Assembly (NCBI GenBank): GCA_016931115.1
Contig: JAFGFM010000102.1
Location: forward strand, 1 to 33,103
Source: Deltaproteobacteria bacterium
Lineage (GTDB): Bacteria; Desulfobacterota; DSM-4660; Desulfatiglandales; HGW-15
DNA: 33,103 nucleotides
Reading direction: 5' to 3'
The notes below the pieces were generated by a model, which was not told the origin of the DNA, ran no database searches, and was given only the letters and a program-made list of their open reading frames with translations. This document shows, piece by piece, positions 1 through 33,103 of the stretch. Positions within the stretch are counted from its first letter, which is position 1. Every line of letters begins with the position of its first letter. The translations under genes and the position numbers were made by a program.

Positions 1-87
1 GAGCTTCATCAGGGAAAGATTGTTATTGAGAATAGAACAGAGGGTGGTGTAAAGGCTTGCTTCATATTACCAGGACAAACTGAATAA
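1..87 (+). CDS. C-terminal end of a sensor histidine kinase (partial)
   Basis: Frame 1 is open from the window edge for 28 codons and ends in TAA. The peptide has a Gly-Lys-Ile-Val-Ile-Glu-Asn segment, then Glu-Gly-Gly, then a Phe-Ile-Leu-Pro end. This is the usual last beta-strand pair (G2 region) of the HATPase_c domain in two-component sensor kinases, which commonly finish a few residues after the LP. Everything upstream lies outside the window, so the signal sensed and the partner regulator cannot be told. Identification rests on this short tail only. Confidence 0.6.
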   Translation, partial: ELHQGKIVIENRTEGGVKACFILPGQTE

Positions 88-105
88 TGGATGACATGAG
101 TTTCT

Positions 106-157
106 GTAGAGACAAGGCATGTTTACCAGCCTGTTTTGTGGCGGGCCTTGTCTCTAC
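106..157. repeat. Inverted repeat, GTAGAGAC family
   Basis: Two perfect 13-bp arms (GTAGAGACAAGGC at 106-118 and its complement at 145-157) enclose a 26-bp loop. It lies just after the histidine-kinase stop. The TGTAGAGACGCC half-site at 16348-16359 begins the same way, which suggests a dispersed family. It has no T-run directly after the stem, so a terminator role is uncertain. Confidence 0.7.
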
Positions 158-210
158 GATCAGGTATACATTTCTTTTTTAGCATTCATGAAACATGGTG
201 ATATTTTAGT

Positions 211-290
211 GTAAGGGCACGGTGCGCCGTGCCCCTGCAACCGGATTTTAACCGACATATACTGTAGGGGCACGATGCATCGTGCCCTTT
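211..290. repeat. Pair of REP-like palindromes (GGGCAC..GTGCCC)
   Basis: Two GC-rich hairpins lie about 34 bp apart: 215-234 (8-bp arms around TGCG) and 268-287 (a perfect 20-bp palindrome centred on ATGCAT). The second is preceded by TGTAGGGG and the first is followed by CCCCTGCA, matching the TGTAGGGG/CCCCTACA edges seen at 10682, 14866, 16442, 17873 and 17982. The gap 88-319 holds these repeats and no gene that I can support. Confidence 0.7.
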
Positions 291-319
291 CGTATGCGTT
301 CATGATATATCCAGCAAAT

Positions 320-1678
320 CTACTTCACTGGTTTAAAATAATAATAAAGATAAACAAAGAGGCCCAAAACGATTGTTCCTCCTCCATATATAACCACAAA
401 GGGATTACCCTTTATAGAGTGGACAATAATCCACAGGTTGCTCAGAATAAATAATATTGGTGTAACAGGGTAACCGAATGTCCTGTATGGACGTTCAAGA
501 CCAGGTAACTTGAATCTGAGGATCATAAGCCCGATCACAGTAAGCATGGCAAATAAAGAAAGGGTAAAGCCGATATACATCATAAGCTTATCAAATGAAG
601 AGGTTATAACCATTATGATGGCAATAGCTGCCTGGAGCAGGATAGCCTTGCCAGGGGTTGTATGTTTCGGGCTTACATTCCCAAACCACCTTGGAAACGC
701 ATTATCCTTTGCCATTGCATAATAGACCCTCGGCCCTGTCATTATCATTGCGCTTATCACAGATAAAAGGCAGACAGTGATTGCTCCGGAAAATATACGC
801 CCGATCTTTACACCGAAAAGAGATATTGCCGCTGTAGCACCTACATCTTCAATACCTGTCATTTCAGATATTGGAAGTGCATATATGAAGAGCAGGTTGA
901 GTAGAAGATAAAGGGCCATAACAACTATTGTTCCCCATAAGAGCGAAAGGGGGATATTCCTTGATGGCTCCTTTATCTCTGAGCCTATATAGGCAGCGGC
1001 ATTCCAGCCGCTGTAAGCAAATGATATGTATATAAGCGATGAAGCAAACTGGCCGGTAAATATTGATTCAGATACAGGGCCGGAGCTGAAATTATCCAGG
1101 CTGCCCTTTCCAATAAAAAAACCTAGCATAATAAAGGTCAGTATCACAATTATCTTAAATGAGGTCAGAATGTTCTGCACCCTGCTTCCAAAACTCAGGC
1201 TGTACCAGTGGGCAATGGAAAAGAGTAAAATGACAGAGATACCGGTTATAGTATAAAAAGTTAAAGGAATAAAACCAAACAGATTAAACACCCCTTCACC
1301 TGAAGCCTCTGCCCCAATGCTCCTGAAGAGGTATTTTGAAAAGGCAATGGATGCAGCAGCTATGGGGGCAGAAAAACCCACAATCAGGGATACCCAGCCT
1401 GAAAGAAAGCCGAAGGGCTTACCAATGCTCTCCCTTAAAAAGACATATTCACCGCCTGCCTTTGGGTATATTGCCCCCAGTTCACCATAGCAGAGAGCAC
1501 CGGTGAGGGCCAGTATCCCGCCTATAAACCAGCAGAGGATCATTGCATTGGGATTTTTCAGGTCTGCCATTATAAAGCCGGAGGTAGTAAACACCCCTGT
1601 GCCTATCATATTGGCAATTACAAGTATAATGGCAGTACCAAGCCCTATGCTTCTTTTCAGTTGATTGTTTTCATCCAT
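320..1678 (-). CDS. APC-family amino-acid permease
   Basis: Predicted inner-membrane amino-acid transporter of 452 residues, a normal length for the APC superfamily, with about 12 hydrophobic helices. The first helix carries IGTGVFTTSG, the Gly-rich unwound substrate-binding segment typical of the LAT/SteT/YfnA type. GELGAIYPKAGGEYVF in the third-helix region is another family hallmark. The ATG start is supported by AGGA six bases upstream. The gene stops just before the exported methylase-like gene in transcription order (8-bp gap), so it may be read from the same transcript. The substrate cannot be told from sequence; corrinoid transport is not expected of this family. Confidence 0.85.
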   Translation of the reverse strand: MDENNQLKRSIGLGTAIILVIANMIGTGVFTTSGFIMADLKNPNAMILCWFIGGILALTGALCYGELGAIYPKAGGEYVFLRESIGKPFGFLSGWVSLIVGFSAPIAAASIAFSKYLFRSIGAEASGEGVFNLFGFIPLTFYTITGISVILLFSIAHWYSLSFGSRVQNILTSFKIIVILTFIMLGFFIGKGSLDNFSSGPVSESIFTGQFASSLIYISFAYSGWNAAAYIGSEIKEPSRNIPLSLLWGTIVVMALYLLLNLLFIYALPISEMTGIEDVGATAAISLFGVKIGRIFSGAITVCLLSVISAMIMTGPRVYYAMAKDNAFPRWFGNVSPKHTTPGKAILLQAAIAIIMVITSSFDKLMMYIGFTLSLFAMLTVIGLMILRFKLPGLERPYRTFGYPVTPILFILSNLWIIVHSIKGNPFVVIYGGGTIVLGLFVYLYYYFKPVK

Positions 1679-1685
1679 ATAAATC

Positions 1686-3464
1686 CTAATGTCTGTGCGC
1701 TATTGCTGATGCCTCAAGGCACGGGCCTACAAAAACAAGAAACAGATTTTTTTCCTTTTCAGTATCGATCGTATTCTTAAGACCTTTTATATCAGTAATA
1801 ACAATCTTTTCACTTCCCGAATATCCTGCACGATAGGCAACATGAACAGGAGTATCAGGTTTATATATAGTATTGAAAAAATCAACCATTGCAGAAAGAT
1901 CCTTCATAGCCATAAACACGCTCATGGTCTCGCCATTTTTAGCAGCCGCCTCAAACAGGGGTTTGTTTTCAAGAATGCCCCTTGAGGTGGTTAGAATCAT
2001 AGACCCCTTACAACCTGTGTGCCTGTTTAACAGGGAGCTTGCGACATTAAATGAACTCAAGCCAGGGATTGTTTCAAACATATCCTTATCAAAATGTTCA
2101 CTGATATACTCGGACCCGCTCCATATCGTGGGATCACCATATTCAAGGATTGCAACATGTTTGCCCTTGCTCAGCTCTGCCTTTATAGAATCAGCCATTG
2201 AGACACGCCTATCTTCTACTATCTTTTTCAGGTCATCCTGAGATGCACCCGGATTCTTCTTTTTAACCTCAGGTGGTGAAAAATCATAGATATCAAAGAG
2301 AACAGGTTTATCACCCATATATTTGGCAAACCTTTTCTGTATGTCCGGTGAACAGATGAATGCATCTGCTCTTGACATGGCAGTAATGGCCTCTATGGTT
2401 ATAAGGTCAGTATCGCCCGGCCCTATTCCGATGTAGGTAAGTTTTGGTGCCCTTTTCAGATCAATTACCTCTATCCTGTTTACCGACTTGATGTCACGGT
2501 CTGCCATGATGTCATCAGAAGGTACAAATATAAATTTCCCTTCTTTCTCTATCTTTTTTCCATTTTTCATATCGGCGATTATGGTGTTATCCTCAACCCT
2601 GTTAAGGAATACTTCTCCATATGAGAAGGTTGTCCTGTAGCCGTCAGGGGCAGATATATGGAATATCTGCGAGAGGTTAGGCTCTATACCAGCCTTGTTA
2701 ATGATTTCATTGAATAAAACTCCCTCATAATCATCAATACCATGAAAGCCCTTGCCCTCTCCCACGTTAATCACATTTTTCATAGACCTTCGGTAAGTAA
2801 ACGCTGAGAGATCCTTTATTGTAAGTTCATTTTTTACCTTGCCCGTAACAACAAAAGAAGCAGCATATAGCTTAACGGATTTATCAGCGGGCATTCTCGG
2901 TGCAGGATCAATGACCTCAATACTGATAACATTTTCAATGGACCTATCAGAAACCCCGTCACACGCTACAACAAGTTTAGGAAATCCAATTTCCCTATCA
3001 AACTGTTTCATCAGCGGCTCTGATTCCTCAGGTTTATGGCATGAACTGCAATCATGGTGGGGCCTGATCGGTGTTGCAGATGTTGCTATTATTATATCGT
3101 AAGAATTTTTATAAAAGATTTCACCCCATGACAGTGCAACCTCTTTACCCTCACTGTTTCTAATCAGGACTGCCAGATCAATTACCTTATTATATGCAGA
3201 TTCTTCCTTTGCAATAAAGGCTGTTTCAAGAAGCGTGCGCAGTGGCACACCATTATAATACCATGCACCTTTGTATGATTTGTCTTTTAATATTTCATTA
3301 AGTTGAATTCGTACAGTCTTGAATCTGCAAAGATCTTCCATCGAGAGATTCAAAGGTTGTTTTACCGTGCCTGTGATGCTGATAGATTTACTATCTGCGG
3401 CAAAACAGTTTAAATTAAAAAGGAAACAGGACAATAACAATGCAATTATTATTTGTTTTTTCAT
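1686..3464 (-). CDS. Exported protein: two SUOX-like modules with CXXCH plus CbiF-like tetrapyrrole methylase domain
   Basis: The protein has 592 residues from ATG 3464, which has a strong GGAGGAA ribosome site; a start 51 bp further out has no such site. Residues 1-23 form a signal peptide ending CFA-AD. Residues about 28-187 and 203-336 look like two copies of a small beta-rich module resembling the molybdopterin-binding fold of sulfite oxidase, but I see no obvious Moco-ligand Cys. The first copy holds DCSSCH at 138-143, a single c-type haem attachment motif. Residues 341-582 form a tetrapyrrole (corrin) methylase domain with IGIGPGD (345-351), EYGDPTIWSG (441-450), IPGLSS (466-471) and a late AYRAGYSGSEKIV segment, closest by eye to CbiF/CobM. 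SAM should be absent from the periplasm, so binding of a tetrapyrrole or haem may be its job rather than methylation. The neighbours are a TonB receptor and a CcsBA-like pair. Confidence 0.75.
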   Translation of the reverse strand: MKKQIIIALLLSCFLFNLNCFAADSKSISITGTVKQPLNLSMEDLCRFKTVRIQLNEILKDKSYKGAWYYNGVPLRTLLETAFIAKEESAYNKVIDLAVLIRNSEGKEVALSWGEIFYKNSYDIIIATSATPIRPHHDCSSCHKPEESEPLMKQFDREIGFPKLVVACDGVSDRSIENVISIEVIDPAPRMPADKSVKLYAASFVVTGKVKNELTIKDLSAFTYRRSMKNVINVGEGKGFHGIDDYEGVLFNEIINKAGIEPNLSQIFHISAPDGYRTTFSYGEVFLNRVEDNTIIADMKNGKKIEKEGKFIFVPSDDIMADRDIKSVNRIEVIDLKRAPKLTYIGIGPGDTDLITIEAITAMSRADAFICSPDIQKRFAKYMGDKPVLFDIYDFSPPEVKKKNPGASQDDLKKIVEDRRVSMADSIKAELSKGKHVAILEYGDPTIWSGSEYISEHFDKDMFETIPGLSSFNVASSLLNRHTGCKGSMILTTSRGILENKPLFEAAAKNGETMSVFMAMKDLSAMVDFFNTIYKPDTPVHVAYRAGYSGSEKIVITDIKGLKNTIDTEKEKNLFLVFVGPCLEASAIAHRH

Positions 3465-3553
3465 AGATATTTCCTCCCTGAAAAAATAAATCCTCCTACC
3501 TTTATATAATGTCATAAAGATAGGAGGCTTGTGGTGTTCAATATCTCTATTGA

Positions 3554-5557
3554 CTAGAATCTCACATTAAAACCAAATAGAAGGCTTCTGCCTGCCTGGG
3601 GATCATATCCTTCATAATAATTCTTATCAAACAGGTTATAGCCTTTTATAAATACTGAGGCATCTTTTATAATCATATTTTCCTTCATATGACTGGTCAG
3701 GTCTATTTCCACACTTGCATTAATCAGAAAATAGCCAGGAGAGTTAATTATCTCTTCGTCATCATTTTCTGTATATGCCCCTGTAGAATAGGATGCCTGT
3801 AAACTTGTATAGAGGATTGAATAATTGTATCTTGTATCAAAGGCCAACTTGTGCCTGGGTCGGTCTAATAGACGCACACTGTTTGTGTCATCAAAAGCGC
3901 TGAGATAGGTATAACTGCTTCCTAAACTCAGGTTATCTGAAACCATATAATCAGCAGCGAATTCCACACCCTGAATTGTAGCCTTTCCGACATTTTCGTA
4001 ATGTCTGTCACGACCCCTTCCGACGCGTTCTATTAAATCAGTTACGTCGTTATAAAAATAGGCTGCCGAAGCCTTTACAGCTTGAGTGAAATTATGATCT
4101 GCACCTATTTCATACGCAATAGTTTCCTGGGGATCCAGATCAGGATTACCTCCGGCCATGGTGCTGTATAACTCCTTTAACCTGGGGAAGCGGGTCTTTT
4201 TACCAACTGAGCCGTGTAGTGATGAATTATCAGTCACATCATATACAACCCCGGCCTGTGGATTAAAGGAGTCTGTACTGTCAGGCACATCCTCAGCATC
4301 ATAAGCCTTCTTAGGTTTATAATAATCATAGCTGGTGCCAATAACAAATGAGAGCTTGTTATCCATGAGACGTATTTGATCCTCTAGGGCAATAGTGTAT
4401 GTCTCTGCCTCATATTCCTCTTCAGGTTGATACCCCTCTTCTGCATCCCCCTCAACTACATCAGACATCTCAGCATCGAAGTAATCCTGCTGTTTATGAT
4501 TATCTACAAGGTAATTAATGCCAACGGTTAAGTAACTTTTTGGGCCAAAATCAAATGAAGTCTGTAACTCAGTTCCAAAAGTTTTATCATTATAGGAAGA
4601 TGTCTCAAACCATTTACCAGGGTCCGGTATAGGACTTACATCTTCTAAAGTATCTTTATGATTGACATAAAATACCCTTGTCTTGGTAGAGATAAGATCT
4701 GTTATTTTTGTATCAGCAACAAGATTCAGATGCCACTGATCCCACTTTTTAAATGACCAGAAAGTACCATCACTGGTTGGTACCCCCTTCTGGTTATCAT
4801 GGTAATCAAATGATAAAAATACTCTCATATCATCATTTGGCTCATACCCCACTTTTGCGCTTAAGGTATTCATTTCATAATCACTTAAATCCCTTGTACC
4901 TCCATCTTCATATGAAGTAGGCACAAAATCACTGGAAAGTTCAAAGCCGTCAGATTTTCGATGACCTGCGGTTATCCAGTAATTAAAAACGTTTACTGAA
5001 CCACCATAATTAAATACATAGTTCTGTGTACTATTTTTATCACCAAATGATACGGTGACCTCTCCTTCATTCTCTTTGCCGCCTTTTTTAGTTATGATGT
5101 TGATAACACCTCCAAAGGTATTTGCACCATAAAGAACTGATGAGGCCCCTTTTGTTACAGTAATTTTTGAAATGGAATCAGCAGGTATAAGAGAGAGGTC
5201 TACAACCTTGTCATAGGTCTGGTACGCAGGTACACCATCTATTAACACCTTTATATCTTCCTGATCAAAACCTCTAAGAAATACCCATGCATTTTTACCT
5301 CCCTGCTGGACATCCACACCAGGTATCATCTCCAGGGCATCTGCCGCTGTCTGAGCGCCTCTTTTAATAATATCTTCAGCTGATACCTCTGTCACTGTTG
5401 TAGCGAGGTTGGAAACTCCGCTGTCAGAAGTTACAATTATTTCACCAAGTTCAAAAACCTCTCCGATCTGATCTTTCTGTACTTCAGCAGTCACATACCC
5501 GCTGATAAGGAAAGATACTAAGACAAACAAAATAAAATATGACTTCACCCTTATCAT
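3554..5557 (-). CDS. TonB-dependent outer-membrane receptor (BtuB/haem-receptor type)
   Basis: The protein has 667 residues with a signal peptide (residues 1-24, ending VTAEV), a TonB-box-like GEIIVTSDSG near 38-47, and a plug domain containing DALEMIPGVDV, FLRGFDQEDIKVLIDGVP and a VTKGASSVLYGANTFGGVINIITKK segment. A 22-strand-type barrel follows and ends in Phe (FNVRF), as outer-membrane proteins usually do. GGAGGAAA precedes the ATG. It lies 20 bp after the resB-like gene and is followed by the exported methylase-like gene. No B12 riboswitch is seen upstream of this gene set, unlike the other two receptors here, so its ligand may be haem or another tetrapyrrole. Residues about 355-383 form a strongly acidic stretch, probably in an extracellular loop. 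Confidence 0.88.
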   Translation of the reverse strand: MIRVKSYFILFVLVSFLISGYVTAEVQKDQIGEVFELGEIIVTSDSGVSNLATTVTEVSAEDIIKRGAQTAADALEMIPGVDVQQGGKNAWVFLRGFDQEDIKVLIDGVPAYQTYDKVVDLSLIPADSISKITVTKGASSVLYGANTFGGVINIITKKGGKENEGEVTVSFGDKNSTQNYVFNYGGSVNVFNYWITAGHRKSDGFELSSDFVPTSYEDGGTRDLSDYEMNTLSAKVGYEPNDDMRVFLSFDYHDNQKGVPTSDGTFWSFKKWDQWHLNLVADTKITDLISTKTRVFYVNHKDTLEDVSPIPDPGKWFETSSYNDKTFGTELQTSFDFGPKSYLTVGINYLVDNHKQQDYFDAEMSDVVEGDAEEGYQPEEEYEAETYTIALEDQIRLMDNKLSFVIGTSYDYYKPKKAYDAEDVPDSTDSFNPQAGVVYDVTDNSSLHGSVGKKTRFPRLKELYSTMAGGNPDLDPQETIAYEIGADHNFTQAVKASAAYFYNDVTDLIERVGRGRDRHYENVGKATIQGVEFAADYMVSDNLSLGSSYTYLSAFDDTNSVRLLDRPRHKLAFDTRYNYSILYTSLQASYSTGAYTENDDEEIINSPGYFLINASVEIDLTSHMKENMIIKDASVFIKGYNLFDKNYYEGYDPQAGRSLLFGFNVRF

Positions 5558-5576
5558 AAAATTTCCTCCTATTTTT

Positions 5577-6407
5577 CTATTTATTATTGCTATTTTGGGT
5601 TATATGAGGCTTCCGCCACGTAATAACCAGGTAAACAAATATGCCGGCAATCATTACCGGATATATGATTAAAAAGGTCTTGAGCACAGGATTTCTTGAA
5701 AGGGTGAACATGGCCCATGCCTCTGTGTCAGGGGTCGGTTCACCTTTAAAACCCTCCGGAAGTACAAAACTTCTGAGGGTCACATGCACATCTTTGTGGT
5801 TCATTGGTTTTAAAAGATATAACCTTTGCTCCTTTAAAAACTTACCATCCCTGCTCAGGGAGACATCAACATAGCTGTTCAGAGAGTCTAGGTCATCCCG
5901 GGTAATATCTCTTTTCGATTTGGCAAGCGCCTTAGTATCGCCAACGAAGTGTAAATCCTTTACTTCAAGTTCATACCCTTCCTTGATATTATGACTGATA
6001 CCCTTCCCGAGTCTTAGATTGTTGTATTCAAAACCCAGCATAAGCCCGCCAAGGTGGCCAAGGGCGACAAACCCGAATATACCGTGCACTATCAGCATGA
6101 ATAGCTGGCTTCCACTGAATCTTGCCCTCATGATCTTGAAAATCTTGCTCCATGAGCAAAAGATAAGGTTAATACCCATTACAACCATAGCGGCACACAG
6201 CACAGCAAACCATATCTTTAAAACACCTGAACCTGCTTTTTCTGAAAAGAGCCAGTCACGGACAAGGATATCATTCATCATCCTGAAATCTTTTGTGTAT
6301 GATTCAGAACCGGCCATGTATAACCCAAGCCCGATCCATATCACAAGAAACACCATTGTCCATGCCGTGATGTACATTGAAGAGAGTTTTTCAGATACCT
6401 TATTCAA
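5577..6407 (-). CDS. ResB/Ccs1-like cytochrome c biogenesis protein (short form)
   Basis: A membrane protein of 276 residues with hydrophobic segments near 14-33, 65-85, 104-125 and 245-266 and a soluble, presumably periplasmic, region near 128-240. This is the layout of ResB/Ccs1, the partner of CcsA in System II haem delivery, but shorter than many ResB proteins. The start codon is TTG at 6407: AAGGAG lies six bases upstream and the TTG overlaps the ccsA-like TGA stop in a TTGA tetranucleotide, implying translational coupling. Assignment is supported mainly by the CcsA-like neighbour and membrane topology. The likely role is haem handling for the CXXCH protein encoded two genes downstream. 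Confidence 0.7.
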   Translation of the reverse strand: MNKVSEKLSSMYITAWTMVFLVIWIGLGLYMAGSESYTKDFRMMNDILVRDWLFSEKAGSGVLKIWFAVLCAAMVVMGINLIFCSWSKIFKIMRARFSGSQLFMLIVHGIFGFVALGHLGGLMLGFEYNNLRLGKGISHNIKEGYELEVKDLHFVGDTKALAKSKRDITRDDLDSLNSYVDVSLSRDGKFLKEQRLYLLKPMNHKDVHVTLRSFVLPEGFKGEPTPDTEAWAMFTLSRNPVLKTFLIIYPVMIAGIFVYLVITWRKPHITQNSNNK

Positions 6408-7141
6408 TATGTGCTCCTTAAAATAACCAGGGTAAGGAAAAAGACCCCGGACAGAGCGCCTATCACAGACCTTATATCCTCTGCCTTACGGCCCTTTCCA
6501 GGGATATGAAATGCAAGCATGAGATAAATAACAACAAGTGTTGACTGGAAAAAGGCCTGGCTCCACGTCCAGAAATCACCCCACCCCTTCTGGCACCAAA
6601 TGATTCCGACATATTCGGCAGCAAGGTAAAAGACAGAGGCAAGCACAAGATAGTTTCTGCCCATATGTGACAATATGCTAGTCCGCTCATTCATTTCACG
6701 TTGAATAATAAACTGTACAAACCATGCAGTGGAAACAAGCATCAGGGCAAGGGCAATGCACCTGAATAGATGGAACATGATAATATAAGAATATCCGTGG
6801 TCATAGGCAGGCAGGCTTACTTCCTTTGGGAAGAAGCTCATTACAAGTAACAGGACAAGAATCCCTGCCCATACCCACCTGCGTACCTTTATTGAAAAAT
6901 CACCTTTGAATAGGAAAAAAAGCCCGGTTGCTCCCATAATAAAGGAATCGAAGAGGAATGATTCGTAGAGATTAAATACAGGCAGGGTGCCTGATGAGCT
7001 ATAGATATATAAAAGTCCTGCAAGATTTACTGCTACAGCGCATATACATGTGACCAATTCTATTTTCTTTAAACCGGCAATGCAGGTTAGAAGAAGCAGA
7101 AAATACAGAATAGATATGGAATAATAAATAGTTACAAACAT
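6404..7141 (-). CDS. ccsA: CcsA/ResC-like haem-handling membrane protein
   Basis: Polytopic membrane protein of 245 residues with the features of the CcsA haem-handling family: PVFNLYES (54-61), a conserved periplasmic-side His in IIMFHLFR (H124), a tryptophan-rich WWD-type motif WGDFWTWS (187-194) and a second His in LAFHIPG (H212). In CcsA proteins the WWD segment and flanking histidines hold haem for covalent attachment to CXXCH proteins. The last motif position is Ser where many members have Asp. It is the first gene of the minus-strand set, with an extended -10 promoter close upstream. No good ribosome site precedes the ATG, so the start is the weakest part of the call. Confidence 0.82.
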   Translation of the reverse strand: MFVTIYYSISILYFLLLLTCIAGLKKIELVTCICAVAVNLAGLLYIYSSSGTLPVFNLYESFLFDSFIMGATGLFFLFKGDFSIKVRRWVWAGILVLLLVMSFFPKEVSLPAYDHGYSYIIMFHLFRCIALALMLVSTAWFVQFIIQREMNERTSILSHMGRNYLVLASVFYLAAEYVGIIWCQKGWGDFWTWSQAFFQSTLVVIYLMLAFHIPGKGRKAEDIRSVIGALSGVFFLTLVILRSTY

Positions 7142-7166
7142 TTTTTTATGATTTACTAACAGCCCT

Positions 7167-7175
7167 ATTATATCA
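7167..7175 (-). promoter_or_regulatory. Extended -10 promoter for the ccsA-like gene set
   Basis: On the minus strand the bases read TGATATAAT: a perfect TATAAT with the upstream TGN extension, which can replace a -35 box for sigma70 enzymes. A TTGTAA hexamer sits 19 bp further upstream. The predicted transcript start is about 20 bp before the ATG at 7141. Confidence 0.5.
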
Positions 7176-7432
7176 ATAATAACATAAAGCCTTACAAGAA
7201 AATTTTACCTTAATTAAATTAGATACTATTTGATTTAAATTAATTTATTTTATTTTAAATATCACAGGATGAAATATAAAATTCAAACAATTTTGTGATA
7301 CTGGTGTGTCCTAATACCTTCCATTGATATTTATTGTCAAGATATTTTTTACCTGATCAATAACCCTGCAAATGATAACTATTTGTAACCATTATACACT
7401 TATTATGACATCATATATTAAAATATTTCCGC

Positions 7433-7461
7433 TTTACATCAGACATGGTTAACTGTATGTT
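7433..7461 (+). promoter_or_regulatory. Possible sigma70 promoter for the DUF374 acyltransferase gene
   Basis: TTTACA (7433-7438) and TATGTT (7456-7461) are separated by 17 bp and lie about 30 bp before the ATG. The match to consensus is moderate. Confidence 0.35.
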
Positions 7462-7490
7462 TTCTCTATTTAAAATAACAAGGGAGCATA

Positions 7491-8252
7491 ATGCCAAAAA
7501 GAAGTAATCGATCAATCTCATACCGCTGGTATGATCCCCTCATTTTCTATATCCTGTTTCCCATAGTCACATTTTTACTTAAGCTTCTGCTATCCTCCTA
7601 CAGGCTCATAAGGGTTGAAGGTGAAGAACTTGAAAAAGAGGCACTGGCAAGATCAGGGGGAAAGGCTGTTTACTGTTCATGGCATCAGAGGCTGGTATTT
7701 CATCCATTATACCTCTCAAAAAGAGGGGTAACAGTAATGGTCAGCCAGAGCCGTGACGGTGAATTTGCCGCAAGGCTCATAAATGCACTTGGCCTTGGCG
7801 ATGTAAGGGGTTCATCAACCCGTGGCGGTTTAGGCGCCCTGATAAAACTAAAACAGAAGATCCTTGCAGGTGAAACAAATGGCGGTATGGTGGTTGACGG
7901 CCCATTAGGCCCTGCACGTGTTGCAAAGAAGGGTGCGGTTACGCTCGCACAAAAAAGCCGAGCCCCGCTTATGCCTATTATGTGGGGCACAGACAGATGC
8001 AGGGTCTTAAACAGCTGGGACAGGTTTATTATTCCAAAACCCTTTGCAAAGATAGTATACTGCCATACTGAGCCTATATGGGTACCTGAATCAGCAAACG
8101 ATGATGAACTTGAAATTTGTAGAAAACAGCTTGAAGAGAGCCTGAACAGGGCGGCCAAATGGTGTGATGAACAGTTTGGTAAAGAAATGCCCTGGAGGAA
8201 GATAAAGAAGGATGGCATTCCCGAAACAGGTCCGGTTGATACCTCCATATGA
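7491..8252 (+). CDS. DUF374 lysophospholipid acyltransferase-family protein
   Basis: The 253-residue protein starts after a good AGGGAG site. It has one N-terminal hydrophobic anchor (residues about 13-34) and the DUF374 pattern: a CSWHQRLVFHPL segment, VSQSRDGEFAARLINALG, GSSTRGG and VVDGPLGPARVAKKG, with the DGP(x)GP signature characteristic of this family. Family members are inner-membrane acyltransferase-like proteins linked to lipid A or lipid metabolism. The gene is divergent from the ccs-like set and convergent with the cob operon, so it is probably a bystander. The 296-bp gap after it (8253-8548) shows no convincing gene or terminator. Confidence 0.8.
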   Translation: MPKRSNRSISYRWYDPLIFYILFPIVTFLLKLLLSSYRLIRVEGEELEKEALARSGGKAVYCSWHQRLVFHPLYLSKRGVTVMVSQSRDGEFAARLINALGLGDVRGSSTRGGLGALIKLKQKILAGETNGGMVVDGPLGPARVAKKGAVTLAQKSRAPLMPIMWGTDRCRVLNSWDRFIIPKPFAKIVYCHTEPIWVPESANDDELEICRKQLEESLNRAAKWCDEQFGKEMPWRKIKKDGIPETGPVDTSI

Positions 8253-8548
8253 TTTTTTTTGAAAATTCCCATTGAGTCGTTTTATCAGGCCATTGATCTC
8301 AACCCTGTTGAAGATCGCACTGACAGATGCACGCGCTCCTGAGATACAAGGAAGCATTACAAATAACATACCAAAACCCTTCATGCCTGGAATTTTTCAG
8401 TAAAAATCATATAACTCCCTGATTTAATTATTTTAGTTAATCAATGGGCATAACTTACCGAGAAGAGGCCATTATTTTAATAAGCAGATGATTTGGGAAT
8501 TTGCATCTCTTTATGTGCATCGTGCACACAAAAATGTGCATGAGCCGA

Positions 8549-9544
8549 TTATATTACTATTAAGATAACTGAAGAAAACAATGCGACAATGAGAAGAGCT
8601 GTGATCCTCAGGAGCCTTATAACACGATTGATATCCATAAGCTCAGGATCAGGGAATTCAGCCCCCAGCCAGGGCTTTTCCTTTAGCCCTTCCGAGTATC
8701 TTACAGGCCCTCCAAGCCTTGACCTGATGGCCCCTGCCACAAAGCTTTCTGAGTGGGCGGAGTTTGGAGAATCATGTTTAAGCCTGTCACGAAAAGAGAT
8801 TTTTAGTCCGCTTAAAGGGTGAAGAGCGGAAAACAGGGTTCCAAAGAAAAGCATGATCAGAGAGAGGCGCGCAGGAATAAAATTCATAAGGTCATCCAGC
8901 CTCGCCCCTGCCCATCCAATCTCTATCAACTCCTCTGTCTTGTGCCCTACCATGGAGTCAAGGGTGGATGCCACCTTGAAGATTATAAGGAAAATAACCC
9001 CTGAAAATACAGGGTCAATATCAATCAATATGCCAATGATACACCCGATACAATACCAGAAAACAGGGGAGAGAAACCCGTCCACAAAATTTTCTGCCAG
9101 TGTCTCAATGGCAGCGCGTATAACTCCCTTTTCATCAAGAGAGTTCACATCGCGGCCCACAATCATGGCAACAGATTCCCTGGCCTTAATTAGATCATTG
9201 TTCTTAAGCGCCTCTGTAACTGGCAGGGAGTGTTTAAAGAGGTCTTTAAGTGCGATAAGGGAGTAGACAAAATAGATGTTCATGAGTATGGTCAAGGTTG
9301 GATGGGCCATGTTAAAAAGCATTATTATAATGGAATAAACTGAAACAGAAATGAGGATTGTCACCAACGCAAGAAGTACCCCGCTGAACCTCATATTCAG
9401 AGACCTGCCTTTAAAAAAATAATGGAGCAGCTCTATTAACCTGCCAATGATTCTTACAGGGTGATACCTGTAGTTTGGGTCTCCCAGTATAAGGTCAAAT
9501 AGAAACCCTGAAATGAGTATTATAACAGGGATATAATCTTCCAT
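8549..9544 (-). CDS. cbiB: Adenosylcobinamide-phosphate synthase CbiB
   Basis: Inner-membrane enzyme that joins aminopropanol phosphate to adenosylcobyric acid, giving adenosylcobinamide phosphate. The 331 residues include the N-terminal family signature GDPNYRYHPVRIIGRLIE (21-38), several hydrophobic helices, an ESVAMIVGRD segment and AAIETLAENFVDG, all typical of CbiB/CobD(Pseudomonas). The ATG overlaps no other gene, but its ribosome site (GGGAAG) sits on the stop of cobD six bases upstream, implying co-translation. It is the last gene of the riboswitch-led operon. Together with CobD it would rebuild the aminopropanol arm on cobyric acid released by CbiZ. Confidence 0.93.
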   Translation of the reverse strand: MEDYIPVIILISGFLFDLILGDPNYRYHPVRIIGRLIELLHYFFKGRSLNMRFSGVLLALVTILISVSVYSIIIMLFNMAHPTLTILMNIYFVYSLIALKDLFKHSLPVTEALKNNDLIKARESVAMIVGRDVNSLDEKGVIRAAIETLAENFVDGFLSPVFWYCIGCIIGILIDIDPVFSGVIFLIIFKVASTLDSMVGHKTEELIEIGWAGARLDDLMNFIPARLSLIMLFFGTLFSALHPLSGLKISFRDRLKHDSPNSAHSESFVAGAIRSRLGGPVRYSEGLKEKPWLGAEFPDPELMDINRVIRLLRITALLIVALFSSVILIVI

Positions 9545-9550
9545 ATTTTT

Positions 9551-10627
9551 TTACTTCCCGAAGGATGATAAAAGGGATAACAGGCTGTTATTCTCAATAA
9601 CAGAGCGGATACCAAACCTGAAATAGTTGTCCTCAAGGCCCCTGAAATTTCTGCAATCCCTTATAAAGATGCCGTTTCCGAGCAGATATTTTAAAAGGTC
9701 ATCAAGGTTTTCTGTCTTTCGCCATCTGCATAAAAAAAAGTTGGTACAGGATGGGAAAACCTCTATGCCATCCATCTCTTTCAGTATGCCAAATATCCTT
9801 TCCCTTTCAGCGGTCAAAAATTTAACAGTCGCTGTTTCATAATCCTCGCAATCCTTTAAAAGGGGTGCCACCTTTTCTGCTATGCCATTAACAGTCCAGG
9901 GCTCCTTGTATTCATTTAAACGCCCTATCGTATCCCTGTGTCCTATTAGACCGCCCATGCGAAGCCCGGCAATGGAGTAGAACTTTGTAAATGAATGGAT
10001 AATTATCAGATTTGGATATCTGTTACATGAAATGAGGCTTTCACCCTTCCAGTTATCAACAAACTGAATAAATGCCTCATCAATTATGAAATATTTATCA
10101 GGATATTTTCCTGCAAGTTCAATAATTATATCCCGATTAAACATGCCTGCTGTCGGGTTATTGGGGCGCCCTGCCCAGATGGCATCAACATTGTTAATTA
10201 CAGTTTCAAGCTCCCTTGCCGAGGGCAATGCAAAATTATTCTCAGGTTTAAGCGGATAGGTAATGACCTCAGCCCCTGCCAGTATAGATGCCCTTTCATA
10301 ATCATAAAATGAGGGCGCAGGAATAACCACCTTTTTAAATTTAAGCACACGCGGTATCAAATATATGAGTTCGGTTGATCCGTTCCCGGCAAGAAATTCA
10401 TCAGGTTTTATCCCTGCCTTATATGCGTAAAAATCAGTGATCCCTTCCGCATTGATACTGGGATAATCCTGAACAGCATTAAACAGACTATCCCAGTTTT
10501 TAAATATAACATCTGGCATACCCAGGGGGTTAAGGTTTACACTAAAATCTATTATCTTTGTTTCAGGCAGATTAAGCCTTGCAAGATCAGCAAGGGGGTT
10601 TCCGCCATGTTTATGTTCTTTTTTCAT
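9551..10627 (-). CDS. cobD: L-threonine-O-3-phosphate decarboxylase (PLP), CobD type
   Basis: A fold-type I PLP enzyme of 358 residues that makes (R)-1-aminopropan-2-ol phosphate for CbiB. Visible motifs are FSVNLNPLG (28-36), GNGSTELIY (81-89), GRPNNPTAG (153-161), IIDEAFIQF (181-189) and the PLP-lysine segment SFTKFYSIAGLR with K215. This pattern is shared with histidinol-phosphate aminotransferases; position between cbiB and cobS makes CobD the clear choice. A threonine kinase (PduX/CobD-associated) is not in the window. A REP pair occupies the 189-bp gap to cobS. Confidence 0.9.
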   Translation of the reverse strand: MKKEHKHGGNPLADLARLNLPETKIIDFSVNLNPLGMPDVIFKNWDSLFNAVQDYPSINAEGITDFYAYKAGIKPDEFLAGNGSTELIYLIPRVLKFKKVVIPAPSFYDYERASILAGAEVITYPLKPENNFALPSARELETVINNVDAIWAGRPNNPTAGMFNRDIIIELAGKYPDKYFIIDEAFIQFVDNWKGESLISCNRYPNLIIIHSFTKFYSIAGLRMGGLIGHRDTIGRLNEYKEPWTVNGIAEKVAPLLKDCEDYETATVKFLTAERERIFGILKEMDGIEVFPSCTNFFLCRWRKTENLDDLLKYLLGNGIFIRDCRNFRGLEDNYFRFGIRSVIENNSLLSLLSSFGK

Positions 10628-10681
10628 AATTGATTATCACTCAAATACCAGTATTATTTCCGTCAAAAAGGTTGATATCAT

Positions 10682-10807
10682 TGTAGGGGCGAATCTGCCT
10701 GCCGCGCCATAGCTTTAGCGACGGTGGGCGTGTTCGCCCGTGTTTTTTCAATTCCAGGATTAGGACGGATACGAAGGTTCGGGCAGACACGCAGGTCTGC
10801 CCCTACA
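10682..10807. repeat. REP/BIME-like element between cobS and cobD
   Basis: The element is bounded by TGTAGGGGC (10682-10690) and its complement GCCCCTACA (10799-10807). Internally it has a hairpin GGGCG..CGCCC near 10727-10739 and GGGCAGACACGCAGGTCTGCCC at 10781-10802. The segment at 10708-10730 (CATAG-TTTA-CGACGG) recurs with a few changes at 16484-16506. The organisation, two palindromic ends facing each other, is that of a BIME built from REP units. Confidence 0.75.
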
Positions 10808-10816
10808 TATTTTACC

Positions 10817-11563
10817 TCAAAGGATCAATGATCCTGGAACTGCTATTACCATAAGAAGCACAACCTCTATAATCTCATTTGATGCGCCAAGCAGGTCACC
10901 GGTTACCCCGTTGAACTGCCGCCTGAACATACCTTTTAAAAATAATGTAATTGCAAAGGCCAAAAGAAAAAGCAATATCCCTGTTATTCCAAAACATGCG
11001 CAGATGATGAGTGCAGCCACATGCGAAATAATACGGTGCCTGTTAGTTGCATTTTTAATAAACACATCTGCCATCCCCTGTTCACTTCTGGCGTAGGGCA
11101 TGGTGGTCTGGAGTTCAACAAGCATATTTCTGGATATTACAGGAATGACCATCAATAAAATAAAGGTGCCAGATGCAATAACCCGCTCAAAGGCGACAAG
11201 CTTGAGGATGAGCCCTAAGACAAGGGCCATTCCCCCGAATGCACCCAGGGATGAATCCTTCATAATGGCCAGCCTTCTCTCCCTGCCAAACCCGCCAATG
11301 GAGTCTGCCCAGTCAGCAAGGCCATCCATATGAAGCCCCCTTGTAAGCCATACGATAAGAACGCTCAGAATGACCGCACCGCCCCATGTCCAATCTTCAA
11401 AGGGTAGAAGATTCCACAGAGAAGATATTGCATAGAGTATCAGCCCCAGTAATAGCCCTACTGCAGGAAACCATGGCAGGGCCGATGAAAAATCATCACC
11501 CTCCTTTCCCGGCACAGGGATCACTGTGAGTGTCCTTATTGCTGTTATGAGTCCTTTTAACAT
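10817..11563 (-). CDS. cobS: Adenosylcobinamide-GDP ribazoletransferase (cobalamin synthase) CobS
   Basis: Polytopic inner-membrane enzyme of 248 residues that condenses adenosylcobinamide-GDP with alpha-ribazole (phosphate). The N-terminus has TAIRTLTVIPVP and LPWFPAVGLLLG, and residues near 76-90 carry RGLHMDGLADWADSIGG, the metal-binding HxDGxxD signature of CobS. ASNEI near the C-terminus is also as expected. The gene starts 13 bp after the cobT stop with only a weak ribosome site. The product acts after CobT and CobU in loop assembly. Confidence 0.93.
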   Translation of the reverse strand: MLKGLITAIRTLTVIPVPGKEGDDFSSALPWFPAVGLLLGLILYAISSLWNLLPFEDWTWGGAVILSVLIVWLTRGLHMDGLADWADSIGGFGRERRLAIMKDSSLGAFGGMALVLGLILKLVAFERVIASGTFILLMVIPVISRNMLVELQTTMPYARSEQGMADVFIKNATNRHRIISHVAALIICACFGITGILLFLLAFAITLFLKGMFRRQFNGVTGDLLGASNEIIEVVLLMVIAVPGSLIL

Positions 11564-11575
11564 ATTCGCTTTGCC

Positions 11576-12625
11576 CTATGCACCTGCGTCTATACCAACA
11601 TCATCAAATGTCGCCATTTCATTGTAGATATATACTGCATCCTCAATAATCTGCATGGCACATGCTGCCCCGGTTCCCTCACCCAGCCTCAGATCAAGAT
11701 CAAGTATCGGCCTTATCCCCTCTTTTTCACAGAAGATCATATGACCTTTTTCAGAGGACTTGTGTGCAAAGAAGAGATAATCCTTAACCGCAGGGCAGAT
11801 CCTCATCGCCACAAGTGCCCCTGCGCTGGAAATAAACCCATCCACAACAACAACCATCCTCCTTGAAGCTGCACCCAGGCACAGCCCGCATATCCCGGCA
11901 ATTTCAAACCCTCCAACCGCTGCAAGGATCGAGACAGGATCTTCCATCAAATGGCTGTTAATCTCAATAGACTTTTCAATAGCCTTGATTTTAAGCCTGA
12001 TGCCTTCATCTTCAAGACCTGTGCCCTTGTCAGTTACATCCGCGAGCGCAGCCGGAAGCAGTAATGAATAGAGGGCAGATGAAGGTGTCGTATTACCAAT
12101 ACCCATCTCGCCTGTAGCAACCATGTTTACACCATTATCAGATGCATTTAAAGCTATTTCAATACCCGCATCAATAGCCTTTTCCGCGTCATCCCTTGTC
12201 ATGGCAGGCCCTTTTGCCATATTCGCTGTAGACCTCTTTATGTTTCTCCTAATAAAACCCGGCGCATCCCCAAGCTCTTCCTTCATACCGATATCGACAA
12301 CATAAACATCAGCGCCTGCGCGGCGGGAAAGGACATTTATACCAGCGCCCCCGGCAAGAAAATTTTTAACCATAAGGGCTGTAACCTCCTGCGGATAGGC
12401 GCTTACACCCTCAGCAACAATACCGTGATCACCAACAAATACATATACAGCCTTTTTCTTTATCCGGGGCCTTTCCTCCTCATACATAGCGACAACCCTT
12501 GCGACCATCTCCTCAAGATATCCAAGGCTCCTTTTGGGTTTACTCAGGTTATCCAGCCTTGCCCATGCCCTGTTTACCCATTCCTTTGAAACCGGTTTTA
12601 TCCCATTAATTATCTTTTTGTACAT
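11576..12625 (-). CDS. cobT: Nicotinate-nucleotide:lower-ligand phosphoribosyltransferase CobT
   Basis: The enzyme activates the lower-ligand base to its alpha-ribotide. At 349 residues it is full length. GEMGIGNTT (172-180) and LGEGTGAA (314-321) are intact, so the two conserved acidic residues E173 and E316 (E174 and E317 in the Salmonella enzyme, from memory) are present. In the base pocket, Salmonella Ser80 and Gln88 align by eye with Tyr77 (SAYP) and Met85 (TALM) here, positions reported to influence the orientation or choice of base. GGAG lies seven bases before the ATG. The gene sits between the TrpD-like gene and cobS in one operon. Confidence 0.94.
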   Translation of the reverse strand: MYKKIINGIKPVSKEWVNRAWARLDNLSKPKRSLGYLEEMVARVVAMYEEERPRIKKKAVYVFVGDHGIVAEGVSAYPQEVTALMVKNFLAGGAGINVLSRRAGADVYVVDIGMKEELGDAPGFIRRNIKRSTANMAKGPAMTRDDAEKAIDAGIEIALNASDNGVNMVATGEMGIGNTTPSSALYSLLLPAALADVTDKGTGLEDEGIRLKIKAIEKSIEINSHLMEDPVSILAAVGGFEIAGICGLCLGAASRRMVVVVDGFISSAGALVAMRICPAVKDYLFFAHKSSEKGHMIFCEKEGIRPILDLDLRLGEGTGAACAMQIIEDAVYIYNEMATFDDVGIDAGA

Positions 12626-12652
12626 TTGATATCTCCATTTTTTCTTTGAATG

Positions 12653-13786
12653 CTATACAGGATAGATACCTATACTGCCTCTATTACAAAGTTTTTTTAT
12701 TGTTTCATATCCTGATTCAGGTTCACGGTTTTGCGCCCTGACCCATGATATAAGTTTTTGAATGGCCTTTCCATTGGAAATGATCTGTTTTGCGGCTGAG
12801 ACACCCTCCTTTATACTACAGACCTTTCCAGCCATCCATAAAACTGCACCGGCATTTAATGCCACAATATCTGACCGGCTTTTACTGCCCTTCCCTGCCA
12901 GAAGAGAAACCGCCTTTATGGCCTCAGTTTCTTTGCAGGTTTCCGGTTTTATGTCACTGTAATCTCCCTTTGTGATATCTGCATCCTCAGGGGTCATTTC
13001 AAAATATTCGACTTTTCCATTTTTACTAAAATGCCCTATCGTTGAAGCACCGAGTGTTGACAGTTCATCCATGCCAGCACTCATGTCACTGTTAAAACCA
13101 TGAAACACCATACCCTTTTCATATCCTATTCTTTGCATAACCTTTAATGTTGGCTCTATCTGGTCAGGAGAACCCACACCGCGGACAGCAATTTTAGGTA
13201 ATGCCGGATTGGCCAGTGAAGCGGCAATGTTCAGGGTTGTACCAAACCTTATCTGAGAGAGTATACGGCCTAATCCCATCGGATGCACCTCAGCGCTTGT
13301 CCCGTTAAAAAGCCCTATACCGCACTTTTCTATTGCCTCTTTAACCTTCGTGACGCTGCACTCAACATCCACACCAAGTGCCTCACACAGGTCTACTGTC
13401 CCGCACTTTGAGCTTATTGCCCTTGCCCCATGCCTTGCTATAGGTACATCCATAGTGGCTGCGACAATGGCAGAAAGTGTGCTTATGTTGAATGTCTTAA
13501 GAGTGTCCATACCCGTGCCGCAGTTCTCAACAACCGGCAGATCCCCAAGGCTGATGCTGTTTGTATCAGATTCAATTATCGCCTCAAAACACCCGACTAT
13601 CTCATCATCTGTCTCGCCCTTCATCCTGAGTGCGGCCAGAAATGCCCCCTGCTGCAGATCAGGCTGATTCCCTTTTAATGTTTCAGCCATCATTGCCTTT
13701 GCTGTTTCTCTTGATATATTTTTACCGCTCATAAGTGTGGTGATCTGCTCACCAAACCATTTAATGGTATTTTCATCAAAAACCAT
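12653..13786 (-). CDS. TrpD-like phosphoribosyltransferase of the cob operon
   Basis: A 377-residue protein of the anthranilate phosphoribosyltransferase (nucleoside phosphorylase class III) fold. The ATG at 13786 lies at the right distance from AGGAGG; the GTG six bases upstream abuts that site and is less likely. CGTGMDTLKTFNIST (89-103) is the PRPP-binding loop, and a DE pair (240-241) suits magnesium binding. Where TrpD has KHGNRA, this protein has RHGARA (118-123): the Asn that contacts anthranilate is Ala. The usual GPLxNPA is ASLANPA. No other tryptophan gene is nearby. Behind the B12 riboswitch and next to cobT, a role in attaching ribose phosphate to an unusual lower-ligand base or its precursor is plausible but unproven; a displaced TrpD is the alternative. 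Confidence 0.72.
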   Translation of the reverse strand: MVFDENTIKWFGEQITTLMSGKNISRETAKAMMAETLKGNQPDLQQGAFLAALRMKGETDDEIVGCFEAIIESDTNSISLGDLPVVENCGTGMDTLKTFNISTLSAIVAATMDVPIARHGARAISSKCGTVDLCEALGVDVECSVTKVKEAIEKCGIGLFNGTSAEVHPMGLGRILSQIRFGTTLNIAASLANPALPKIAVRGVGSPDQIEPTLKVMQRIGYEKGMVFHGFNSDMSAGMDELSTLGASTIGHFSKNGKVEYFEMTPEDADITKGDYSDIKPETCKETEAIKAVSLLAGKGSKSRSDIVALNAGAVLWMAGKVCSIKEGVSAAKQIISNGKAIQKLISWVRAQNREPESGYETIKKLCNRGSIGIYPV

Positions 13787-13795
13787 TACCACCTC

Positions 13796-14815
13796 CTAGA
13801 ACCTTTTTATAATAACCTTCTTGGTATTGTTCTTTTTTAAAATCTCTACACACCCCGGCATCTCTTCAAGTGATATATAATGAGGTATAAGAAATGAAAG
13901 ATCGATTTCATCATACACGATCATATTGAGGGCATCCCTGAAATCATTCAGATTGCACCCATAGGAACCAGCCAGAACAAGCTCTTTGTAATGGACCTCA
14001 TTCATATCTACCCGATTTGATTCCACACCCCTGTTATTACCTGAAAAAAAGAGAACGGAACCGCCGGGTTTCATAAAACCTGTAAAGCCCCATTTTAATC
14101 CATCAGGGCAGCAGGGCACTATTAGATCAAACCCTGCATCAACCCCTTCTGCCATGAGTTTAGACTCAAGGGATTCTGCCTCTGACACTATTACCTTCGC
14201 ATTTACCGGACACTGACTTGTAAGTTTTTCTTCTGACCTGTCTGCTATTACAACTGAATGAAATCCCCTCGCCAACAACAGTGAGGCAAAAATAACACCC
14301 ACAGAACCTGCGCCAATTATCAGGGCTGAACCTTTTTTAACAGATACCTTGTTCATTGCCGATATACAGCATGCAAGGGGTTCTGCCAGTGCGATATTCC
14401 CAGTGTTACCCTTTTCTGTTACATGAATAAGGCTTGATATCTCATTACTGTTAAATGGCACTAACCCCCTGAAGAGCCCATCCTGGTTAAAACCATATAT
14501 TCTAATTGAATCACAGCGTGATGTATTACCATCAAGGCAGTTAAGGCATTTGCCGCAGTATATGCCAGGGTACACAGCCACAACATCACCCGTTTTAAAA
14601 CTTTCATTATCGGTTTCAATCACAACCCCTGCCCCTTCATGGCCTGGTATCCTTGGGAGTACAAGGTCTCTGTGCCCATTGAGTAACATCTTGACATCAG
14701 TGCCGCATATAGCAGCGCTAACCATTTTTACAATGACACCGCCGGGTGGGAGAACAGGATCAGGGATTTCCCTGATTTCCAGTTGGTTCAGACCTGTGAT
14801 TAATGCTGATTTCAT
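13796..14815 (-). CDS. Zinc-dependent alcohol dehydrogenase (MDR family), first gene of cob operon
   Basis: A medium-chain dehydrogenase of 339 residues. Catalytic-zinc residues are visible (C37 in ICGTD, H59-E60 in GHEGAG, E145 in AEPLACC), as are the four structural-zinc cysteines (C87, C90, C93, C101) and the NAD(P)-binding GAGSVG (168-173). It resembles threonine 3-dehydrogenase and sorbitol dehydrogenase by overall pattern. AAGGA precedes the ATG. It is the first gene after the riboswitch and terminator, and its stop is followed within a few bases by the TrpD-like start. It is not a recognised cobalamin gene. It might act on a lower-ligand precursor or on threonine/aminoacetone metabolism feeding aminopropanol; the sequence does not decide. 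Confidence 0.8.
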   Translation of the reverse strand: MKSALITGLNQLEIREIPDPVLPPGGVIVKMVSAAICGTDVKMLLNGHRDLVLPRIPGHEGAGVVIETDNESFKTGDVVAVYPGIYCGKCLNCLDGNTSRCDSIRIYGFNQDGLFRGLVPFNSNEISSLIHVTEKGNTGNIALAEPLACCISAMNKVSVKKGSALIIGAGSVGVIFASLLLARGFHSVVIADRSEEKLTSQCPVNAKVIVSEAESLESKLMAEGVDAGFDLIVPCCPDGLKWGFTGFMKPGGSVLFFSGNNRGVESNRVDMNEVHYKELVLAGSYGCNLNDFRDALNMIVYDEIDLSFLIPHYISLEEMPGCVEILKKNNTKKVIIKRF

Positions 14816-14833
14816 TTTATCCTTTCAAATACC

Positions 14834-14866
14834 GGGCAGGCATCCCGCTCTGGCGGGACCCCTACA
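14834..14866. repeat. REP-like unit in the cob-operon leader
   Basis: A hairpin (TCCCGC, loop, GCGGGA) followed by CCCCTACA, the same edge as other REP units here. It lies between the riboswitch terminator and the first gene, so it would be part of the mRNA leader. Confidence 0.6.
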
Positions 14867-14924
14867 GTATCAACATCAATTTCTATAATTCAAAAGGGGT
14901 ACTCCCCTGTAATTACCAGCCAAT

Positions 14925-14966
14925 AAAAAAAGGGCTCTGAAAGGCAGTTTATGCCTTTCAGAACCC
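14925..14966 (-). terminator. Intrinsic terminator after cobalamin riboswitch 1
   Basis: On the minus strand a 14-bp stem (14953-14966 pairing with 14932-14945, one G-T pair, 7-base loop) is followed by a run of seven T. It lies 24 bp downstream of the aptamer and about 110 bp before the dehydrogenase ATG, which fits B12-dependent transcription termination. Confidence 0.85.
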
Positions 14967-14989
14967 TTTACCATCGAGCTCCTATATTT

Positions 14990-15150
14990 CAGTCATTCAA
15001 CTCGTCTTCTGACTTCCCCTTACCTTCAGGCTGTCTTCCCATCCTGATTTATCAGAACAGTGACTACTTAATGCCTGAAGGAGCTCCATGGGGTCACAGC
15101 GGCGGGACCGTTCCCGATTTTAACGGGATTCCGTATGGAGAATGACTGTT
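14990..15150 (-). promoter_or_regulatory. Cobalamin riboswitch 1 (cob operon leader)
   Basis: The minus strand shows the class core: GGAATCCCG..CGGGAACGG, then CCCGCCGCTGTGACCCC, and the B12 box GGGGAAGTCAGAAGAC near 15005-15020. The ends close through a perfect 9-bp helix (CAGTCATTC near 15141-15149 with GAATGACTG at 14990-14998). The B12 box ends GACGAG instead of the more usual GACCTGCC seen in the other two copies. It controls the six-gene operon ending at cbiB. Confidence 0.9.
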
Positions 15151-15217
15151 TATTATGCCACCTTTTTGCAATATATGAGCTTATTTATTATGCTCAGTTT
15201 CCAGCCTTTAATAGCTG

Positions 15218-15344
15218 GCGCAGGGCACAAGGCTCAAGGCGTTATATTTTCATGACGTTTTTATAAAACAAAATCTGTTTTGTCAACGTGAATATTCTAA
15301 TTTTATTAGTAAAAACCAATGCCATGAGCCTTGCGCCCTGAGCC
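15218..15344. repeat. GCGCARGGC-family inverted repeat
   Basis: CAGGGCACAAGGCTCAAGGC (15221-15240) and the complement of the segment near 15321-15344 match at most positions, as inverted copies about 80 bp apart. The same vocabulary (GCGCAAGGC, CACAAGGCTC, CCTTGCGCCC) is found at 19530-19598 and 21371-21470. It lies between riboswitch 1 and the SDR promoter. The rest of the gap 15151-15420 is AT-rich without a gene. Confidence 0.65.
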
Positions 15345-15354
15345 TTTTTTTCCT

Positions 15355-15383
15355 TTGACACCATTGGTCTAAACTCCTATATT
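15355..15383 (+). promoter_or_regulatory. Strong sigma70-type promoter for the SDR gene
   Basis: A perfect TTGACA (15355-15360) is separated by exactly 17 bp from TATATT (15378-15383), which matches the -10 consensus at five of six bases. The predicted start is about 30 bp before the ATG at 15421. Confidence 0.7.
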
Positions 15384-15420
15384 CGATTTAAAATATCAAT
15401 TTCAATTCAGGGGTAACAAG

Positions 15421-16341
15421 ATGAGTGAATATAAAGGAAAAACCGCCTTTATCACCGGCGCAGCAAACGGTGTAGGCCTTGGTATGGCTATAGCCTTTGC
15501 AAAAGAGGGCATTAATGTCATAATGAGCGACATCAGGAAGGCAGACCTTGATAAATCAGCCGAGGAGGTCAAAAAATATAATAAAAATGTATATACCATT
15601 GCGGTTGATGTATCAGACCGGAAGGCCATGAAAGAGGTGGCTAACGAGGCAGAAAAGGCATTTGGCAAAATTCATATCCTCTGTAATAACGCAGGTATAA
15701 ATCTATTTGGCCCGCTTGACGAGGCGACATTCGACGACTGGGACTGGATGTTTAATGTCTGCTTCTGGGGACAGGTAAATGGCATTGTCCATTTTTTGCC
15801 AAAGATAAAGGCACATGGTGAAGGCGGCCATGTAGTTAATACATCTTCAATGGCGGCATTTGTAACTTCACACGGCACCGGAATACACAGCTCTATAAAG
15901 GCCGCAATAAGGGGAATGTCAGAGACCCTGTGGTACAACCTTGCGCCGCAGAATATCTGGGTATCCATTGTATGCCCCGGTTTTGTAAATTCAAAGATAG
16001 GGAAAACAGAAGAGCTAAGACCCGACAGGTTTAAAAACAGCGGCTACAATACTGGTGAAGGTAAGTATCTGGATATGGAAGACCCTGATAAATTTCCCGG
16101 AATGTCACCTCTTGAGGTTGGTGAGAGGATTTTGAAAGGGATGAAAAACAGAGACCTTTTTATCTTTACCCATGCAGAGATGAAGGAAGAGATGAAGGAA
16201 AACTTTGACTGGATTCTCTCATATTTCCCTGATGAAGAGATTAACCAGAAAAGAAAGGCATTTGAAAACAAGCGGAGAAAGGCCAATGTAGAAGATCGTG
16301 TAAAGTATGATAATAGGGGAAAAATAATTCACCGGCCGTAA
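15421..16341 (+). CDS. Short-chain dehydrogenase/reductase with His replacing catalytic Tyr
   Basis: A classical SDR fold of 306 residues with the nucleotide-binding TGAANGVGLG (12-21), NNAG (89-92), a TSSMAAF strand with the catalytic-type Ser (142/143) and Lys160. The YxxxK motif reads HSSIK: His156 occupies the Tyr position (codon CAC, one transition from TAC). About 60 extra residues follow the core, including an Asn/Lys/Arg-rich tail. AGGGG precedes the ATG. It is divergent from the cob operon, with its own strong promoter and no riboswitch, so a role in cobamide metabolism is unsupported. It may use another acid/base residue or be a non-catalytic family member. Confidence 0.85.
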   Translation: MSEYKGKTAFITGAANGVGLGMAIAFAKEGINVIMSDIRKADLDKSAEEVKKYNKNVYTIAVDVSDRKAMKEVANEAEKAFGKIHILCNNAGINLFGPLDEATFDDWDWMFNVCFWGQVNGIVHFLPKIKAHGEGGHVVNTSSMAAFVTSHGTGIHSSIKAAIRGMSETLWYNLAPQNIWVSIVCPGFVNSKIGKTEELRPDRFKNSGYNTGEGKYLDMEDPDKFPGMSPLEVGERILKGMKNRDLFIFTHAEMKEEMKENFDWILSYFPDEEINQKRKAFENKRRKANVEDRVKYDNRGKIIHRP

Positions 16342-16347
16342 ATGTTT

Positions 16348-16443
16348 TGTAGAGACGCCGGGCCGGGCGCAGCGGGAATGTAGATGCATGGTTGTTTCGC
16401 CTTTGCCCCTTTTGCGGGCCGACACGCAGGTCGGCCCCTACAA
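16348..16443. repeat. Mixed REP units between convergent SDR and cobO
   Basis: TGTAGAGACGCC begins at 16348, the same edge as the inverted repeat at 106-157. A hairpin GGGCCGACACGCAGG..CGGCCCC then ends in CCCCTACA near 16442, the edge and GACACGCAGG core shared with 10781-10807 and 17956-17982. The two families abut here. Confidence 0.65.
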
Positions 16444-16483
16444 ATTCTTCCTTGAGCATTGCGCCTTGCACCCCTTGTCCTCC

Positions 16484-16512
16484 ATAGTTTTAACGACGGC
16501 GGATGCGCCCAT
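16484..16512. repeat. Copy of the CATAG-TTTA-CGACGG module
   Basis: The segment CCATAGTTTTAACGACGG followed by GGATGCGCCC matches 10708-10740 with a few transitions. It lies just after the cobO stop in transcription order. Its role is unknown; it may be part of a composite REP element. Confidence 0.5.
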
Positions 16513-16516
16513 TTTT

Positions 16517-17032
16517 TTACTTTTCTATCCCTTCCCTTGCCATTATGCCTTTATTATAATAATGCTTTACCTCTTTCATCTCGGTAACAAGATCTGCTAT
16601 TTCTATAATTCGCGGATCAGCATTTCTTCCGGTTATGATCAGCTCCATCTCATCCGGTTTTTCAGCTATTAATTTAAGCAGGTCATCAACGCTTATCAGT
16701 TTGTAATATGTGGCGATATTAACCTCATCAAGAATAAGCACCTGGTATTTTCCAGAGAGCATGATCTCCCGGACCTCTTTCAGACCCGCCATTGCTGCCT
16801 GAACATCCTCTTCAGTAGGGTCACACTTGATAAAACATCCCCTGCCATACTGCTTTACAGTAATGTGTTCTGACAAAACCTTGAAGGTCTCCTGCTCACT
16901 GTATTTCATGCCCTTTACAAACTGGGCAATATAAACATTAAGCCCTGCGCCATATGCCCTCATGGCAAGCCCAAGTGCTGCTGTTGTTTTACCCTTACCG
17001 TTACCAGTATAAACCTGAATATATCCTTTCAT
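16517..17032 (-). CDS. cobO: Corrinoid adenosyltransferase, CobO/BtuR (CobA) type
   Basis: ATP:co(I)rrinoid adenosyltransferase of 171 residues that adds the upper 5'-deoxyadenosyl ligand. The P-loop GNGKGKTT (10-17) is at the usual N-terminal place. YIAQFVKG, ILDEVNIA, LIITGRNADP and the C-terminal AREGIE are family signatures. GGGGG lies five bases before the ATG. It is the last gene of the long minus-strand transport/assembly unit and would adenosylate imported corrinoids or cobyric acid before CbiB acts. Confidence 0.95.
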   Translation of the reverse strand: MKGYIQVYTGNGKGKTTAALGLAMRAYGAGLNVYIAQFVKGMKYSEQETFKVLSEHITVKQYGRGCFIKCDPTEEDVQAAMAGLKEVREIMLSGKYQVLILDEVNIATYYKLISVDDLLKLIAEKPDEMELIITGRNADPRIIEIADLVTEMKEVKHYYNKGIMAREGIEK

Positions 17033-17069
17033 TCAATCCCCCGGCATGCAATAGCATGCATTTCAAATA

Positions 17070-17615
17070 TCAAATCTCTTTCAGTACCAAAGGTAATCCA
17101 GCAAACGTAATGATCACCTTATCTGCTATTCCCGCTACCTTCCGGTTCATTGTACCTGATGCATCACGGTACATCCTTGCAAGTTTATTTTCAGGGACTA
17201 TACCCATGCCCACTTCATTACTCACAAGTACAAGCCTGCCCTTTATACCGGATATCCCTTCAACAAACCTCTCTATTTCTTTATAAACCATATCAACATC
17301 AGATTCATATTTCATATAAAGGTTACTGAGCCATAGAGTGAGACAGTCCAAAAGTATAATTGTTTTATCCCCATCTAATTCTTTGATTTTTTTTACTATG
17401 TCAACACTCTCTTCAACTGTAGTCCACCCGCTGCCGCGCTCCTCCTGGTGTCGTTTTATCCGGTATTCCATTTCATCATCAAATGGCTGGGCCGTGGCAA
17501 GAAAGTACCTGTCACCTTTCATTTTATTACACAGGTCAAGGGCTAGAGAGCTCTTACCGCTCCTCACACCGCCAAGCACGAGCATGCACCCATGCGTAAA
17601 TTCTGTTTTAAACAT
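17070..17615 (-). CDS. cobU: Adenosylcobinamide kinase/guanylyltransferase CobU
   Basis: Bifunctional enzyme that phosphorylates adenosylcobinamide and transfers GMP to it. It has 181 residues from the ATG at 17615, where GAGAGG gives a ribosome site; an in-frame start 105 bp upstream falls inside transposase-derived sequence and is rejected. GGVRSGKS (15-22) is the P-loop, RIKRHQEER carries H55 at the GMP-accepting His position, then W63, DCLTLWLSN and VSNEVGMGIVP. The usual RP after the His region is RG here. The gene begins within the tail of a RAYT transposase remnant. Confidence 0.94.
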   Translation of the reverse strand: MFKTEFTHGCMLVLGGVRSGKSSLALDLCNKMKGDRYFLATAQPFDDEMEYRIKRHQEERGSGWTTVEESVDIVKKIKELDGDKTIILLDCLTLWLSNLYMKYESDVDMVYKEIERFVEGISGIKGRLVLVSNEVGMGIVPENKLARMYRDASGTMNRKVAGIADKVIITFAGLPLVLKEI

Positions 17616-17871
17616 TTTGAATCCTCTCTGTTCCGGGATTTTCCGGATTATATTTATCAAGATGCCATTTTTTCGGATTGTTTGATATGTATTCCCTTGT
17701 TTCTGATAAATCAATCTCATTTCTGATTACATGTTCGTAGTAATTGCGCTGCCAGAGTTTGTCATTGAATGGTTTCCAATTGTTTTGTTTTACGCCTTTG
17801 ATGTAATCATTGGTTGTCATTGTCTTAAACCATTGAAGTATTGCAGAAATTGATGGTTGAAAATCTTTTTC
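17608..17871 (-). pseudogene. C-terminal remnant of a RAYT/IS200-like (Y1) transposase
   Basis: The translated fragment contains WFKTMTTNDYIKGV, then LWQRNYYEHVIRNE and YISNNPKKWHLD, the characteristic C-terminal half of REP-associated tyrosine transposases (Y1_Tnp/TnpA_REP). An internal ATG at 17820 begins only 70 residues, but homologous-looking sequence continues upstream in frame to about 17871, directly against a REP unit that starts at 17873. The N-terminal HUH half is missing, so it should be inactive. The remnant overlaps the first bases of cobU and separates it from cobQ, so it was inserted into or eroded within this operon. Confidence 0.8.
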
Positions 17872-17872
17872 C

Positions 17873-17982
17873 TGTAGGGGCAGACCTGCGTGTCTACCCT
17901 GTTTTTATTTTAATGATTACGATTCATATCCAAATCAGGGTCATAAGAAAATACTGGGCGGACACGCAGGACCGCCCCTACA
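17873..17982. repeat. BIME-like REP pair beside the RAYT remnant
   Basis: TGTAGGGGCAGACCTGCGTGTC starts at 17873 and its inverted partner, GGGCGGACACGCAGG followed by CCGCCCCTACA, ends at 17982. About 55 bp of AT-rich sequence separates the two units. The right-hand unit reaches into the coding end of cobQ: the complement of its CTA supplies the TAG stop codon of that gene. Confidence 0.8.
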
Positions 17983-19480
17983 GGGATAATGCCGATATTA
18001 TCTTCTCCACATCACAATATTTCTCAAAATGATCTGCAAGACGGTCATACTCCCTGAATCTTGCCACCCTGCCCTTTCCTGCTCTTTTCTCTTTGATGCC
18101 TTTTTTGCTCCTTAGTCTGTTTAAAAAATCACCCCTGAAACCAGGTGAATCAAGTATCCCATGCAGATAGGTACCTGCTATTTCAGCATCTCTGAGATAG
18201 CAGCCATCTACAAAACCTTCATTACCTTTTTCCTGCTTCAGCTTTAAAAATGGTATCCCACTGTTATTTATTATCTCTGTCTTACCCATATGGATTTCAT
18301 ATCCCGATACAGGCTTATTATGTTTCAGACTCATTCCTGTGACCTTTCTTACCACCTTGTCTGCCTCAAGGTTAGTTTCAACAGGAAGAAGGTTCAACCC
18401 TGATATCTCCTTACGACTCGACTCAACACCATAGGGATCATATATCCTCCTGCCTAAGATCTGATAACCACCGCATATGCCCAGAACAGCCTTTCCATCA
18501 TCAGCAAATTCCCTTATCCTTTTTTTCCATCCGAGTCTTGAAAGCCATGCTGTATCCTCCATGACATTTTTGGTGCCCGGTATTATCAGGCAGTCATAAG
18601 CGTCAGTCAGATCATTTTTGTTAGAGAGATAATTGAAAACAACATCCTTCTCCATATTCAGTATCTCAAGATCAGTAAAATTGGAGATGGCGGGGAGTCT
18701 TATCACAGCAATATTAACAGTCTTCTTCCCAACAGGTTTCATGGGCAGCTTATCATACTGAACCGCAACAGAATCCTCAGAATCAATCTGTATATCATGA
18801 AAATATGGCACAAGCCCAAGCACCGGTTTACCTGTCTTTTTTTCTATGTATTTTATACCATCATCAAAAAGCGCAGGATCACCCCGGAACTTGTTGATGA
18901 TAAACCCCAGGATCATCCTTTTTTCTTTTTGGGACATAAGCTCATATGTGCCTATTACCTGTGCAAATACACCTCCCCGGTCTATATCGGCGACAAGAAC
19001 ACATTTAGCCTTTGCAGCAGCAGCCATTTGAAGGTTTACCAGATCGTTTTTTTTCAGGTTCATCTCGCAACAGCTTCCAGCCCCTTCCAGAACAACAATG
19101 TCATAACTTTGTGCCAGTATATTATAAGATTCCATCACGCTCTTTCTGAGCATTGGTTTGTATCCATGATAATTTACAGCATCCATCTGGCTGAAGAGCT
19201 TCCCCTGAAGCACTATCTGTGCGCCCAGCGCTGTTGAGGGCTTAAGGAGAACAGGATTCATATGCACGGATGGAAGAAGCCCTGCCGCCTCGGCCTGCAC
19301 CACCTGTGCACGCCCTATCTCACCGCCTTCAACCGTGACATATGAGTTATTGGACATGTTCTGTGCCTTGAATGGCGCTACATTATATCCGCGCCGCTTT
19401 AATATCCTGCAAAATGCAGCAGTTGTTATGGATTTACCAACATCGCTGCCAGTGCCGAGGAACATGAGGGACTTCTTCAA
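17978..19480 (-). CDS. cobQ: Cobyric acid synthase CobQ/CbiP
   Basis: Glutamine-dependent amidotransferase that amidates the corrin side chains b, d, e and g to give adenosylcobyric acid. At 500 residues it is close to Salmonella CbiP. GTGSDVGKS (9-17) is the ATP site, QNMSNNS (40-46) is a family mark, and the class-I glutaminase part has C336 in GICGGYQILG and H440 in GTYLHGI. The start is TTG at 19480: GGAG lies eight bases upstream, while the first ATG (19465) is too far away. The last codons run into a REP unit. Its place between tonB and cobU fits a corrinoid operon. Confidence 0.94.
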   Translation of the reverse strand: MKKSLMFLGTGSDVGKSITTAAFCRILKRRGYNVAPFKAQNMSNNSYVTVEGGEIGRAQVVQAEAAGLLPSVHMNPVLLKPSTALGAQIVLQGKLFSQMDAVNYHGYKPMLRKSVMESYNILAQSYDIVVLEGAGSCCEMNLKKNDLVNLQMAAAAKAKCVLVADIDRGGVFAQVIGTYELMSQKEKRMILGFIINKFRGDPALFDDGIKYIEKKTGKPVLGLVPYFHDIQIDSEDSVAVQYDKLPMKPVGKKTVNIAVIRLPAISNFTDLEILNMEKDVVFNYLSNKNDLTDAYDCLIIPGTKNVMEDTAWLSRLGWKKRIREFADDGKAVLGICGGYQILGRRIYDPYGVESSRKEISGLNLLPVETNLEADKVVRKVTGMSLKHNKPVSGYEIHMGKTEIINNSGIPFLKLKQEKGNEGFVDGCYLRDAEIAGTYLHGILDSPGFRGDFLNRLRSKKGIKEKRAGKGRVARFREYDRLADHFEKYCDVEKIISALSL

Positions 19481-19527
19481 AATAAATACTCCAATTTAAT
19501 ATCGATCAACTATTCTACCTTTATCAG

Positions 19528-19598
19528 CAGGCGCAAGGCGCAGGGAAAGGCTCTTTCTTTGTACCTTGTGCCTTGCGCCCTGCGCTCTGCGCCTCGCC
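19528..19598. repeat. GCGCARGGC-family hairpin between tonB and cobQ
   Basis: Segments CAGGCGCAAGGCGCAGGG (about 19529-19546) and CCTTGCGCCCTGCGC (about 19571-19585) are near-complementary and could fold into a long GC-rich hairpin. It begins right at the tonB stop and ends before the cobQ ribosome site. It might weaken read-through or protect mRNA ends within the operon. Confidence 0.6.
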
Positions 19599-19599
19599 T

Positions 19600-20262
19600 T
19601 TATCTTATTTCAAACCTAACTGGCACCTCTACCCACATATCAACCGCTGTATCACCCTTTTTCCCCGGTTCAAAAAGCCACTCCTTTACTGCCTCAAGGG
19701 CTGCATTATCAAGGATATTATACCCGCTTGATTCAAAGAGCCATAGATTGTCTACCCTGCCCTCCTTATTTACCAGAACACTCAGTAGCACTGTGCCCTG
19801 ATAACCCCTTTTCCTGGCCATTTTAGGGTATGGAGGTTCCGGGTTTATCTTATATAGAGGCTCAGCCTCAGTGATAACCTCTGATACAGCCTCTTCAATA
19901 CCAAGCGGTTGAGTATATACTGCTTCATCAACAGCAGATTCAGGATAGTTAACATCCTCTGTGACTATACTGCTTTCTTCAACCTGGGGAGGAGGTTCAA
20001 TACTCTTTTCTTCAACCTTGACTGGTACTGTTATCTTTTTTTCTTCCCTGGGCCTTAATACCTGCTTTTTATTTACCTTTGTAACAGTCTTTTGGGGAGG
20101 TAATTTCTGTGGCACAGGGGGCTTTTTATAGGACATAGTCACAGTAATGGCAGGAGGCATTTTTTCATATATCTTCTTTTCTGTTAACCATGCGGGGTTC
20201 AGGGTGAAGAGCATGGCATGGAACAGGATGGCGACAAAAGCCGCAGCCAGAAGACTCTTCAT
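19600..20262 (-). CDS. tonB: TonB-family energy transducer
   Basis: The 220-residue protein has a single N-terminal membrane anchor (about 4-24), a long Pro/Lys/Glu-rich periplasmic spacer and a TonB C-terminal domain: PEPPYPKMARKRGYQG, VNKEGRV, SSGYNILDNAALEAVKEWLFEP. It would carry energy from ExbBD to the receptors encoded here. Its ATG follows the exbD stop directly (TAGATG), indicating coupled translation. Placement inside the btu/cob unit suggests a TonB dedicated to corrinoid uptake. Confidence 0.9.
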   Translation of the reverse strand: MKSLLAAAFVAILFHAMLFTLNPAWLTEKKIYEKMPPAITVTMSYKKPPVPQKLPPQKTVTKVNKKQVLRPREEKKITVPVKVEEKSIEPPPQVEESSIVTEDVNYPESAVDEAVYTQPLGIEEAVSEVITEAEPLYKINPEPPYPKMARKRGYQGTVLLSVLVNKEGRVDNLWLFESSGYNILDNAALEAVKEWLFEPGKKGDTAVDMWVEVPVRFEIR

Positions 20263-20670
20263 CTACTTTTCCACCTCTGCCTGAAGAGATATCCTTGTCA
20301 GCCCGGCCTTTTTTATCTTATCAAGGACATTGAAAAGTTCCTGGTAAGGAATCTTCCTGTCAGCAAAAAGCAGCACACCAGGGTCTTTTTTATCATGGGT
20401 CATCGTAAAAAGGGTGTCAGTTAATTTATCTATACTGACCATCTGTTTATCTACATATACAACCCCTTTTTCATCAATGGAAACTGACAGGATCAATTGT
20501 TTTTCAGGCTCAGCAATTTCGGACCTGGGAAGATCAAGTTTAAGGCCTCGGTGAACAGCCATTGAAAGCATCGTGTATATGAATACAACAAGGAGCAGGA
20601 ATACCATGTCCATAAGAGGTAATATCTCAACACGGCTTTTCCTGTGGGTAGTAGGAAGTTTTACTTTCAT
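20263..20670 (-). CDS. exbD: ExbD/TolR-family biopolymer transport protein
   Basis: A 135-residue protein with one transmembrane helix (about 18-38) holding an Asp at position 21 (LPLMDMVFLLL), the proton-path residue typical of ExbD. The periplasmic domain ends with ILDKIKKAGLTRISLQAE, also typical. The start overlaps the exbB stop by four bases (ATGA), so exbB-exbD-tonB are translationally coupled. Confidence 0.92.
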   Translation of the reverse strand: MKVKLPTTHRKSRVEILPLMDMVFLLLVVFIYTMLSMAVHRGLKLDLPRSEIAEPEKQLILSVSIDEKGVVYVDKQMVSIDKLTDTLFTMTHDKKDPGVLLFADRKIPYQELFNVLDKIKKAGLTRISLQAEVEK

Positions 20671-21296
20671 TTCACCTGATCCTTTTTATCATCCGCTACC
20701 ACTAATCGCTCATACACAATCTCAAAGCTCGTTGCGTATTTCTCTATCGTCTTTGCTGCCCTATCAATAAGTGAATTGTAATAATTGTAGGGAAAAACCG
20801 TTGCTATGGATATTATAAGACCTGCCGCTGTTGTTATGAGCGCCTCTGCAATACCTCCTGTAACGGCCTGGGGGTTTTCAACGCCAAAGGTGTCCAGCAT
20901 GCTGAACGATTCTATAATCCCAAGGACAGTCCCTAAAATGCCGAGCAGGGGGGCTACAGTTATCATCGTGTCAAGTACACCCATGAACCTTCCCATCCTG
21001 CTCATCTCATCGGCAGCCGATGATTCCATTGCCTTGCTAAGTGAGTATTCCCTGTGAAGTATCCCGCTTATTAAAACCCTTATCACATAATTTTTTGACC
21101 CTGCCGCCTTTACCCTGATGTTTTCCCAGTCTCCCTTTCTGCATGATTCAAGCACCTCATCCAGCAGCCTCTGGTTTCTGCGCATGCCAACCCCTATCCA
21201 GAAGATGGCCCTTTCAATAATCACAGTAAGTGAAATGATAGAACATAACAACAGCGGGTACATGATTGGCCCGCCTTTTATAAAAAATTCAAACAT
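20667..21296 (-). CDS. exbB: ExbB/MotA/TolQ-family proton channel protein
   Basis: Inner-membrane protein of 209 residues with three hydrophobic helices (about 12-32, 110-135, 155-178). TVAPLLGILGTVLGIIESF and GGIAEALITTAAGLIISIATVFPYNYY are the conserved ExbB/TolQ membrane segments. With ExbD it forms the proton-driven motor for TonB. AGGAAA precedes the ATG. A repeat-rich 175-bp gap separates it from btuD. Confidence 0.92.
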   Translation of the reverse strand: MFEFFIKGGPIMYPLLLCSIISLTVIIERAIFWIGVGMRRNQRLLDEVLESCRKGDWENIRVKAAGSKNYVIRVLISGILHREYSLSKAMESSAADEMSRMGRFMGVLDTMITVAPLLGILGTVLGIIESFSMLDTFGVENPQAVTGGIAEALITTAAGLIISIATVFPYNYYNSLIDRAAKTIEKYATSFEIVYERLVVADDKKDQVK

Positions 21297-21370
21297 GGGA
21301 GGATTTCCTTTCCTAACATTATATGATTAACAATCTCCGAGCCTTTAATATGTAATAATAACACTTTCAC

Positions 21371-21470
21371 CCGGCACAAGGCTCAGGGCACAAGGCACAA
21401 GGAAAAACCCTGCGCCATGCGCCTTGAGTTTTACACCTTGCACCCTGCGCCCTGCACCTTGAGCCCTGTC
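21371..21470. repeat. GCGCARGGC-family repeat between btuD and exbB
   Basis: Dense alternation of CACAAGGCTC/CAGGGCACAAGG with the complements GCGCCTTGAG, CACCTTGCACCCTGCGCC and CACCTTGAGCCC gives several alternative hairpins. The family is the same as at 15218-15344 and 19528-19598. It ends immediately at the btuD stop codon. Confidence 0.6.
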
Positions 21471-21471
21471 T

Positions 21472-22248
21472 TTACCTCACACTCACCCGCGGCCTGCCTG
21501 ACAGAGGATTCTGATCCACCAGCACAGGGCATTCATAGACATCCTCAATATTTTTTGATGTGATTACCTCTTCAGGCGTGCCTGTCCTGTAAACAGAACC
21601 GTTTTTTAATAAAATGACCCTGTTGCAGTACTGGGAAACAAGATCAATATCGTGGGAGACGATAACCACGGCAAGCCCCTTTTCTTTGCTTAAAGATGAG
21701 ACAAGCCTGAATACCTCCCTTTTGAATTTAAGATCAAGAAAGGATGTAGGTTCATCCAGAAGCATTACCCTTGGTTCCTGTGCTAGTGCCCTTGCAATAA
21801 GCACCCTTTGTCTTTCACCGCCTGAAAGGTCATGTATTGACCGCTCTGCAAATTCAAGTGCATGGGTTGATCTCAATGCATCCATAGCAACAGTGAGATC
21901 ATTTTTGTTCTCAAACTGCATGGCTTTGAGATGCGGGAATCTGCCCATCATAACGACCTCAATACATGAGAAGCTGAACCTGAAATGCTGTTCCTGTGAA
22001 ACCATTGCCGCCTCACGGGCAAGCTCTTTTCTGCTTAAACGGTCATATGGCTTTCCATTTATCTCCAGCTCTCCCCTTTGAGGCGCAAGCACCCCATCCA
22101 TTAGCCTTAAAAGTGTGCTCTTGCCTGAGCCGTTGGGGCCAAGTATTCCAATGATCTCCCCCGGATAAAGATCAAGGCTGATATCATCAAGCACCTGTTT
22201 ATCCCCATATCTGAAGCCTATATTACAGATTTTCAGGATCGGCTCCAT
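21472..22248 (-). CDS. btuD: Corrinoid/iron-siderophore-type ABC transporter ATPase
   Basis: A 258-residue ATPase of the FecE/BtuD/FepC class. Walker A GPNGSGKST (about 38-46), signature LSGGERQRVLIARALAQEP, Walker B VMLLDEPTSFLDL and the switch VIVSHDI are all intact. The start overlaps the permease gene by 16 bp. The genetic context of riboswitch-led corrinoid genes supports B12 import rather than siderophores. Confidence 0.9.
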   Translation of the reverse strand: MEPILKICNIGFRYGDKQVLDDISLDLYPGEIIGILGPNGSGKSTLLRLMDGVLAPQRGELEINGKPYDRLSRKELAREAAMVSQEQHFRFSFSCIEVVMMGRFPHLKAMQFENKNDLTVAMDALRSTHALEFAERSIHDLSGGERQRVLIARALAQEPRVMLLDEPTSFLDLKFKREVFRLVSSLSKEKGLAVVIVSHDIDLVSQYCNRVILLKNGSVYRTGTPEEVITSKNIEDVYECPVLVDQNPLSGRPRVSVR

Positions 22249-23270
22249 TGGCTACCTCTTTTTCTTAAAAGTATTAAAAAGAAAGGCGCACCAAGAAAAG
22301 CGGTTATAACGCCTACAGGGAGTTCACTTGGAGATATGATTGTGCGGGCGAGTGTATCTGCTGCAATAAGAAAGATTGCCCCGCCTATGGAGGCTACAGG
22401 GATAAGCATCCGGTGATCTGACCTGAATGCCATTCTGGCAAGGTGCGGCACAATAAGCCCGACAAAACCTATCAGGCCAGAAAAGGCTACAACAAGGCCC
22501 ATTATTAGTGATATTATCAAGAGCCCTATCTTTTTAGTCCTGTCAACATTTACACCAAGCTGTGATGCTATTTCATCGCCTGTTGTTATGATGTTGAGAT
22601 GCTTTGCATAGCTAAAGATTATTATTGAGGCAAGCAGTAAAAATGGGGCAATAATAAGAAGCTGGGTGTACTGGCTCTGACTCAGATCACCATAAAGCCA
22701 GAAAAGCATGGTGTGGAGACGGTCATTGGCAGAGGTGGAGATGAAAAACATGATTATAGCAGTAAAAAAGGCATTAACTATAACCCCGGTAAGGAGTATG
22801 GTTGATGACTCCATGCCCATCTTTCTTGCGCCCAGCGACATTACAAGATAGATGGTTAGTAATCCTCCCATAAATGCCATAACCGGTACACCAAGGCTGA
22901 AACTGAGTCCAAAGGTGATTGCTAGAACTGCCCCGAAAGCAGAGCCGCTCGATACCCCTAAGATAAATGGATCGGCAAGCGGGTTACGCAATAAGGCCTG
23001 AAACGTGACACCGCCAAGCGAAAGGGCAAAACCCACAAGCCCTGCAAGTATTATTCTTGGAAGCCTGATCTTGAATATGATCAATCTAACAGGATCATCC
23101 TGTGTAACTGCACCTGTTATGAGACCTATCACCTGTTTAAATGTCACATCAGCCGTTCCAAGCACCAGCGAAAGCACAATAACAATAACAAGCACGATGC
23201 ACATTATTGCAGTTACAGAGATAACCTTTCCCGGTGTCAGTATGCCTTTAATTTTTATTTCATTATTCAT
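22233..23270 (-). CDS. btuC: FecCD/BtuC-type ABC transporter permease
   Basis: Inner-membrane permease of the BtuC/FecCD family, about 345 residues with roughly ten helices. Marks include LRLPRIILA-like KIRLPRIILAGLVGFALS, GVTFQALLRNPLADPFILGVSSGSAFGA and GFVGLIVPHLARM, the coupling-helix region that contacts the ATPase. The ATG at 23270 is preferred; a TTG 15 bp upstream is also in frame and neither has a clear ribosome site. It lies behind btuF, separated by an AT-rich inverted repeat. Confidence 0.9.
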   Translation of the reverse strand: MNNEIKIKGILTPGKVISVTAIMCIVLVIVIVLSLVLGTADVTFKQVIGLITGAVTQDDPVRLIIFKIRLPRIILAGLVGFALSLGGVTFQALLRNPLADPFILGVSSGSAFGAVLAITFGLSFSLGVPVMAFMGGLLTIYLVMSLGARKMGMESSTILLTGVIVNAFFTAIIMFFISTSANDRLHTMLFWLYGDLSQSQYTQLLIIAPFLLLASIIIFSYAKHLNIITTGDEIASQLGVNVDRTKKIGLLIISLIMGLVVAFSGLIGFVGLIVPHLARMAFRSDHRMLIPVASIGGAIFLIAADTLARTIISPSELPVGVITAFLGAPFFLILLRKRGSQWSRS

Positions 23271-23294
23271 AAATATTTCATTCAAGGTTACAGA

Positions 23295-23336
23295 TTCAAG
23301 ATTAATTTTTCTTAATTTTGAATTTTCAATCTTGAA
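23295..23336. repeat. AT-rich inverted repeat TTCAAGATT/AATCTTGAA
   Basis: Perfect 9-bp arms at 23295-23303 and 23328-23336, with several AATTTTGAATTTTC-like echoes around them. The repeat contains the btuF stop codon and encodes the last residues of BtuF (NSRLKIQN). Confidence 0.6.
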
Positions 23337-24244
23337 TTTTGAATTAATTGTTTATTAATCATTTCCCAATCCACCTCCGGATGTATCATCCTTGCCATTG
23401 CCTCTATCCCATCTAATATCCTTGGGGATGGCCTGTCTATAAGATCCGAATCAATAAGATACACCCGACCGTTTTTTGCAGCAGGTATTGAAGTCCATTT
23501 GAGCCACTCCTGCCTTGCCTTTTCAAACTCCCCGCCCCTGTCCATTGAAGAGATGATAAGCACATCAGGCTTGCGCCTGATCAATTCTTCAATACTGATC
23601 CTTGGATAATTAATAGCTGAATCAGCAGTCATATTGATACCACCGGCAATGGATATAATATCCTGATGAAAGGTGTTTTTATTTACACTCATAATGGGAT
23701 GCAGGTTGATCTGCAAAAAAACAAGGGGCTTTTCCTTTTGTTTAAGGGCCTCCCTGATCCGGTCAAGCCTCTCTGTAAGGCCTTTTGCAAGCTGGTTAGC
23801 CTTTTCTTCCACACCGCACAGGCTGCCTATTATCCGGACAGTCTCAATAACCTCAACAACATTTCTGGGGTCTACAATATATGTGGGTATTTTTGCCTGC
23901 TCAAGCATATCCACAATACCGGGGTTATTGCCATCTTTTGTACCTATAACAAGATCAGGGTTAAGTGTTATTATTCTCTCGATATTAAGATCATGGTAAC
24001 CACCTACCTGGGGTTTTTCAAGGGCCTCTGGAGGATAGTAGCTGAAGTTTGTTACGCCGGCCACCCTCTCACCAAGACCCAGATAATATAAGATCTCTGT
24101 AAGACTGGGGGCAAGCGGTATAATGCGGACAGGGGTATGTTCAATGATAACCTCTCTATCAACTGCATCCTTAAAGCCCCTGCCATATAAAGGGGCTGTT
24201 GATCCGCAAACAATTAATAAAAATAAAATAATAAAATATTTCAT
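23312..24244 (-). CDS. btuF: BtuF-like periplasmic corrinoid-binding protein
   Basis: ABC-transporter substrate-binding protein of class III (FecB/BtuF type), 310 residues. It has an N-terminal signal segment (1-22), VRIIPLAPSLTEILYYLGLGERVAGVT (38-64), VGGYHDLNIERIITLNPDLVIGT and DRPSPRILDGIEAMARMIHP near the end. The ATG overlaps the stop of the btuF-cbiZ fusion by one base (TAATG). The last eight residues are encoded by repeat sequence and probably lie outside the fold. Unlike the neighbouring fusion, it has no CbiZ domain, so it should be the delivery protein for BtuCD. Confidence 0.9.
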   Translation of the reverse strand: MKYFIILFLLIVCGSTAPLYGRGFKDAVDREVIIEHTPVRIIPLAPSLTEILYYLGLGERVAGVTNFSYYPPEALEKPQVGGYHDLNIERIITLNPDLVIGTKDGNNPGIVDMLEQAKIPTYIVDPRNVVEVIETVRIIGSLCGVEEKANQLAKGLTERLDRIREALKQKEKPLVFLQINLHPIMSVNKNTFHQDIISIAGGINMTADSAINYPRISIEELIRRKPDVLIISSMDRGGEFEKARQEWLKWTSIPAAKNGRVYLIDSDLIDRPSPRILDGIEAMARMIHPEVDWEMINKQLIQNSRLKIQN

Positions 24245-26283
24245 TAATCTGTTGTTTCCTTATTACATATACCCGTTAGCAGGGTATTCAATGCCAGTTT
24301 TATTACCAGGGGGATATTATCATCTGCTGTATAATTTTCAATTTCTGATAATTCATTACCTGAGATATCACTCGCCAGAGTGATGCACCATTTCCTAAAC
24401 CGGGTAAGGTCCCTTATCATGCCTTTTTCATAATCATCACTGATACTAAAGGAAGATGCAATAAAAGCCTCATATTCAGGTTCAAGCAGCAGTTTTTCGA
24501 GACTGTCTGCGATATCTCCTTTTTCCATCCGGTAATCTCTATCAGATAACATCTCCTCACTAATATTTATCCTTCGATCTCTCAGCCTCTCGAATATATC
24601 CCGCTCTGCTCTTATCCCGTTCTGTTTATATATGGCCTCTTTAACGCCCCTGTTAACCGCCTTTGCCATGAGCTCACCAAGCTTTGTATGGCCGCCTGTC
24701 ACATCAAGTATCTTTTCGCCTGAACCCTGAACAACAACAATATTGTCTGTCCCCGTGCCTGTGGCCTGAAATTTGGGGCTGTAGCTGCTCCTTATATCCA
24801 GATCCTGAAGCGCAGCACTTTTTGCCTCTGTAGCAGTTATTATCACACCTGCCATCGCCCTTTCTGTCAGTTTCATGTTGGGAAGAAGCAGAATATTTAT
24901 TGTTCCAGGCTCATAATAGCCGCCTTCATCTACTGACATCCTCATGGCATTGGACTTAACACCTGCGGTTATAACCGCATATACTGCCATTTCCCGGTAA
25001 TCTTCCCTGACAATAGCAACATTATCCACATCCGCTCCGGTTAAAAGAAAGCTGGTTTCATTTTCGGACTTTCCCAGCACCCTTAACACCTTTTCTCGCA
25101 TGCCTTTAAGGCCGTCATTATCAGCCACACTCCAGCATGAAAGAGGGGCGTAATGGTTTCCGATCGTTTTTATATTTCCCCTCACACCTTCAAGTGTAGA
25201 GATGATATTTATAGGCTCCTTGAACTCAATAATCAACGATTTATTAGTAAAATCATATAGATTACTCGTATCAATCCTTATATCATTTACATAGTCCAGC
25301 GTCAGATCAAGTTTCTTTGAACTTACAACCTGTTCAGGCAAAACAAGGTTTTCTTTCCTTGCATATTCCTCCCTGTAAATATCCGCTGAGAGCCACTCCA
25401 CAAAATACCCTGTATTTGTGGAGGCCCTGCAGGTAAGTTCGCACGGGTAAAAATACACACCATAGTTTTTTATTGCATCCACATCCCTTAATTCAGGGTC
25501 AGTTAATAACCTGTTGATCCATCGCCTGTCATTTTCACAGCCGTATATTACATGCGGGTTAAACGCCTTTATCTCCTTTTTATCAATTGGTATTACGTGG
25601 CCATTCATGCCTGTTATTCGCGGGATACCTCCGGCAAGGGTTATAAACTCATTCTGAAATGAATCATCTCCTGGTGTCATAAGGGTGTTCCCACCCATGA
25701 TACGCATCACCCTCTTTCTTTTTTCAGCAGGGATACGCCCGGCCTTTTTTATGATGGTTTCCAGATACCTTTTATTTTCCCTGATAATATTTTCAGCTTC
25801 TCTCTCCCTGTGAAATATCTTGCCAATAATTTCAATATGTCTGAAACCCTCTTTAATAGAGCCTGTTTCAAGGTCGATAAGTATGACACTGCTCTTACTG
25901 AATCTTTCTAAAACACCTTTCTGGATCTTATTATAAAAAATCAGATCAGGTTTAAGCCTTGCAACCCGATCAAGATCAGGGTTAACAAATCCTCCTACTG
26001 TTTCAATGCATGCTGATTTATCAGAAAAGTTATCGTGAATAGTTTTTGCCTTTATCTTTTCCCCTGCGCCCACCTTTACTATTATCTCAGTAATGGAAGG
26101 AACAAGGGAAACAACCGATACAGGCTCTTTTGTTATAGAAATATCCCGGCCACTGCTATCCCTGAAACATACGGGATAGCAGTAACCTGTCTTAAGGGAG
26201 GCAGTAATTACGAACAGAACAATTGCCAGGCAAGCAATATATTTCTGTTGTACCGGGATATGTAAAACCTTTTTAATACTCAT
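24244..26283 (-). CDS. Exported BtuF-CbiZ fusion (corrinoid-binding domain plus adenosylcobinamide amidohydrolase), copy 1
   Basis: The protein has 679 residues. Residues 1-35 form a hydrophobic export signal. About 45-310 is a class III binding-protein domain (VVSLVPSITEIIVKVGAGEKI, VGGFVNPDLDRVARLKPDLI, MTPGDDSFQNEFITLAGGIP). About 325-555 is CbiZ: LLTGADVDNVAIV (413-425), a VITAGVKSNAMR segment, TEAKSAALQDLDIRS (485-499), ATGTGTDNIVVVQG (507-520) and TGGHTKLGELMAKAV. CbiZ hydrolyses adenosylcobinamide to cobyric acid. Residues 556-679 form an unassigned C-terminal region conserved in copy 2. A CELTC motif (281-285) and YGC (247-249) are also shared. The start lies inside the btuB 3' end (11-bp overlap). 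Export of a cobamide-cleaving enzyme would mean remodelling outside the cytoplasm. Confidence 0.88.
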   Translation of the reverse strand: MSIKKVLHIPVQQKYIACLAIVLFVITASLKTGYCYPVCFRDSSGRDISITKEPVSVVSLVPSITEIIVKVGAGEKIKAKTIHDNFSDKSACIETVGGFVNPDLDRVARLKPDLIFYNKIQKGVLERFSKSSVILIDLETGSIKEGFRHIEIIGKIFHREREAENIIRENKRYLETIIKKAGRIPAEKRKRVMRIMGGNTLMTPGDDSFQNEFITLAGGIPRITGMNGHVIPIDKKEIKAFNPHVIYGCENDRRWINRLLTDPELRDVDAIKNYGVYFYPCELTCRASTNTGYFVEWLSADIYREEYARKENLVLPEQVVSSKKLDLTLDYVNDIRIDTSNLYDFTNKSLIIEFKEPINIISTLEGVRGNIKTIGNHYAPLSCWSVADNDGLKGMREKVLRVLGKSENETSFLLTGADVDNVAIVREDYREMAVYAVITAGVKSNAMRMSVDEGGYYEPGTINILLLPNMKLTERAMAGVIITATEAKSAALQDLDIRSSYSPKFQATGTGTDNIVVVQGSGEKILDVTGGHTKLGELMAKAVNRGVKEAIYKQNGIRAERDIFERLRDRRINISEEMLSDRDYRMEKGDIADSLEKLLLEPEYEAFIASSFSISDDYEKGMIRDLTRFRKWCITLASDISGNELSEIENYTADDNIPLVIKLALNTLLTGICNKETTD

Positions 26284-28342
26284 ATGCGATGCTTAAAAAC
26301 ATGGATCTACCTGCTCCAGGGTAATAACCCATTGAAGTCACAGAGGTTGACTGATTCCTGAAACTCTCTGTGTATGTATCATACTCCTCATCAAACAGAT
26401 TGGAGCAGTTTAATGAGAGCAGCCAGTGTTCATAAATACGCTGATTGATATTGACATCAACTGTATAGTAGGATTCAAGCATAACATCCGGGTTCACATC
26501 AGTGTCAAGGGCATATGAGCCGGGCCTCTTGCCGGTATACCTGAGTGCAGCAGATACACCAAGGCCATTTTCATTAAAGTAATTTGCCCCTAACTTAAGG
26601 TAATCATCAGCAGTATAGCGCGCCTGTCTTGTTACACCACCAACCTGCTCCTCTTTGGCATCAGAATAGGTATAATTAAGATTCAGGTTGACACTCTCGG
26701 TTACAGAAAAATTTACCCCTGCCTCATAACCTTCACCTGTAAATTTATCCAGGTTCTGAGGTGTGTAAAAATAGTTGATATCAGGCACCCATCTTATTTT
26801 GTCATTAATGTCCCATTTAAAATAGGTCAGGTTAAAGGAGAGTTTATTGTCAATAAAGGCCTGCTCAATCCCTGCATCCATATGTTTTCCTGTTTCAGGG
26901 CGCAGATCGGTATTTCCCTGAGCCCCCATGCCCCAGCCCCAGTCTTCAAGAGGCCAGAAGAGGTCGTTAGGCGTTGGCGCATTATAATGTTTGCCATAAT
27001 TCATCTTTATTGCTGTATCCTTATATGGGTTTATTATAACGCCATAGCGTGGCACATATTTTCTCCCAAACTCAGAATGATCAGTTAGTCTTAACCCTGC
27101 AATCATCTTAAAATAGTCACATGCCCTGTACTGACCTTCACCATAATATCCCTTTGTATCAAGGTGCTGAGAGGCTCCTGAAGGACCTGATGTAGTGCCA
27201 TTTTCATTGAGAGTGATAGTTGAATTTTCCCAGTCATACCTCTTATATTCTGCCCCAAACAGAATTTTTAGATCATCAACAGGTTCAATATCCATATTAG
27301 CCTCAAGGGTAAAAACATCATTGGTAACCCATGAATCACTTCCAACAATCACTGGTACAGGCTCTTCCCCTTCATAATTCATGCTGTTATATCTATTAAG
27401 GTTAAAATTTTCCATATCCAGATAACTGGCCTTAAAATTAATGCCCGCCTTCTCAAATGGCCTGCCCTTAATGCTGAGAGCAGCTGACATATTCTCATCG
27501 CCCTGTCGGTTCAGCAGGTTTGATGCCTCGCCATCATAAAGCTTTGTAGTACCAACATAAAAATCTGCTGTGCCTGCTGGAGGCCTTACACCGGGTCTGC
27601 CCATTTCACGATCTACATAATCAGCATAAAGGCTTACATCAAGCAGATCATCCTTTTCAAACACGAGGTTCAGGCTGACATCCTTATGGTCCAGATCAGA
27701 ATTACTCCTGAAACCATCACTCTCCTGTTTCCCTGCGGTAAAATAATATCCGAAGTTCTCAGTAATAAACATGCCATTCTCGGCAGAGAGTTCAAGGGTG
27801 CTGTTTGTACCATACCCTGCCTGGGCATTAAGGGTTAATGTATCTTTTTCAGGCCTTTTGGTTATTATATTTACAATACCGCCCATTGCGCTTGTACCAT
27901 AAAGCAGAGAACCTGCGCCCTTAACAACCTCTACCCTTTCTATATTATTCATGGGCAGGCCATTCAGGTTGGCGCTTCCAAGAGATGGGGAGTTTACAAC
28001 AACCCCATTAACAAGCACCTGAGTCCCGTCTGCGCCCATGCCCCTTATATGTATTTCCTCTGTTGCTCCGCCATAATCACCGCGTGTCCTTAAATCAATT
28101 CCCTGCTCATTGGAAAGAAGCTGACCAACTGTTTTTGCTCCGGTATCCTCTATATCAATAGAGTCCTTTACGATTACTGAATTTGGTATCTCTTTAATGC
28201 TTTCCTCTGTTTTGGTTGCTGTAACAACTACCTCATCCATTCTTTTAGGGTTTGTCTGTTTTAAATCTTTATCCTGGCTGAAACCATTAAAGGTTAATCC
28301 CAGTACTGAAATAATAACAAGGGGGATAATTCTCCTTACCAT
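26273..28342 (-). CDS. btuB: TonB-dependent corrinoid receptor (BtuB-like)
   Basis: About 689 residues from the ATG at 28342, chosen because GGAG lies six bases upstream; three further in-frame ATGs lie up to 18 bp earlier. A signal peptide (ending GFSQD), the TonB box MDEVVVTATK, and a plug with IHIRGMGADGTQVLVNGVVVN and VEVVKGAGSLLYGTSAMGGIVNIITKRP are visible; the barrel ends YEY. It is the first gene behind cobalamin riboswitch 2 and its terminator, and heads the btuF-cbiZ/btuF/btuC/btuD/exbBD/tonB/cobQUO unit, so corrinoids are the likely ligand. Confidence 0.92.
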   Translation of the reverse strand: MVRRIIPLVIISVLGLTFNGFSQDKDLKQTNPKRMDEVVVTATKTEESIKEIPNSVIVKDSIDIEDTGAKTVGQLLSNEQGIDLRTRGDYGGATEEIHIRGMGADGTQVLVNGVVVNSPSLGSANLNGLPMNNIERVEVVKGAGSLLYGTSAMGGIVNIITKRPEKDTLTLNAQAGYGTNSTLELSAENGMFITENFGYYFTAGKQESDGFRSNSDLDHKDVSLNLVFEKDDLLDVSLYADYVDREMGRPGVRPPAGTADFYVGTTKLYDGEASNLLNRQGDENMSAALSIKGRPFEKAGINFKASYLDMENFNLNRYNSMNYEGEEPVPVIVGSDSWVTNDVFTLEANMDIEPVDDLKILFGAEYKRYDWENSTITLNENGTTSGPSGASQHLDTKGYYGEGQYRACDYFKMIAGLRLTDHSEFGRKYVPRYGVIINPYKDTAIKMNYGKHYNAPTPNDLFWPLEDWGWGMGAQGNTDLRPETGKHMDAGIEQAFIDNKLSFNLTYFKWDINDKIRWVPDINYFYTPQNLDKFTGEGYEAGVNFSVTESVNLNLNYTYSDAKEEQVGGVTRQARYTADDYLKLGANYFNENGLGVSAALRYTGKRPGSYALDTDVNPDVMLESYYTVDVNINQRIYEHWLLSLNCSNLFDEEYDTYTESFRNQSTSVTSMGYYPGAGRSMFLSIAYEY

Positions 28343-28378
28343 TTTCATCTCCATCAACATTAAAATAAATATGTGATC

Positions 28379-28418
28379 AAAAAAAATCCCCGGATCGAAT
28401 TTAATCGATCCGGGGATT
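28379..28418 (-). terminator. Intrinsic terminator after cobalamin riboswitch 2
   Basis: A perfect 14-bp stem AATCCCCGGATCGA (28385-28398) with its complement (28405-28418) and a 6-base loop is followed on the minus strand by eight T. It lies between the aptamer and btuB, and is preceded by GGGC as in the divergent leader. This fits transcription attenuation by B12. Confidence 0.9.
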
Positions 28419-28476
28419 GCCCTTTTTTATCCTCTAGATCAGTAGTGTAATGCCACATTCCGCGATGGCCAATACT

Positions 28477-28656
28477 TGATTCCGGCAGGTCTTCTGACTT
28501 CCCCCCCTGTTTAACGGCCTTCCCATCATATGACAGTGGCGTTAAAAAGGTTAAGCAGGTTCTCTTTTCACAAAGAAAAGAGAGGGGTCACAGCGGCGGG
28601 TCCGTTCCCGACTTTAACGGGATTCCCTTGAAAGCTCATTAAGAGCACCGAAATCA
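28477..28656 (-). promoter_or_regulatory. Cobalamin riboswitch 2 (btuB leader)
   Basis: The minus strand shows GGTGCTC, AGGGAATCCCG..CGGGAACGG, CCCGCCGCTGTGACCCC and a full B12 box, GGGGAAGTCAGAAGACCTGCC (28484-28504 region). The ends pair as TGATTTC with GGAATCA (P1). A 12-bp-class peripheral hairpin (CTCTTTTC..GAAAAGAG, about 28560-28583) forms one arm. Confidence 0.93.
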
Positions 28657-28662
28657 TGAGCA

Positions 28663-28691
28663 TTTTTATGAAATATCATAACAAGAGTCAA
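28663..28691 (-). promoter_or_regulatory. Promoter for the btuB unit
   Basis: Minus-strand TTGACT (28686-28691) and TAAAAA (28663-28668) are 17 bp apart, placing the transcript start just before riboswitch 2. The -10 match is moderate (four of six). Confidence 0.5.
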
Positions 28692-28719
28692 GTTATTTAA
28701 AGAAAATTATTTTTTACCC

Positions 28720-28749
28720 TTGACATATTTTTTATTAATCATGTATTAC
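28720..28749 (+). promoter_or_regulatory. Promoter for the second receptor/btuF-cbiZ unit
   Basis: A perfect TTGACA (28720-28725) lies 18 bp from TATTAC (28744-28749). It points away from the btuB promoter; the two -35 boxes are 28 bp apart in a shared AT-rich control region. The predicted start lies at the beginning of riboswitch 3. Confidence 0.55.
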
Positions 28750-28755
28750 TGCGCC

Positions 28756-28929
28756 ATTCAGGTGCTGCAAAGCACAATAGGGAACCCTGTTTGAGTCAGG
28801 GACGGGCCCGCCGCTGTAACCCCGCCTTTTTATTAAAAAGGGAACCCTTTCAGCCATTGTGTACCACTGTTTTTATTATAAACGGGAAGGTCGCTGAAAG
28901 GGCGGGGAAGTCAGAAGACCTGCCTGGAT
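28756..28929 (+). promoter_or_regulatory. Cobalamin riboswitch 3 (second receptor leader)
   Basis: The plus strand shows CAGGTGCTGC..AGCAC, ATAGGGAACCC, GGGCCCGCCGCTGTAACCCC and a full B12 box, GGGGAAGTCAGAAGACCTGCC (about 28904-28924). P1 closes through ATTCAGG (28756-28762) with CCTGGAT (28923-28929). A peripheral stem pairs CCCGCC (about 28821) with GGCGGG. Confidence 0.94.
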
Positions 28930-28994
28930 ACATAAGACTAAAACCGCGTGGACGGCGGCTGGTCTGCATATTTTTCTGTGGATTTAAAAAGGGC

Positions 28995-29032
28995 AATCCC
29001 GGATCTGGTTAACAGGTCCGGGATTTTTTTTT
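28995..29032 (+). terminator. Intrinsic terminator after cobalamin riboswitch 3
   Basis: A 13-bp stem (AATCCCGGATCTG at 28995-29007 with CAGGTCCGGGATT at 29013-29025, one G-T pair) is followed by a run of nine T. It lies about 60 bp before the receptor ATG. Stem sequence and the preceding GGGC resemble the terminator of the divergent btuB leader. Confidence 0.9.
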
Positions 29033-29092
29033 GAAAAAATCATGGTGTTTGGAAGGATACATCAATCTCATGTGGAGAGAGTTCGGATTACT

Positions 29093-30976
29093 ATGGCTAT
29101 AAACATTGTGAAAATCTTTTGTACAGCATTATCTGTTTTTATTATTTTAACACCATCCGGCTTTGCACAACATCATCAGAGTGAGAAAGATGTCTACACA
29201 CTGGATGAGGTGGAAGTAACCTCAAGGAAACTTTCTGAATATGTCAAAAACAACCCCCAGAATATCATTGAGATGAATAAAGAAGAGATCAGCGAAAGAA
29301 ATTTTCTTGAGGTGGGGGAGGCCATAAGCTCTATGCCTGGCGTGGATGTATCCCAGAGTTCAGGCAGTTCGGGCGCAAGGATATCTATCAGAGGAGGTGG
29401 CGGCTCAGGCACTGTTCTTGTCATGATAGATGGGAAACCTCTGAATTCCGCACAGTATGGCGGGGTTAACCTTGGAAGCATCCCTGTTGAAATAATAGAG
29501 AGAATAACCCTTTTTAAACCGCCTGTGCCTGTCTGGCTTGGTCCTGGAGGGGCCGGAGGGGTAATAAACATAACTACTTTAAACGCAGGTAAACGGCTCC
29601 TGAAAAAGGAGAAAAATATCGCCCGCTTAAAATTGAATGGCGGATCATATGGCGCAGCAGAGCTTAATGCCAGTTACATGATAAACATGGAAAAAAGCAA
29701 AGTGCTTCTTGCAGCCAGCGCGAGCCATATGGATGGGAAACGGCCCAACAGCGATGATGACTCACAGAACGCAAGTATCAAATACCAGCATGAAGGCAGT
29801 TCAGGGAAAAGGTATGACCTGAATGGGAGTTACTACCATTCCAGTCACGGCTCTTCAGGCCCTCTGGATAATCCGACTCCTGATGCAAGGCAGCGCTATC
29901 AGAAGGCTTCTCTTGATCTTCAGGCAAACGGCTTTCTGAACAGCAAAAAGGAGCTCTCTCTTAAAACATATATAGATCTGGAAAATCTTAAGGATAAATC
30001 CCAGATGGGTTTTGAATCAACGCTTGATGTATTGAAATCAGGGTTAAACCTCGAGACCGTCTGGGATTCCAGCGAAAAAAGATTATCAAAACGACTGGGT
30101 GTATTGTTTGAGACAAACAGGGTGGATCACAATCTTTCAGGTGATCATCACAGAGAGAAGGCATCCATGCATTTACAGCAGGACAGAGAATTTGATTTTG
30201 TAAATGCAACCCTGGGGCTCAGGGGTGATTATACAAATGACTTCGGGGTTTTTCCTGCTGTGAGCACAGGTATCAGCTTTCCGATTAACACTGATACAAT
30301 AATCAAGACAACAGCCGGATACTCGGTAAACATACCCACATTTAATCAGCTCTATCAGCCCAGCCACGGTTCCATTGACCTGGTAAGGGGCAACCCTGAT
30401 CTTGATGAAGAAAAGGTTTATGCCTTTGACCTTAGCCTTACCCACAATTTTGACAAAAACACTGTATTGAATACATCCATTTTCAGGACAGAGACGAAAA
30501 ACCTGATTACACATATAAGGGGGGATGACCTTATTTACAGGCCCATTAATATTTCCAGTGCTTATAAGCAGGGTGTTGAGGTGGCTTTTAAATTACCCGT
30601 GACACAGATGATTGCAATGGATATGAGCTATATCTACCAGGAGACCGAAAACGAAGAAACAGGATACGACCTTCCCTATTCGCCTGACCATACATTCAAG
30701 GTAACAGGAATTATCACCCTGCCATCAAAAACAAAGGTTGAAGCAACTGTTAAGGGTAACAGCCGCCAGTACAGCAGCCCCGGGACTCTTCAGGAACAGG
30801 TGCTCGCGAGTTATGCTGCTATGAACATAAAAATTATACATCCTGTAACAATATTAAACTATGGTGGTGAGGTTTATCTCCATATGGATAATCTCCTCGA
30901 CACTGCTTTTGAAACCCACGCGGGATACCCTGATGATGGCTTCAGATTTATTGCCGGGCTTAATATTAATTTTTAA
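29093..30976 (+). CDS. TonB-dependent corrinoid receptor, second copy
   Basis: The protein has 627 residues from the ATG at 29093, where the signal peptide begins (MAINIVKIFC... ending GFAQ). GGAGAGA lies 12 bp upstream; an in-frame ATG at 29042 lacks any ribosome site and would put charged residues before the signal. The TonB box is near TLDEVEVTSR (36-45); the plug has MPGVDVSQSSGSSGARISIRGGGG, VMIDGKPLN and a GGAGGVINITT segment; the barrel ends LNINF. It is clearly diverged from the btuB at 26273-28342. Control by its own cobalamin riboswitch supports a corrinoid ligand, perhaps a different cobamide or precursor. Confidence 0.9.
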   Translation: MAINIVKIFCTALSVFIILTPSGFAQHHQSEKDVYTLDEVEVTSRKLSEYVKNNPQNIIEMNKEEISERNFLEVGEAISSMPGVDVSQSSGSSGARISIRGGGGSGTVLVMIDGKPLNSAQYGGVNLGSIPVEIIERITLFKPPVPVWLGPGGAGGVINITTLNAGKRLLKKEKNIARLKLNGGSYGAAELNASYMINMEKSKVLLAASASHMDGKRPNSDDDSQNASIKYQHEGSSGKRYDLNGSYYHSSHGSSGPLDNPTPDARQRYQKASLDLQANGFLNSKKELSLKTYIDLENLKDKSQMGFESTLDVLKSGLNLETVWDSSEKRLSKRLGVLFETNRVDHNLSGDHHREKASMHLQQDREFDFVNATLGLRGDYTNDFGVFPAVSTGISFPINTDTIIKTTAGYSVNIPTFNQLYQPSHGSIDLVRGNPDLDEEKVYAFDLSLTHNFDKNTVLNTSIFRTETKNLITHIRGDDLIYRPINISSAYKQGVEVAFKLPVTQMIAMDMSYIYQETENEETGYDLPYSPDHTFKVTGIITLPSKTKVEATVKGNSRQYSSPGTLQEQVLASYAAMNIKIIHPVTILNYGGEVYLHMDNLLDTAFETHAGYPDDGFRFIAGLNINF

Positions 30977-30995
30977 TGGAAGGAAAAATATTTAA

Positions 30996-33014
30996 ATGAA
31001 ATTTCCTAAGCATATAAATAAAAGTCTTATTATTTTCTTTTGCATTATATTTCTGATTCCAGTCCTTTCTTTTGGCTCTGCACCTGTAAAAATAACTGAC
31101 TCAGCCGGGAATAATATAACCTTTTCACAAGAACCGGAAAGGGTTGTATCCCTTCTGCCCTACATAACTGAAATGCTCTATAAATTCGGTGAAGGCAAAA
31201 GTATTAAAGGGATCACAAAGCAGGACCTTGCCTTGAATACAGCATCTGAGGCAAAAAATGTAGGAAGTTACTTTTCTCCTGACCTCGATTCAATCATCGA
31301 TTGCAATCCTGACCTTGTTATAGCCACACCTTCCCAAAAAAAGATCATTGACTATTATAAAAACAAACAGTGCAAAGTTATGATCCTTGAGGTTAAGAAA
31401 ATCGATGATGCATTTAACCAGATGGAGATGATGGGCAGCGTATTCAACTGCCAGTCTGAGGCAAAAAAGGTGATAGAGGGTAACCGTGAAAAGATCGCCT
31501 TTGTAAGGGCGCGGGCTGATAAAATCCCTCCTGAAAAAAGATTACGTGTTGCACGTGTTATGGCAGGGGGTGAAATATCATGCCCTGGTGACGACTCATT
31601 TCAGGCAGAGATGATAAAGGCCTGCGGAGGGATGCCCCTGAAGTCAGGCAGAAATGGTTTTGGTGTCCAGGTAAGTCTCAAGGAGTGGCAGGATTTCAAT
31701 CCCCAGTTTATATATGGCTGTAACGATAATGAAAAGGCTGTGCGGGAGCTTATAAACAGGGATGGCTGGAAGGATGTTGATGCGATAAAAAATAGCTCTA
31801 TATCCATGTTCCCCTGTGAACTCACATGCCAGGTGTCTACACGCATAGGGGATTTTATACAATACCTGGCCGCAACCATTTATCTTGAAACATTTGCTGA
31901 CTTTTCCAAAGCGGTCACAGAAGATAAAGTTCTTGAACAGACACCTGTTCAGCTTGATATCTCCTATGTCAAAAAGGCAGAGATTGTAAGGCACCGTGTG
32001 GCTGATGCAGAGTATAAATCTGTTGTGCTTTCATTTAACGATTTACAGGATATAGCCTCGACCTTTGATGGATATCTCACAGATGTCAAAGGGGCCGCCA
32101 ATACATATGTTCCCATGCATGCAAGCCTTGGTCAGATGGCATTCGGTGTTACAGGCGCCAAAGAGGCAGTAAAGAGGAACCTCGGGTTTTCAGGTTCAGG
32201 TTTTACAACCCTTATGACCGGTGCGGATATGGACAACCTTTCCATACAGAAAAGGAGCTTTAAAGACCTTGAGGTGACAGCCCTCGTAACAGCAGGTGTA
32301 AGGGGAAACGCCCAGAGGGCATCACAGGATGAAGGGTCATATTACAGCCACGGCACCATAAATATTATTGTCCTTACAAACCGGAGATTGACTCCACAGG
32401 CCATGCTAAGGACCATCATCACTGCAACAGAGGCCAAGAGCGCTGCCTTAATGGATTTGGATATAAGAAGCACATACAGCGGGTTAAAAAATGGCGCAAC
32501 AGGCACAGGGACCGATAATGTCCTGGTGGTAAGGGGAAACGGCCCGGTTGAAGAATATGCAGGCGGCCACACAAAGGCCGGGGAGCTCATAGCAAAGGCG
32601 GTTCATGCCGGTGTTACAGAAGCCATCTTAAAACAGAATGGCATCAGGCCATCAAGGGACATATTCCAGAAATTAAGGGAGCGGGGCCTGACCATTGATA
32701 AAATAGCAGAAATATTTTCCAATGGAGCAGATAAAGAAAGGGTAATGAACCAGATTGAAAAACTGCTCACTCAGCCCTGTTATTCATCCTTTATAGAATC
32801 GGCCTTTGCCATAAGCGATGGATATGAAATGGGTCATATCAAAGAGGTCACCACCTTTGATGATACATGTGTTTGTGTAATCAGAAGATTAACCGGCTCA
32901 ACAAATATCAGTGCTAAAGATATCCCTGTAAATAATCAGATGCCTGTTATTTTATCAAAGGCCTTTGGTTCGCTTGTTTACGGCATCAAGCAGACAGGAA
33001 AAAGGGGTCAGTAA
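30996..33014 (+). CDS. Exported BtuF-CbiZ fusion, copy 2
   Basis: The protein has 672 residues: export signal (1-27), binding-protein domain (about 35-305; VVSLLPYITEMLYKFGEG, VGSYFSPDLDSIIDCNPDLVI, CPGDDSFQAEMIKACGG), CbiZ domain (about 320-548; LMTGADMDNLSIQ, VTAGVRGNAQR, TEAKSAALMDLDIRS at 478-492, ATGTGTDNVLVVRG at 501-514, AGGHTKAGELIAKAV) and a C-terminal region (549-672) like that of copy 1. CELTC (274-278) and YGC (240-242) are conserved. AAGGA lies 12 bases before the ATG, 19 bp after the receptor stop. The two copies differ throughout, so the duplication is old. With the riboswitch-controlled receptor it forms a two-gene uptake/cleavage module mirroring the btuB side. Confidence 0.88.
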   Translation: MKFPKHINKSLIIFFCIIFLIPVLSFGSAPVKITDSAGNNITFSQEPERVVSLLPYITEMLYKFGEGKSIKGITKQDLALNTASEAKNVGSYFSPDLDSIIDCNPDLVIATPSQKKIIDYYKNKQCKVMILEVKKIDDAFNQMEMMGSVFNCQSEAKKVIEGNREKIAFVRARADKIPPEKRLRVARVMAGGEISCPGDDSFQAEMIKACGGMPLKSGRNGFGVQVSLKEWQDFNPQFIYGCNDNEKAVRELINRDGWKDVDAIKNSSISMFPCELTCQVSTRIGDFIQYLAATIYLETFADFSKAVTEDKVLEQTPVQLDISYVKKAEIVRHRVADAEYKSVVLSFNDLQDIASTFDGYLTDVKGAANTYVPMHASLGQMAFGVTGAKEAVKRNLGFSGSGFTTLMTGADMDNLSIQKRSFKDLEVTALVTAGVRGNAQRASQDEGSYYSHGTINIIVLTNRRLTPQAMLRTIITATEAKSAALMDLDIRSTYSGLKNGATGTGTDNVLVVRGNGPVEEYAGGHTKAGELIAKAVHAGVTEAILKQNGIRPSRDIFQKLRERGLTIDKIAEIFSNGADKERVMNQIEKLLTQPCYSSFIESAFAISDGYEMGHIKEVTTFDDTCVCVIRRLTGSTNISAKDIPVNNQMPVILSKAFGSLVYGIKQTGKRGQ

Positions 33015-33015
33015 A

Positions 33016-33103
33016 ATGTTAATAAACAGACCTGGTATATTCAATATTGATCCAATTGTAAAAAGTCCAACAATCGTCATTCCCGCGAAGGCGGGAATCT
33101 ATA
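33016..33103 (+). CDS. Start of a possible downstream gene (partial, cut by window end)
   Basis: An ATG one base after the btuF-cbiZ stop has AGGGG eight bases upstream and stays open for 29 codons to the window edge. The first 21 residues (MLINRPGIFNIDPIVKSP...) resemble no family I recognise. From about 33079 the reading frame passes into a REP-type palindrome, so the gene may be interrupted or just a spurious extension. The close spacing hints at coupling to the fusion gene. Confidence 0.3.
   Translation, partial: MLINRPGIFNIDPIVKSPTIVIPAKAGIY
33079..33098. repeat. ATTCCCGC/GCGGGAAT palindrome
   Basis: Perfect 8-bp arms (33079-33086 and 33091-33098) around GAAG, preceded by CGTC. This is the common REP-type CGTCATTCCCGCGAAGGCGG motif found dispersed in many proteobacterial genomes. 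It runs into the window end. Confidence 0.7.

Follow-up and report, generated by a model that had tools for sequence, protein, structure and literature searches.

Two proteins encoded in the 33,103-nucleotide stretch of DNA analysed here (the window), which comes from a sulfate-reducer-type bacterium, have a design that recurs in about a hundred relatives, and their sequences indicate that in these bacteria the stripping of foreign B12 forms probably takes place outside the inner membrane. Each protein carries a binding domain (SBP) followed by a CbiZ amidohydrolase domain behind an export-type N-terminus. We think it likely, with some reservation, that such a fusion is an exported, corrinoid-capturing amidohydrolase: corrinoids would be captured and cut in the periplasm, BtuF would ferry the product, and the cobamide would be rebuilt inside. 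CbiZ and BtuF are both known families, and what would be new is a periplasmic site for the CbiZ reaction. The fusion thereby offers a concrete, testable protein for periplasmic cobamide remodelling.

Two divergent operons under cobalamin riboswitches

The window is the entire contig C143 of a draft genome of 5.18 Mb (98.5% complete), and its right third consists of two divergent operons. The leftward operon, on the minus strand, begins with a cobalamin riboswitch (28467..28667; RF00174, 89 bits) and an intrinsic terminator (28385..28418; −26.6 kcal/mol, folding z −5.5), followed by a TonB-dependent receptor (26273..28360) and fusion 1 (P0001, 679 aa; 24244..26283). Downstream lie genes for a stand-alone BtuF with both BtuCD-docking glutamates (23312..24244), the BtuC permease (22233..23285), the BtuD ATPase (21472..22248), ExbB-type and ExbD-type energisers (20667..21296 and 20263..20670), a TonB-type protein (19600..20262), the cobyric acid synthase CobQ/CbiP (17978..19480), CobU (17070..17720) and the corrinoid adenosyltransferase CobO/BtuR (16517..17032). 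The rightward operon, on the plus strand, holds a second riboswitch (28743..28941; RF00174, 87.5 bits), a terminator (28995..29025; −25.4 kcal/mol, folding z −5.9), a second TonB-dependent receptor (29042..30976) and fusion 2 (P0002, 672 aa; 30996..33014). Both receptors are assigned to the B12 type by their best NCBIfam model, TonB-B12 TIGR01779 (E 2e-56 ahead of fusion 1 and 6e-34 ahead of fusion 2), with scores under that model's curated cut-off.

The two riboswitches stand back to back, and each terminator lies between its riboswitch and the receptor gene. The RF00174 matches bear out the claim of the initial annotation that each fusion follows a TonB receptor under its own cobalamin riboswitch, and riboswitches also lie upstream of the fusion loci of relatives. 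These arrangements support co-regulation of the fusions with uptake genes; we propose that the riboswitch-terminator switches would open when cobalamin is short. The fusion 1 gene shares 11 bases with the receptor gene and, at its stop codon, one base with the BtuF gene, which suggests translational coupling.

A nucleotide-loop operon lies farther left of the transport operon, also on the minus strand, and encodes CobT (11576..12625), CobS (10817..11563), a CobD-type aminotransferase identified by class and position (9551..10627) and CbiB (8549..9544). All six enzymes that had been listed for the rebuilding of a cobamide (CobO, CobD, CbiB, CobU, CobT and CobS) are therefore encoded in the window, together with CobQ/CbiP. 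Two markers of corrin-ring synthesis, CbiD and CbiC, are encoded in the genome as well. The organism is therefore probably a cobamide producer with corrin of its own making, in which the fusion system would serve salvage or remodelling.

Two other parts of the window deserve mention. A TrpD-like phosphoribosyltransferase and a zinc alcohol dehydrogenase are encoded at 12653-14815, between a third cobalamin riboswitch match (15004-15132) and CobT; the same pair is also close to CobT in another locus (L029), and it possibly carries out a lower-ligand step. At 1686-3515, a molybdopterin-oxidoreductase-like stretch is joined to a tetrapyrrole methylase domain in one ORF; its neighbours are a third TonB receptor gene at 3554-5557 and one for a CcsB-like protein at 6404-7141.

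Architecture, export and the binding domain

Both fusions consist of a signal peptide, an SBP domain, a CbiZ domain and a helical C-terminal region. The expected succession of PF01497 (Peripla_BP_2) and PF01955 was obtained in each. In fusion 1 the SBP domain spans residues 57-280 (25444..26115, minus strand; E 4.6e-18) and the CbiZ domain residues 353-547 (24643..25227, minus strand; E 7.6e-52, profile positions 1-191 of 191); in fusion 2 they lie at 31143..31799 (plus strand; E 2.3e-21) and 32061..32615 (plus strand; E 1e-51, profile positions 12-191 of 191). The full-length PF01955 match reaches 176 bits against a curated cut-off of 27. The two proteins are 40% identical across 639 residues, the C-terminal region included, and in a tree of the fusions fusion 2 pairs only with the second copy of Desulfobacteraceae Eth-SRB2 (support 1.0). 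The identity and the separate placement mark the window copies as diverged paralogues, and the earlier description of two diverged proteins of 679 and 672 residues, each with an export signal, binding domain, complete CbiZ domain and common C-terminal region, is confirmed. The genome encodes no CbiZ besides these two.

The argument for export is a contrast between fused and stand-alone CbiZ, since hydrophobicity is weak evidence by itself. Signal peptides were judged by hydrophobicity, charge and cleavage pattern alone, and in these loci, which are rich in transporters, the hydrophobicity cut also admits 49% of the other long ORFs. At the start of both window fusions a basic n-region precedes a hydrophobic stretch (KD13 3.04 in fusion 1, 3.35 in fusion 2). 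The survey of signal-peptide-bearing BtuF-CbiZ fusions that the initial annotation had called for, made with profiles of the three parts run across the fetched loci, finds the order SBP, CbiZ, C-terminal region in about 100 proteins. A hydrophobic stretch precedes the SBP domain in all 97 with a readable N-terminus (KD13 at least 2.0 in 95) and is often followed by an AxA-like site, whereas in the stand-alone CbiZ proteins of the phylum the start coincides with the domain or lies close to it, and none has an export-type N-terminus there. In an apparent exception, L095, the hydrophobic stretch lies well upstream of the likely start.

In three contigs (L048, L058 and L063) one polypeptide holds the SBP, CbiZ and the C-terminal region and continues into another SBP, which is BtuF-like. 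The L063 protein is complete with its signal peptide (9609-12608), and the L048 and L058 versions are cut at the N-terminus. In all three the frame runs into a second SBP that has both docking glutamates and no second signal peptide. Because BtuF works only in the periplasm, a CbiZ domain that stands ahead of BtuF in one polypeptide should be periplasmic too. Known CbiZ is treated as cytoplasmic, and this, together with the leniency of the hydrophobicity cut, would fit an enzyme whose N-terminal stretch does not function as a signal peptide; the uniform difference from stand-alone CbiZ, the fused second BtuF and the periplasmic fold of the SBP make such a cytoplasmic location very unlikely. 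The architecture and predicted export of the fusions are thus well supported by comparison.

The binding domain itself differs from BtuF in ways that bear on its role. Its fold is that of a class III SBP (E. coli BtuF 1n2z: Z 23.3, rmsd 2.8, 243 residues), but it mostly lacks the docking glutamates, has three invariant cysteines and carries an attached enzyme domain. Both glutamates are present in 33 of 34 stand-alone BtuF proteins and in all three second SBPs, compared with 15 of 97 fusions, and both window copies have Asp and Lys at these positions. In E. coli BtuF the corresponding residues are Glu72 and Glu202, which dock on BtuC. The label 'BtuF-type' therefore stands for the Peripla_BP_2 fold and does not extend to a BtuF that docks on BtuCD. 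With the docking contacts mostly gone from the fused SBP, it is probably the separate BtuF, and not the fusion, that passes the product to BtuCD. The three cysteines (C249, C281 and C285 in fusion 1) are kept in 97, 97 and 96 of 97 fusions and lie within or just past the fusion 1 SBP domain. They are absent from BtuF, whose pocket-lining loop (TSDWFERA in E. coli) is aligned with two of them. These cysteines could form a disulfide or ligate cobalt.

The CbiZ domain and the C-terminal region

Conservation strongly supports an intact CbiZ core, as had been claimed. When fusions and stand-alone CbiZ are aligned (89 rows), 22 residues prove invariant. Across 99 fusions and stand-alone CbiZ, Thr415, Thr439, Gly441, Asn445, Arg448 and Thr461 are invariant or nearly so, as are, in fusions and stand-alone proteins alike, Glu486, Lys488, Ser499, the ATGTGTD motif, His532 and Gly536. 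Both window copies have these residues and nearly all of the broader conserved core, as does the plasmid-borne CbiZ of Dehalococcoides mccartyi, to which copy 1 is 44% identical. The exceptions are in fusion 2, which retains Thr454 (the equivalent of Thr461) and carries Glu458Ser and His377Thr in P0001 numbering; its Eth-SRB2 tree partner likewise lacks Glu458. Compared with archaeal, Rhodobacter and Dehalococcoides members of PF01955, the fusions have the complete domain and conserved core but are exported, place CbiZ behind a binding domain and show changes in some motifs that are conserved in stand-alone CbiZ (HQCEP-type). The Dehalococcoides plasmid, pDhc6 (L125), is small and encodes a reductive dehalogenase besides CbiZ.

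We also considered that the CbiZ domain might be a second, non-catalytic corrinoid-binding domain, in which case the fusion would be a periplasmic chaperone between the TonB receptor and BtuF. The strongly changed SBP, the loss of Glu458 and His377 from copy 2 and the altered stand-alone-type motifs are compatible with such a role, but the invariance or near-invariance of Thr461, Asn445, Arg448, Glu486, Lys488, ATGTGTD and His532 would be unusual for a dead enzyme, and we regard a purely binding function as improbable.

Structure prediction points to a candidate nucleophile for the favoured, catalytic reading. A first full-length model resolved the SBP and not the CbiZ domain, which was then modelled by itself from 89 sequences (pLDDT 90.9, pTM 0.88). 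The resulting model matches the Ntn amidohydrolase fold of DmpA, BapA, ThnT, NylC, Nyl50 and ornithine acetyltransferase (Z 11-14; for the DmpA/ThnT/NylC/Nyl50 enzymes Z 12-14, about 180-200 residues aligned, rmsd 3.3-5.7); the next fold, an unrelated one, scores 7.1. Enzymes of the DmpA/ThnT/NylC type act mostly on amide bonds, and self-cleavage exposes their Ser or Thr nucleophile. In the model residues 443-459 form a low-confidence loop, and Thr461 (24901-24903, minus strand) opens a strand directly behind it, where a DmpA-type nucleophile would be expected; this suggests, as a lead, that Thr461 of fusion 1 and Thr454 of fusion 2 are the predicted nucleophiles. Comparison of CbiZ with an S58 profile built from only three members gave no significant score and did not confirm this assignment, and a PDB profile search with the alignment of CbiZ and C-terminal region returned chance matches only.

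The C-terminal region of about 130 residues is helical, common to both window copies and matched by no Pfam family. Its description as unassigned holds in that sense; the region is not wholly isolated, since a weak alignment (hhalign E 6e-4) links it to the C-terminal part of stand-alone CbiZ. Stand-alone CbiZ proteins of the phylum (L094-L106 and others) have a C-terminal region of about 150 residues that is also without assignment. CbiS (NF038002, CbiZ plus alpha-ribazole phosphatase) shows a similar succession of CbiZ and a helical C-terminal region, and its model covers residues 350-626; however, the window fusions score 99.4 and 89.2 bits against its curated cut-off of 250. To our knowledge, CbiS has neither an SBP nor a signal peptide. 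A PgpA/CobZ phosphatase identity for the C-terminal region, hinted at by the CbiS model, found no support: profile comparison with the single PgpA sequence of the genome showed no similarity (E 0.66), and the region has no Pfam match.

Proposed pathway and distribution

We propose that the TonB receptor would bring corrinoids into the periplasm, where the modified SBP, with its three-cysteine pocket, would capture them. The tethered CbiZ domain would then cut the amide bond beside the aminopropanol linker, releasing a cobyric-acid-type corrinoid. Stand-alone BtuF would take up this product and dock on BtuCD for its import, and CobO, CbiB, CobD, CobU, CobT and CobS would rebuild the organism's own cobamide in the cytoplasm.

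The weak points of this model are the substrate and its upper ligand. Published CbiZ work reportedly used adenosylated substrates, whereas adenosylation, by CobO with ATP, is cytoplasmic. Rhodobacter sphaeroides CbiZ is also selective, cutting pseudocobalamin and not cobalamin (PMC7733943). CbiZ has so far been treated as intracellular, where an issue is how cells spare their own cofactor. With the reaction placed beyond the inner membrane, foreign corrinoids would be kept apart from the cell's own without substrate selectivity, and freedom from the need to spare the cell's cofactor may account for the altered CbiZ motifs of the fusions.

A periplasmic, active fusion might instead salvage cobinamide or other incomplete corrinoids, with no lower-ligand remodelling. 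CbiZ was originally described as a cobinamide salvage enzyme (PMC3541065), and such salvage uses the same neighbouring genes. On the other hand, the CobU encoded here salvages cobinamide directly, which would make cutting the linker wasteful for that substrate, and activity on pseudocobalamin is documented for bacterial CbiZ (PMC7733943). That cobinamide or another incomplete corrinoid is the natural substrate seems unlikely to us, if less so than a non-catalytic role.

Parts of the remodelling scheme have precedents. Coupling of CbiZ to uptake has already been suggested (PMC7733943), and CbiZ adjoining transporters is already known (PMC8620254, PMC4285132). CbiR of Akkermansia likewise starts cobamide remodelling and is sometimes close to transport genes (PMC7733943), but it is of the AP-endonuclease-2 type, unrelated to CbiZ, and acts on another bond. 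Our literature search, which did not include the primary CbiZ papers, found no exported or BtuF-fused CbiZ, and an earlier mention is possible.

A genome scan recovered 191 related loci. The best 80 of the 191 carry the fusion, almost all of them in Desulfobacterota, and most align with the query across nearly its whole length; carriers among these 80 include Desulfonema magnum, Desulfosarcina widdelii, Desulfoluna and strain NaphS2. No relatives of the fusion were found on viral contigs. We put forward more tentatively, as a reading we find plausible without quite being persuaded of it, that many Desulfobacterota remodel cobamides in the periplasm, where a cysteine-containing trap would feed a Thr-nucleophile, possibly self-processing CbiZ and a separate BtuF would import the stripped corrin. 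On this reading remodelling would start ahead of transport across the inner membrane, and BtuCD would see a uniform product. If so, widespread sediment bacteria could compete for several corrinoid forms. Within the phylum CbiZ occurs in 80 of 395 genomes; 52 of its 88 CbiZ matches (tallied from the table) lie in frames of at least 600 aa, and all such frames that were fetched are fusions. At the level of the order, a full-length fusion occurs in 20 of 85 genomes, and in another two the copy is broken or lies at a contig end. The recurrent neighbours of the fusions are a TonB receptor, BtuFCD and ExbBD-TonB.
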